In this document: positions 1-64,000 of the stretch, in pieces
Layout: each line of letters starts with the position of its first letter
Position numbering within the stretch: the first letter of the stretch is position 1
Assembly (NCBI RefSeq): GCF_032854445.1
Contig: NW_027017954.1
Span: 682,001-746,000 of the forward strand
Length of the DNA stretch: 64,000 bases
Origin: Liolophura sinensis
Lineage: Eukaryota; Mollusca; Polyplacophora; Chitonida; Chitonidae
Direction: 5' to 3'
Translations under genes and position numbers: made by a program
The notes under the pieces: generated by a model
What the model was told of the DNA's origin: nothing
The model's input: the letters and a program-made list of their open reading frames with translations, nothing else
Databases searched by the model: none

Positions 1-121
1 TTTTGAAGAGTTAATAAATTTGACATACAGGGACACGTTCTTCTTTTTTGTATGTTGTTTAAGGTGAAGGGATTGGTAATTATCGAAGCATGAATTTAAA
101 CCCTTGACTTCGTCATCTGTT

Positions 122-315
122 CAGGGGCCTCCGTGGCTCAGTAGGTTAGCGCGTTAGCGCAGCATAATGACCCAGGAGTCTCTCACAAAGAGTCCAAATC
201 ATGCTGGCTTTCTCTCCGGCGGTACGTGGGCAGGTCTGCAGCAACCTGCGGATGATCGTGGGTTCCCCCCGGGCTCTGCCCGGTTTCCACCCTCCAGAGA
301 GAAAGAGAGAAAGTT
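122..315 (+). mobile_element. tRNA-derived SINE (family 1), 3'-shortened, with target-site duplication
   Basis: This is a copy of the commonest repeat in the window. The family has a tRNA-like head with an A-box-like stretch (gtggctcagtnggttagcg) and a B-box-like stretch (gtgagttcaagtcc), a conserved body containing 'cgtacgtgggaaggtctg' and 'gggctctgcccggtttcc', then a tail ending 'gtaaaacaccaatcaaataaata'. Here the head and body are present but the usual tail is replaced by a purine-rich stretch. The 10-bp sequence gtcatctgtt lies at 112-121 and again at 316-325, which fits a target-site duplication. The family resembles metazoan tRNA SINEs with a conserved central domain; I did not assign it to a named family. 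Confidence 0.8.
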
Positions 316-325
316 GTCATCTGTT

Positions 326-1968
326 GAAGTCCCACTTGTCAAGCCTTCGTAATAGAATTAAGAGATCGTGTCGAAGACTATTTGTTCCATCTCCAGTATT
401 GCATGATCCTGTGCCTAGAATACTTGCATGTAGATATAATTCATTTTCATTTGTAACAACACTGCAGTTAAGATATGCTTTTATTTAACACTGTAGACAG
501 ATCTAAATACGTGAGGTTACTACAGGAGTATTTTCATCAGTAACATTCACCATGTTAACTGTTCTGTGGTACAGATCATTCGTAGATCTAATGTTAATTT
601 AAAAAATTAACACCATTAGACGACCATATTATTTAACTAGAATACATATTTATACAATATATGTACACAGACCTAATGACTCCTCTTAATTATATGACTA
701 AATTATTTTTAAAGTAAGCATCTACGAAAATTTAAGAACTATAGAATACGAGACATACCTACATACATTTTATACATATTTGTTACTTCCAAGCGAAGTT
801 GGATGCTTTTGTTGACAAATGCTCTTTAGGATTTCAAGTTTTCTTATAATATTAATTTTGATACCTTTTAATTTACTGTTGTATTATCTGGTATTATTCC
901 TGCATAAACCATGATTCTGCTGGTGGACTAAGTGTTCCCAAGGCCATGCTTTTGGCATCAGTGCATAAAATGTTTACCTAATTGTGGCTATTAAAATAAA
1001 GCCATGGTGCTGGGCGGGTGAGGGGGGCATTCACATGAACAGTTAGAATCACACCCTAGGGTATTTCAACCGTTTTGTGTCACCATTTGCCAATTATCAC
1101 AAAGTGGCAGTCGTCAATCAGTGGCAGTGGCCTTTGTTAATTAGTTGGACAGTCTTCAATTTATGTTTACGCAATTTTCATTTTGGATATTTTTAAATTG
1201 TATTTGTTTTGATAACACTTTTTGTATCGATTGACAGAGGCATTACTTATGGATAACAATAAGTAAAAACTTTTTGTATCAGTAATTAAACTTATTACTT
1301 TGATTTCCATTGCGTCTTTACTGTGCTGTGTTTGTTTGTGAGTTAGCTGCTCTGGTTTTAAAAAGCGGTGGATTTTACATTTTTCCCATTGTATATACGT
1401 GTGATTGTGGTTTGTGTGCTCTCCGACGTCCACTTGTTTGTAAAGTAAGCAAACGGACGATGGCTGGATTGTTTAGCGATTTGAAGTAACTGTGCAGGTA
1501 TACTTTTTGCACTATAATAAAACATACGAGGTATTCTTTTAACACTACTTATCTCGATTTGACAGCTCCTGATATCCTATCCCAGAAAATAAACTATCTC
1601 TATAAAGGCAAATTACGCAGCCAAAATTTCGTGTAAGGCTTGCACTAAACTGTAGTGTAGCGGGCCTTGTAGAGAGGAGGTGTATCGTACGCAGATATAT
1701 AGTGTAAGCAGCAGTCTACGCTCAAATGCAGTATTAGCGACAGCCATACCACGCTGTAGCGAAGAAAAGTGACTACACTGGGCAATGATGTAGACATTAG
1801 GTCAAATGTCCTGCACCATGAAATGGGGGTGGTCTAATACTGCCAAAGGCACCAAAGTTTTCCAGATACAAGCTCTCAATATATTCCACCATGTACTCTA
1901 CATCGAAATCAATCTTCTATCTCTCGGGTATCGCCATTTCCTGATAGCTACGAAATACAGTTCATTTA
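326..1968. other. No gene seen; unique AT-rich DNA with dispersed-repeat fragments
   Basis: No open frame here resembles a known protein or has convincing splice sites. About 895-990 ('tcctgcataaaccatgattctg') is a dispersed repeat with relatives near 11230-11300 and 14455-14530. About 1080-1140 ('gccaattatcacaaagtgg') recurs near 14285, 20690 and 55545. Confidence 0.5.
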
Positions 1969-1970
1969 TA

Positions 1971-1992
1971 AACTCTGTCAAAAAAGAAACGC
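1971..1992 (+). repeat. Tc1 left terminal inverted repeat
   Basis: This is the 22-bp left end of the transposon. It matches the reverse complement of 3480-3501 without mismatch and is preceded by the target TA at 1969-1970. Confidence 0.92.
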
Positions 1993-2299
1993 GACCCCTG
2001 TCCTCGGATATCAAAAATTCGTTCGAATAAAGTTATTGCTTCCAAACTAAATTTTAGCCAAATGTAATGAAATTAAACACGTTTTTAATGAGGATTACCA
2101 TCGAAACAACTGCCTTTTCTCTCCTAAGTGTATTTTATTGCTTATGACGTCACAACGCAAGATCTGACCCTGTTGACGTCGCACACAGAACCATTTACAT
2201 ACAAATCATGTCAATGGCAGTTATAGTGTGGGGGTGTATAAAAGCCCATGTGCTTTCGTATTTTATTCATTCATTGGTCGACGAAAGGCAGTCGGTAAA

Positions 2300-3306
2300 A
2301 TGCCGCGACTGAGTGCTGCCGACCGAAATATCGCCATTGGTCGTCTTCAAGCCGGAGAAAGTTTTGGTACTATTGCACGACACCTAAATGTTCACAAAAC
2401 AACGATAACCCGACTTTGCAGCCGTTACAACAACTTTAATTCGACCAACGATCGCCCGAGAAGTGGAAAGCCAAGGATCACGACCCCACTTCAAGATCGG
2501 TACATCCGGGTCCTTCACCTGCGTAATCGGCATGCCCTACCAACCGTGACTGCCACACAAATACCAGGTTTGAGGAGAGTGTCGGCTCAAACGATTAGGA
2601 ACCGTCTGAAAGAAGCGGGTTTACGTGCCTGTAGACCAGTTGTTGGACCTGTACTACGCCCCTTACATTGACGCCTACGACTCAGGTGGTGCAACAAGGT
2701 AAGGATATGGACTTTACAAAACTGGAGGCGCATCTGGGTTTCTGATAAATCCCATTTTCTTTTGACACGTCACGACGGAAGACAGCGTATGTATAGGAGA
2801 CGTCATGAACGCTTTGCGCCCATCTGCGTCCGGTAGGTGGACAGATTTGGCGGAGGCAGTGTTATGGTTTGGGGAGCCATCTCGTACAACCAGAAATCAG
2901 ACTTGGTGATCGTTCCAGGGAACCTGACAGCCCAACGTTACATCAACCACGTGTTAACGCCTCACCTTCTCCCGATTATTGACCGACAGACACAGCTTTG
3001 TCAACAGGACAACGCCAGGCCTCATACTGCACGTGCAACAATGAACTTTCTGCAGGATTCCAACGTCAATGTCTTGCCGTGGCCCTCTAAATCACCAAAC
3101 CTCAACCCTATTGAACACCTGTGGGATACTCTGGATCGACACGTGCGTCAACGTCAGCAACCGCTACAGATGCTTCAAACAGCTCTCCGTTGCGTTACAG
3201 GAGGAGTGGAGGGCCATTCCTTAGGAGAGAATCCGGCGTTTTATCTGTTCTTGTCCAAGGAGATGCCGTGCATGATTGCAGCTCGTGGTGGTCATTCGAG
3301 ATACTG
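2300..3306 (+). pseudogene. Tc1-family DD34E transposase, broken
   Basis: The ATG at 2300 opens an N-terminal paired/helix-turn-helix DNA-binding region (MPRLSAADRNIAIGRLQAG, then TIARHLNVHKTTITRL) that would bind the transposon ends. The first catalytic Asp is readable near 2740 (VSDKSHF), the second in QQDNARPHTA (from about 3003), and the Glu in PNLNPIEHLWD, with 34 residues between the second Asp and the Glu, as in Tc1. The frame breaks near 2655-2670, a stop lies just before 2837, and the C-terminus after about 3185 is spread over two frames. It is therefore not translatable as one protein. The family reaction is cut-and-paste transposition in the nucleus. Confidence 0.92.
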
Positions 3307-3479
3307 AAGAAGACGCCCCCTGGTGAACAACTGGTGTCTGTGAGATGACTTTTAAAAAGACAGTTTTAAACATGACCATCTTGATTATTATTCTGCCAAA
3401 TTTCTGACTTCTGTCTTCAATAAGAAAAAAGTTGTGCCGTCCTAAAACTAAATATTAAAATCTCTAAAATACGGGTGTT

Positions 3480-3501
3480 GCGTTTCTTTTTTGACAGAGT
3501 T
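3480..3501 (-). repeat. Tc1 right terminal inverted repeat
   Basis: This is the 22-bp right end, the exact reverse complement of 1971-1992, followed by the target TA at 3502-3503. Confidence 0.92.
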
Positions 3502-3503
3502 TA

Positions 3504-4879
3504 TATCTATTTTATTGGTGTTTTTCGCCGTTCGCCAGAAACTTTTACTTATGGTGAGAGGAAACGGGACATTGCATGCGGGACTAACATGCATGCATGA
3601 TACAAAGGATATTAAGGATTTACTACAATGTTTTATATGTTTTTGGAGGTATAAACGAAAACCCGCTATGCAAGCTGTGTGATTCCGCGTAATTTAATTT
3701 GAGGAATAAAATAATATTATCTAACTCGCTGCAACCGCACTGGTGAGAGGCTCCTGAGTCATTATACTGTGGAAGCCCTGTAAATACCCGGCCACGGGTC
3801 CCTCGCAACTCTCGTCGGCTGATGTCATGTTTTTCCTTCTGTTGTCTGGAAAAAGAGTTGTTGTCATGGCACCCCAAATACTTCAAAGGTCTTCAACGGT
3901 CCCACTTCTCGTAGTTTCAGGTCCCAGACGTTGATCTCGCGTTTCGCTTTGGCTGGCGTCAAGTGACAGTTGGATAATTCAGATGAGGACTGTTCATATA
4001 CAATGTTGAAGAGAACACTTTGGTGCCAGCTATATTTGTGCAGGCCACATAACTTGTGTGTAAATATACAACATATCGTATTTCACTGGTTCTATGTGAC
4101 CATTGATAACCATTATATAGTCGTCGATGTTGTTGCACTTACTATTGCTGTAGTCTTATATACTGTATTTTTGCAGGCTGTGGGGGCGCATCTTGGTCGC
4201 GGCATTTATACATTCATTGATTTGGTTATTGCTTAACGCCATATATAAGAGGTTTTCACTTATGCCATGGCGAGAAAACCCTCAACCTTTAACATTTTAC
4301 TGAAAAATTGTCTGCTTGCAACGTAGAGATACGCACACCATATTGGTGGAAGGCAATCGACCCTCAAGGAACTTCAGACTGTACAACCAGTCTAACAAGT
4401 CGTCTGCCGCAAAGCGCCATCGCTAACGACAGGGGCGGAATGTACAAATTCAATGTCCATGTTTGAACTCCAGCGTTGTGTGTCCTTGTGATTAAATGGC
4501 AATAGCCTTAACCTCTCTCTATCCATTGCCAACAATCTGAGGATGATCGTGGGTTTTGCAGATCGGTTTCTTCTCAACATAATGCTGATCACCGTTGTAT
4601 AAGTAAAATATTCTTAAGTACGGTGTAAAACACCAATCAAATCATAAAGTAAAAAAAATGTGACATGTTGTTACTGCAGTATGTCGAGCTGATTCAATAC
4701 GTCGACACAGTCCATATACAAGTGCAATAAGCGCAAGGCCATTTCACAATAGTTTCCTCTGGGCATGCCCAGAAGGCAGTAATATGCAGCGACTCGCTGT
4801 CTTGCCTTTTGGCAATTTAAAATAATAAATTTAAAAATCCATTGATACTTGAGATAATAGCCAAATACCGAAAACTACT
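3504..4879. other. No gene seen; SINE fragments
   Basis: About 3722-3765 is a minus-strand fragment of the family 1 SINE head (gcaaccgcactggtgagaggctcctg). About 4525-4655 is a plus-strand family 1 body and tail (gaggatgatcgtgggtttt to gtaaaacaccaatcaaatc). No open frame in between is recognisable. Confidence 0.55.
4525..4655 (+). mobile_element. SINE family 1, 5'-truncated copy
   Basis: Only the body and the 'gtaaaacaccaatcaaat' tail remain; the tRNA-like head is absent or too diverged to see. Confidence 0.7.
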
Positions 4880-5665
4880 TAAAAGAGGTAAAGATATTAT
4901 ATTCTGCTGAATACCAAGTCACACTGGTATCCATGGAAACACAGTCGTGGACAGGGAAGCAAAAGCTGCCCTGTATAAACCTGTATCTCGGGTTAAAATC
5001 CCTTATTCTGACGTGAAGTCTAATATTCTTAAATATATTCATCGCCTTTGGCAGGGTGAATGGGACTTGCAGATCCACAATAAACTGCATGCCATCCATC
5101 ATCTCATTGGCTACAATGCCTATACTTGTCAAATGTCTCGTAGAGACCAAGTAGTTTTAACGAGGTGTCGTACTGGGCCTTCTCATCTGACACATAATTT
5201 CATCTTAGATGAGAGCAGTGCTCCCGAGTGTGTTGGATGTAATGCACAATATGGCATCAAACATATCTTGGTTGACTGTTTACTTTGCCCATATTAAGCA
5301 AAGGCTCTACACGGTCAACTCTATATATGATTTATTTGACAGCATCGCTGGCGATGTTGTCATAAATTATTTGAAGGTCATTGGCCTATATCATAAAATA
5401 TAAATTTTAATTGTCATAAATACCCATAGATAAACATGTATATACATATAGATTTATACATGTACTATAATCCTGGTTTTCGAGTTTTAACTCTTATTTT
5501 TCTTTTATACGATTTTAATCATGTCTGTGCTTTTTGTTTTGCTTTTGATGTTCATATTGTCATATCGAAAACCTTAACAGTCTCGAGTTTTCACCTTGTT
5601 CTCGCCACGATATGGCTAAAATATTGCCGATGTGGCGTTAAGCAATAATCATTCATTCCATTTCA
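4880..5665 (+). pseudogene. Non-LTR retrotransposon 3' end (RNase H / C-terminal zinc-finger remnant)
   Basis: The frame at about 4900-5297 reads like the C-terminal region of Jockey/CR1-type LINE polyproteins: an RNase H-like end (HGNTVVDREAKAAL after a frame change), IPYSDVKSNI, RRDQVVLTRCRTGPSHLTH, then a Cys-Cys-His-Cys motif (ECVGCN then KHILVDC). The frame then shifts, and the last stretch (YDLFDSIAGDVVINYLKVIG) continues to a stop at about 5403. An untranslated tail ends near 5665 with 'gatgtggcgttaagcaataatcattcattc'. The endonuclease and RT regions are missing, so this is a 5'-truncated, frameshifted insertion. The family assignment comes from remembered motifs and was not searched. 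Confidence 0.8.
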
Positions 5666-6242
5666 CAACATGACGTTTAACACAAATTATCATAAAACTA
5701 AGGAAGTATATAAAGTACAAAAATAAAACACAATCATAAAAAGAAAAGCGGTCAACAGTTCCAATGATGTAGGGAAGACGGAAGATATGTTCTAGGCGAC
5801 TGAGTGAAATCAGTATTCAAATCGTGTAACATGCTGCAATATCAATTGTTGATAGCAAAATATGTATCTCAGTTGCGCTTTGGTTTGTACTGTTCATGTA
5901 TTCAACGTGGCGATCTAATTTACCACGATAAGCATACGGTCCTTAGGCCCCGATTAAGCGGAACAAAACACAATCATGAAGTCGGGGCGCAGAGATTCTC
6001 AACCCTCTGTCCATAATTACTTATAAGAGAATACTATTCATGGTAAAACTTAAGAAATTTGCAGTGAAGGCGTTTGATAAAATAACCTTAACTCATTAAT
6101 TTTTGAAGTAAAATCTTGTGACATTGATTGAAATAGTCTCACAACACGCAGGGTATACCTAAAAGGCTAGATATGTACACGTCATATGCAGGACCCTTCG
6201 GTATACTGCTGTCAAAGTAAGGATAATTTATAATGTCAAAAT
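5666..6242. other. No gene seen; dispersed repeat
   Basis: About 5680-5770 resembles 47395-47515 (both contain aaaaactaag/gaagtatata and then aaagaaaagc-gtca). No coding signal was seen. Confidence 0.4.
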
Positions 6243-6800
6243 TGAAACTATACCTCTTCTCGTAAAGTCTGCGAGAGAGGAAACCGTTTTGGTCTTTGTA
6301 CAGATATAGGCCCAGATAAGATGTACAATCTAAGTAGACTATGGTTCCCTTTAAATCCAGCGTTTAAAGCCAGGAGATCATCAATACACCGTTTAGTGAA
6401 AGAGGAAGATTGGGTCTGGCGAGGATTACTCGTGCTGGTTTCTGCATATAGTCGTATCCATATGAGAACAGGTATAGGCCACAATTTGTACCCATGGGAA
6501 TACCTATAGACTGTTGATATATGGTTTCCCAGAATTTCACACAGATGTTATTAATGAGAAATTCAAGCAGCTCAATGAACACGGAAACATCCCATGAATG
6601 GTAACCTATGTATGTATTGGGACTGAAGAAGGCTTCGTTGCCTTTGACGTTAATGTAGCAGTAACCCAGTTTGATTAAAAATCCATACAATTAGTGATGA
6701 AATTCTACCAATAAATCCGACTGAGGAATTGTCTTATACAGAGTGGGGAAATGCCAAGTACTCAAAACTGTACGTGTATTTGAGGGTCTAAGTACCTCAG
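6243..6800 (-). pseudogene. Reverse transcriptase remnant (Penelope-like or related)
   Basis: Read on the minus strand, the fragments line up in the order of an RT domain: LAFPTLYKTIPQ (the 'F.TLYTTIP' region), LLEFLINNICVKFWETIYQQ, SIGIPMGTNC and, after a frameshift, CIDDLLALN, which is a degenerate form of the catalytic (Y)IDD box. The IGIPMGTNC plus IDD..LN arrangement is widespread in invertebrate Penelope-like or related RTs. The frame is broken and the first residue of the catalytic box is Cys, so it is inactive. No ends or target-site duplication could be defined. Confidence 0.75.
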
Positions 6801-6904
6801 TGAGACGTTTTGAGTTTTTAACGAACCACCTACTGTTAACGCCTTAATTTTTTCACACTGAATTCCACTACAGTACTTTTTCAAAAATGACTACTTCTCG
6901 TAGT

Positions 6905-7060
6905 GCCTTCGTGATTAGAGTAGATTCCCCCGGAGCCCGAGCGAAACCCTCGACCAACATAGTCTGGTTTTAACTCTTAGCGACCGCATTGGTAATAGAC
7001 TCCTGGGTCATTGGGGCGTGCTGGCGTGCTAACCACCTCGGGTACAGAGGCCTCACTTGT
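6905..7060 (-). mobile_element. SINE family 1, internally deleted copy
   Basis: The minus strand carries the tRNA-like head (6985-7055: gcgaccgcattggtaatag, ctcctgggtcatt, tgctaaccacctcggg) joined to part of the body (cccccggagcccg near 6928). The central body is mostly missing. Confidence 0.6.
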
Positions 7061-7417
7061 CACACTGAGTTCCATTTAATGGAACAGTGTTCTTGTCCAT
7101 GGACTCTACACGCCGTAACATGTATAAAGCTACTTCCTGATTTTTAATTCAACCTCCACGTTTTTCTAGCGCTTGAATGCACTTCACAGTAGCCCTTTAC
7201 AGTAGACCTACATAGAGCAGTGCATGTGAAATGTCGCTCATTTCCTTCGAAATGCTGCTTCTCTGTATAGCTACTCAAGCGAGTACTTATACAAAGACGT
7301 TTTGAGCCCACAAAATTATGAGATATCCGACCAGTGTGGCGTTAGATCTATCCGCGTAAACTACCAAAATTTATGTAGAAACATAAATATGAGAGCTAAT
7401 GAAAGCTGTTGAAAAAT

Positions 7418-7665
7418 TTCATGGCTGGAAACCTTAATATTGCGGAATGAGTCTGCTTTTGAGGGATACGAAACACAGATAGCCAAGAAGCATAAATATA
7501 AAAGCTAATAAAAACTATTATCCTGTGTTCGAGACAATGTGAATCATCGCCAAGCTCATGTAGTAACACCGTACTTTAGGTCTTATTATGAGCCAGTCTG
7601 TGGTTATGTCTGTCACTGTAACCCACGTGTAACCCGTGACACATAACAGTGATATTATATAGAGT
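7418..7665. repeat. Dispersed or duplicated segment, partner at 15360-15580
   Basis: Both segments share 'tcctgtgttcgagacaatg', 'catgtagtaaca' and 'cgtactttagg', followed by a similar ccgtgt/ccgcgt stretch. The second copy lies directly upstream of the first EGF exon. No coding capacity was seen. Confidence 0.6.
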
Positions 7666-8347
7666 GTTAGAATTATTTTCCATTTGTGTGTTATAGTGTG
7701 TTTCTGTGAAGAGGGATTACACATTTTAAGTTTGTTCCCTATCTCCGCTACAAAGAGTAACCCCAACCGCAGATTTATTTCATTTACCATTCAAAACATC
7801 GGTTCACTTATACAACAGCGCTAAATTTTAAAGGTAGAAGAGTAAAACACCGGCGTTGGTAAGTATTTTATATACGTTGTGTTTGTAAAAGCTGTACTTT
7901 ATGAGTATGTATGATATTGTATGTGCAACATCCGTGATCAGAAGTCAGATAGAAATGGGAACGTATTTCATGGATACTCTTCTACCAAGTTCAGAACCCG
8001 CATTAAAAATGTAGCAGAGTTATGTTTGTGGAACTCTCATATGTTGGAAATCACTGAAAAATGTATTGACGCAGTCTTCTTCCTAGATGGACTATGCTGT
8101 AAGTCTATAGTATAATGGTGTTCATGTAGAACGACACAATGAATGGCGAGGTAAGTAGAAACACACCCATCACCCTTCTGCTGACACAATGATTTCTTTC
8201 ACGTCATTCTTTGCACGCTATATTTTTGGTTCCTTTGGTACATATCCGTGTCCTGTTTGTAAAGACAGACTACTGCTAGTACAGGAAAACTGGTGACCCA
8301 TGGAGACCACAGTCAAACTGTCGCGTTACCTCATCTCGTCTGTACCC

Positions 8348-8355
8348 TATATAAC
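8348..8355 (+). promoter_or_regulatory. Possible TATA box of the RPTP gene
   Basis: The sequence ctatataac lies about 100 bp before the proposed initiator ATG at 8451. That spacing would put a transcription start near 8375-8380 and give a 5'UTR of about 70 nt. This is inferred from sequence and spacing only. Confidence 0.35.
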
Positions 8356-8450
8356 TAGGCACACGACTTGACACAGACCCTGAATGCCTGAAGCCTTAAG
8401 ACCTGTCAGTTGCTTAGTAGGTGTTATTGTGAAACTCTTTGGTTCCAATA

Positions 8451-8505
8451 ATGTTCTTCATCACATGTACCATCGCGTATCTGCTCATCAGTGATATCTC
8501 ATCTG
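8451..8505 (+). CDS. RPTP exon 1 candidate: signal peptide
   Basis: The ATG begins a short hydrophobic peptide (MFFITCTIAYLLISDISS) typical of a secretory signal. The frame runs into a strong donor (g|gtaagt) in phase 1, which is exactly the phase required by the EGF exon at 15634. A TATA-like box lies about 100 bp upstream. The intervening intron would be 7.1 kb. The link is inferred from phase and position; no transcript evidence is available here. Confidence 0.55.
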
Positions 8506-11500
8506 GTAAGTACCCATTCTCTTGTTTCGTTGCTTTTGTTAGTATGTTACAGCAAAAAATGCAATGTACGTATGTCTGTCTGATGGATATACTCAATGCG
8601 CATCAAATCACAGACACGTTGTCTCCATACTGAAGAAAATGTTACTTCAGCCTGTTGTTTGATTGGTTTTCAGTGAAAGGGACATGCGCAATTTTTAAAC
8701 CATTCCACAAAAGAATTTTATTTATTTATTTGATTGGTGTTCTACGCCGAACTCAAGAATATTTCACTGATACAACGGCGACCAGCATTAGGGTGGGAGG
8801 GGGGTAGGGGCGGAGACAGTCGAGGGAAAGACAACACGACTATGATTATGTGGTAGTACGTTATAGCTATGTCGGGATTTGGGATGGTTCCATCACTGGT
8901 AAGCTGCCCTGTATCAGTTTGGGAGTGCTGACTGGAAGCAAGACAATATATGATCTTGAAGGCAAAATACCCATAATATAGTGTGAGATAAATTCCGAGC
9001 TCAGATACTGATTTTTGGAATGAGGAAACAATATTTTGGTTACTTCTCCTACGGCAAACCATCCCGCACTTGGAGATAAAACCTATGTTTTTCTTTAAAT
9101 TTTAGAATGTTTAAAAAAGCCGTGTTACGTATTCTCTTTGTATCTCCGTATAAAACATTCTTAGTTTGTTTTGGTTCATTGTTATCGGTCAGTAAGAACA
9201 GTTAGCATTATAGACGTCAATGAAGGCGATACTTTGTGCTCGGGGATTCTCTCATCGATGTTAGGTTGTCATTAGTTATATTAGGTATTAGATATTATCG
9301 ACGGGTTAATACGCGTGTTATCCTTGGCGGCCACTACCCCTCTACTCCCCAACCGCCATATATATTACTTCAGCCCTTCTCTTACCCAAACTATGGAATC
9401 TCATACCCTATCAACATTTAGGTAAGAGAAACCAAACATAAAAATAATGTTTTTTTTATATGATCTGAAAACGGGTACTTCCTGGTTTAAACCCCAATAG
9501 CTTGTCTTTACTATGTGCCAAAAGTATTTATTCGAAAGGTATATATGTTTTGACTGGAATTGTTTAGAACCTATGATTCGGAAGAGTCATTCATATACCA
9601 GCAATCAATACTCGGAAGGCCAGTTCCCTAAAAACGACGTATAACACCAACCATCACAGAAGTAAGTACTGCCCCTCCGGGCCAGGCAGAACTAGACACA
9701 ATCATGAAACAGAGCGCAAGAGACCCCGGACCGATAAAGGATAAACAAAAAAGAACACAATCAAAAGTACACTTTATAGACGACAGTGCACATGACGCTG
9801 CTTCAGTGTGCTTTTGGAATCTCCAAAATTTCTCTCTCCATCTTGTAAATTGTTTGCTGTTGTGTGTCATATCATTTTTGAGTTGTTAATAACATTCAAA
9901 AAAATGTAGCGTGAAATTATTATAACTTACTGCTTTGTGGTGTTGCAGAAAATGCCATTTCGACGACTTGGGTAGATTATAGATATTTCACGAGGGGCGG
10001 AAAAATCAGGTTTTGTGTTGAACTGGACTTAAACGTAGCAAATGTTGATGGTAGGCATAACACGATGACACTGGGTATACTATCTATGTGTCAAAACACC
10101 AGATAACATTTATTAATATAACTTGACTAGTCTTCTGTGCATTGAGAAGGCATCAGAAAACACATTTTGTAGTCAGATAACTTCGGGGGATTTATAGTGG
10201 TGTGAGGATGCTCACTCTCACATAAAAGGATGGAAAGCTAGGCTGATTACATTAAATATTATGCCATTAGTGATGTATAACCCAGTGCTATGCAGAGTGG
10301 ATATTTACAGCATTCAGTTCACATTGTAGCACTTTATGGACAGACCGCAGGTGAGGCTATTTACTTGTCGTCTTCCAAGTGTCCTACCCAGTGTGTGGGT
10401 TTGACAGAGTGTACAGGTTACGCCCTATTTCTCTTCGGAGGTAATCTTATCTTGCCCTAGATAAAAGGTCGGGTACTCCGAATGAGCTGTGGTAATACCA
10501 TCTGGTTCTTTACAAAGGCCAGGTAGCTCTCCCATTGCTGGAATCAAAAGAGTTATGCAATTGACTGCACGATTAAAGGACTTTTAGATAGACCGAGTTA
10601 TTAGTTCATTTGACAAATGTACACCGACATAAAAACCAGTCCTATTGTACACAGAAGAGGAAGTATAAGTGTCTACTACAGCTGTTCTGCAATATTGTGT
10701 CTTTTTCCCCGCGTGATATATCACTATCAAACATACACAATCTTTAACTGGTATGTTTACAGAGTGGGTTTACGTACGAAAGAAATACACAGATCCACTT
10801 TATACATGTGGTCATTGTAACTTAATTCATTGAGAATAAGGCCTGCTTACGAACTACTATCTATTTGTCGCACACCGTGTCTAAAGCTTTTGAGAGGCTC
10901 AACTAAACGTGTGTCACATCTAAACCTTGCGTGACACAGCTTAGGTGTAAACAACGATCGTCGCTACTATTTAGTACTGCAAATTGCCGTTCCTTACATT
11001 TTTAACCTCGGAAGGGTCCCAAGTTGACATAATTGGTCAACAAAAGACTGCTCCGGCTTTACTCTCTATGCTGTACGTCTATCACACAGTCGTCGCTGCT
11101 CTGGCTTTACTCTCTATGCTGTACGTCTATCACACAGTCGTCGCTGCTCTGGCTTTACTCTCTATGCTGTACGTCTATCACACAGTCGTCGCTGTTCTGG
11201 TTTTACTCTAGATGATGTACGTTTTTAATTACATTGTATTCCTGCATAAACCAGGATTCTGCTGATGGACTAAACATCCCCGAGGCATGGTTCCTTTTCA
11301 TTGTTTTAATCTGATTGTATGTTAAATGTGATAACAACACAATATTTTGAGTAATTCTAGGCCACTGACGTCTAATAAATAGCAATTAACATCACTGCGG
11401 AATCCACTTTGTCCCTTCCGATTTCTTATTACGGTTCTGTGAATGTTATTTTTAGATTAAGAAACTTCAGTCGACTTTCTGAAACAACCTTAATAACAAT

Positions 11501-14500
11501 AAAAGTTATAAGACATCCATATTAGCACTAAAACAGAAAAAAAATGTAAAACTGGTCGACTGGAAAAATTGTATATTTATCACTGATGTTGCGGCTTTGA
11601 GCTTGATACTTCCTTGATCCTCCTTGATCGCCATAGCCGGTATGCAGTTGGTATGTAACGCGTAACAGAGGTGGCGTCGTGGAAATTGTTGTTATCATTG
11701 GTGTAAGACCCTAACTTCAAAACTGACCGTCTGATTGTCGGACATACCTCTGATCACCTACCATACATCAGCGTAAAACAGCAGTCCGCATTGAAATATG
11801 TAAAAAAAATAAAGATATACAAACAGACAATTGAGCTGGTAACATCCAGAGGAGTGGAAGTGATCATTTTCTTCATTATGCATGTGAAGTTGTCGAGATT
11901 TTAAACAGTAACATTTTGAACGTGAGCGTTATCACAGCCCGCAATAATTGGTACCCCAACCCACAGTGATAGTTACCCAACCCACAATAACCGCCATCAC
12001 AACCCGCGGATTTCGTTACTCCAACTCGCATTAATCGTTACCTCAACCCAAAGTAACAGTTACCAAACCTGCACTATTTGTTTTCACTACCCGTAATAAT
12101 CATTACCCCAACTTGCAAATATTCCTTACCCCAACCCACAGTAATAGTTACCCAACCCTCAGTAATAGTTACCCAACCCGCGTTAATACTTACTCAACCC
12201 ACAATAATACTTACATAACCCACAGTAATACTTGCACAACCAACAGTAATAGTAATAGTTACACCAACCCACAGTAATAGTTACTCAACCAGCAGTAATT
12301 ATTATCACAACAAGTAGGAATATTTACCCAACTCACTGTAATCGTTATTACAACCCACAGTAACAGTTACCCAACTCGCAATAATCTTTATCACAATCCA
12401 CGGTAATAGCTACCCAACCCGCAGTAATAGTTACCCAAACCCACAGTAATAGTTACCCCAACCTGTACGATTAGTTCCCAAACTCGCAGTAATCGTTATT
12501 ACAACCCCCAGTAATAGTTACCCCAACTCCCAATAATCGTTATCACAGTAATTGTTAACCCAACCCACAGTAATAGTTACCCAACCAGCAGTAATCGTTA
12601 TCACAACCCGTAGGAATAGTTACCCAACTCACTGTAATCGTTATTACAACCCACAGTAACAGTTACCCAACTCGCAATAATCTTTATCACAATCCACGGT
12701 AATAGCTACCCAACCCGCAGTAATAGTTACCCAAACCCACAGTAATAGTTACCCCAACCTGTACGATTAGTTCCCAAACTCGCAGTAATCGTTATTACAA
12801 CCCCCAGTAATAGTTACCCCAACTCCCAATAATCGTTATCACAGTAATTGTTAACCCAACCCACAGTAATAGTTACCCAACCAGCAGTAATCGTTATCAC
12901 AACCCGTAGGAATAGTTACCCAACTCACCGTAATCGTTATTACAACCCACAGTAATAGTTACCCAATCCGAAATAATCGCCATCACAACCTACAGTAATA
13001 GTTACCCCAACTGTTAATAATCGTTATCACAACCAGCAGTAATTGTTACTGTTTAAGAGTTTAACATTGGTTTATGTAAACCTTGTGTGTTTACTGTGTG
13101 GATTCCCATACCTTTTAAAATCAAACGGCTTTCCATTCGTCATGCTGGAGGGCGAATCCCAAGGTGGGGTGTCCTGGGTCTGTCTAGCTGCTAGCTGCCA
13201 TTTCTGTTAGGACCGGTTGATATTTTCTCATTTTTAACGCACCAGGGAACTATTTAGAAGTATTCAAAATCTTCCAAAAACACTCTAGTATTACATAAGA
13301 ACAGACGCATCATTCTCCCCATTAGCTGTGTGATGCCTTAAATATTGTATAAAAGTTAAATGACACATATTTAACATGGTCTTAAATGAGATCCTGGGGT
13401 CTAATTTTAAGTCAGTGTGAAACTTACTAAATATATTGGATTGATTTGATTTTGATTTATTTGATTTTTTGATTTATTTATTTAGTTGATGGGTGTTTCA
13501 CGCCATACTCAAGAATGTTTCACTTATTCGACGGCGGTCAGCATTATGGTGAGAGGAAACCGGGCAGAGTCCTAGGAAATACCCATACCATCCGCAGGTT
13601 GACGGCAGACCTTCCCACGTACGGTCGAAGAGGTAGCCAGCATGAGCTGGACTTGAACCCACAGCAATCGAATTGGTGGATTTGATTTTTTGATATATTA
13701 CAATATGAAGGTTTATACTGTATATACAATCGCGCCACTTGAACTGTGAAGAGGCGTATATCTGAAATAAGCTGTAGATAGTCCCGTACTATGTTAACTA
13801 AATGGGCAACTTACACGGCTTACGGCTATTTGGTATGCATTCGTATTAGGCTGGACTCGCAATTGTTGCATCTGTAACTATGATGTAGGTACTGAACGTT
13901 CTGTTCATATTTATCCTCAGATGGAGTGTTATAATCGCTGTAAAATTTATAAAAAAATTATATTAAATTACATGACTTGCATGTATGTTTAGAAGAGAAA
14001 CCTTAGGGATGGGAACAGGAGTTTAGAGAGGAATACTGTTTTGAAGACCAGAAAGCCAATATTGGGTTAGTGAGTGAACACCGTGTCCACTTCGGTTTAT
14101 TGACTGGCAAATACCTTTAGCTTGAATGGCAGCAGAACACTGCATTATTCTTTCAGAAATATATATGTTTGCCGACATTTTCAAGTAAATGTCCACCGAA
14201 ATGAGCATGTACTATAAAGAATAGAGAAAAGATAATAGCTGAGTCTTCTGAAAACAGACCGTATTTCACCGGTTATATGAGGCCAATTGCCAACTATCAC
14301 AATGTCATCGGTGCTCTGGTTTCACTCTCTACGTTATAATCTGTTGTATTTAATTGAGTTTGAGTCTTGTATATTTAATTGAGTTTGGTGACTACGATGA
14401 TAATTTTGATAACAATCTATTTTTACTTTCCATTCTGATGTTCTTTGTATGGCACAAACCAGGGTTCTGTTGGTAAACTTAGTCCCATTTCTTGGTTTTT

Positions 14501-17500
14501 TGGTATAGTTCATATGTAAAATGTCTATGACATGTGACGATACAGCACATCAAGTAATTGTTGATCAGTGATCTTCCTCACATTGCATTTAACATCACGC
14601 ACTGCATTTTTATACCCAGTTTTGCTTAAACCATTTTGTTACTACATTTGTGAGTTTGTTGTTGTTAAAAGACTTACCTGAACCCTTACAATAATTTCTT
14701 TTGTACTCAAGACCTGCAAAATTTTCAACGTTTTATCTGTGGATTATTTATTAACGAGACCTGTTCCGTCTGTCCCGTTTTCATGTAGATGTCTATTAAG
14801 TGTGGACATCATTTTGAGCAACTGTCGACCAGTGAAGGGTAAATAATAATAATTTGAAATTTTCCATGTCCCAGAGAAAACATATCATTATATAATTGAA
14901 TTTAATGAGTAAGAAAAGGGTTTGAACCTGCCCATCGGATGTGTTTTACAACAGTACCAATTTCCTATTTCCAGTCGAACGTCGAAGGACTGGCAGCAAC
15001 AGGTGGATAGTCGTGGGTTTTCCACAGATTCAACCACAATTCCGCCTGCTGTCGCATAAGTGAAATCTTCTTGAGTGCGGTGTAAAACACCAATCAAACA
15101 AACAAATAAATAAATAAATTATAGTTTTACGCATTGTTAACCATATCAAACAATCTGAACCAAGCAGAATCGTGGACAATGCTGGCCTTAAATTTTACAC
15201 ATTTACCTCCAAGGACTGTGTTCGTTTTGCAAGAGCACATCAACGTTTCTCAGAATCTGAATAAAGAGGGTTAATAAGCAGTTGAACGAATATAGGATGT
15301 GAGTCGTTTTGCCTGTCAGTCTTCGGACTTTTACTTACTGTCTATGTAAAAATATCATCGCTGGTAACCTTAATATTGCAACGCAGACTGAGTCTGCTTG
15401 TGAGGAGTACGAAACACAGAGGGCCAAGAAGTATAAATACAAGGGCTAAAAAAAACTGTTATCCTGTGTTCGAGACAATGTGAATTATCGCCAAATTCAT
15501 GTAGTAACATCGTACTTTAGGCTGTAGGTATGTCTGTCGCTGTGACCCGCGTGTTACCCGGCCAAATAACAGTGTAATTAGGACAGTGTGACTGACGCTC
15601 CTTGTAATTGCACCATGTATGTTATAGTTTCAGCTGTGTGTCCCGGCAGTACATACGGACCAGACTGTAAATACGACTGTCACTGTGATACCAGTGTGAC
15701 CTGTGACCCTCAGAATGGTTGTGAAGGGAACTGCGCTGCAGGTTGGGACGGACCCACATGTCAAAGGCGTAAGTAGTCAATAGGCTTTAACTGCATTGCT
15801 TGGCAGTATTATAAACGGTCACCAGCAAAACCTCAGCAGCGAAAGTACATTCTAGTCCTGCCTCATCTCACTAAATATGCCCAAGACAGTAGGATCCACT
15901 GTCACCAGTGTTGGCTTCATGTGGTGCATGTCTGCTGGAAAGCTTTGTGGTTTTTATCAGAAAGAACTATCAGAAAAGGAACCATGATTAAGAACATTCC
16001 ATCTTTCATATAAATGATAACGTATTGATTTATTTTATTGGAGTTTTATTTTACTTATACGACGGCAACCAGCTTTGTTTACTTGTTTGACAGCTATATA
16101 TGTCCTCATCCACGACAACATTATCATGAATAGCTTGATGCTTATAGGAAATGTCGCTCTGGGAAAACCAACAAATCAATCGTCAAACTTCTCCAGACAC
16201 ACATCTGAGCTGGCTGTTGACGGTATACTGGGACATTTTTACGCGCGTACACCTTGTACGCACACAAAGCAGACACCAAGTCCAGCTTCCTGGAGAGTAA
16301 CACTGGGCGCCGTGTACTGGATTAACAACTTCACCATATACAACAGAAAAGAAAACTGTAAGTAACCATGTTTAGTCTGATTATTTTCTGATTCTCTGTT
16401 TTCTCTGTTTAATTGCACAGCGATAGGCATTTTGTTTTTCTTCTGCTTTATGTTATTTTCAACGCTTTTAATAATGGGACTGGCGCGACACTTCGTAAGG
16501 AAAGTGAAACAAGTTAGCTCTGAAGTGTAGACATTTCTGTTAAATACCGTATTCGCTTTAGTCTTCTTCTCTTTTTTCTACGGAAAAAACATAATGTAAA
16601 TCAGTTTAAAGTTATAAGGAGTGACACTGCCACGGTATGATTGTCAGACCTTTTACGTTTGCCTCGTTTTCGAATACATAGACATTATCGTCGTCATATA
16701 AGTCGGTGAGGTACTTAACACTTACAATGTAAATGAATAAACGCCTTTGCCTGTCAGTCACAATAACACAAGATGTGTGTGTTCAAACCTATCCTTGGGC
16801 AGACAATTTGTACGTTCCTCTGTTCTGGCAATTCGTTCGATCTCGGTGAAAATAAGCGCTTGACGACTTTCGTGCCCACAATTTAACGTTCGTTGAAGAT
16901 CACTTGTCTAACATGTTCGTCAGTAACTTTCCCAAGGTTGGTGGTTTCTCCCGTGCAATTCGTTTTCTTCCACGCAAGACCTGATCTCCATTGTGCGAGT
17001 GTAATATTCTTGAGTATAGGCTTACGCAACAATCAGATAAATGACTAAATGTTTATATATAAAAAGCAGAACCTGCTATTCAGTATTTAATTTGAGAGAT
17101 AAACGTTTAAAATTATTTACTGGTCAAATTATGTTGTGTTACGAGAATTTAGCTGAGCAGAATAATTAGAGGAATTCCTTTTATTACAACACATGAATCT
17201 ATAGCTTTATGTTCTTTACAGTGGGACGTCGACTTAGCGGCTTCACTTTGCATGTGGGAAACTCCTCCCAGGCTTACAAAACCTGTTATAAAGACACTAC
17301 ACCCATTACCACGACTCCTGGGCCCATCGTAACCGAACACTGTACGGGAGGTCCGGTGTCAGGAGACACCGTCATGATAACATCACGTCGAGACGAATAT
17401 CTAACACTTTGTGAAGTTCTCATCTACGGTACGTTTATGGATTATGTCTTAATTTGCATACTTTTCTCATTCTCATGCTCGTATACGTTGAGAGGGGCAT

Positions 17501-20500
17501 AATTTCTTTCCTTAATTTAATTATCGCACACTGCATATATGGGGTTGATGTCATTCCAATTCACGGTTAAAAATTTATTTGTATAATCTGCTTGTCGATA
17601 GCAAGGTATATCACTTGATGAAGTGGAAAAGCTCCCTCCAGAGCCTTGTCAGGAGACCACGTCAGAATAGCATCACTATCAGGTGTACCGCTAACATTTT
17701 GTTTAGTGTTTGTATCTATGTATGCTTGGGGTTTTAAGTCGGTCTTAACAAATTTTCAGTCATGTTTTTGACGAGGAATCATTAGCCGTGTACACATACT
17801 CGTACTGCGTCTTCTTATGGCAGGGTGGTGTTCAGTATGAAGGGAATAATTGACCCGTATCAGTATAATGGCTCTGGCGGGGCGGCTTACTTACCTTCTG
17901 TATGGCGTCTCTGTGAAGCAGCGTGAATATCATCGTCGTCATATGACTGAAAAATTGTTTAGTACGACGTTAAACCCCAAACACTCACTCACTCACTCTT
18001 ATGGCAGGGCGTCCATGCTGCAACTGCCGCCACTGAAGTACCATGCCAAATACAATACACATGATACCGCCACCAAGTCACAACATACTGACACCGGACA
18101 GACCAGTAACATTTCCTTGCTAGAACACCTCTCAGTGTTGAGCGTCAAGAGAGGCAGCAACAAGTATCATTTTTAACGTCTTTGGTATGACCAGGGCCAG
18201 GTTTGCCTCGTGAAGTGCTTATCTACGGTACATTGATGTGTCTGTGATAACAGCGTGTCAGCCTCTATCTTAATATGTCATAATAGTACACAGACAAGTC
18301 AATCACACCGAGGTTGTTTCTTTACAACGGCTTCAAAATGCCGTCGAAATCACTATATGAACAAAAAGAAAACTATATTAAGTATGAAACAGAAAAATAT
18401 GTATATCATGCAGGCGTTATTGATGTTATCTGAGATTAAATATGTATAGCTAATACATAGTTGAACTGTTTAAAAGAAAGGATGAGATTGTTAATAATTT
18501 AGGTTCACGTGGTTATTTTCATCATTCATAAAGCAAATAATCCGCTTCGGGAGCGGTAGAGTCAAACCTAAGAGAGGAAGTTGTAACTTCCTCGCTTGGT
18601 GTTCACTATGAAGGGGATAGTGCAACGACTGGTTGACCCGTATAGGTATAAGGGCTCGGGCGAGGCGCCTTACTTGCCTTCGGTGAGGCGTTTCAGTGAA
18701 GCAACACTAGATACAAGAGCTGTGGAAATCCGTCCTGCAACAAGGAGGCACATTATATGCACTGTAAGGATTTCTTTGTAGTCATATGACTGAAAAATTG
18801 TTAAGTACGACGTTAAACCCCAAGCGCTCACTCACTTACTCATAAAGCAAATAATTAAAACATTAGTCTCAACCAAGACGATTTCAGACAACTAGGATAA
18901 ACGTTTCAAATTAATTATACTCCTGACAGTGTGTTCCGCTGGATGGTATGGTGAAATGTGTGGACGACAGTGTAATACAACGACAGCCTGTTCCAAATGT
19001 GACGTCACAAGGACACGGTGTACAGGTAAAGTGGCTTTAACATAAATAATAGGCTCATGCTGACTAGGAGTAGAAAGATAAATGTGGTAATACACGAAAG
19101 CGATGACCCATCTGGAAAACTGTCAGATGGAGTTATTTTCTGTCTTGCAAGAGAGAAAAAATTCCATTTATCACCAATACCTAGATGGTAATTTTTTTTA
19201 CCTTAAAAGTTGTTGAACATATTTATTTGTATAAAATCACTTCGAATTTTATATATTTGACTGGTGTTTAACCAAGAGTGCTGAAGAGTATTTTGTTGTA
19301 TGACTAATGTCAGCTTTATGGGTGCAGAGTGCCTGGAGTCAGCCAATCACCTTTGCTACGTACCAGACAAATCTATACACTTAAATCCAACTTGTCGGAT
19401 ATTTTTCTGGTATATATAATTGCTGAACGTGATGGGCACCTAACTCATACACTGACAGTCAGGTTTGTATAGGCTGCTACCGCACCCTGCAGGCAAGCCG
19501 AACAAGCACATTGATGAAGTCTATTCAGCGCGAATGGGTTTGGATACATTTTACTGTCCCCCATTTAACAACTTCAGCAGTGTATAATATCTGTTTCCTA
19601 TCGTGTCAGTTTGTGTTCAATAAGCCCTTGTGAAAAGTATGAGCGATTTCCGCTCTTGTACAATTCAAATATGTACGAACGCTATGTGGCCACACTTCCC
19701 AATTTTTTTTCCATTTGTTTTATACACGTTAACGGTTGGCCACACAGCACTGTATATGACAGCACTGATCGCACGAGGCTTGATAATCTTCGTCCACTGA
19801 GACACACTGTACTAGAATTCTTGAAAATTTTATCAGTAAAAGTTTTCCTGAGGGATTTAGTGGGCAAAACCGCTCGGTCAAACGCCAGTGGACTCTGACA
19901 TTACTTCTTTTACCCCCGATTAAATATCAGAAAGAAGTGAACAGTAACATACAACATGCTTCGAAAGCAATTCACAGTTTGGCTTCTCTTGAAAGTGGGA
20001 ATTGATAATTGATGACCAAACAATTGAACTGTCTTGAGTCATGTACATGTATACCCAACACCTGTGGATGGTCGTGGGTTTCCCGTGGGCTCTGCCCGGT
20101 TACCTCACACTATAGCGCTGGCAGCCGTCGTATGAGTAAAGTATTCTTGAGTACAGTGTGAAACACAGATCAGATGAACAAATCAACGTATCCGTCGACT
20201 ACCAAAGTTGAAAACTGATATTTAAGAATGTAACGTAAGCCCATCAGGAAGGGTTTGCTTGTTCATGTAAAGCAATGTCCACAAGTATCACATGAAGGTT
20301 GAAATCGAATAACAAAGCGACCTATTCAAAGCAAACCTTAACAGGAATTGTCGACAACACTTGTGGATGAGAAGTATCCCTTGGTTTTTTTGAGAAATCT
20401 CCATTTGTTTGTCATCTTCATTTATTTTTCAAGTAGATGTCACTAGTTTTATTTGTCTTGATCTGACGTCGTTGGAAGCTGATGTCTTGACAAAGTTGAG

Positions 20501-23500
20501 TAATACACATTGTAACAGACGGACATCTCACAGACATATACTAATTTTGTTTAAGCCATGATGTTAGACGGTGTATAAATTGCTACTATTTATTCATTTA
20601 CATGAACTGTCACAATAAAAGCCCTGACTAGGGTAAATTGACATGACGCCGTATTTTATTAGTTACGTGTGACCTCGTGTGACAATTTATCAACTATCAC
20701 AGTGCCCCTGCTTTGGTTTTACTCTCCATTCTGTTCGTCTTTATTATAAAATTATATTATTTTCTAACATCTTAAATGTATCAACAAAACTGAAGTAGCA
20801 TGTTAAAATCGAGTTACTTTGTTACAGGACAGTAATTTCCTACAAGCGCTCCTTGGTTTCCTTCTTTCCAACGTCAATAACTCATTGTCATTCTGTCCCG
20901 TCTTGGGTAAATCAGCTACACGTCATTCTATTACTTTCTCAGAATGTGTTGACGGTCGATGGGAAAAACATTGCCAAAAGGACTGTGGCCATTGTTGGGC
21001 CGACAAATGTGATAAAGTCACTGGGGAATGTCCTCTAACTGACGGAAACCCAAGATGCGATGCTGGCTTCATGCGTGAGAATTGTTCGACAGGTAAGTGT
21101 GTAGAATTCAGTATGACAGAAAGGAAATCTAAGATGTGATACTGACTACATGTGTAACAGCCGCAGTACAGTTAAGTGTGTAGGATTTAGTACAGCAGAG
21201 ACGAAACACAAGAAGCTACATGGGTAACATGTAAGGGAATGTAAGATTCAGTACAACAGAGAGGAAAGCCAAGATGTGATGCTGGCTACATGTGTAGCAT
21301 GTACAGAACATGTAAGTGTGTAGGATTTAGTACAACAGAGATAAAACACAAGAAGTCACATGGACAGGCAGTTATGTAAGATTCAGTACAACAGAGAGGA
21401 AAGCCAAGACATGGGTAACATGTAACGGATAGGCAGGTATAAAAGATTGAGTTCAACAGAGAGGAAAGCGGAGATGTGATGCTGGCTACATGTGTAGCAG
21501 GTGCAGGACAGGTAAGTGTGTGAGATTCAGTACAATGTGAAGGGATTTATTATTATGAAATATATGACCTTCAAATGTGTTAACTAATGTGAAAGGCAGC
21601 ACCTGACTAATATTTAAATCAAATGAAAGACTACCACTGAAAGTGTCTCAGACCGGTATTCAATGTGTGTGTAGTATTCATTATGTAGGACTCCGTACAA
21701 TGTAAAGGGATACATTATCCTTAAATACATGACCTCCAAATTAAAGTCAAGGACAGCACCTCACTAATGTTTCCACTGAAAGGCTATCATGGAATGTGTA
21801 ACCGGCATTAAATATTTTTAGCTTTGTTTTTCAGTCTTGTAAAAGTTTTTTGAAACTTCGTCTTGATATAGCTTTAGAAGGTATTTTCCGTATAATAGTA
21901 TAAGCAGTAGCCTATGACAGATAAAAGTTGTGGACTTCGGCAATGGAGGCCCAAGTTATAAATATAGTTTTCTCAGAAATTGGACATACTGGAAGAATAC
22001 TTCATCCACTGCTTGAACTGTTAATATAGTAGACCTACTATAACATTTACAAGGAACTCCAGAGGCCCTCTATAAATGGCCAGCTGTAAACGCACGGCCG
22101 GGGTATTCCTGGTTTAGGACATAGCCTCCTTAGGGGTTGTTCTTGTGATTTTGATCCCGATTATATGTTTACACAATTACAATAGGATTATTGTACAGCT
22201 AGAATTATGTTCAAAAACAAACGGAAACATGTTCTGAAAGAAAATAGAAATAAGTGTAAGCACCACTGACGATGATCTAGGCATTCAACTCTAGCGGTGG
22301 CTTCAAGAAAGAAAGCTGTGCTGACCCAGTTGTCGCGGATGTCAGAGAAAGCACCCCGGCTAAAATATGGCGTTTCAATAATTTTGCTGTATTTTATAGT
22401 TAAAAACAGAAAAAACATCCTTTGAATGCTACAGACGGAGCAAAAAAATGTATCTGGGGATATGAATGAGGTTTTGGCCGAGACGGTATGCTACTGTCTG
22501 ACATAATTTGTGATACCGCCGTTGAATATTACACGGCTTGAAAATCATCTATTTTACATCTGTGGTAGTCCACAAATGATACAGACCTGTCCCACAACAC
22601 TTTGTGAAATGGCCCTTCACCTAGACTGTTGTACACAATCTCAAAATGATGTCTTATGCAGTACTTCTGTGTTATCATCTGTCGCTTTATGGAGTGAATG
22701 CAACGTGTGTGACTGGATAAAATTCTAAAGATGGTTGACTCCTCTCACTCCAGCAATTTTATGCAGTAATATCATTATATTTTACATATTATTGGGTTAA
22801 ATCTCATTAAAACAATAAAGTATGATCCTTTTTAGGACGCTTGAGAATCCTGCTTCGATTGAAATATGTTTGGCAAGGTGCTGTCCTGTCCTTTAATTAA
22901 AGGGATTTTAAGATTTAATCTTTAATATGTCTCAAGGGGGATACTGACCAAATGGTGAAGTCCAAATGTTTGCTGTCTTATATGTATAAAAGAACAACAT
23001 ATAAATGTCACTTTTTGTTTGTTAAAAGGTCGCCTATTCTTTGACACAGAAAGCTATAGCCACCGAATTATGATGTTATTTCTTTTTTCCTTCTGTTTGC
23101 ATCAAGCCTGTGAGGCAGGTACTTACGGCCCAGACTGTAACGAGACCTGTGGATCGTGTGCATCTGGACCGGTCAGCTGTAACACTACTTCCGGCCACTG
23201 TCAGGGTGAACCCAGATGCATGCCGGGATATTCTGGTCTGAAATGTAAAAGTAAGTCGGGAATAATGTTTTACATGATTCTCCCTTATATATCACCAGAT
23301 TTATTTATCATTTATATGTATTCATTTTTACAAATTATTTAAGGAAATGCCGATCATGTTTTTTGGAAATGAATCACAGCTTCATTGTTTATGTGGGGTA
23401 AGTATGGATTGTGCGTTATATGGCGCGTGGAGTGATGTACAAGTAGTTCCGGTTGAGTCTTTTTATACCAACACCTCTGTGAGAGTGACTGCCCATATGT

Positions 23501-26500
23501 ACACAGGGAATATCATTGTATCTCGTCACTGTTACGATCGTCACTTTTGCGTACTTGTGTATCCAGTGGCCGGTTGTTTAATAGTGTACTAAAAGTTAAA
23601 CCAGGCATAAATATTAATACTGATCTTGGCCTGATACAAAACTAAATGCACTGTGGCCCTGACTAAAGTCAATACCGGGCTTAACTGCTATTATATACTT
23701 TTAAACAACTGAGCCCAGAACTTTTGGAACTTTTGTCTGGTCACGGTCTCACCAACATGTGTCCTAGATCTACGCATTTTTTGTAATATTGCACTGAATC
23801 AAAGCTAGTTAAGTCCACACAAAACAGAGGCAGAATCTTTTACACCGTTCTTGTGATACGTCTACTGTATGTTAGAGCAATTATGTCGTAGTGTACATTA
23901 CAGCTATTACCTTTGCCAAAGGATTGATTTCACTGATCAGTGTTTTAACAACGTGCTCAAGAATTTTCTCACGTAAATAGGCGAAGGAAACCGGACTAAC
24001 CCAGACGTTTGACAGAAAATTTGCAAATCGGACATAAAAAGCCACTGAGTAAACAGCCTGAGCGGACATTGAACACGCAACCTCCAAGAGGCCAAGAGCC
24101 AAGTACTTACAGGGAGCCCCAGCTTTTCCCATCTCAGCTAGCGAGGCCCCTCACACTGCCAAAGGGGGTTACACGCGTTTGCCTGTGCCCAAACCGGGCA
24201 TGTTCGTTATGTTTTATATCTATTATAAATGTCAGCTTCCTCTCCGGCCGTACGTGGGAAGATCTGTCATCAGTCTGCGGATGATCGTGGGTTTCCCCCA
24301 GGCTCTGCCCGGTTTCTTCCCACCATAATGTTGGCCGCCATCGTATAAATGAAATATTCTTGAGTACGGTATAAATGTCAGGTACATCCAGTACAACAAC
24401 TTTCACTTCCTACTTAAGTGAACATCTGTGTATCTTAATACATTACAACATCACTGAGAAGACTTGTAAATCGAGCTTTATTTTCTGTTTTTCTTGAATT
24501 AAGCCTGTGAAGCGGGTAAATATGGCCACGACTGTAACGAGACCTGTGGATCGTGTGCAAGTGGATCAGACAGCTGTAACATGACATCCGGGCACTGTCA
24601 GAGTGAACCCAGATGCATGCCGGGGTATTCTGGTCTGAAATGTAAAACAGGTAAGACGGGAATATCTTGTGCTTTACATATTTCTGTCTTACATGTCCCT
24701 AGATTTAGTTATCATTATATGTATTAATTTTTACAAATTATTTAAGGAAATGGTGATAATGTTTTTTTGGAAATGGATCACCGCTTCATTGTTTACGTCG
24801 GGTAATTATAGATTGTGCGGTATATGGCAGGTGGAGTGATGTACAAGTAGTTCCGGTTAAGTCTTTTTATACCAACACCTCTGTGAGAGTGACTGCCCAT
24901 ATGTAAGCAGGGAATATCAGTGTATCTCATTACTGTCGCGATCATACACACATTTGCGTACTTGTGTATCCAGTGGCCGGTTGTTTAAAAGTGCAGCAAA
25001 AGTTAAATCAGGTTTAAATGTTAATACTGATCTTGGCCTATTACAAAACTAAATGCACTGTAGCTCTGACTAAAGTTAATAAAGGACTTAACTGCTATTA
25101 TTTACTTTTGAACAACTGAGCCCAGAACTTTTAGAACTTCTGTCTGGTCCCGGTCTTACTAACATGTGTCCTAGACTTACGCGTTTTTGTAATATTGCAC
25201 TGAATTAAAGATAGTTAAGTCCAAACAAAACAGAGGCAGAATCTTTCACACATTCTTGTGATGCTTCTACTGTATGTTAGAGCATTATGTCGTAGTGTAC
25301 ATTACAGCTATTACCTTTGCCCAATTAATTTTCTCAAGTCACCCAGGTCTTTGACAGAAAATTTGCAAACCGCTGTGTAAACAGCCTGAGCGGACATTGA
25401 ACACGCAACTTAAATGGCCAAGAGCTTAGTACTCACAGGGCGTCCTCTCCGGCCGTACGTGGGAAGATTTGTCATCATCCTGCGTATGGTCGTGGGTTTC
25501 TCCCGGGCTCTGCCCGATTTCTCCCACCATAATGTTGTCCGCCGTCGTATAAATGAAATACTCTTAAGTACGGCGTAAAACACCAATGAAATAAATAAAT
25601 ACATAAATATAAATGTCAGGTACATCCAGTACAACAACTTTCACTTCCTGCTTGAGTGTATAGCTTGTGTATCTTGATACATTACAACACCACTGAAATA
25701 ACTTGTAAATCGAGCTTTATTTTCTCGTTTTACTTGAATTAAGCCTGTGAAGCGGGTAAATATGGCCACGACTGTAACGAGACCTGTGGATCGTGTGCAA
25801 GTGGATCAGACAGCTGTAACACGACATCCGGGCACTGTCAGGGTGAACCCAGATGCAAGCCGGGATATTCTGGTCTGAAATGTAAAACAGGTGAGACGGG
25901 AATATCTTGTTTTTTACATGTTTGTCCCTTACGTGTCCCTAGATTTACCGATCATTTATATCAATTATTTTGTACACATGTATATTCTTTTGGGAATTTG
26001 TGTTAGAGGTTTTTTTATAAATGATCTTGGGATGTCTACTCGGGATAATACTTTATGGTTTACGAGTGGTATGCGTATGTCGGACTTGACGCTTGGATTG
26101 TTGACACGTGTATGGCACGTGGGATAATACAAAAGTGGTCCCAATTGACGATTGTTTTTATACCAACATGTCTATGGTTGGCCATATGTGCGCTGGAAAT
26201 ATCAACGTATCTCATTACTTCTACGATAATGTACTAAAGCCGACTCAAAACCCATGCTGAACGTTACCTGACCAGGTTTATCATACCTAACAGCTAAAAC
26301 GCATTCTTTGCTTACGTATTAGAGTTTGTACTTTGTAAATTAGCACTTACCAATCAATAAAACGCATATTACGCTTATTAATGTACATGTTCCCTGTACT
26401 TTCACTTCCATTACCTTTTTTTCACCCTTGTGTATGCTAGAGGGAAACCAAACGCTGTAGACTTTTTGTGTTAGAATTCTGTAGGATTAAAACAGTATGA

Positions 26501-29500
26501 TTTGAATATTAAAGACTACAACATACAAACAAACTTTCGATAATTCATGGGCATTTGACTTCCCCCGATATAATGTGGATTTCATGCTAGTACCCGTTAT
26601 CTATACGGATCATTAAGTCATATTTTAACACATCGTTTTTCTAATGCTGGAATCTGTGGTCATCATATATCCAAATGAATGCGTTCAAAGGATACGTCTT
26701 GATATTTACAACTGCTGTAAAATCGGATTTCAACTTGTAGAATATTCCTGCATAGTTTGAGGTGATCTGATCTAGAATACTATAAAGCATTCTTATCAAC
26801 TTTTTTTTTATTTATTTTTACTTATGTCGCAGTCTCTTCTAATGGTCATATGTCTATCTAATATTTTCATCTTCAGCTTGTGATAATGGTACATATGGAT
26901 TAAATTGTTTGGAAACTTGCGGGTCCTGTGTTGAGGGCCCCAGTGCCTGTAACACGTCATCCGGGCTCTGTCCACGCAGAGAAAATCAAACTGTATGCAT
27001 GCCGGGATATATCAAAGAAAAATGCGATACTTTTTTGTTGTATAATGTAAAACCACAATATGTTACTTGGGACAATGGTTGTGGTGCTGACGTCTGGAAA
27101 CATACGTTATCTTTGTAACATAATCTTCCTGAAGTATTTACTTGCTTATTTATTTGGTTGGTTTCTTTTACGCTGTAATCAAGAATATTTCACTCATACA
27201 AGGGTGGCCAGCATTATGGTGGGGGGAAACCAGGCAGAGCTTGGAGCAAGCCCACGACTATCTGCAAGATATTGGAAGACCTTCCCACGTAGGACCGCAG
27301 GGAAAGCCAACATGAGCTGGACTTGAACTCACCACCACAGCATTGGCGTTAGGGTTTCTGAATGTTACTGTATGTGGTCAGTTACTGAAAGAAGTTCATC
27401 ACTATAAATTCGAATGACCGTGTTATTGCCCAAATGATTCGCTTTGTACCGATTATAGCGGTTTAATAGATGTCAATCCAATTAAATTTTTGTGGCGATC
27501 AATCAGTGTGCTAACGTCAACATAGACATTATAGTTTGGAGATATAATTCTTTATAGGAGTTTTTATTGTCGCGACTTGCCAATGTGTACCCATAATCAC
27601 CAGTTTGGTGTCAAGCTATCTCCATGCACCTGTAATACCGACAGCCTTTTTCGTTTAGCTCGTTCTGTTTTGTTCTTTACACAAACTGAGAAAGCCATTT
27701 TACTTTAAAGGAAAAACCGGATGAAAATAATGAAGTCAAATAATGAGAAGAAAGCCATCTGAAAATTATCTCTAAAATTTACCTATTTATTTTAACTTTT
27801 GTTTTCGCGGACTTAAAGGCTGCCACTCTTAAATGCTTGACTGTGTGAACAATGCTGCCATTGATAAGGCACTTTAGGGTCTCATAACATTTCTTCATTA
27901 ATTTCACCTTGTAGGACCATACTGATAAAAAAAGAACATTACATAAGTAATTTTTTACTTGTTTGTAATAAGAAATATTCTAACATTGAAAGTTGTGTTC
28001 AGTATGGGGGGAAACTTCAGAGTACCTAAACATTGTTATTGTGACTAAAGTCTACCATCCGAATGTATTTAATTCTTCTTAAAATGTTAAAATTTAATTA
28101 AGAATTTTTGGGACAGTTTTCAACTGATTGTGATGAGCTCTGTGCCTTATTTTTATTTTAGCTTTCTTTCACTTTAAGACTCAGTTCCATAGTTATTGTT
28201 ATTTGCCTTAGATGCGTGGTACAGAATGTAGTTTTCAATGGAAAACACCCTGATAAGCACGACTTTCGCTGCTTCCCCTGTTGTCAATTGTTGTCTGTAA
28301 ATTATAACTAAGCACGGTGTTAAAGAGTTAAAAATTTACACATTAGTTACCCGAAATATTATGAAATCTGTTTCTACCTGCGACAAGCCGCTGTTTCAGT
28401 TACTCTTGTCGAATTTGTGACATCCTATCCTGAAGAGACATATTGCTGGCGGCAAAAAAAAATGTGCTGTTATTTTAGATGCCATCTCCATAAACTTGAT
28501 GGCTACTGACATTTGTCTGACTGAGTGAACAATCGAATGTTCAGTTTTGTTCGGGTTTCCTTTCCACCATAAATTCTCTGAAGTCGCTATATTTAGATGA
28601 CGGACGATGACGGACTGTTTTGGCTGGGTTACCTCCCCTAGTTGTCTAAACGACGGGAGATATTCGGCGAACTTCAAATGTCAGAGACCTACCATGAATT
28701 TTCAGTTCTGTATTACAGTTCGTTGGCAGTTACGAATTCTTTATAATACATTATCGATAGTATTGTTTACATGTGCGATCCACAAGCAAAGGTTGTATCA
28801 TGGGAATCTTTGTGCTGCCTGATTTGCATGTTATCTCGCTTGACACCAGTGACGGATTTCCCCTTTTCAATTCTCTTAATTGTCATTTTTCGCAAAATAT
28901 AGGCCTAAGAGGTTTAGTAAGGGGTCAATTGCAACTCATTTTTATATTTAGTTTAAAGGTACAGACCGCATGAAATCGGCGTGGACATCACTAAATAGAT
29001 CACTTAAAACTATACCTAAATATACATTTTTAAATTTTTTTTTTACATTTTTGTGAAAAGAATTAAAAGCGCTCAAACAATGGATTTCTACGGTGGGCTG
29101 TATGGACCAAACTATCAGAGGTTAGGAACTCTGACGTCACAGGAAATTTTTTCAACTCTAATAACGACACTGAATGTTAGAATAACTCTTTTTACCCATG
29201 AGTGAAAGATTACTGAAATAATGTTCGCAAAAATTCCTTTCTTCTTATGAACATCAGGAAAAAGCTGATGTGACGTCAGAGTTCCTAGATACCGTCAGTA
29301 TGACTCATATCGACCATCAGAGCTTAAAAACATTTGAATGCATTTCAACACTCTTAAAACATCTGAAAAAATGAAAGAAAGTATTTTTACGCATATTTTT
29401 CAGTTGTCTGTATGATGAACCTTACTTCATATTTTAGCTTTCTTTCAATTGAACGAACTCAAAAATTCTGATTTCGGCGGTATGTCCTTTCATCATAGAC

Positions 29501-32500
29501 CATTGCCGTAAGGTGGGTCTTGGGTGCAACTCGACATCAAGTGTTGTCATTGCTATTGCAAATGCTACAGAACGCTGAACACTTCGCACACTGAGGATAC
29601 ATCGGTATGGCTGATTTCAAAGTTGAATAGTTTGTTCATACTGAGAACACTTGTCAAAACACTTGGCATTTTCCTATTCGCATTTAGAACCTCGGGATCT
29701 GTTTCTACCGAGTATTTGCTCAATCAGCAACCCATAGCCTAGAGGATCCCACCTTTGCTCAAAACTCGGCTTCTGTTCTGCCTCAAATCGGTCATTTTCA
29801 CACCGAAAACCGGCAAAATTTCAACAGGCTCTATCGATGCTTTTCCGAGGATCCTCCAAGATGGAGGCTTTTCGCCACGCAATGTTCACAGACAGAAATC
29901 GTTCGCTGTGCATGACAAACGAAACACCCAAATCGTGGAGAACAGGCCGCCTTGTACCTAAATATACTTACATACCTTTTTATTTTTTTAATAGATGTTT
30001 TACGCCGTACCCACGAATATTTCACTCATACAACCGTGGCTAGTATTATATGGTGGGATGAAACCAGACATAGCGGGCGTTCTATGTCTGCTGTTTAATT
30101 TTCAGAAAAGCGATTGTCTTTTCATTTTTTACGAAAACTTAACCTTAAACACGTTGCGGGAGGGGGGGGGGCAGTAATGAAAGTATGTGGTGGCAGCGGA
30201 AAATGTGTTGTTATTGCTCATGCTGTTTTATTAGAAATTCTTGTTACTGTTATTGCCCTTATTGCAGTCCCAATTTCCAACATCGACGGAGTCACAGGGG
30301 GCGTGACTGGTGTTCTTGTAGCCTGTGCCGTTGTTGTTGCAGTAATCATCATTTACAGGTAATTCGGTTAAACGCGTTACTTCTGTTCACACCTTCTATC
30401 AAGCAAAGAGTTGATTATTCCAGTAATTTTGCACACGCACTATAACGGGACTGGTTTGCCCATTGTCAGTATAATGTGACTGGATAGGGTGGTTGATAGT
30501 TCAGTGGCGGCAACACTTTGGCGACATGGATGGTCGGGTCGCGGATCAAGACAGCGCCTGTTGAATTGTTAGTGTTTGTAGTTATGTAACGAAGTTCTGG
30601 CGCCAGGATCATGAACCTGCCTCAGACTTATTGAGTGCTATAAAACGAAAAGTATAGTTTTAAGGATTATGAAACAAAAGATATGCCAAAACAAAAAATT
30701 CAGAACATTTTTTTCGAGGTTAAAGCATAGTTTATATTAATGTTATTAATCCCTCTGTTTTATGCATGTGTTGCGTCAGTGGTAGGGAATATTCGAAAAC
30801 GACGTCATCGATGAACATACTGAGAATGCAGGAACAAGTTACCGCCCCCAATGGGGGCTCCCCAATTAGTGCTGTCCCCCCAAAAGAGGTGTTTTTTTTA
30901 ACAGATATCCCAGTTGACATCACAACAACAAGCCACTTAGTCTCCGGTCGAGCCTTGGGAAAATGGTGGCTTAAGCCCTTTCAATGCCCCCCCCCCCCCC
31001 CCCCCCGCCTCCCCAACACACACACACACTCAGTAAGAAAGTGGAGAAGCTTTTTGGTCTTTGAATAGGTCAGGCCAGACCCCATACTGCATATTAATGA
31101 AATTAAAGTAAAGCGATTTATGTAGCCTTTAAGTTAAATTTAGTCTAAACTTTTGTATTACCCCTAAACTTAGATTTGAATTTAACCACAAATTATCAAT
31201 CTGTCATGAAAATCTCAGATAACTCTTAGTATCACTAAGTAATTAAATAAATGTCTTATTAAGTTTAAGACAGCTTCGTAATTCTGGTGCCAGCTGGACC
31301 CGATGGTCTCGTCTTTGTGGTTGTCTTTGAAGATAATAAGAATTAGCATGCTTATGATTATTGTATATATTATATATAAACATGCACCAGTATTCTATGT
31401 ATCCAGTTAGGGTTATTTTGATCAGTCGGTTGTACGGCACGAAAACTTACCCCCCCCACCCTTCCTCAACAAACAAAACCAAAAAAGGCATGCGAGTTAA
31501 AATGTTTATAAGTTCTGCCCTACATCCAAACGTGTCTGTGTTGTTTAAAGGAGAAGAAAACTTAAATGCATGACACTATAGGCTGAAAAGAGCACATTTC
31601 CATCTGGTGGTGCCTGCTGCATATTTTTGCGACTTTTCCTCGACATACATGTAAAGCTTCCTGATCACCAATGCGGAAAACGAACTGTACTCTTCGCTAT
31701 CTTTTTGGAAGAAGAGTTCTACCGAAAATGTACGAACTGCACTTTGGTTTCCAACAGCAATTCTCCTATCACAGAAGACTTCAGGACTAGTACTTAGGCC
31801 AAATGGAATCGCCCAGAGCAGATTTTGGCGCTGACTTTATTTATAATTTATCAGCTTGAGGTACATATTGAAATTTTTATGGTATGCACCAGCATGGTAA
31901 ATGGTATTTGAGTGATATTTAAATTTTCTTCTCCTTTGACCAGGAGGCGTCATCCGTCAACAAGTAAGGCACAGGCCCACGATTCCCTGTCAGTGAGGAC
32001 AATGGGTGACATTCAACCAGACGTCGAGGATCAACAGAGCAATAGAGGTAAGAAAATAAAAGCCAACAGTTCTTTAAAGTCACACTAAAGAAGACAAATT
32101 TTGAGAGAAGCCTGAAGCAGGGAAATAAAAATAACCACTTGTCATTTAGCTACACAAATGGTTACCTTATTCACTATAAGCACGAGATATATCAACCCTG
32201 ACTTTTAAAAGTCTAACATACTAAACTTAGAGACATAAATTAAAAACAAAGTAGCTTTTTTAATGGTTAACTGTTAAAAGGGTGGCTGTATGGTCTCTGA
32301 AGATTTTACATCTACATGACAAGTAATTGCATTCGGTAGGAGAGTTTTGAGTTCGAACCTGTTAATCATATTAGCAATGTTGATTTAACTTTCAGAATAT
32401 GAAGCAGAGGACCCGGAAGTTCACGTAGTCCCAGAGGATCCCGAGGCAACAACGTACGAGAATCACTTGAGCACGTCAGTTCCTGTAGAGGAATTCTGGG

Positions 32501-35500
32501 ACTACATCCAAGAGAAAATGGCAGCCGATGGTTTCAAAGCCGAGTTCGCAGTAAGCTGTTAGATTATTTTGCTGTATTAAACATGGTGACTTAAAAATAC
32601 CTGCGCTAAATCACGACACATTTCAACAATTTATTTATTAGTTAACGCCTGAACATCTGCTGTTAACATTTATTAACGATAACAACCTGAATGCGGATGG
32701 TCGAGGAATTTACTCGGGTTTTGCCCGGTTTTCTCCCAGCATTATGCTGGTCGCTGTCTTACAAGTGAAACATTCTCTTGAATGGCAAAGACCAATCAAC
32801 TAACTAAATGAATGTTAAAACCAATATATAGGTCTTGGTTAACGGTGACCATTATGACTTTAGCGTACACGTAAATATCGCTGTGAGGAAAATATTTTGA
32901 ACTCGTCTTTTGTTTACACATTATGCTTAAGCTATTGTTGCTTTTTTTTGTTAGAAATTTCCCGCCGGACTCCATGCCAAAGCTGAAGTGGCAAATCTTC
33001 CATACAACAAGGCTAAAAGTCGCTACAAGAATCTTGTCGCATGTAAGCATCTGTGTTTGGTAATTAAGTGAAGAAGTAATATAGCAATAATTACAGTAAC
33101 ACATCAAGCAATAAGCCTTCAGTGATATTGAGTCCATTTATCCAGTCTAAACCATATGCCTTATTTCCCCAATACTGAATATCCTTAATTAGGACCGACA
33201 TGTATAGCCATCCAATTAACACTTGCAATAAATGATATTCCGTCATATGCCCAATAGCTTTAAATTTTAATTGCGCAGCCGTAAAAAGGGTAAGTCAGAT
33301 CCAAAAGCAAAGATTTTCTTTTTTTGGATGAAATAAACCCTGTATTTTTATCTGTACTATCGTTGAAATCTTTCTTTCTGTATCATCTGAAAGCATTTTT
33401 CATATCTTTGATCCACAAATCATACAAAATATATGCAAACCATCTGTTTTTACCGATATGGATAAAACGTCTTGAGAGAGTACACCATGTTACAGGTCAG
33501 TCTCAAGTTTCAGGGGATTTCGTCCGTTTTCTACAACATTATGGCAGTTCCCTTGTGGACTTTGTGGACATAAATATAGCTATCTAACACTTAAAAAACA
33601 CGTTCATGTTTTGTAGAAGCAATACTTCCAGAATTCTTGTTTTCCATCACTACTTCCATTTTTTTTTTTCAGATGACCACTCTCGTGTCGTCTTGAGACT
33701 CCATGGACCCAATGACAAATCGGATTACATAAACGCCTGTTACATTGACGTAAGATTGAGTGCTAGTTACATTAACATATATCCTTTTGTCTTAATGTTA
33801 TACCTTGCTTTCATCTGTTCTTATTTACGCCTACCGTCTTGGTAAGAATATATCTATAGCCTACGTTGTCTTAGTCTGTACCTAACGCTATAAATACTTA
33901 AACGTCTTAACACCAGTTAAATTTCTATTCAGCTAATTTAATATCGAAGGATTAGATATAAATATGGTAGATTCCATCCATACACACCACGGGTACTGAG
34001 AAAAATTGTCTGAAAGAAACTGTCAAAAGAAGTAAGAGTCAGTGGTAGGATGAGCGGAAATTGTATCAAAAATATCCTCACTCCTTTTTATTTAGATTTG
34101 TTCACTGGATTGGACAGAGGCAAATGTTCTGATAGTATATTGAACGTCGTGAACCTTATTGATAATGCTTAAAGTCCCGTCATAGTGACATTTTTCAGGC
34201 CAGGATTCAAGCAGTCAAGGAGATTGTTTTTGTTTTTTTTTTCTTTTGTCTTTTTGTCATGCACAGACAAACAACACAATCAATATAATTCACAAGAAGC
34301 TTGTTTAGCTCTAATTATAAAAGGTATTGAAATATTGTGGCGACATATATTATAATACATCCAAAATATTTCACTACTACATGCCACTCAATTAAAACTT
34401 AAATCTTAAGAAACAAGTAAAGGTTTTTCCATACACATTTTTAGTCTAAACTAACACTCATTTCAGGTAAACGGTTCTTCCTCTTTCACTGTTGACGCAT
34501 TACATTTCAGGGTTACAACCAGCCTAAGAAATTCATCGCCTCTCAAGGTAAAGATCCCCTTTTTCACTCTTAATCTGACCATGTAAATCTTTACGTAATA
34601 GTATCTATACTCGTCATGTCCTAAGAAAAAATGTGGACAATTCACAAGGGTTGGATGAGGTACACAGTAACAACTGTGGTATAACCAGGATGGACAAAAT
34701 TCTCCTTGTCAACCCCTCAATGCTCTCTGCCCTCTACTCCTTGAAGAATTCATGCGCAGGGCTGAGCGACGAAAGGTTAGAGCAAGGAAACATAACTGGC
34801 TGGCCCGGTGTCAGCATAATGTGACTGGGTGGGTGGGTTGGTTTGGGGGGGGGGGGGGTGGTGTCATGTATTGTTTCTTCGGTATGACTACTGGCGGCAG
34901 TATGGAGTCGCCCTGGCACAAGAAGACAAAATGTATGTGTTCACACCTAATGACTCCTCGTCGTCATATAACTGAAAAATTATTAAGTACGATGTTAAAC
35001 CTCAAGCATAGATATTTACATATAAAATTGTAAAATTCTTTTGATTAATGTTAAAATTATGGTGATGAGAAAAAAACCATTTGCACACAAATGAAATAAA
35101 CTAACGATCTTCCTGATCGCAATAAAGTGTCTCGGCTAGTCACGGTGCCACGTTCAACATATTTTATGCAGTCGTATTTATTAGGTCATTATCAGTATAA
35201 AAGGAGGATCTTCCAAATAAAAAGATAAGGATTTTATTTGCCATAAAGAAAGTCGTGCCTCATAAATGATATGGTGTATTGTTTTACCTGATGCTCACCC
35301 ACGTGATCTTGCGCTGTTCACGTTTACATGTATCTCCACAGGGCCTACCGATCTTATCATAAACGACTTCATGCGCATGCTCTGGGAACAGAACGTGGGT
35401 AAAATTGTCATGGTGACAAATCTGATCGAAGCAACTAAGGTATTTCTAATAGCATATTCCATTGTGCATGTACTGCTCTTAAGATAAAAACAAATGCCTG

Positions 35501-38500
35501 TGTTTCAAATAGTTCTTAGATAAGGTATTCTATCAGCCCATTTGTATGAGCTGCGTCACTCCTGATTCAGGCCATTCCTACATCAAAGGTAACATAACTT
35601 GAAATATATGGATCACAACTTCTATGTATTGAGTGAGCCACGTTTCGGTATAGGGACTAATACACTTATCAAGCTTAATGACCGGCATTAGTACCTATAC
35701 CGAAACGTTGCTCACTGAATCGGCAGAAGTTGTGATCCATATATTTGTTATATTATCCAGTTCAACTTCTAAATGTCATTGAATGAAGTCTTACATCAAA
35801 GGTGACGTCGTTTTCACATAAGTATTTGAACATCTAGTTGATAATATTGGAATGACGAATTGGCTTGAACAATGAAATTAAGTCAAATGATAAGCAAACT
35901 TCAATGGGAGTCTTCTTTCGTTGTCCTTACTATTTTGGTTGTATTGAGTTAATGAATATTTAAAATTGTATAATGAATTCAAAGTATACACCAATGATGA
36001 GAGTATTTTCCAGTACGTTGTGCCTCAGTCCACGTGTCCTCCGTCATTGGTTTGCGTTTTAGATAAAGTGCAAACAGTACTGGCCGAGCGAAGGCTGTAC
36101 GCGGTTTGGTGTCATTGAGGTTACCCTGCTTGACGAGGAGGTATATGCGAATTGCGCAATTAGAACACTGGAGCTAAGTCACACAAAGGTAGGTCTGATC
36201 AATGTCATTGGTACACTCATTGAACTGCACAATTAGAACACTGGAGAGGAGTCACACTGAAAGAGATCCTATCGACATTATCGGTACACTCATTGAACTA
36301 CACAATTAGAGCACTGGAGCGGAGTCACACTAAGAGAGATCTGATCGACATTATCGCTACATTCATAGAACTACACAATTAGAACACTGCGGCTGACTCA
36401 CATCGGAACTAGCTGTACACTTATAGAACTACGCAATTAGAGCAGCAAGGCTAAGCTGCACTCAGGTAGTTGTGATCGACACAGTAGGTACACTTATAGA
36501 ATGACACACTTAGAACACCGGTAGTGGCTCACACTGAGGTAAGTGGGATCGACAGTATCTGTACACTTGTAGACCTACGCAGTTAGAACACCGAGGGAAG
36601 AAGGTGGAACCCACGTTGACACTAGCTGTACACTAGATCAGTGGTGCTCAGTCACATCGACACTATAGGAGTACACTGACAGAACTGCACAATTAGAACA
36701 CTGGTGCTGAGTCACAATAGGGTAGGTCTGATCGACACTATCTGAACAATTAGAGTTAGAAAAGAGGTGCGCAGTCACATCTGCACTATAACAGTACACT
36801 GAGAGAACTGCACAATTAGAACACTGGTGCTGAGTCACACTAAGGTACACATAGGTCTGGTCGACACTATTAGAGAATTAGATCAGCGGTGCTCAGTCAC
36901 ATCGACACTATAGGAGAACACTGACAGAACTGCACAATTAGAACACTGGTGCTGAGTCACACTAGGGTAGGTCTGATCGACACCATCTGAACAATTAGAG
37001 AATTAGATCAGTGGTGCTCAGTTACATCGACTCTATAGGAGCACACTGACAGAACTGCACAATTAGAACATTGGTGCTGAGTCACACTAAGGTAGGTCTG
37101 ATCGACACTATTTGTACTTTTATAGAATTACACAAATGCAACACTGGTACTTACATGTAGTAATATCGACACAAGCTGTACACTAACTGTACACTTAGAG
37201 CACTAGAGCCGAATAACAAGGTAGGTGACCACACATCACTTTCTAGTATTCCCGTCATCGTTTGCTCGCATGTATCCCTGTATACCCTTTGTAACTTTGC
37301 ACATGTAAGAAAGTGTTCAAAATACTTGTACATATAGTTCATTATTGCATGATTACCCTCAATTCTCAATTTCTGTCCAAAATGTCTGTAGGTTATTTAT
37401 TTATTTATTTATTTGATTGGTGTTTTAAAGCGTACTCAAGAATATTTCACTTATACGACGTCGGTCAGCATTATGATGGGAGGAAACCCAGGACCATCCG
37501 CAGGTTACTGGAAGACCTCCCCACATATGGCCGGAGAGGAAGCCAGCATAAGCTGGACTTGGTAGAGGGGATTAGCACGCTAGCGCGGCGCAATGACCTA
37601 AGGCCCTTTCACCAATACGGTCGCTGTGAGTACAAGTCCGTCTCTTTGCTGGCTTCCTCTCCGGTCGTACATGGGAAGGTCTGCAGCAACATGTGAATGG
37701 TCGTGGGTATCGTCCTGGCTCTGTCCGGTTTCCTTCCACCATAATTCTGGCTGCCGTCGTTTAAGTGAAATTTTCTTGAGTACGACGTAAACTACCAATC
37801 AAATAAATAAATAGATTCTTCCAACATGCCCAAAGTTTCCCTAAAATGTAATTGTAACATATGTACAATATATTGGTATTATAACACAATCAAAGACGAG
37901 GATACAAGATGAGAATCTGCCTATAAGATGAGCAAATTCTGTTGGCTATTGGTTTATGCTTTCCTTACCACCATTACTTGTGTCACGCATCTGATCGGAA
38001 AATCTCCTCAGGTGAAAAACAAGACGAAGATTCTCAAACAGTTTCACTTCTCGGCTTGGCCAGATCACGGGGCACCTTCCGATGCCACAATTCTGCTTGA
38101 CTTTCGAGATAAGGTTCTGGAGTACAACTCGACTTTACCTGGACCAATTCTTGTCCATTGCAGGTAGGCGTGGGAACAAACAATCCAGATCAACCTAGAG
38201 AGAAACATTTTGAAATGCAATGCTAGTTCTGAAATAAACACCACTTTTGAGTTCTTCATTTGAATCAAACATTTTATACTTTTGCACTAATCACGCAGAT
38301 TACGTATGAAATATAAATTAACCATTTTTGAAAAACAAATGATCGAGAGTGTATAGGAAATCTAACACCTTCATTCTTTGTTTCTTAAAATCGCTAAGAG
38401 TAGAATATCTCATAAGTACATATGGCAAAAGTGTGCAGGATCTGTGAAAAGTCATAATGATGTGCACTAATTCCACTTAAAAATAATCCATTATATTTCA

Positions 38501-41500
38501 GATTCGCGATAACTTTTAAACTAGGATGCAAGTAAATTGAATATTGATTAAGTTTCCGCGTCTAGAATAATGTCTTGTCTTTCTAGCATCAATGATGCCT
38601 GTTTTCATGGCCCCGTGTTAATTCCTTTCTCTATATACGCATTCTTCTTATTTACGAGGGAGGGGGGATGCTCCGTGGCTCAGTGGCTCAGTTGGTTAGC
38701 GGGATAACGCAGCGTAATGACCCAGTAGTCTCTCACCAATGCGGTCGCTGTGAGTTCAAGTCCAACTCATGCTGATATCCTCGCCGGCCGTAAGTGTGAA
38801 GGTCTTGAAGCAACTTGCGGATGGTCGTGAGTTTCCACCCACCATAATGCTGACCGCCGTCGTATGAGTGAAATATTCTTGAGTACGGCGTAAAACACCA
38901 ATGGAATAAACAAATATTATTTTCGGGAGGGAACGAATTAAACTTTCTTTTGCAAATTGATCTTGCGCTTGTGGACGTCGATTATGGTTGAAAATTGGCA
39001 TGAAAATGTTTGCTTTCCAAAAGAACAGCACATGCGCAGTTGATATTAATCCTGACGTGATTCAAGACACGTTCTGTGTTAGATCGGGATTGATAGCACC
39101 CAGACTTCGTTTAAAACCTATGTCCATGTGGTTGTAAAATATAGCACTGCATGGCATGACTTCAACGGTGTCAGTTCTTTAGTTGAATTGTGGTAGCTAC
39201 CGGCGACATTGTCTCTCAAAAGGCACAGCCAAGTCTTTAAATCTTTTTTAAGGTAAACCTTCAAAGTGCGCATGCCGGTTATTAAAGAAGCGATCTTGTC
39301 AAGAATTGGGATATCTCTTGTGGAGTACTTTTTGCCTTATGATTTTACTCTACCTGTTGTACGCATGCGTGTCTTGGATCAGTGCTGGGATTGGACGCAC
39401 GGGAACGTTCATAGCTCTGGATTACCTGATCAATCAGGCTAAAGAAGAGAATGTGGTGAATGTGCCGGCCTGTGTGATGATTCTGAGACAGCAGCGGGTC
39501 AACATGGTGCAGACACAGGTACAATTAGCCATAAAAAGACTGCAGAGCTGCTTTGGAAATTCCAATCTCCTCTGAGTGTACAGATATACCATAGGAGACG
39601 TAATTGTGTAATATAATTAAGACATACAGCATAGAGAGAAAAAACAGAGCAGCGAAGACAGTGTGATGCATGTAGCTGACAAATGGTCAGACGTATCCGA
39701 TGACATGTGACTTTTTGTCAATTTACCTGAGTTAGGGTATGTTCCCACACCACGGGAATGTTTTCTGAAGGCAATATCTGATCGCACTTAGGTCAAACTT
39801 TTTCTACCTTGCACATTATCTGTTATCATGATACTACTTTTCTTCACATCACTTGTTAAAGCTGAAACAAGCATTGTGCATATGTCATCGAAACGGTATT
39901 TACCTGCAAACATTACTTTTATTGAATGACAAGATAGAAAATAAAAACAATGCGTGATCATCTCATTGTGCCAAATGTATGATGGAATAAAACTGAATGA
40001 CAAGTACTCATAAGATATAACATTTGGTTACATGAATTTTGATCTGACGGGTTTATTCCGCAAGATGATTTAACATTATGCATTGCAGGAAAGTTCTGCT
40101 AAATTATAAAAAAAATTTGCCCTTATGTTAACCAGGAACAGTACGAGTTTCTACACTCAGCCCTGGGAGAAGCCTTGAAATTCAGCGACAGTTCAATTCC
40201 ATTTGTGAACTTTGCCACCGTGTACTCTGACCTTTGCACTGTCGACCCCGAGACCGGACAGTCCAAGATGGTCGCACAGTTTGAGGTCTGTTGCGAAAAT
40301 AGAATAAGAAATATTTGCAAACTGTTGAGGCTACTAGAATTCTAAATTTACTGTCATTCATGCCTCCGCTCCCACCATAATGCTGGCCCCCATGGTATAA
40401 GTGAAATATTCTTCAGTACGGCGTAAAACAGCAATCAAATAAATATATAAATAAATTAAGCCACCTTCTTATATAAAGTGAAATATTCGTGAATATGGCG
40501 TAAAACTGTAGTCAAGCAAATAGATAAATGATGGGAATTACGTGGTACATTACACAGCTAGTCTATTCATAGCTACTGTGGGTCTGTGATGATGTTGTTC
40601 TGACCGACATTCGTTTACAAAGCGTTGAAATCAAATAGAACATTTTAAAATGGAAGTTATCGCCGTCCGTTTTAGGTCCTCCGGGAACTCTCACAAACCG
40701 CGAACAAGATGCACGTGAAATCAGCCAGACATCCTGACAATATTTCCAAGAACAGATACTCCAAATTTTTAGCCCGTAAGTTTTTTGTGACAAAGCCTTA
40801 TTTCATCGACAATTGAGCTACACTCTCAACACACCTAACAGGGTTTGTATGTCGATATCAACTTCTGATTTAATAATGTGTTAGACACCTTTTCCGTGTG
40901 CCCTCTAAACATCGTTGTAAAGTATGTGAAAACTCATAGCTCATCTCGCTGTTCAGCAGCGTATACCGTTAAGGTATCGTTATCAGAGAGGTCAATCTGC
41001 AAATCTGCCTTATTTCATCGACAATTGAGCTACACTCTCAACACACCTAACAGGGTTTGTATGTCGATATCAACTTCTGATTTCATAATGTGTTAGACAC
41101 CGTATCCATGTGCCCTCTAAACATCGTTGTAAAGTATGTGAAAACTCATAGCTCATCTCGCTATTCAGCAGCGTATACGTTAAAGTATCGTTATCAGAGA
41201 GGTCAATCTGCAAAGTAATGACTTGTTCAACTCCCAGACAGTAATAACCGAACACTTTTAAAATAGTTAAATACATATAATAAAATAGTCTAGTCTTAGA
41301 CTAAATAGTACAACATGTATATAACATATAAAACAATGTAGGTAACAACAAAATATAGATTCCTTTGGAGATTAGAGCAGACACAACACCTTTCCAAATA
41401 CACACAATCTCAATAGGAAGTCTCAGCATATAGAGGTAAATCCACTGATCCTCGTGAATTCCTAGAGTGAAAGATAACACTGACATCCAGATGACAATCA

Positions 41501-44500
41501 GCCGTACTCAAGGCACAATGACAAATGGTTGGTATGCAACCTTCTTATCAGTCACAGACTCTACACTTGATTATTGATTAGCGGAAATGCCTCAAATTTA
41601 TATACATTGACAGTGAGCATCCAGAAAGGTGGCTCGCCTTAAATGTGCTCGAGAGCAGGGTCGGCGTTCCCCGGTAAAGAGCTCAAACACTTACCTGGTT
41701 AGCATCAAGCCCTTGTACCTTCTCACTTCACATCATTCTTTTTCGTCAGTTGGTGCCATTAAGGACTATTTTCTATCCCTGTATTCAGAGTGTTACAACA
41801 TTATCCCCACGTCGTTCGTAGTTCTGTCTTTGGAATTTATGAAGTCTAAGCCTCATGAACAGTCAGGTACGTGAAGGAAAGCTGTAAACTGCGTAATATG
41901 TGTTGCAAATAACACGTTGCTGCAGCACAGCAGCTTCGTTGGAGTAAACCAGTGATTCTTGTATTTCAGTTGATAGCTGCAGGCCATACTTGTCCACGCC
42001 AGTGTCCGGCTCTAACGACTACATCAATGCTGTATATCTTCCGGTAAGGTCTTCGTCGGGACCCTACAATGTGGTTTGTATGTTCAAAAGTGGAAAGGTA
42101 ATATGAACTGCAAGGGACTCCACAAAGGTATGAATACGGTACACTAAGTTAAAATTGAAACCGGTGTATTAATCCTTTCCAGCGGCACATAGGAGACCAC
42201 ATATATTATGATTCCTTCACATGACAGATGAGATGAGATGTCAATATCATTAGTCTTAGTCTTTTCATATTAATTAATTATTAACAACGTATGCATTTAT
42301 TTCGTCGTTATATAACGTCATATTCATTGGAGTGTCCGTTGTAAACCATCAACCCTTGACAGCTGCCGACGGACTTGCCAACTATATATATGTACAAGAT
42401 ATTGTTGGGAGACAAGTGTTCTTCGTCGACTGTTAGGCCATTTATTGTCCCTAGGCTCCTACAAATTGCGGGGGTCGGGATTTGATCCACACGCACACTT
42501 GTGTAGCATGCATATCAAGGCCTATGTAAGGCCTGATTCCATTAATCACATGAACCTAGGATTTATTCCATTGCCTCCACGACACTATACTCTATTTCAC
42601 AAATACAACCTAACTCAAATATATAAAACTGTTATAGAATATCACATATCCTAGCGAATTAAAAGCGAGCATCTTCTGCGCTCGGACATACCCCGCTTCC
42701 CACTGAGCATTTGATACTTAGATCTGTTTTATGCAAGTTTTAATTAGCAGCCTTGTTGATGTATATGAAGTCCGCAATAATCACACCAAGATCTTGCCCA
42801 GGGATCACGAAGCGATCTTAGATTTAAGTCAAGATTTCGAATCACTTTAATGTTGCTATTTGTAATGTAAGAAGATCCAAATATTGCTTGACAACTTAAA
42901 TTCTCGGTCAGTTATTGTGAAATAAATTTCAATTAATGTAATGGAAAGAAACGTACCAAATTTAATTTTTAAAATTTTGACCTGAGTCTGAGATAGCTTC
43001 GTGATAGCTTCCAGAGGTCCTTAAATAGTGATTTATATCTTTATGTATTTGATTGGTGTTTTACACCGTACTCAACAATATTTCATTTATACGACTGCGT
43101 CCAGCATTATGATGGGAGGAAGCCGTGCAGAGCCCGGGGGAAACCCAATACCATCTGCAGGTTGCTGACAAAAGTATTGATGTGGCTGCCTGGAAACGCG
43201 TACATGAATGAGTGAATGATAATGGCTTAAGGCATATCGCTAATATATCAGCCATATTGTGGCGAACGTGCAGAGGTTTGAACTGGATAACTGTATTCGC
43301 TCGTGTAGTCACCCTAGCAGGAAGTGAAGCAACATTTCGGAAAACAGTCGATTACTATCTTCCCAGGAGTGTACCGAACATGTACAATGCCAAGAGTCCT
43401 AAGAGTGTTAAACTCCTGAACTGTCGATAATTGTAAATATCCATCCATATTTCATCAAGTTCAAGTTCCACTTATTTCAAATTCACGAAATGGCCTCTGC
43501 CTTCAGTCTGTTGCCAGGATTATCTGCAGATGTTACAGATATTACAGATGTTTTTAGTAACTTTGGTGCAATGAAAAGGATGTTTTTTATTGTAGGGATA
43601 CAAACAGAAGAGGGGTTTTATCCTAACTCAGACTCCTCTACCCAACACGGTCGTGGATTTCTGGCGTCTGGTCTATGATCACAAAGTCAGTACCATCATC
43701 ATGCTGGACCGCGTGAAAACAGGGGATAAGGTAGGTAGTGTGTCAAATTGACCAGATCATGGGAGACGGGGAGATACAAGGCTGTGCAAATGCAAATAAT
43801 GGAAAAAACAGAGGATTGGGTGGGTCGTCTATCACATTGACCTCTTGTTCTGTTAATGAAAGACTTCCAAAAACAGGGGATAAGGTAGGTAGTCTGTCTC
43901 ACTGAACACTTGTGCCCATAACGGTATGCCCCGAGTTGCTACCAGTTGCTCCTAGTTGCTTCCAGTTGCCAAAAACCCAGTTGTTCCCAGTCGCAAGGTC
44001 GACATACGCCCGGCTTAAGTCGTCTCACTGAAACTGCACCAGGAGCGGTGGAAATCTGTGCTTCAACAAGGAGGCACATTACACGCACATGCACTCTAAG
44101 GACTCCTCCGTCGTCATATGACTGAAAAATTGTTAAGTAGGACGTTAAATCCCTTTGCACTCACTCACTCACTCACTCACTCACTCACTCACTCTAAACA
44201 AGAGATAAGTAAGTAATGTGTCACACTGAAAGTTGTGCAGATAGTTTCAAACTGAAAACAGGGAATAAGGTAGGTAATGTGTCACATTGAAAGTTGTGCA
44301 CATTATGGAAGGCCCCCAAGAGAGAAGATAAGTAGGTAATGTGTCACATTGAAAGTTGTGCAGATAAAGGACACCCAAAACAGGGAAAAGGTTGGTAGTG
44401 TGTCAAATTGACCAGATACGCAGATCATGGGTCACGGGGAACACAAGACTGTGCAAATGCAAATAATGGAAAAAACAGAGGATTGGGTAAGTCGTCTGTC

Positions 44501-47500
44501 ACATTGACCTATTGTTCTGTTAATGGAAGACCTCCCAAAACAGGGGATAAGGTAGGTAGTCTGTCACACTGACCGCTTGTTCACTTAATAGAATACCCCA
44601 TAACAGGGGATAAGGTAGGTAGTTTGTCTCACCGACCACTTGTGCCCATAACGGTATGCCCCGAGTTGCTACCACTTGCTCCTAGTTGCTTCCAGTTGCC
44701 AAAAACCCAGTTGTTCCCAGTCGCAAGGTCGACATACGCCCGGCTTAAGTCGTCTCACTGAAACTGCACCAGATAAAGGAGCGGTGGAAATCCGTACTTC
44801 AACAAGGAGGCACATTACATGTACATGCACTCTTCTCCGTCGTCATATGACTGAAAAATTGTTCAGTACGACGTTAAACCCCATTGCACTCACTCACCCA
44901 CTCTAAACAAGAGATAAGTAAGTAATGTGTCACATTGAAAGTTGTGCACATTATGGAAGGCCCCCAAAACAGAAGATAACTAGGTAATGTGTCACATTGA
45001 AAGTTGTGCAGATAAAGGAAGCCCAAAACAGGGAATAAGGTAGGTAATGTGTCACAATGAAAGTTGTGCACATTATTGATAGCTCGCAAAACAGGAGATA
45101 AATAGGTAATCTGTCACAATGAAAGTTGTCCAGGCGATAGACCCCAACAGAGGGGATGAGGTGCATACATATAGGTAGTCTGTCACATTGACCACAAAGT
45201 GTTGCATAAAATGCTGAGAATATTATAAGCGTGTGACTATCTAGAATTACAAGGCAGCGAAAAATGCGCGCGGCAAACTGTTGTTTGGTTTATTATACAT
45301 TCAATAACAGTTCAGTCTGTCAAACACCCGAGGTGTTCACTCAACTGAACCCTAACATCAGGACATTTCAGATTGCTTAGCCTCTAATATTTCCAGTGCC
45401 ATAGTGGTAATAAGCGCTATTTGGAATTAGTTCGAGATCAGTTGGATTTCCCAAATTTGGCACACCTAAGGCTGTCTCTGTACTTCATATTTTATGCTTG
45501 AGTGAGAAAGTATTCACTCCGGGTACCCAAGTTTCTCCCACCCATAAAACCGTTCCCCTGATACAATTGTACATTGGTGTAAAACTCCTGGCCCCAGGAT
45601 CACGAACCGATCGTAGACTTAATTCAAAATTTTAATCATTATATTTGGTATGTTCCTTTCCATTATTTTAGCTGTTATTTCTTTTACAATAACTTACCCA
45701 TAATTTACGTTGTCAAGCAATAGTTTGTCCTTGGTACGTAGGAAATACAAATTTTAAAGTGATTTGAACATTTGACTTAAATCTAGGATCGCTTAATGAA
45801 TCCGTGGCCAGTAATAATCTGCAGATTACATCATGCAATAAAAAGTGAAATATACAATACATAAATTTATTATACTTTATTTTCTTGCACACAGAATGTT
45901 GGGGTGTATTGGACAGATAAGAAGGAAACGTTTAACCCGTTCGAGGTGGAGGTGACAGATGTTGACCAGAGAGTGGAATTCTCCACTTGGACTTACGAAC
46001 TGAGCCACAAAGACAAGGTAAAGCCCTTCTATACAGTTCAGTATGTCAAACAAAGGCAATTATTTCTGAGTACTTTAATTCAGAGATGAAAAGAAAATGT
46101 CTTTTATTTTAGTGGTATATTAGTTGCTATTTTTCATGACTGAAAGTTCATATTCTGGATCTGGGCATCAGAACTGATATTCCAACATCACCCCCAAACA
46201 AAATGGTGGTTACCGATCAACAACCTTAAAACCTATTCCAAAAGAACCCTCAACACAGTCCACAAAGTCTTTGTCCATGTATTAAGTCCGACATTTGGAC
46301 GGGTTCATGAAAATGGAAGCATATAACGGTTTTCAACGCCAGTGTTCAAGCCCGAACTGAACGTCTCCGTTGAACTAAGTGCACGATCTTCACGTACATA
46401 CTGTACTGTACAAATGTTTGAAAAAATCAGTTTATACGCGTGCGACATTTTGAAATTACCAAAACAAACAAAAAGAAGAAACAAAACCGGGGCCTCTGTG
46501 GCCGTGGAAGTTAGCGCGCCAGCACGGCGCATTGATTCAGAAGCCTCTCTCCAATTCGGTCGCTGTGAGTTCAAGTCCAGCCCATCCTGGCTTCATATCT
46601 GGAGGAACGTGGGAAGGTCTGCCAACATTCAGCGGTTGTTCGTGGGTTTTCCCCGGCTTCTGTCCCGTTTCCTCCCACCATCGTATTGTGAAATATTCTT
46701 GAGTACGGCGCAAAATGCCAAGCAAATAAATAAATCAAACAAAACAAAAGTGCTGGTGGTGCACATCTAACTGTAATAACACCTTTATTTAAAGAAAGAA
46801 GAATGTCCCATGTCTTGTCACAAGCAGCGACGCATGCACATAACTCGCCCAAGAACAGGAAGAATACTAACTTTTAACAACAGCTTGAACACACTTCACC
46901 AACACAAATGCGCGTTGCAGCTCAAAATAAAGAATAGAAATTGATCATCCCCATGCAAAAAATTTTGTCGATTTTTACTTTCGGTCACAGGGCAAATTTG
47001 GGCTAGACATTATGGACTGATCACATCAGAATAAAAAGTGAACCCTTCATAAGAATGTCTCATAATGTAACCAAGAAAATTAGTTCATAACAACACATAT
47101 AAAACATGACCAATCACCACAACCTTTAAACCAGTGGGATGTTATAACCCTATACAAAAAAGAATTCTAAAATCACAGCACAGCAACGCTGTGGTTAAAT
47201 TCAAAATCGATTCTTTTCTTTGTCGAGCGCTTTTAAATCTTTTGGTCCTAGTTTTTTTAAAAATACGCGTAAAATCTAAATAATATCTCTTCATGTTCAA
47301 TATGTAGCGAAACTACGACTATCAGCCTATAGTGTAGCAGCTGTTGGACGTTGGACGAAATGGACGATCAGGGTCAATAATCGCATGGCCCATTCCCAAA
47401 AGGACACAAACACAAATCACCAAAAAACTAAGAAAGTATATATAATATACCAAAATAGGGCGCAATCATGCAAAGAAAAGCAGTCAGCAGTTTCCAACGA

Positions 47501-50017
47501 TCATGGAAAGACGAAACGAGTTTCACTAGCAAAGAGGTCATTCAAAACACAAGAACCTAGCGCTAGATCACGCCAGATGTGGATTAAATCTCATTCACCG
47601 ACAGGGATTTTCCCGAAATGTCATTCTTTATTTGTTTATTTATATGATTGGTGTTTTACGCCGTACCCAAGAATATTTCACTTATACGACGGCGGCCAGT
47701 ATTATGGTGGTAGGAAACCGGGCAGAGCCCAGGGGAAACCCACGATAAAGAATGGTACAGATATAAGTCCGATCAGTGGTGTCATGTTAGTACAGGAATA
47801 ATTGTGTCTATAATTCATTATAATTGATGTTATTATGTTCATAATAAAAATAATGCATAAGACACGGATAGAGACTCAGCCCAGGCTGATCTTCCGTGAG
47901 ACTCTCGGTGGGAAAGGAAGTAATACAGAATGGTGATAAATCTAAGCTATGTTTGTTGCAAACCAAACAAGTAAGGTAATACATTATGCATTTCACACGG
48001 CAAGTTATTCAAATGATAAACTATTCACACGGATATGAAAACACTATTCAAAAGGGCAAAAGGTAAAATGACTTGTACCTATATAAGTGGTATGTATGAC
48101 AAATTACAGCTGACTGGCATGACTGAAGCAGTGAGCACAGGATAGTGGGAGGAGACCATTACTGACTCCTCCCTGCACTCACTGCATAAAGAAACCTGCG
48201 TTGTACATCACAAGAGGGAAACTGTATTTTACACATCCTAAATGCAGAGTCTTCCTGAGCGTTCTACATTATCCTGATGAATACTGTAAATTTTATTTAT
48301 GATCGAATTTGATGAATATTTCCAGAAAGCACCTCAGCCCATCAAACAATTCCGCTGCCCATTTTTCACGAGTGAACCAACACTGAAGACTATACCAACG
48401 CTTTTGACTGTACTGCAGAGTGTTGACATGTGGCGAGATAAGGCTGGCGACGGACCAGTACTGGTTCATTGCAGGTTAGCTATGCATTACTCATATATGA
48501 TGTGTGTCAAAAGAGTTCTTCTATGGCAGACAACTGCCCGCTGCCATTGTACTTTCTCTTGCATGCGAAATTATACATTCTCACTCCAGAGAAATATAGC
48601 GGGTTTTTGTTTTTTATAAGGCAAAAAAGCCTCAGGATTTTTGCTCATATAATATTAAAATGTAAATAATGCTTAGTATTTGTTGAAAACGAGGTCTCCA
48701 TATAAAATGTAACAAAGCCAAAATCAGATTTTGGGAAAATAAGCTTATGTAAACAAAATAACCGTATGTAGACAGAAGCAGTTTATACTCTGAGACATTG
48801 GGCCGTCTGCATACGGCTGTCCTGGTTACCTATGCAATCATAAGGTCTTAAATTATGTTTATCTCACTTTTGATATTGGTTTGATTGGGAATGTAAACTT
48901 TGTCCTTAAAGGGTGGCCTGTTTGTAGCATTCGAAGTTTTTAATATTTTAAGTGATTTACAATGATTCATACATTTTACTATTACAAAATGATCGTTAAG
49001 AACAAAGAATGTAGCATATTTCTAAAAGCGAATCAGCGCAGATACAGAAACAAATTAGACAAAACTGATAAACTCAGCTGTGAAAGGCCACCCTACTTGT
49101 ATGTAAGCCACCAAACCTAACGAAAAGATGAGGAAATTAGCCGTAAATTAATGTCATATGTATAATATAAATTATACGATCATGTGGTGAGTGCGCATTA
49201 CTTGCTTTTAAGATTGATGATGAAGAAATACAGGCTTACGTGTACAATTAAAATAATATATGCCCCGATTGTACCCAGGGATGGCGTGACAAAGAGTGGG
49301 TTATTCTGCGTGGTTTGGACTGTGCTAGAAAGACTGAAGGTTGACCAGAACGTCAATATCCTACAGACTGTCAAGCAGATGAGGAACAACAGACCGGAGA
49401 TTATAACAGATGTGGTATGATTACTTATAACATTATTAAACAGATAACTATATCAGTGTCATTTTCGTATAAAGCATATGAGTGATAGTCTTTCTTTTAA
49501 TGATGTACTAATGCTGGTACCATTGCTAAACGTGGACCTCTAAATGGACAACAGTACTTCTAATTATCAAATAAAAATAACACAAATATAATTATGCCCT
49601 TACGCGTATGAGTCTATTTCAATGCTCAGTGACTTCTGGAGAAAGACAAGGACCATGCTTCGACTGATTAATGTCTTCATGCTACATATGGTGTAGATGC
49701 ATTTAGAATTTGAGTGTCAAAAAATCAGAAACTCATGTGCTTCAAACCTTATGCTTGTCATTTACCACCTGTTTTCTTTAGACTTTACCCTATTTTAGGG
49801 TCATCTTGCTTACCATTTGCCATCTGTCATTTTTTTTTCGCCCTCATCTACCCCATTTATGGTCAGATTGCTTACCATTTATCATATGTCTTTTTCATCC
49901 TTTACCCTTTTATAGGGTCAGCTTAACTTCATCCACCAGGTCGTCATGGGATATCTGGACAACTTCCAAACCTACGCTAATTTCAGACCAATGACAACAG
50001 TTTTGGAGGCGATGTAA
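8451..50017 (+). CDS. Receptor-type protein tyrosine phosphatase with EGF-like and F5/8C (fucolectin-like) ectodomain
   Basis: This is a gene-level model of a single-pass membrane phosphatase. From N to C it reads: signal peptide; EGF-like; F5/8C/fucolectin-like; five or six EGF-like modules; one transmembrane helix; juxtamembrane segment; PTP D1 with SRYKNL, WPDHG, HCSAGIGRTG and the Q-loop (MVQTQ); PTP D2 with CRDGVTKSG in place of the active-site loop; stop at 50015-50017. Exons: 8451-8505, 15634-15768, 16148-16357, 17222-17428, 18930-19025, 20943-21092, 23107-23250, 24504-24650, 25744-25890, (26877-27028 doubtful), 30268-30358, 31944-32047, 32396-32550, 32955-33042, 33673-33749, 34511-34547, 35342-35439, 36063-36188, 38012-38163, 39383-39518, 40136-40285, 40676-40775, 41970-42043, 43596-43730, 45895-46017, 48326-48474, 49279-49414, 49916-50017. 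Leaving out the doubtful exon, splice phases agree throughout and lengths sum to 3324 bp including the stop. Dephosphorylation of phosphotyrosine at the inner membrane face is known for the family; the ligand is unknown. Exon 1 is the least certain. Confidence 0.88.
8718..8800 (-). mobile_element. SINE family 1, tail fragment
   Basis: This is the minus-strand A-rich tail and 3' body (ttatttatttgattggtgtt to cagcattagggtgggagg); the rest is absent. It lies just inside the first intron. Confidence 0.7.
8801..11050. other. Intron 1, first part: no further features seen
   Basis: AT-rich sequence without recognisable coding, structural RNA or repeat signals apart from vague similarity of 9690-9770 to other dispersed sequence. 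It belongs to the proposed 7.1 kb first intron. Confidence 0.4.
11054..11210. repeat. 48-bp tandem repeat, about 3.3 copies
   Basis: The unit 'ggctttactctctatgctgt...cacacagtcgtcgctgctct' starts at 11055, 11103, 11151 and (partial, diverged) 11199, giving a 48-bp period with near-identical copies. Since 48 is divisible by three, it creates spurious repetitive ORFs. Single-copy relatives (gctctggttt...actctct) occur near 14312, 20712 and 55563, so the array grew from a dispersed sequence. Confidence 0.9.
11940..13045. repeat. Minisatellite of about 22 bp units with a 296-bp higher-order period
   Basis: The basic unit is roughly 'cccacagtaatagttacccaa', alternating with 'cgcagtaatcgttatcacaa' variants. 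On top of this, a block starting 'actcactgtaatcg' recurs at 12331, 12627 and 12923, an exact 296-bp spacing, and the first two blocks are nearly identical. The array lies in intron 1 of the RPTP gene. It has no spacers of constant length and no palindromic repeat, so it is not a CRISPR-like structure. Confidence 0.95.
13130..13870. repeat. Low-copy duplicated segment, partner at about 58230-58775
   Basis: The two segments share 'tgatattttctcattttnaa', 'cagggaacta', then 'cttgaact', 'gaaataagctgt', 'ggcaactta' and 'ggctatttggt' in the same order and orientation. The first copy is interrupted by a SINE at 13470-13680 that the second lacks. The partner lies at a comparable place before the second RPTP-like gene, which supports tandem duplication of the locus. 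Confidence 0.7.
13470..13680 (-). mobile_element. SINE family 1, minus strand, head truncated
   Basis: Tail, body and the B-box region (gagctggacttgaacccacagc, reverse complement of the head) are present; the A-box end is missing. It is inserted in the duplicated segment 13130-13870. Confidence 0.85.
14985..15121 (+). mobile_element. SINE family 1, 5'-truncated copy
   Basis: Body from 'ctggcagcaacaggtggat' through the tail 'gtaaaacaccaatcaaac(aaat)n'. Confidence 0.8.
15360..15580. repeat. Second copy of the 7418-7665 segment
   Basis: It shares ordered blocks with 7418-7665 ('tcctgtgttcgagacaatg', 'catgtagtaaca', 'cgtactttagg') and ends about 50 bp before the first EGF exon. Confidence 0.6.
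15634..15768 (+). CDS. RPTP exon 2: EGF-like module
   Basis: It has an acceptor tttcag and a donor gc|gtaagt and is phase 1-1, 45 codons. It reads VCPGSTYGPDCKYDCHC and ends GWDGPTCQR, the cysteine spacing and aromatic-Gly pattern of MEGF/laminin-type EGF repeats. The split codon joins it to the next exon as R followed by NVALGKP. Confidence 0.85.
16022..16076 (-). mobile_element. SINE family 1 tail fragment
   Basis: Minus-strand tail and end of body (gatttattttattggagtttt, tacttatacgacggcaaccag), 72 bp before the F5/8C exon. Confidence 0.6.
16148..16357 (+). CDS. RPTP exon 3: F5/8C (fucolectin-like) domain, first half
   Basis: It reads NVALGKPTNQSSNFSRHTSE, then LAVDG and SWRVTLGAVYWINNFTIYNR. 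This is the classic N-terminal half of the galactose-binding-fold domain of fucolectins, with 'VALGKPTxQSS', 'AVDG' and 'W.V.LG....I....IYNR'. Phase 1-1, 70 codons, acceptor cttatag, donor t|gtaagt. Known family members bind sugars or phospholipids on the cell surface; the ligand here is unknown. Confidence 0.9.
17222..17428 (+). CDS. RPTP exon 4: F5/8C domain, second half
   Basis: It reads RRLSGFTLHVGNS, CYKDTTPI, then VTEHCTGGPVSGDTVMITSR and LTLCEVLIYG. The closing 'L.LCEV.IYG' strand is diagnostic of this domain. Phase 1-1, 69 codons. Decayed partial copies follow at 17610-17735 and possibly 18195-18235. Confidence 0.9.
17610..17735 (+). pseudogene. Decayed partial copy of RPTP exon 4
   Basis: Two blocks of exon 4 are recognisable in order: a 'gtgggaaactcctcccaggc'-like piece and a 'gtcaggagac...gtca.gata.catcac' piece followed by 'ctaacattttgt'. 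Frame is lost and part of the exon is deleted. It marks a past tandem duplication within the F5/8C region. Confidence 0.65.
17822..17998 (+). mobile_element. SINE-like family 2 copy with (CACT)n tail
   Basis: Family 2 reads 'tggtgttcantatgaagggnat...', 'gacccgtat', 'cttacttnccttc', 'cgtcgtcatatgactgaaaa', then 'gtacgacgttaaacccca' and a CACT repeat. This copy has most of that order and ends in the CACT tail. Related copies are at 18543-18842, 34790-35010, 43997-44195, 44725-44905 and (minus) 54796-55015. Confidence 0.8.
18543..18842 (+). mobile_element. SINE-like family 2, longest copy
   Basis: This is the fullest copy, with an extra 5' part 'ccgcttcgggagcggtagag' and 'tgtaacttcctcgcttggtg', the central 'gaaatccgtcctgcaacaagg', and the 3' part 'catatgactgaaaaattgtt' plus a CACT-like tail. 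The mirror-image copy at 54796-55015 shares the same 5' part, so these likely define the element's 5' end. Confidence 0.8.
18930..19025 (+). CDS. RPTP exon 5: short EGF-like module
   Basis: It reads CSAGWYGEMCGRQCNTTTAC then CSKCDVTRTRC, and is phase 1-1, 32 codons, acceptor cctgacag, donor g|gtaaag. It carries the usual 'GWYG..C...C' start, but it is shorter than the other modules and may need exon 6 to complete a typical repeat. Confidence 0.8.
19030..20047. other. Intron 5: nothing recognised
   Basis: AT-rich intronic sequence. The open frames at 19611-19898 (plus) and 19682-19867 (minus) overlap each other and resemble nothing I recognise. Confidence 0.4.
20048..20185 (+). mobile_element. 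SINE family 1, 5'-truncated copy
   Basis: Body from 'cctgtggatggtcgtgggtt' through 'gagtacagtgtgaaacacaga'; the tail is diverged. Confidence 0.75.
20943..21092 (+). CDS. RPTP exon 6: EGF-like module
   Basis: It reads CVDGRWEKHCQKDCGHCWAD, CDKVTGECPL and CDAGFMRENCSTG, with eight well-spaced cysteines. Phase 1-1, 50 codons, acceptor tttctcag, donor cag|gtaagt. A decayed paralogue with a premature stop is at 55814. The donor region seeds the minisatellite that follows. Confidence 0.88.
21093..21540. repeat. Minisatellite seeded from the exon 6 donor junction
   Basis: Directly after exon 6, degraded copies of its last bases (ccaagatgtgatgctggct) plus the donor and intron start (gtaagtgtgtaggatttagt) recur about every 60-80 bp, with donor-like starts near 21093, 21174, 21240, 21312, 21377, 21439 and 21512. 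Several copies keep a usable-looking 'caggtaagtgtg' (for example near 21508). The decayed paralogue at 55.9-56.2 kb has the same array, so it predates that duplication. Confidence 0.85.
21541..23000. other. Intron 6: no gene recognised
   Basis: About 21640-21770 still echoes the preceding minisatellite ('tacaatgtaaagggatacatta'). The rest is unique AT-rich sequence. Confidence 0.4.
23107..23250 (+). CDS. RPTP exon 7: EGF-like module
   Basis: It reads CEAGTYGPDCNETCGSC, CNTTSGHC, and RCMPGYSGLKC. Phase 1-1, 48 codons, donor a|gtaagt. The open frame continues upstream through the polypyrimidine tract (encoding a misleading hydrophobic stretch from about 23070); the acceptor catcaag and phase argue for the exon start used here. 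Confidence 0.88.
23395..23593 (+). other. Recurring intronic ORF, copy 1 (function unknown)
   Basis: An open frame about 65 codons long reads MDCALYGAWSDVQVVPVESF, YTNTSVRVTAHMYTGN and HFCVLVYPVAGC, ending in TAA. A copy with the same frame open is at 56855-57053, a copy with an internal stop at 24800-25015, and a strongly diverged one at 26060-26235. Each follows an EGF exon by about 150-350 bp. It has no clear splice sites in the gene's phase, and I do not recognise the protein. It could be an exon remnant, or simply part of the duplicated block. Confidence 0.45.
24229..24377 (+). mobile_element. SINE family 1, 5'-truncated, inside duplicated EGF block
   Basis: Body from 'tcctctccggccgtacgtgg' to 'gagtacggtataaatgtcag'. 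It sits in the same position relative to exon 8 as the copy at 25439-25612 does to exon 9, so it inserted before that block was duplicated. Confidence 0.85.
24504..24650 (+). CDS. RPTP exon 8: EGF-like module (duplicate of exon 9)
   Basis: It reads CEAGKYGHDCNETCGSC, CNMTSGHC and RCMPGYSGLKCKT. Phase 1-1, 49 codons, acceptor gaattaag, donor cag|gtaaga. It differs from exon 9 at only about four or five of 147 positions. Confidence 0.87.
24800..25015 (+). other. Recurring intronic ORF, copy 2 (interrupted)
   Basis: Same sequence as 23395-23593, but with an internal TAA within the 'catatgtaagcaggg' segment and without the initial ATG. It is therefore decayed as a coding frame. Confidence 0.5.
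25439..25612 (+). mobile_element. SINE family 1, second copy in duplicated EGF block
   Basis: Body from 'cgtcctctccggccgtacgt' with the full tail 'gtaaaacaccaatgaaataaata'. It is positional partner of 24229-24377. Confidence 0.88.
25744..25890 (+). CDS. RPTP exon 9: EGF-like module (duplicate of exon 8)
   Basis: It reads CEAGKYGHDCNETCGSC, CNTTSGHCQGEPRCKPGYSG. Phase 1-1, 49 codons, donor cag|gtgaga. It starts 1240 bp after exon 8 with matching flanks and a shared SINE. Confidence 0.87.
26060..26235 (+). other. Recurring intronic ORF, copy 3 (diverged)
   Basis: Only the 'gattgtttttataccaacat', 'gttggccatatg' and 'atctcattact' blocks still match copies 1 and 4. The frame is no longer open across the whole segment. 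Confidence 0.35.
26240..26870. other. Intron 9, remainder: nothing recognised
   Basis: AT-rich intronic sequence without recognisable elements. Confidence 0.4.
26877..27028 (+). CDS. Possible RPTP EGF-like exon without a clear donor
   Basis: It has an acceptor cttcag and phase 1 start, then CDNGTYGLNCLETCGSC, CNTSSGLC and VCMPGYIKEKC, so it is an EGF-like module of the same type. No phase-1 donor of normal strength follows the last Cys; the frame runs on to a stop near 27118. A weak alternative is 'aatg|gttgtg' at 27077. The exon may be skipped (exon 9 joins the transmembrane exon in frame) or may be dying. Confidence 0.5.
27143..27340 (-). mobile_element. SINE family 1, minus strand
   Basis: Tail, body and part of the B-box region (catgagctggacttgaactc) are present; the A-box end is missing. 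Confidence 0.85.
27341..28954. other. Intron sequence: no gene recognised
   Basis: No recognisable coding, RNA or repeat signal between the SINE and the foldback element. Confidence 0.4.
28955..29497. mobile_element. Foldback-type MITE (family A), copy 1
   Basis: Imperfect terminal inverted repeats are visible (about 28957 'aaaggtacagaccgcatgaa' against the reverse complement of 'ttcggcggtatgtccttt' ending near 29493). Internally 'aggaactctgacgtcaca' at 29126 is inverted at 29269 as 'tgtgacgtcagagttcct'. A relative lies at 52722-53220. The mobility mechanism is not evident from the sequence. Confidence 0.7.
29978..30080 (-). mobile_element. SINE family 1, tail and partial body
   Basis: Minus-strand 'gatgttttacgccgtaccca', 'gaatatttcactcatacaac' and 'tggtgggatgaaaccagaca'; truncated about 190 bp upstream of the transmembrane exon. 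Confidence 0.8.
30268..30358 (+). CDS. RPTP exon 11: transmembrane segment
   Basis: It reads VPISNIDGVTGGVTGVLVAC followed by AVVVAVIIIYR, a single hydrophobic helix with a basic stop-transfer residue. The exon enters in phase 1 and leaves in phase 2 (tac ag|gtaatt). The equivalent exon of the second gene at 60163-60256 has the same phases. Confidence 0.87.
30360..31940. other. Intron 11: low-complexity tracts only
   Basis: A C homopolymer of about 20 bases lies near 30987-31006, followed by a short (CA)n run. The sequence at 30450-30520 resembles the 5' part of family 2 near 34790. No gene was seen. Confidence 0.5.
31944..32047 (+). CDS. RPTP exon 12: juxtamembrane region
   Basis: It begins by completing the split Arg codon and reads RRRHPSTSKAQAHDSLSVRT, a basic membrane-proximal stretch, then an acidic DVEDQQSN. 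Enters phase 2, leaves phase 1. Confidence 0.82.
32396..32550 (+). CDS. RPTP exon 13: juxtamembrane region and start of the PTP wedge
   Basis: It reads an acidic linker (EAEDPEVHVVPEDPEATTYE) and then VPVEEFWDYIQEKMAADGFK, the helical segment that precedes RPTP D1 domains. Phase 1 in, phase 0 out. Confidence 0.88.
32692..32808 (+). mobile_element. SINE family 1, 5'-truncated copy
   Basis: Diverged body and tail ('atgcggatggtcgaggaa', 'attatgctggtcgctgtc', 'accaatcaactaactaaatg'). Confidence 0.7.
32955..33042 (+). CDS. RPTP exon 14: PTP D1, start
   Basis: It reads LPYNKAKSRYKNLVA, the phosphotyrosine-recognition loop (usually NRYKN; here Ser replaces the Asn, with the Tyr kept). Phase 0 in, phase 1 out. 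Confidence 0.9.
33673..33749 (+). CDS. RPTP exon 15: PTP D1
   Basis: It reads DHSRVVLRLHG then SDYINACYID, two hallmark D1 motifs. Phase 1 in, phase 0 out. Confidence 0.92.
34511..34547 (+). CDS. RPTP exon 16: PTP D1 (37-bp microexon-sized)
   Basis: It reads GYNQPKKFIASQG, the 'GY..P..FIA.QGP' motif, completed by the next exon. Phase 0 in, phase 1 out. Confidence 0.9.
34790..35010 (+). mobile_element. SINE-like family 2, diverged copy
   Basis: It contains 'cccggtgtcagcataatgtg', a G homopolymer near 34845, and the family 3' end 'cgtcgtcatataactgaaaa' plus 'gtacgatgttaaacctca'. Confidence 0.7.
35342..35439 (+). CDS. RPTP exon 17: PTP D1
   Basis: It reads GPTDLIINDFMRMLWEQNVG and KIVMVTNLIEATK, the standard D1 core helix and strand. 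Phase 1 in, phase 0 out. Confidence 0.92.
35602..35747. repeat. Foldback hairpin, arms of about 60 bp
   Basis: The left arm 35602-35661 (gaaatatatggatcacaact to tttcggtatagg) pairs with the right arm 35687-35747 with a few mismatches and small offsets, leaving a loop of about 25 bases. It lies in the intron between exons 17 and 18. If transcribed, the pre-mRNA could form a long stem. Origin as a small foldback MITE is possible. Confidence 0.9.
36063..36188 (+). CDS. RPTP exon 18: PTP D1
   Basis: It reads KCKQYWPSEGCTRFGVIEVT and ANCAIRTLELSHTK, the 'C.QYWP' strand and the following 'IRTL.L'. Phase 0-0, 42 codons. Its 3' end and donor seed the following tandem array. Confidence 0.92.
36189..37235. 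repeat. Minisatellite seeded from the exon 18 donor junction
   Basis: Units contain copies of the last exon bases ('gcacaattagaacactgg...ctgagtcacac') joined to the donor and intron start ('aaggtaggtctgatcgac'). The motif 'cacaattagaacactgg' recurs near 36227, 36690, 36811, 36937 and 37063, giving a later period of about 120-126 bp. Donor-like copies (g)gtaggtctgatcgac occur near 36189, 36722, 36966 and 37091. Confidence 0.9.
37395..37562 (-). mobile_element. SINE family 1, minus-strand member of a head-to-head pair
   Basis: Tail, body and start of the head region, reading towards the left. It abuts the plus-strand copy at 37563, making an inverted pair. Confidence 0.9.
37563..37816 (+). mobile_element. 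SINE family 1, nearly full-length, plus-strand member of a head-to-head pair
   Basis: Contains the head from 'gcacgctagcgcggcgcaat', the B-box region 'gtcgctgtgagtacaagtcc', the body and the tail 'accaatcaaataaataaata'. Confidence 0.92.
38012..38163 (+). CDS. RPTP exon 19: PTP D1, WPD loop and start of the P-loop
   Basis: It reads ILKQFHFSAWPDHGAPSD (the catalytic general-acid Asp is in WPD) and ends GPILVHC plus two bases of the next codon. Phase 0 in, phase 2 out. The split codon completes HCS across the intron. Confidence 0.95.
38668..38925 (+). mobile_element. SINE family 1, full-length copy
   Basis: The complete order is present: A-box-like 'gtggctcagttggttagcg', B-box-like 'gctgtgagttcaagtccaa', body, and the tail 'gtaaaacaccaatggaataa'. 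It has a small duplication at the 5' end (gtggctcagtggctcag). Confidence 0.93.
39383..39518 (+). CDS. RPTP exon 20: PTP D1 active-site loop
   Basis: Joined to exon 19 it gives HCSAGIGRTGTF, the catalytic C-x5-R-T/S signature with the nucleophilic Cys and the phosphate-binding Arg both intact. It continues VPACVMILRQQRVNMVQTQ, which includes the Q-loop start. Phase 2 in, phase 0 out. D1 is predicted to be an active tyrosine phosphatase. Confidence 0.95.
40136..40285 (+). CDS. RPTP exon 21: end of PTP D1 and interdomain linker
   Basis: It reads EQYEFLHSALGEALKFSD, completing the Q-loop 'QTQ.QY.F', then the linker to D2. Phase 0-0, 50 codons. Confidence 0.92.
40365..40457 (+). mobile_element. 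SINE family 1, tail fragment
   Basis: 'cccaccataatgctggcccc' to 'aatcaaataaatatataaat'. A second, more diverged tail-like piece follows at about 40472-40530. Confidence 0.75.
40676..40775 (+). CDS. RPTP exon 22: PTP D2, start
   Basis: It reads VLRELSQTANKMHVKSARHP and SKNRYSKFLA, the D2 counterpart of the NRYKN loop. Phase 0 in, phase 1 out. Confidence 0.88.
40795..41218. repeat. Recent 212-bp tandem duplication (two copies)
   Basis: A segment starting 'gccttatttcatcgacaatt' at 40795 is repeated from 41007, with only a few differences (for example 'taccgttaaggt' against 'tacgttaaagt'). It is intronic, just after exon 22. Near identity implies a young event. Confidence 0.92.
41970..42043 (+). 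CDS. RPTP exon 23: PTP D2
   Basis: It reads DSCRPYLSTPVSGSNDYINA then VYLP, the 'DYINA.Y' motif of D2. Phase 1 in, phase 0 out. Confidence 0.88.
42795..43007. mobile_element. Small MITE (family B), copy 1
   Basis: Terminal inverted repeats pair 'gggatcacgaagcgatctta' at 42800 with the reverse complement of 'gatagcttcgtgatag' ending near 43007. The interior matches, in inverted orientation, the element at 45589-45810. Confidence 0.75.
43038..43170 (-). mobile_element. SINE family 1, minus strand, 5'-truncated
   Basis: 'gattggtgttttacaccgta' through 'cagagcccgggggaaaccca' and 'gcaggttgctgac'. The head is missing. Confidence 0.85.
43596..43730 (+). CDS. RPTP exon 24: PTP D2
   Basis: It reads GYKQKRGFILTQTPLPNTVV, DFWRLVYDH and STIIMLDRVKTGDK, matching the D2 'GY.....FI.TQ.PL..TV.DFWR' block. 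Phase 0-0, 45 codons. Its last codons and donor seed the following array. Confidence 0.93.
43997..44195 (+). mobile_element. SINE-like family 2, inside the exon 24 array
   Basis: Contains 'gaaactgcaccaggagcggt', 'gtcgtcatatgactgaaaaa' and a (CACT)n tail of about nine units to 44194. Confidence 0.85.
44725..44905 (+). mobile_element. SINE-like family 2, duplicated along with the array
   Basis: Nearly identical to 43997-44195 including upstream flank, so it was copied with the array rather than inserted separately. The CACT tail is much shorter here. Confidence 0.85.
45589..45810. mobile_element. Small MITE (family B), copy 2
   Basis: Left end 'ggccccaggatcacgaaccg' pairs with the reverse complement of the right end 'ggatcgcttaatgaatccgt'. 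About 220 bp long with AT-rich interior. Confidence 0.8.
45895..46017 (+). CDS. RPTP exon 25: PTP D2
   Basis: It reads VGVYWTDKKETFNPFEVEVT and FSTWTYELSHKDK, the D2 strand region equivalent to 'QYWP......G.F.VE'. Phase 0-0, 41 codons. Confidence 0.9.
46492..46738 (+). mobile_element. SINE family 1, nearly full-length
   Basis: Head 'gttagcgcgccagcacggcg', B-box-like 'cgctgtgagttcaagtccag', body with a small deletion before 'catcgtattgtgaaatattc', and tail 'caagcaaataaataaatcaa'. Confidence 0.9.
47395..47515. repeat. Dispersed repeat related to 5680-5770
   Basis: Shared ordered pieces 'aaaactaag(a)aagtatata', 'caatcat-', 'aaagaaaagc', 'gtcagcagtttcca'. Type unknown. Confidence 0.45.
47630..47748 (-). 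mobile_element. SINE family 1, minus strand, 5'-truncated
   Basis: 'gattggtgttttacgccgta' to 'cagagcccaggggaaaccca'. Sequence is close to the family consensus, so it is probably young. Confidence 0.88.
48326..48474 (+). CDS. RPTP exon 26: PTP D2, degenerate WPD-loop region
   Basis: It reads KAPQPIKQFRCPFFTSEPTL where an active domain would carry a W-P-D loop; no such motif or acid residue is present. It ends GDGPVLVHC plus two bases. Phase 0 in, phase 2 out. Confidence 0.92.
49279..49414 (+). CDS. RPTP exon 27: PTP D2 pseudo-active-site loop
   Basis: Joined to exon 26 it gives HCRDGVTKSGLFC. The Cys is kept, but Lys stands where the catalytic Arg of C-x5-R should be. Together with the lost WPD loop this predicts an inactive regulatory D2. 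Phase 2 in, phase 0 out. Confidence 0.93.
49795..49915. repeat. Short array seeded from the acceptor of the last exon
   Basis: The true acceptor and exon start 'tatag|ggtcagctt' is preceded by two altered copies, 'ttttagggtcatcttgctta' at about 49793 and 'ttatggtcagattgctta' at about 49857, separated by repeated 'ccatttgccatctgtc'-type pyrimidine-rich sequence. Spacing is about 55-62 bp. Confidence 0.75.
49916..50017 (+). CDS. RPTP exon 28: end of PTP D2 and stop
   Basis: It reads GQLNFIHQVVMGYLDNFQTY then ANFRPMTTVLEAM and a TAA stop at 50015-50017. 'F..QV...YL..F.TYANF' is the canonical C-terminus of RPTP D2 domains. Confidence 0.93.
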   Translation, partial: GQLNFIHQVVMGYLDNFQTYANFRPMTTVLEAM

Positions 50018-50198
50018 AATAAGTTCAGCAAAGATTCCACTAATAGTTTCTACGCTATGACTGGATTAATCAAAACTGTTTCTTATTTCCATTCGCCAAA
50101 CTTGCTGTGGCCTCAGTGCTGTATAATTGTGTAACTTTATGCCATAACTGATGAGCTTTTATGTCAATGGTTTGTCACTGTTGATTCTGTTGGTGTTG

Positions 50199-50204
50199 AT
50201 TAAA
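50199..50204 (+). terminator. Possible polyadenylation signal (ATTAAA) of the RPTP gene
   Basis: An ATTAAA lies 182 bp after the stop and is followed by a GT-rich stretch (tgttgtgttgggc... to 50246) like a downstream element. Later AATAAA candidates exist (near 53569), so the 3'UTR could be longer. Confidence 0.3.
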
Positions 50205-50249
50205 ACTGTGTTGTGTTGGGCTTGCTGCTCACTTTGTTGTTGTTGTAAA

Positions 50250-50640
50250 GGTAGGGGTTTAGGACGTGAAGTTTGTGTTGTAACTGTTGTGAAAATGCGT
50301 TCAAATCATGACTATTGTGTGCTTATTGGTTTAAATATGCTTTGTTCTTGTAACGGTCATTTAGATGATTAAGTTTTTGATTTAATGATGCGGTTTCTAG
50401 GTCATGATGATAGTGCTATGTTTGGTGTATATTTTGTTTTATTGATTTAGTAATACGCTTTTTAGGTCATGATCATAGTGTTTTGATTGGTGTAAGTTTT
50501 GGTTTTCAGATCATGATAATAGTGCGGTGATTGGTGTAAATTACGTTTTTAGGTCGTGATGACTGTGCTGTTGATAAAGTCATGATAATAGTTATGTTAT
50601 TGGTGTAAATTTACGGTTTATAGGTCATTATTTATGCTTA
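50250..50640. repeat. Imperfect tandem repeat in the RPTP 3' flank
   Basis: Units of roughly 60-75 bp contain 'ttaggtcatgatnatagtg' and 'ttggtgtaaattt'. The array resumes in a related form at about 51660-51790 and 52090-52450 with SINEs in between. Confidence 0.75.
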
Positions 50641-51216
50641 TATTGCTACAAAATTTTCGGGTTTTGGTTATTTTTGTTTTTGTCATAAATGTAGGATTTT
50701 GAATGTTTTGTTGATTTGAAACTCTGATTATATAACAAATCAGTTATGCCGTCATTACCGTAAATGTATTGTTTAGGTTTAAAGGAGAAGAAAACATAAC
50801 AATGGTGTCAAAATTAGATGGAAGAGCGTTAAAAGTTTTCTGCAAATATGGTCCTTAATATTTTTTTTAATACTTAATATTTATTTCTCATTTTTCTTTT
50901 GCAGGAGAAAAGGGTATTACAATTTTTTTTTTGTATGCTGGGTATGTGGGACCCACTTTTGGTATTCTCTATTAAAGAAAAATTTTTCCACATTTTCAAC
51001 TAACTAACTTTCCGCATTCTTTCATCTGAAGTTGATGTATTTTTTGCTTTCTCGACCTTTAAGTTCAATTTGTTGCCATTGGTAGACTTGTGCTTTTATG
51101 CCACAGCCATATTCTCACATACCTATTATAAACGTTTACTTCTCCAAACATGTGCATCGTAATTGCTTTATTCACATTGAAATATATTTTTGATACTTAA
51201 ATTTATTTGCAAGAAC

Positions 51217-51368
51217 TTAACGTGGGAAGGTCATACAACAACCTGCGAATGCCCATGGGTTTCCTGCGGGGCTCTGCCCTGTTTCTTCCCATCATAAAAC
51301 TGTCTAATGTCGCGTAAGTGAAATATTGAGTACGGCGTAAAACGCCAAGCAAATATATAAATAAATAT
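51217..51368 (+). mobile_element. SINE family 1, 5'-truncated copy
   Basis: Body from 'cttaacgtgggaaggtcata' through 'gtaaaacgccaagcaaatat'. Confidence 0.85.
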
Positions 51369-51817
51369 TTACGAGAACAAACCTAGTCAATCCATTTGAA
51401 ATATACAGCATAGTAAACACTTGTTTACCTGTTAGAAGTATGGAATCTTTCTCGTGCAATGTTTAGAGCTGTTTAAAACAAATGGGGCATTCGTTTGAAA
51501 GACTCCTAGCATTTTGGATATTTAGCATATCTTTGACATTTCTTAGATACAGTGTGTTGTGTGACGATTTTATATTATTACAACTGGAGTGGTCAACTTT
51601 TTATAACAAGGAAAGGTTTTGCGAAATGTAAAGCCACTGGGGTTAGTCATGCTGGATGAGATGTTATTGATATAAAGGTGAGGTTGTTTTGGTCCTGCCG
51701 ATTTTTTTATTGTTGTAATATCACATCGTATAGAGCATGTTGTGTCTGCTGTTATTGCGGTAAAAACATGGTTATAGGTTCTGTTGGATCCGTTGGTATT
51801 GGAGAAAAGACACGGTT

Positions 51818-52087
51818 TTATCTATTTATTTATTTGATTGGTGTTTTACGCCGTTCTCAAGAATATTTCACTTATGCAACAGCGGCCTCATTATGGTGGG
51901 AAGAAACCGGGCAGAGCCCGGGGGAAACACACAACCATCCGCAGGTTGCTGTCAGACCTTCCCACGTACGGCCTGAGAGGAAGCCAGCATGAGCTGGACT
52001 TGAACTCACAGCGACCGCATTGGTGAGAGGCCAATTGGTTATTGCGCTGCGCTAGCGCGCTAACCAACTCAGCGACGTAGGTCGCAG
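51818..52087 (-). mobile_element. SINE family 1, full-length, minus strand
   Basis: All parts are present in reverse: tail 'tatttatttgattggtgttt', body, B-box region and A-box-like end 'gcgcgctaaccaactcagcg'. It lies inside the tandem repeat of the 3' flank, whose sequence 'agacacggtttta' appears on both sides (51808 and 52085), consistent with a target-site duplication. Confidence 0.95.
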
Positions 52088-52089
52088 AC

Positions 52090-52450
52090 ACGGTTTTAGG
52101 CTATGCTGTTCTATTGTTATTGGAATACAAGGCACAGTTTTGTGGTCATCTTTATTGTTGTATAGATACAAATACGGTTTGTGACCATGGTTATTGCTTT
52201 GTTATTGCTATACAGGTGCGGGATTTAGGTCATATTGATAATGTTTTGTTATTGCTGTCAAGGTGCAGGATTTTGGGTATGGTTATTGTTTTGTTATTTA
52301 CTGTACAGGTGTGGGATTTTGGTCATATTGATAGTGTTTTGTTATTGCTGTCAAGGTTCAGGATTTAGGTCATGGTTATTGCTTTGTTATTGCTGTGCAG
52401 GATTTAGGTCATGTTGACTGTATTTGTTATTGCTTTAAAGGTGCCTTTTT
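52090..52450. repeat. Imperfect tandem repeat, about 55-bp unit
   Basis: 'ttattgctgtcaaggtgcag', 'ggatttaggtcatattgat' and 'gttttgttattgctgt' recur about five times. Confidence 0.8.
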
Positions 52451-52721
52451 CAGGTCTTAATGAATGTGTTGTTATAGGTGTAAAACTTTCGTTCTTGAAG
52501 TCTTGCTGAACCTAATTTTTATGCCATTTTGTTTATATTGTGATGTAATATTTTACGCCATGTTGGTAATGTTTTGTATTGCTATTAAGCCATGTGTATA
52601 GAACAAGTTACTTGTAGTTACTCTGCTCTTAATATAAATGTACTTTCTAGCCTTAAACTGAGTGGGTTGTTACTGATATCTGTGTTTCATTTAGTATATA
52701 TTTTAGTTATTTAACAGTTGT

Positions 52722-53220
52722 TTAAAGGAAGCTAAAATATGAAGCAAGTTTCATCATATAGACAACTGAAAATTTGGGGTAAAACTGCTTTCATTTATTT
52801 TTTCTTAGATTTTTTGAAAAGTGTTAAAAGACATTCAAACATTAAAATTTTATGGTGGGCTTTCTATGAGCCATACTGACGGTATCTAGGAACTCTGACG
52901 TCACATCACCTTTTTTCCTGATGCACACTAGAAGGAAGGAATATTTGAGAACATTATTTTAGCAACCTGTTACTCAGGGGTAAAAAGTTGTTACAACACT
53001 CAGTGTCATGATTAGAGTTGGAAGAACTTTCTGTGACGTCAGAGTTCCTAAACTCTGATAGTATTGTCCATAAAGCCCATCTTTGAATTCAAACGCTTGA
53101 ACGCCTTTGACTCTCTTCACAAAAATCTAAGAAAAATTGAATGAAAGTTTACTGATGCATAGATTTAAATGGACTATTTAGCTATGCCCACTTCGATTTT
53201 TATGGGTCTTTTCCTTTAAC
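52722..53220. mobile_element. Foldback-type MITE (family A), copy 2
   Basis: Internal inverted pair 'ggaactctgacgtcacatca' (about 52889) and 'gtgacgtcagagttcct' (about 53034), with outer ends 'tttaaaggaagctaaaat' and 'cttttcctttaac'. It matches 28955-29497 with the internal parts in opposite orientation. Confidence 0.7.
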
Positions 53221-54377
53221 GAAACAGTATATTTGTTTTTAGCTATTATAAAGGTTTATTTTTTCATGTAAGAGATAGTTGTTAATCTCTAAATTTACCT
53301 TGTGATATATTTTTGATATTTACATTTTAAGAACAAATCTAACAAATACTGCTGAAATTGGGCTGTTTATTGACAAAATAAAAACTGGCCTGCCGGTGGT
53401 ATATGCACATTTCCTCTCCTATTTACAATTTTTTTCTTAACTTTGTTAGCCGTTTTGATTGATCCAAATTTGATCCCTATTTTTAACTATTTATCAGTCT
53501 GTACATGTAACTGTACGTATGGTGTCTGATATTCCATCTTTTAGTCGCCTATGGCTACTCAGTATTCGCAATAAAGATATTATTCTTCATTGTTTAGTGA
53601 TGCGTTGATTCTAGTGACATAAAAGCAATTATCGTTATTTGAGTGTTGTGGAGGTTACAATATAATAATTACATTTCTTATTATTGAATGTGAAATCTTT
53701 GATATCGAAACAACAAAAAACGCTGTGAATCATAATTGTTAAACAAAGATAAACTTCAATTTGTGGAAGGCTTGAACACAAACATGAGTGGATCCCGTTG
53801 TTTCTTAGGATTTATCCTATTTGTTCGCTCAACACCATGTCGTTCATAATACGACGGTGTCTCCTTGTAACTGGTCGCCTCCAGTGCCGATATATTTATA
53901 GTGCTGGATCACCGTGCGAAAGACACTTTATATTAGATGTACCGTAACACCATTCTCTAAAATGTGCAATGAAAAAAACAGTACCATTCTGTAACAGGGG
54001 AACATGTAATGGGTACGGCCTAACTTGACGACCAACGGCAAGTTACGACCTGTCAATTTGGGTTAAAATCGCGGGAGATTCCGTTATTCTGTTGCTGGTT
54101 CCCGACCAGTGGTTATTATAAAAATAGGATCTGATGCCTTTCGAAGACGGAAACTGACTTATACGGCTTAGATATTTAGTATATTTTTATACATTGCCCA
54201 TAGACTGGGCCTTTTAATCTGTTCAATATCTCAGCAATGACTAACTAGATGAAGTCACCACCCAAGGTTTGGCTGGTTCGGCAAACGGCTGTAAGTCGAA
54301 AGGTGTGTCAGGTGCTTACATGGCAGAGAGCTGTGGTTCAGGCCATGCAGTCAGCTCTTCTACCCATAAATTTGTGT
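53221..54377. other. Intergenic: no gene recognised
   Basis: AT-rich sequence; an AATAAA at about 53570 could be an alternative distal polyadenylation signal. No coding signal was seen. Confidence 0.4.
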
Positions 54378-54585
54378 TTACGCCTCACTCAAAAATATTT
54401 ATTGATACTACGGCGAATATCATTATGGTGGGAGGAAACCGCTCGGAGCTCGTCAAAACCCACGGCAGTCCGCAGGTTGCTGGCAGACCTTCCCACGTAC
54501 GTTCGTAGAGGGAGCAAACATGAGCTGGACTTGAAATAACAGCGACCACATTGATGAAAGGTTCCTGGGTCATTAAGTTACGCTT
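54378..54585 (-). mobile_element. SINE family 1, minus strand, diverged
   Basis: 'tttacgcctcactcaaaaat', 'ggcagaccttcccacgtacg', 'catgagctggacttgaaata', 'gcgaccacattgatgaaagg'. The A-box end and tail are truncated. Confidence 0.85.
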
Positions 54586-54795
54586 AGATTGCAACTATTC
54601 ATAAAATCATCTTGTTCATGTTACAATCATCAAGCTTTATACAGTCCCCAGTTCGGTACTTATACACCCCTGGCCTCGGGCCATAAGCGGACTTCGATAC
54701 AACTAGGGCTTATATTCCCAGAGACCCTGAACGCTGTGTCCATATTTGCCAACAAGAGTGTTGTAAATATCACAAAACTTTATAGACTTAGAGTG

Positions 54796-55015
54796 ATTGT
54801 GTTTGAGTGAGTGAGTAAGTGAGTGAGAGGTAGGAGACGCCTTACCGAAAGCAAGTAAGCCGCCCCGCCCAAGCCATTATACTGATAGGGGGAACCAGTC
54901 GTTGCACATGCTGCACGCCCAGCGAGGAAGGTACAACCTCCTCTTTTATGGTCTTAGGTGTGACTCGACCCAGGATTGACTCTGCATCTACCGCTCCCGA
55001 AACGGATGAAGGCGT
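54796..55015 (-). mobile_element. SINE-like family 2, minus strand, 3'-deleted
   Basis: Starts with a (GTGA)n run (the complement of the CACT tail), then 'cgccttaccgaaagcaagta', 'tatactgatagggggaacca' and ends near 'taccgctcccgaaacgg', the complement of the 5' part at 18543. The 'catatgactgaaaaattg' block is missing. Confidence 0.8.
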
Positions 55016-55269
55016 TTCATGTATCCTTGACACATTAGTTTTTAATTAAACACTGGCGACGTAGATTGAAGTCATCACATTTTACACAGTGTCTAACAAA
55101 TCCTGCAATGGGAGGTATGTAAGGGGCCTATACACCATAAATGCAGGACCCTTTGGTATACTACGGTCCAAATACGGATATTTCATATTATCAATATTGG
55201 AATAATTGCTTTTGCCCTTTTCTCTTATAAGGCACTATCAGGGAGTGAGAAAAGCGGTACAGATAGCCT

Positions 55270-56215
55270 CCTACAGAAACAGGCCCGAATAAGATTTCTC
55301 GTCAAGACTTTCTGTTCCTTTCTTTAGATCCAACGACAATGTTGAGTAATAAACATAGTAACAGACAGACATCCCACAGATATATACGTACTGCATTTTA
55401 TACCTAATTCTGCTTAAGTCATGGTGCTAAGGTCTGTTTAAATTGCTACTATTTATGCATTTACACGAACAGTCAGAATAAAAGCCCTGACTGAGACAAA
55501 TTGACAAGACGCTGTTTTTCATTAGTTACGTGTAAGCATTTGCCAACTATCACACTGTCGTCGGTGCTGTGATTTTACTCTCTATTCAACACGTCTTAAT
55601 TATATAATTATAGTTATGTTCTTACATGTTAAATATATCAACAAAAGTGAAGTAGCATGTTGAAATCCAATTACTTTTTTACAGGACAGTAATTTTCTTC
55701 AAGCGCTGCTTGGTTTGGTTTGTCCCAACGTCAATAAGTCATTGTTATTGTGTAATATTTCAAACTGTTCCGTCTGGGTAAAACAGCTGCACGTCATTCT
55801 ATGACTTTCGCAGAATGTGTGGATGGTCGATGGGAAGAACATTGTCAAAAGAGCTGAGGCTATTGTTGGGCCGATAAACGGGATAAAGTCACTAGGGATG
55901 TCCTCTAACTGACGGAAACCCAAGATGCGATGCTGGCTTCATGCGCAACAAGTGTTGGACAGGTAAGTGCGTAGAATTCAGTATGACAGAAAGGAATCCA
56001 AGATGTGATGCTGGCTGCGTGTGTAGCATGTACAGGATATGTAAGTGTGTAGGATTTGTACAATAGAGATAAAACACAAGAAGCTGCATGGGTAACATGT
56101 AAGGGATAGGCAGGTATGTAAGATTCAGTACAAGAGAGAGGCAAGCCAATATGTGATACTAGCTACATGTGTAACAGGTGCAGGACAGGTAAGTGTGTAG
56201 GATTTGGTACAATAT
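55270..56215 (+). pseudogene. Decayed duplicate of the RPTP exon 6 region
   Basis: From about 55330 ('gagtaataaacatagtaaca', compare 20500) to 56215 the order matches 20420-21540, including the upstream intron and the donor-seeded minisatellite. The exon at 55814-55961 reads CVDGRWEEHCQKS and then a TGA stop, one conserved Cys is changed (tgc to cgg context, WADKRDK), and a base is missing before 'gatgtcctctaac'. The splice donor caggtaagtgc survives. It cannot encode the module. Confidence 0.88.
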
Positions 56216-56526
56216 AAAGGGATACATTATCCTGAAATACAGGACCTCCAAATGCGTTAATTAATGTGAAAGACAGCACATGACTAAATGTATTTGGGAG
56301 ATGCATTAGGTTTTTGGCTGAGACAGTTAGCACATCCTTTAAGTGATTGGATGTTGAGTTTACAGCTTTACGCTCCAATATGTCTCAAGGGGTATACTTA
56401 CCAAGTGGTGAAGTCCAAATCTTTTTTGCCTTGTACATGCTCTTGTGTCAAAGTACAACATATAAATGTCACTTTTTGTTTGTTAACAGATCGCCTATTC
56501 TTTGACACAGGAGACAACTTATAATA
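56216..56526. other. Intron-derived sequence of the decayed RPTP copy
   Basis: 'atgtctcaaggggtatactt' and 'ccaagtggtgaagtccaaat' match 22927 onward before exon 7, showing that the duplicated block extends through here. Confidence 0.7.
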
Positions 56527-56555
56527 ATGTTTCTTTTTCCCTTCTGTTTGCATCA

Positions 56556-56702
56556 AGCCTATGAAGCAGGTACTTACGGCCCAGACTGTAACGAGACCTG
56601 TGGATCGTGTGCACGTGGACCAAACAGCTGTAACACTACATCCGGGCACTGTCCTGGTAATCCCAGATACACACCAGGATTTTCTGGTTTGAACTGTCAA
56701 TG
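56556..56702 (+). pseudogene. Decayed duplicate of RPTP exon 7 (EGF-like)
   Basis: Starts after the same 'ttgcatcaag' acceptor and reads YEAGTYGPDCNETCGSC, CNTTSGHC and RYTPGFSGLNC. The first Cys has become Tyr (tgt to tat), the Cys of RCMPG has become Tyr, and the donor 'gtaagt' is replaced by 'tgggag'. It is most likely a dead exon. Confidence 0.85.
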
Positions 56703-56854
56703 GGAGTCAAAAATATTTTACATGCTTCTTTCTTGCATGTAACCAGATTTATTTATCGTTTATATGTATTATTGTTTAAAAATTCTTAAGGAGACTGGTG
56801 TTTTTGTTTTTTTCGAAATGGATCTTCATTGTTTACACTTCATTCTTTACGTGG

Positions 56855-57053
56855 GGTAAGTATGGACTGTGCGTTATATGGCGCGCGGAGTGATGTACAA
56901 GTAGTTCCGGTTGAGTCTTATTATACCAACACCTCTGTGAGAGTGACTGGCCATATGTACACAAGGAATATCAGTGTATCTCATTACTGTCGTGATAATA
57001 CACACTTCTGCGTACCTGTGTATCCAGCGGCCGGTTGTTTAAAAGTGCAGTAA
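56855..57053 (+). other. Recurring intronic ORF, copy 4 (open)
   Basis: Reads MDCALYGARSDVQVVPVESY, YTNTSVRVTGHMYTRN and HFCVPVYPAAGC to a TAA. The frame is open here as in copy 1, although the neighbouring EGF exon has decayed. Function unknown. Confidence 0.45.
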
Positions 57054-57059
57054 AAGTTA

Positions 57060-58229
57060 AACCAGGCATAAATGTTAATACTGATCTTGGCCCAATACAA
57101 AACTAAATGCACAGTAACCCTGACTAAAGTTAACACCGGGCTTAACTGCTATTATATACTTTTGAACAACTGGGCCCAGAACTTATGTGTGGTCCCCGTC
57201 TTACCAACATGTGTCCTAGACTTACACGTTTCTGTCATATTGCTATTAATTAACAGCTGTATTAATATCAATCAAAGCTAATTAAGTCCAGACAAAACAG
57301 AGAGAGAATCTTTAACACCATTCTTGTGATACGTCTACTGCATGTTAGAGCAATTATGACGTAGTGTACATTATAGCTGTTACCTGTGTCAAAGGATTGG
57401 TTTCATTGATCAGTGTTTTAACAACGTGCTCAAGAATTTTCTCACGTATATGAGCGGAGGAAGCCGGAGTAACCCAGACCTTTGTCAGAAGATTTGCAAA
57501 CCAGACTTAAAAAGCCGCGGTGGATGTATGTATCGTAATGACATCACCTGGCAATTAGCCATGGCCGTGTTTAACCTAGACATGTTAATTTCACTATTTC
57601 TTGTTTATATTTTATTTTGATTTTCAACGCAATCAGATAGTGTTAAAGTTTATTCACGCATGACAGAGAGTTCAATACTTGACAGCCATAAATTTCTTGA
57701 AAAGTTTACCAAAATTCTTTATTTTGGAAAGAGAAAAGCGTGTGCATGAAAAAAAAGTGGGAAGGGGACATTTTTCTCCACCGTTTGGGAGATGAAAGCT
57801 TTGTTGAAAGTATGACTACTCTAGAAACAAAACAAGTGTTAGAGAATTAGGAATAATTACGAAAATAAGGCCAAAACAAAAACTCCTGGATGTGAGTTAA
57901 AAATGTGAGTTCTCAGAGCTCATGTGTGCTGTGATTGTACATATATCTAGTGCTGCAGGGTATGTTTTTGAGAAAGTCTTTGTGATTATTGTAAAACCAA
58001 GCTCTTACATGTCATGAGTAGAGGGTTTAATGCATGTCCTATACATATAACCCTATGTAATAAATCCGCGAATTTCGATACTAAACAACTTTTTGAGCAC
58101 GGTGTTAAGCAGCAACTTATGAATGAACTAATGCCTTACACAATGTATGCAGGGTCCAAGTACCTGGTGAGCCCTGTGGGGATAGGCTGTTGACATAATC
58201 ACAGACCAGCAGTGTGTACCGCGTGTAAT
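57060..58229. other. Duplicated intron flank, then no recognised feature
   Basis: 57060-57425 matches 23600-23960 (for example 'taaatgttaatactgatctt' and 'ttacctgtgtcaaaggattg'), ending the duplicated block. The rest shows no gene. Confidence 0.6.
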
Positions 58230-58775
58230 CCCAACTAAAACTACAGCTCTCCGTTTTTTTTCTGGGGAAGGGCTAATTCCCCGACGGGAGGAGCTGGTTA
58301 TATCTGGCTCCCAGCCATTTGTGCTATGACTTTTGGAGATTTGATTGATATTTTCTCATTTTCAAACCATCAGGGAACTATCTAAATGTAGCCAAAGGCC
58401 TTCACAATAATTAGGGTATTATTATTGTACTGTTGTAACACACCGTGGCAAATGTTTTCAGATTTCTAGCAAATAGCTCAATAACGTCTCAAAAGTGAAA
58501 GATTTGAATAGTAAACATGGACTTAAATGAGAGCATCGAGTCTAACTTTATGTCAAAATGGGACTAAAACGTACTGAATGTATTTCATTTTTTAATATTT
58601 TCTTTATACAAGATCATACTAATATTGCAATCGCGGCACTTGAACTACCATGAGACGTATAGATGAAATAAGCTGTTGATGCGTCCGTCTCATGTTAATT
58701 CAATAGGCAACTTATACCGCTTAGTGGCTATTTGGTGCGCATGCGTTCTAGGCATGGCCCGCGATTGCTGCATAT
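58230..58775. repeat. Partner of the 13130-13870 segment
   Basis: Ordered matches 'tgatattttctcattttcaa', 'cagggaactatctaa', 'gcacttgaact', 'gaaataagctgttgatgcg', 'ggcaactta', 'ggctatttggtgcgca'. Same orientation as the first copy. Confidence 0.7.
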
Positions 58776-58889
58776 GTATTTTATTCAAATATATGTATTG
58801 AACATATTCAAGCGTCTTCGTGTTCCTTGTGTAAGACCTATCGCTTATCTCAGAGTGAAAAAAGCCATTTGTTTCTCATCTTCACTCTC

Positions 58890-59037
58890 CGAGCTCTGGC
58901 AGCAACCTGTGAATGGACGTGGGTTTTCACCGGGCTCTGCCCGGTTGCCACCCACCATAATGCTGGCCGCCGTCGTATAAGTGAAATATTGTTGATTACG
59001 GTGTAAAATACCAATCAAATAAATAAATAAATAAATC
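58890..59037 (+). mobile_element. SINE family 1, 5'-truncated copy
   Basis: 'ctggcagcaacctgtgaatg' to 'taccaatcaaataaataaat'. Confidence 0.88.
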
Positions 59038-59377
59038 TCCAGTATTGGTACACGTACAAAAGTAATATACGCATATAAACAAAAACTTGCAGGGCTCCTG
59101 TATTCCTATCACTTGAGAAAAGACAACTCTGTCTAGAGAACCTCCAACATGGACCTAATATTATTAATAATATAATAATATTATTATAAACACATTTGAC
59201 AGACGAAAATATAAGAGGAGAGAACATAACTACTTATGTTTGGCCTTTCAGGTTATTATGATTATGTTTGTCCTAATTATCAGTAAAAACAATTGTCGTG
59301 GTCTGCCAGACAGTTTTATATTTGTAAGGTCTGTGAACGTTCTTTTCCTAAAATGTTGTGTTATTCTGTTTTGACAG

Positions 59378-59518
59378 CATGTTCCCCTGGCACATGGGGA
59401 CAAAACTGCAAACTTACTTGTAGTCTGAACTGTCTTAATGGTCCAACCGGATGTGACGGCAGCAGTGGGGCATGTGTTGGAGGTTGTACAGATAGACATA
59501 AAGGCAGATTTTGTACAC
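59378..59518 (+). CDS. Second gene: EGF-like exon
   Basis: Reads CSPGTWGQNCKLTCSLNC, CDGSSGACVGGC and RFCT. Acceptor ttgacag, donor c|gtaagc, phase 1-1, 47 codons. It is less similar to exons 7-9 than they are to each other. Confidence 0.85.
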
Positions 59519-60256
59519 GTAAGCATCAGTTCACATGAATTCTCTTTTAGTGTCAGTTTGGGAAACATCTGATGACCAATACATTGAAAAGATTTTCTAT
59601 GAATATAAATACACTCTTTTTGTGACATTTCAACTGAAAGTAGAACGTCGCCAATAATTTTATGTCGAAAGGTAATTCCTAAGGCTTAGTGATTATACAC
59701 ACAAGAGTATGTTAATGTTATTAATATCTCAAAGATCAGCATTTCCTGCCGATTACGCTTCATTTATAGGCTGTTTCGGTTTTAGTCCTCCAACAGATAA
59801 TTGTCTGCATGTGGAAGGCAGGATAACAACAATCCATTGCATATTTTCTTGCTTACGTGACTTACCACGCAGCTCAAAGTCAGTCCCACCTTAAATTTCT
59901 AACATATTGCGCCAAAGTTGCACCGCACTAGGGAATACCCCCACACGTCTCACTTTAATAGCATATGTCTGTCAATGTCAAAGTGTACGCATTGTCCCAC
60001 ATCGCCATTGTGTATCGATTTTGTTCACAAAATGGACATTTCCGTGCTGCTGAAATGTTCAACGTCAAAATAATACATTGCTCACCAAAAAACTAATTAC
60101 GATGTAGGACAATAAAATCAGCAATATCAGCTTTGTTTAAATGTGTATTTTATCGTTTGTAGCCGTCAACTATAACTACACAGGAGTGGTTATAGGCTGT
60201 GTGGCTGTGGCTGTGGTGGTCGCTGTGGTAATCGTCGTTATTGTACTGATGTACAC
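59378..60256 (+). CDS. Second RPTP-like gene, partial: EGF-like exon plus transmembrane exon
   Basis: Two intact exons, 59378-59518 and 60163-60256, join in phase 1 and have normal acceptors and donors. The first is EGF-like, the second a transmembrane helix with the same entry and exit phases (1 and 2) as the transmembrane exon of the first gene. The gene would continue into the window end beyond a Ty3/gypsy insertion. No PTP exon is in the window, so the phosphatase identity is inferred from parallel architecture, shared phases and the decayed EGF exons upstream. It may be a pseudogene. Confidence 0.65.
60163..60256 (+). CDS. Second gene: transmembrane exon
   Basis: Reads VNYNYTGVVIGCVAVAVVVA and VVIVVIVLMYT; the N-terminal NYT is a possible glycosylation site. 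Acceptor gtttgtag, donor ac|gtaagt, phase 1 in and phase 2 out. Confidence 0.83.
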
Positions 60257-60507
60257 GTAAGTGATGCCAACTTAAAATAGGACCATGAATGTTTATTCCA
60301 CGGTATAGGATTTAGATATACATGTAATATTTTATGTACGTGGTAATCGTCGTGGGATACAGAATAATGTGCAATTTAAATCCTAACACATTTACATGTA
60401 CTCGGAAAATGTGACGAAATAAGCGAGGAAATCGATATGAGAGATAAGAATATTGCAACATGCTGCTGTAATAATTTTCAGTTTGTCTGGTTTATATTTT
60501 GTGCTAA

Positions 60508-61605
60508 TGTAACAGGTCTAGCGTATGATTAATTCCCCCTTGGTAAGTTTTCTGTAAAAGGAGGTAGGAATTGTATACCCAGCAATCCCTGCACCGTCAT
60601 CGGCATGACGATTCACTGACCAGCAGGTAAATTGAACTTTCTTTGTAATGTATATTATTTTAGAAGCTTAGTAAACTTGTATGACCGTTTTAGTTATGCA
60701 AGGATGTTTTAACGATGTTTCGAGTGCAATCGCTCGACTGTAACTGTGAACGTGCGAGTTGTAAATGCCAAAAGTTTATACGTAGCCGAGTGTCGCTATG
60801 TAACGGTAATTGAGCACTCAGTAACACAACGCCTTGGTTCTTACGGCGCAACATATTTTGTCTAGTTAGTATTTGTGAAAAACAGAAACGCCTAAGCGAG
60901 TATTTGCTTTTACTGTTAGTTATTAGTAGAGAGTTATGAGAGATTAAATAGCATTTCAGAAATGTGTTTGAATATTTTTTGTATTCTTAGATGCATACGG
61001 ATGTTTTAGACAAATGCATGTTACGAGCCCTACATTCAGTAAATATGGGTATTATATGTAGATCCAAAATGAAAGGTCCGACGAAGTTAAATGTTTCACT
61101 CTTGGTAATTAATGGAGTGGTGATTACACAACTAGTCATTCGCTACTAGCTTTATTCTGTGTCTGTACACTGAAAATATTTTGTTCACTGTAAAAAAATA
61201 TAAGATGCCTATCAGTTTGTTTGAGTGGGAACCGGTCTATAATTAAGTGGCAATACAGGAACAATGTATAGCACTGACAGGTTTAAATACTCGTGCTGTA
61301 ATTGTTACACGTCTATATATGTCCATGGCCATAGCATATACAGTCATTATCAAGTTACCCGTGTGGTTGCGGTCATAATAACCCTTCACCATGGTACATG
61401 ACTATTAAGTTAGTGTTGATATATGGTATAAGTGTATTCTAGGACAGTATATAGGTACAGGATATTTGGGTGTAAGCCTATGTTATGTATGGTAAATACA
61501 TGGAAGGTTTATAGTATGTATTGTTATTGTCGTTTCAGGTCAGGGTGACCTCCCCTGGTTTTTTTCCTCTCACCGGTGTTTCTCAGAACCGAATAAACTG
61601 TTACA
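60508..61605 (+). repeat. Inferred 5' LTR of the gypsy element
   Basis: The stretch starts tgtaacag and ends ctgttaca, a perfect 8-bp inverted terminus of the TG...CA type, and its end is 50 bp before the gag ATG. An AATAAA lies at 61592-61597. A possible primer-binding site starts at about 61611 (tggcggaatttggcg). Boundaries are unproven without the 3' LTR. Confidence 0.6.
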
Positions 61606-61655
61606 ACTGTGTGGCGGAATTTGGCGTTTTGGTTGAAATTCTTTCTGCAACAAAC

Positions 61656-62579
61656 ATGGCCGACCTCACACTGGTGTCAGAAGTGGGATTAGGCAGAAAG
61701 AAAACAAACAAAGGCAAAGTTAAGTTCAGTAAGTCAAAAGCTGAGATACGAGAAAACCAGGGTAGAGGGAAAGACAGAACTGTCCCTATGGCCAACACGG
61801 AAACAGACGAGGTCAGGGAACTGCGCAGGGAGATGGAACAATTGCGTGTGACTTTGGCCGCTGCTGTCAAAGAGTCAGGTGCTACACAGACTGCATTGCC
61901 TGAAACTAGACTTGTCCTGCCCCCACCCGTTAAATTACCAATTTACAGTGGTAAAGAGGATCCTGCTTCCTGGATTGAGCGAGCGAAGCGAACTCTGTCA
62001 ACACAACATTTAGATGGCCAGGATGGTGTCCAGTTTCTCAAAGACTATCTTCAAGAAACCGCTGAAGATGAAATTCGTCACAGAGACCCCCAGTCGCCAT
62101 ATGATTTGTTTGACATTCTTAAAAGTGTGTTTGGTCGCCGCGCTTCAAGGCCACAGCAGATGAGGGAGTTTTATAACAGAACTCAGTTGGCAACAGAGAC
62201 AATTACTCAGTACTCTCATGCACTTGTGTCAATGATGGAAAAAATGGACCTTGACTCAACCGAAAGTGAAGAACGGCTTAAGGAACAGTTTGTGGAGGGT
62301 ATCAGAAACCAGGCCGTTCAGAGATTCTTAAAGCGACGTACACGCGATAATCGTCATCTTGGGTTCTTGGAACTGAGGCAACTTGCTTTGGAGGAATGTG
62401 AAGAATCACAGACTGGTAAAGTGCATATTAAGGAAGTGTCTGCTGAACAGGACTCGGTAAAAGTTGATGAAACCCCCACATGGGGAAGAGAGTTAATTGA
62501 TTTGACCAAACAAATGTTGAAAATCCATGCTAATATGTTTCAGTCGCAAACCCAAAACGGTACCAAGTGGCCATGTTAA
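61656..62579 (+). CDS. gypsy gag-like protein
   Basis: The ATG at 61656 (MADLTLVSEVGLG) is chosen because the upstream open frame lies in the LTR. The protein is about 307 residues: a basic N-terminus, a coiled-coil-like acidic stretch (EVRELRREMEQLRVTLAAAV), then a capsid-type region with LPIYSGKEDPASWIERAKRT and LKEQFVEGIRNQAVQRFL, typical of Ty3/gypsy retrotransposon Gag. Gag assembles the particle that packages element RNA. The frame stops before the zinc knuckle, which continues in the +1 frame. Confidence 0.87.
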   Translation: MADLTLVSEVGLGRKKTNKGKVKFSKSKAEIRENQGRGKDRTVPMANTETDEVRELRREMEQLRVTLAAAVKESGATQTALPETRLVLPPPVKLPIYSGKEDPASWIERAKRTLSTQHLDGQDGVQFLKDYLQETAEDEIRHRDPQSPYDLFDILKSVFGRRASRPQQMREFYNRTQLATETITQYSHALVSMMEKMDLDSTESEERLKEQFVEGIRNQAVQRFLKRRTRDNRHLGFLELRQLALEECEESQTGKVHIKEVSAEQDSVKVDETPTWGRELIDLTKQMLKIHANMFQSQTQNGTKWPC

Positions 62580-62769
62580 TCAACCATTGAATGCTGCTGT
62601 TAGTAATGATACACAGAATTATGCATGTTTTTACTGTCACAAAGTAGGTCACTTTAAGGCTGATTGTCGTAAACGGAAGCGTGATTTAGAAAGGCGTGCA
62701 GCTAAAAGTAATGGTAACCCTGAAAGTGGTGCAACTCAGCATTCATTGTCTGGTTCACAAAGCTTATGA
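62580..62769 (+). pseudogene. gypsy nucleocapsid zinc knuckle, in another frame than gag
   Basis: The +1 frame carries CFYCHKVGHFKADC, a C-x2-C-x4-H-x4-C RNA-binding knuckle, followed by basic KRKRDLERR. It ends in a TGA at 62767-62769, and the same frame resumes straight after with protease. Confidence 0.85.
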
Positions 62770-64000
62770 CGCCACATAGTAGGCACCTGTCCTGAAGTTG
62801 ATGCAGTTATTGGTGGACAGCGCGTGTCTTGTTTGGTTGACACAGGTTCACAAGTAACCACAGTAACAGAAGGTTTCTATGACAAATATCTGAGTAACCA
62901 ACCCATTGACCATTTGTTAAATTTAAAGCTTACAGCTGCAAACGGTATTGACTTGCCATATATAGGGTATATGGTCACAAGTGTGAAAATTTGTGAGACA
63001 GTTGTAAATGACGTTGGTGTACTGGTACTTAAAGATAAACCTGGGTCTGATTCTGTTAATGTTAAAAGACCAGGCATAATTGGTATGAATGTTTTGTGCC
63101 ATGTTCCTGCATTTCAGAATATTCCAGTGCAGTCAGTCTCCGCTGAGCAGCCAAAAGTGCACAAATCTAAAATTGTTCGAACACCAGATAATCAGGAAGT
63201 ATTAATCCCTGCATGTTCTATCGCGCGGATTAAATGTAATGGCGTTCCGCCAAGACAGTTCACTCTTATTGAACCGTTAAATCAAGCTCCTGCAGGAGGC
63301 AAGTTAATGGTAGCTCCTACATTATCTAATGGACATGTTGAACTCTTAAATGTGACTGATGTGGACATTTGGTTACCACCTAGAACAATGTTGGGTAGAA
63401 CACAGGACTGTGAGGTGGCAGAAGTAGTCAACTTGTCAGCCGGTGTTGATGAAATTGTGGTGGAGACAGCTGTTGACTGCAGTCCCAGTGGTGTTACCCC
63501 AGACCTGTCTGACTTTGATGGAACGCCTGAAGAGCTCAGTAAGGCATACCAGTTATTTGAAGACTATAAGGATGTGTTTTCTCCAGGACTAGGCATGACG
63601 CAAACTATAAAGCACCGCATTCACACTACCGATGAAATTCCGGTAAATGTGCCTTATAGGAGAATACCACCTCATCAGGTTGCAGAGGTTAAGTCTCACT
63701 TGCAGGATCTTCTCAATCAGGGAATAATACGACATAGCACATCCAGGTATGGAGCTCCCCCGGTATTAGTCAAAAAGAAGAGTGGGAAATTGCGTCTATG
63801 TATTGATTACCGGCGGCTCAACAGCAAGACCGTTCGAGATGTTTATCCCATCCCAAGAATGGAAGAATCGTTGGATGTTATGTGTGGTGCCCGATATTTT
63901 TCGACCATGGACTTAAGATCGGCATACAACCAGATCAAGGTTGAAGAAAGTGACCGTCATAAGACAGCATTTGTCACACCATTTGGACATTACGAGTACA
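62770..64000 (+). CDS. gypsy pol: protease and start of reverse transcriptase (partial)
   Basis: Open to the window end (410 codons). The aspartic protease active site is CLVDTGSQVTTV. The RT domain begins with PYRRIPPHQVAEVKSHL and includes GAPPVLVKKKSGKLRLCIDY, RRLNSKTVRDVYPIPR and FSTMDLRSAYNQI, the Ty3/gypsy RT hallmarks. The catalytic YxDD box lies beyond the window. The protein processes Gag-Pol and copies element RNA to DNA. Confidence 0.93.

Follow-up and report, generated by a model that had tools for sequence, protein, structure and literature searches.

Probable mirage-type minisatellites at exon–donor junctions of a receptor-type tyrosine phosphatase gene

Tandem repeats that cross exon–intron boundaries have been described in amphioxus, where they are named mirages. 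Examples include Adh3 and the globins BflGb6 and BflGb9 (PMC3087553), to which a paper on lancelet PGBD5 adds TnC and PGBD5 itself (PMC3902484). Mirage units are reported to measure 10–160 bp and to carry AG/GT in many but not all cases; they are further reported to be unstable in length and not to disturb regular splicing (PMC3087553; PMC3902484). Related arrangements are known from other genes. In human IFI6 (6-16), downstream minisatellite units have been reported to act as splice donors, giving isoforms (PMC4526556, citing Turri 1995). The Rogers model, in which an intron is gained by tandem duplication of an AGGT site, is described in PMC4974935.

Here we describe arrays at three exon–donor junctions of a receptor-type tyrosine phosphatase (RPTP) gene on the + strand of a 64,000-nt window, the whole stretch of DNA that was analysed. 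With good confidence we regard them as ‘mirage’-type minisatellites—duplications spanning a junction, multiplied within the intron, whose decoy donors are skipped and which have extended the introns from the 5' side, probably with no functional role. They fit the mirage kind on two features that can be judged from sequence, namely units that span the boundary and AG/GT in part of the units. As in amphioxus, units cross the authentic boundary, the copies starting 40 nt (exon 18), 15 nt (exon 23) or 49 nt (exon 5) before the exon end and continuing past the donor. Amphioxus mirages have been reported at both boundaries, whereas the three arrays of this one gene all lie at donors, and one of them is common to a duplicated neighbour. 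No mollusc mirage was among the matches listed in open-licence PMC text; in a host outside the lancelets, these arrays would take mirages into another animal group.

The exons of the RPTP gene were modelled by reading conserved segments bounded by AG/GT. The numbering is our own, matching at exon 18 that of an earlier note on this DNA, and the model leaves out the donors of exons 9 and 11 as well as a probable exon of D2 that falls between 40285 and 41970. The joined exons of the D1 and D2 phosphatase domains match Pfam Y_phosphatase with E values of 3.7e-77 and 6.4e-48, respectively, and among solved structures D1 finds its best relatives in receptor phosphatases alpha (PTPRA, 6uzt) and S (PTPRS, 4bpc). 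Upstream of these domains the exons are EGF-like or discoidin-like in appearance, by eye; three EGF-like exons, joined and scanned against Pfam, gave no match. Exon 18 (36063..36188) contributes 42 codons to PTP D1, as indicated by the Pfam match of the joined D1 exons and by an alignment which is continuous across the exon 18/19 join (36188/38012), with a gap of 1 residue to PTPRS (4bpc) and 3 to PTPRA (6uzt). Exon 19 (38012..38163), placed by the exon model and the PTPRS/PTPRA alignment, runs from the WPD loop to the catalytic His-Cys. Exon 23 (43596..43730) belongs to PTP D2 by the exon model and the Pfam match of the joined D2 exons, and ends in AAG/GTAGGT; exon 5 (20943..21092), placed by the exon model, is cysteine-rich and EGF-like by eye, without a Pfam match. 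The authentic donor of exon 18 is likewise AAG/GTAGGT (36189..36194); it and the exon 23 donor each pair with U1 at -9.8 kcal/mol, against a gene median of about -7 (24 donors examined). All exons, donors, decoys and exon-end arrays given here are on the + strand.

The earlier note had read the sequence at exon 18 as a minisatellite built from an exon end and its splice donor, within PTP D1 of an RPTP, and this is borne out by Pfam, the structure alignment, blastn and U1 pairing. The array (array A, 36149..37235), delimited by TRF, a repeat listing, blastn and binned identity, repeats the final 40 nt of exon 18 together with about 33 nt of intron; its right end, 37235, is set by our own unit slicing. 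A tandem-repeat search, which the note had proposed, recovered periods of 73, 125 and 245 with TRF. The array opens with period 73 (36157-36389, 3.2 copies) and passes later into a 125-nt pair of units (36634-37130, 82% matches), and by TRF match percentage the inner 245-nt repeat (36634-37094) is, at 91%, better matched than the first 73-nt units, at 83%. A 34-nt piece is found in 15 copies in the repeat listing, two of them overlapping, and the first (36150-36183) lies within exon 18.

Unit similarity does not stop short of exon 18; the copies reach 40 nt into it. In blastn, copies of the exon 18 end start at query base 21, which is 40 nt upstream of the donor. Identity to the authentic copy was binned for nine array A copies, picked by eye for clear register among the 16 intronic units; bin means are 0.12–0.29 in the four 10-nt bins before the -40 edge and 0.69–0.94 in the four that cover the 40 exonic nt. 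This sharp edge, together with the high exonic identity, identifies the unit of array A as exon tail plus donor. The claim that the units copy the exon end therefore stands, while the length given for the copied part, the last ~30 bases, is revised to 40 nt by the blastn edge and the identity bins. Compared with its own intron, the final 40 nt of exon 18 score 55, and the best of 100 dinucleotide shuffles scores 26, which excludes chance. The unit slices of arrays A and B were chosen by eye, and the sequence represents one haplotype.

A decoy was called strong if it kept its GT and agreed with the consensus at 7/9 positions or more; for the density count, U1 pairing of -7.5 or better was used. 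The AG/GT splice signal is carried by many but not all units of array A: six of the 16 intronic units keep a strong donor, with U1 pairing of -7.8 to -10.2 kcal/mol, better in all six cases than the gene's median donor. In the other 10 the strong decoy is absent through a substitution or, in several units, a gap of ~15 nt at the junction. Several good decoys thus exist, as had been proposed, though not one in every unit. By U1 pairing, predicted donors are present near 36722, 36966 and 37091, where the earlier note had placed them, and three more end at 36465, 36538 and 37220. In order, the strong decoys are CAG/GTAGTT (36466..36471, -7.8); GAG/GTAAGT (36539..36544, -10.2), whose U1 pairing is slightly stronger than that of the real donor; AGG/GTAGGT twice (36722..36727 and 36967..36972, both -9.2); and AAG/GTAGGT twice, at 37092..37097 (-9.8), where the 9-mer is identical to the real donor, and at 37221..37226 (-9.8), in the last unit of the array.

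The first intronic copy contains a TAG (36234..36236) that is in frame with exon 18, lies 15 codons downstream of its authentic donor and precedes all strong array A decoys. This stop arises from the copied AATTAGAAC, whose reading is displaced by one base since 73 is not divisible by three. As all six strong decoys lie beyond it, splicing at any of them would cut D1 short ahead of the WPD loop and the catalytic cysteine, which are encoded by exon 19. In-frame stops likewise follow the real donor in array B, after 6 codons (43749), and in array C, after 15 (21137), and the strong decoys of all three arrays sit past them. Decoy use had been expected to lengthen the protein by repeated or frame-shifted segments of D1. 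Two of the strong decoys (37091 and 37220) indeed stand at distances from the real donor that are divisible by three, but the TAG at 36234 precedes every strong decoy, pointing to truncation instead; longer isoforms are extremely unlikely, and a lengthened protein made through the strong decoys is excluded on the present sequence. The locus resembles IFI6 in that a minisatellite supplies several splice donors, and differs from it in that the IFI6 units are reported to give isoforms (PMC4526556), whereas any strong decoy here would meet a premature stop.

A stop upstream of all the strong decoys of introns 18 and 23 could also serve regulated ‘poison’ splicing, in which some transcripts would use decoys, gain a premature stop and be degraded, so that array length would tune the level of the phosphatase. 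Decoy density is in keeping with this: intron 18 has 6 strong decoys in 1,823 nt and intron 23 has 6 in 2,164 nt, against 5 in 21,823 nt for the 21 other introns examined. However, intron 5 has only 1 in 2,014 nt, and among those 21 introns the short, array-free intron 14 has 2 in 630 nt. Furthermore, the stop in array A is a consequence of the frame shift that a 73-nt unit brings; a strong decoy is lacking in 10 of the 16 units; and regular splicing is reported to be undisturbed by amphioxus mirages (PMC3087553). Poison splicing is, on this evidence, unlikely. The pairing energies nevertheless count against the view that the decoys are skipped, as values of -7.8 to -10.2 beside the -9.8 of the real donor make competition plausible; the silence of the array decoys is something we infer. 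Near-equal decoys lying just past a real donor constitute natural experiments on donor choice by the spliceosome.

The decoys might also act as auxiliary U1 sites, which would recruit U1 downstream of exon 18 and aid its recognition without being cut. Sites complementary to U1 are dense downstream of exons 18 and 23, and donor bases are well retained in array B: across 14 units they are kept at 0.64–1.00, compared with 0.82 for exonic and 0.60 for remaining intronic bases. The donor T is retained in 14/14 of these units, which could hint at maintenance. In array A, by contrast, the nine donor bases show no excess over exonic bases, being kept at 0.50–0.81 per base across 16 units, somewhat under the exonic mean of 0.73 and over the 0.48 of the remaining intronic bases. 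Moreover, the donors of exons 18 and 23 outdo the median donor in U1 pairing as it is and hardly need help. An auxiliary role is therefore very unlikely. The units of an array are mutually related, which makes these retention figures descriptive, and we see in them neither strong purging nor clear maintenance of the decoys.

Beyond what the earlier note had recognised, the RPTP gene contains two more arrays of exon ends, at exons 23 and 5. Array B (43716..45194), found by TRF and blastn, repeats the final 15 nt of exon 23 with intron, is broken by other sequence, and holds six strong decoys. A similar insert appears twice within it by eye (43925-44200 and 44650-44905), with TRF rows at 43934 and 44664 giving a common consensus; part of array B was probably duplicated after an insertion. 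Array C (21044..21532), also found by TRF and blastn, repeats the final 49 nt of exon 5 with intron and has one perfect decoy, CAG/GTAAGT, after 21511. In blastn, most exon 23 copies start at or near -15 and most exon 5 copies from -49. A copy of array C (55903..56220) is found in the neighbouring duplicate gene, at an exon ending at 55962, by collinearity and with the same left edge; the gene and its duplicate are collinear between 20709-21335 and 55565-56212, with 83% identity over 652 columns. The exon 5 array, being common to both genes, therefore predates the duplication and was inherited. When the junctions of exons 5, 18 and 23 were used as blastn queries, none matched the arrays of the others.

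Recurrence was assessed at 24 donors, where the terminal 40 nt of an exon were compared with the intron that follows, and at 24 acceptors, where its initial 40 nt were compared with the intron before it, each against 100 shuffles. Three of the 24 donors exceeded all 100 shuffles: exon 5 (33 vs 24), exon 18 (55 vs 26) and exon 23 (30 vs 23). None of the 24 acceptors showed convincing exon copies. The acceptor of exon 15 outscored its best shuffle by one point (20 vs 19), owing to a 10-nt match that lies within the exon and off the junction, and was discounted; chance alone should yield about half a case over 48 tests with 100 shuffles each. A single copy of the exon 3 end (18210-18238; 29 nt, 86%, E 1.6e-4) scored 26 against a shuffle maximum of 27 and was not counted. 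It lies 782 nt downstream of the exon 3/intron 3 junction that it copies, and is perhaps a relic of exon copying.

Exon-tail arrays probably had three separate starts in one gene, occupying four loci with the inherited duplicate, and none lies clearly at an acceptor. Three donors of 24 against none or one acceptor of 24 are too few to prove an asymmetry, but three arrays at the donors of one gene are unusual. The last 50 nt of 24 exons make up 3.5% of the gene, and random placement would start at least three of four arrays there with P = 1.7e-4, or at least two of three with P = 3.6e-3 if array A is left out. These probabilities are post hoc and concern only the four TRF loci with periods of at least 30 between 15634 and 50020, three of which belong to arrays beginning in an exon tail; shorter periods would weaken them, and for arrays B and C the blastn edge was taken as the start, the TRF starts both falling inside the intron. 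As the three arrays exceed random placement, a purely accidental origin does not explain their number. Exon–donor junctions might be preferred seeds of tandem duplication here, for instance by way of transcription or the donor sequence, with 5'-end intron growth recurring and decoy-rich introns perhaps tuning expression through unproductive splicing; we regard this broader proposal as rather doubtful. The three arrays, with array-free counterpart introns to set beside them, would allow tests of seeding at donor junctions and of the lengthening of old introns.

Those counterparts come from the alignment of D1 with D2, which also bears on the age of the introns. Exons 17 and 23 have their donors at exactly matching positions, so that the site of intron 23 is, as aligned, common to both phosphatase domains. 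The donors of exons 18 and 24 fall two alignment columns apart, beside a gap of uncertain place, and both lie between codons, in the same phase; the position of intron 18 is very probably shared as well. Comparison of the last 40 nt of the exons with shuffles found no exon-end copies in the counterpart introns 17 and 24. With intron 23, and very probably intron 18, at a position shared between D1 and D2, and their partners free of arrays, both introns are likely to have been there before the arrays. Array B gives the stronger case and array A the weaker one, as the match of introns 18 and 24 is two columns off.

To the earlier note array A looked like a living example of intron gain and growth. 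Growth, of ~1 kb, is supported; gain is unlikely, since D2 has a phase-matched intron no more than two residues away. Gain through tandem duplication of an AGGT site, as in the Rogers model, would account for the repeated AG/GT junction, and the donors of introns 18 and 24 are not exactly matched. Its difficulty is that the position probably held an intron already: for array B, the intron (D2 23) occupies exactly the position of D1 intron 17, and for intron 18 the same holds by inference. We thus consider gain most improbable, and growth of old introns is probably what introns 18 and 23 record. ATP2A1 and potato RdRp share with this locus a tandem duplication that includes splice-site sequence (PMC4974935); in contrast to them, there is probably no new intron here, an old one having grown.

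A mirage-type origin could have proceeded as follows. A short tandem duplication across the exon 18/intron 18 junction, taking in 40 nt of exon and about 33 nt of intron, would have been the start, in agreement with the sharp left edge. Unequal exchange or slippage may then have multiplied the copies within the intron, as suggested by the higher-order repeats of 125 and 245 nt. The most upstream copy would have stayed coding, with the authentic donor, and the downstream copies would have become intronic decoys, normally skipped, which would decay at roughly the same pace as the rest of the unit. Were a decoy used, the TAG of the first copy would end the frame and the mRNA would presumably become a substrate for nonsense-mediated decay, rather than encode a longer protein. 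Separate, parallel events would have taken place at exons 5 and 23, where the repeats are unrelated in sequence. The net effect would be introns extended from the 5' side, probably with no functional role, and the arrays are most likely a harmless side effect and do not serve to make new proteins. The internal tandem repeats of human duplicated genes are likewise minisatellites at exon–intron boundaries; their reported effects are modified exons or newly made introns (PMC2812944), whereas here the coding exon is kept.

Several other repeats were observed in the window. Within the gene, intron 17 contains a large inverted repeat (35590-35755) which resembles, by eye, a short inverted-repeat element, and D2 intron 21 contains a 212-nt tandem duplicate (40795-41214; 96% matches, TRF) in which no relation to an exon end was seen. 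Upstream of the gene lie tandem arrays at 11048-11222 (48-nt unit, 3.6 copies) and 11938-13049 (units of 22, 43 and 296 nt), and past its stop codon there are degenerate tandem arrays at 50377-50506 and 52186-52444, the unit at 52 kb including AAGGTGCAGG. Reading frames at 2177-3307 resemble, by eye, a Tc1/mariner-type transposase. Finally, a dispersed repeat, which suggests a mollusc or other spiralian and of which an exact 29-mer had no match among bacterial, archaeal and viral contigs, occurs on both strands in 13 places, for example 37432-37460 and 47663-47691 (29-mer, up to 3 mismatches; 0 expected).
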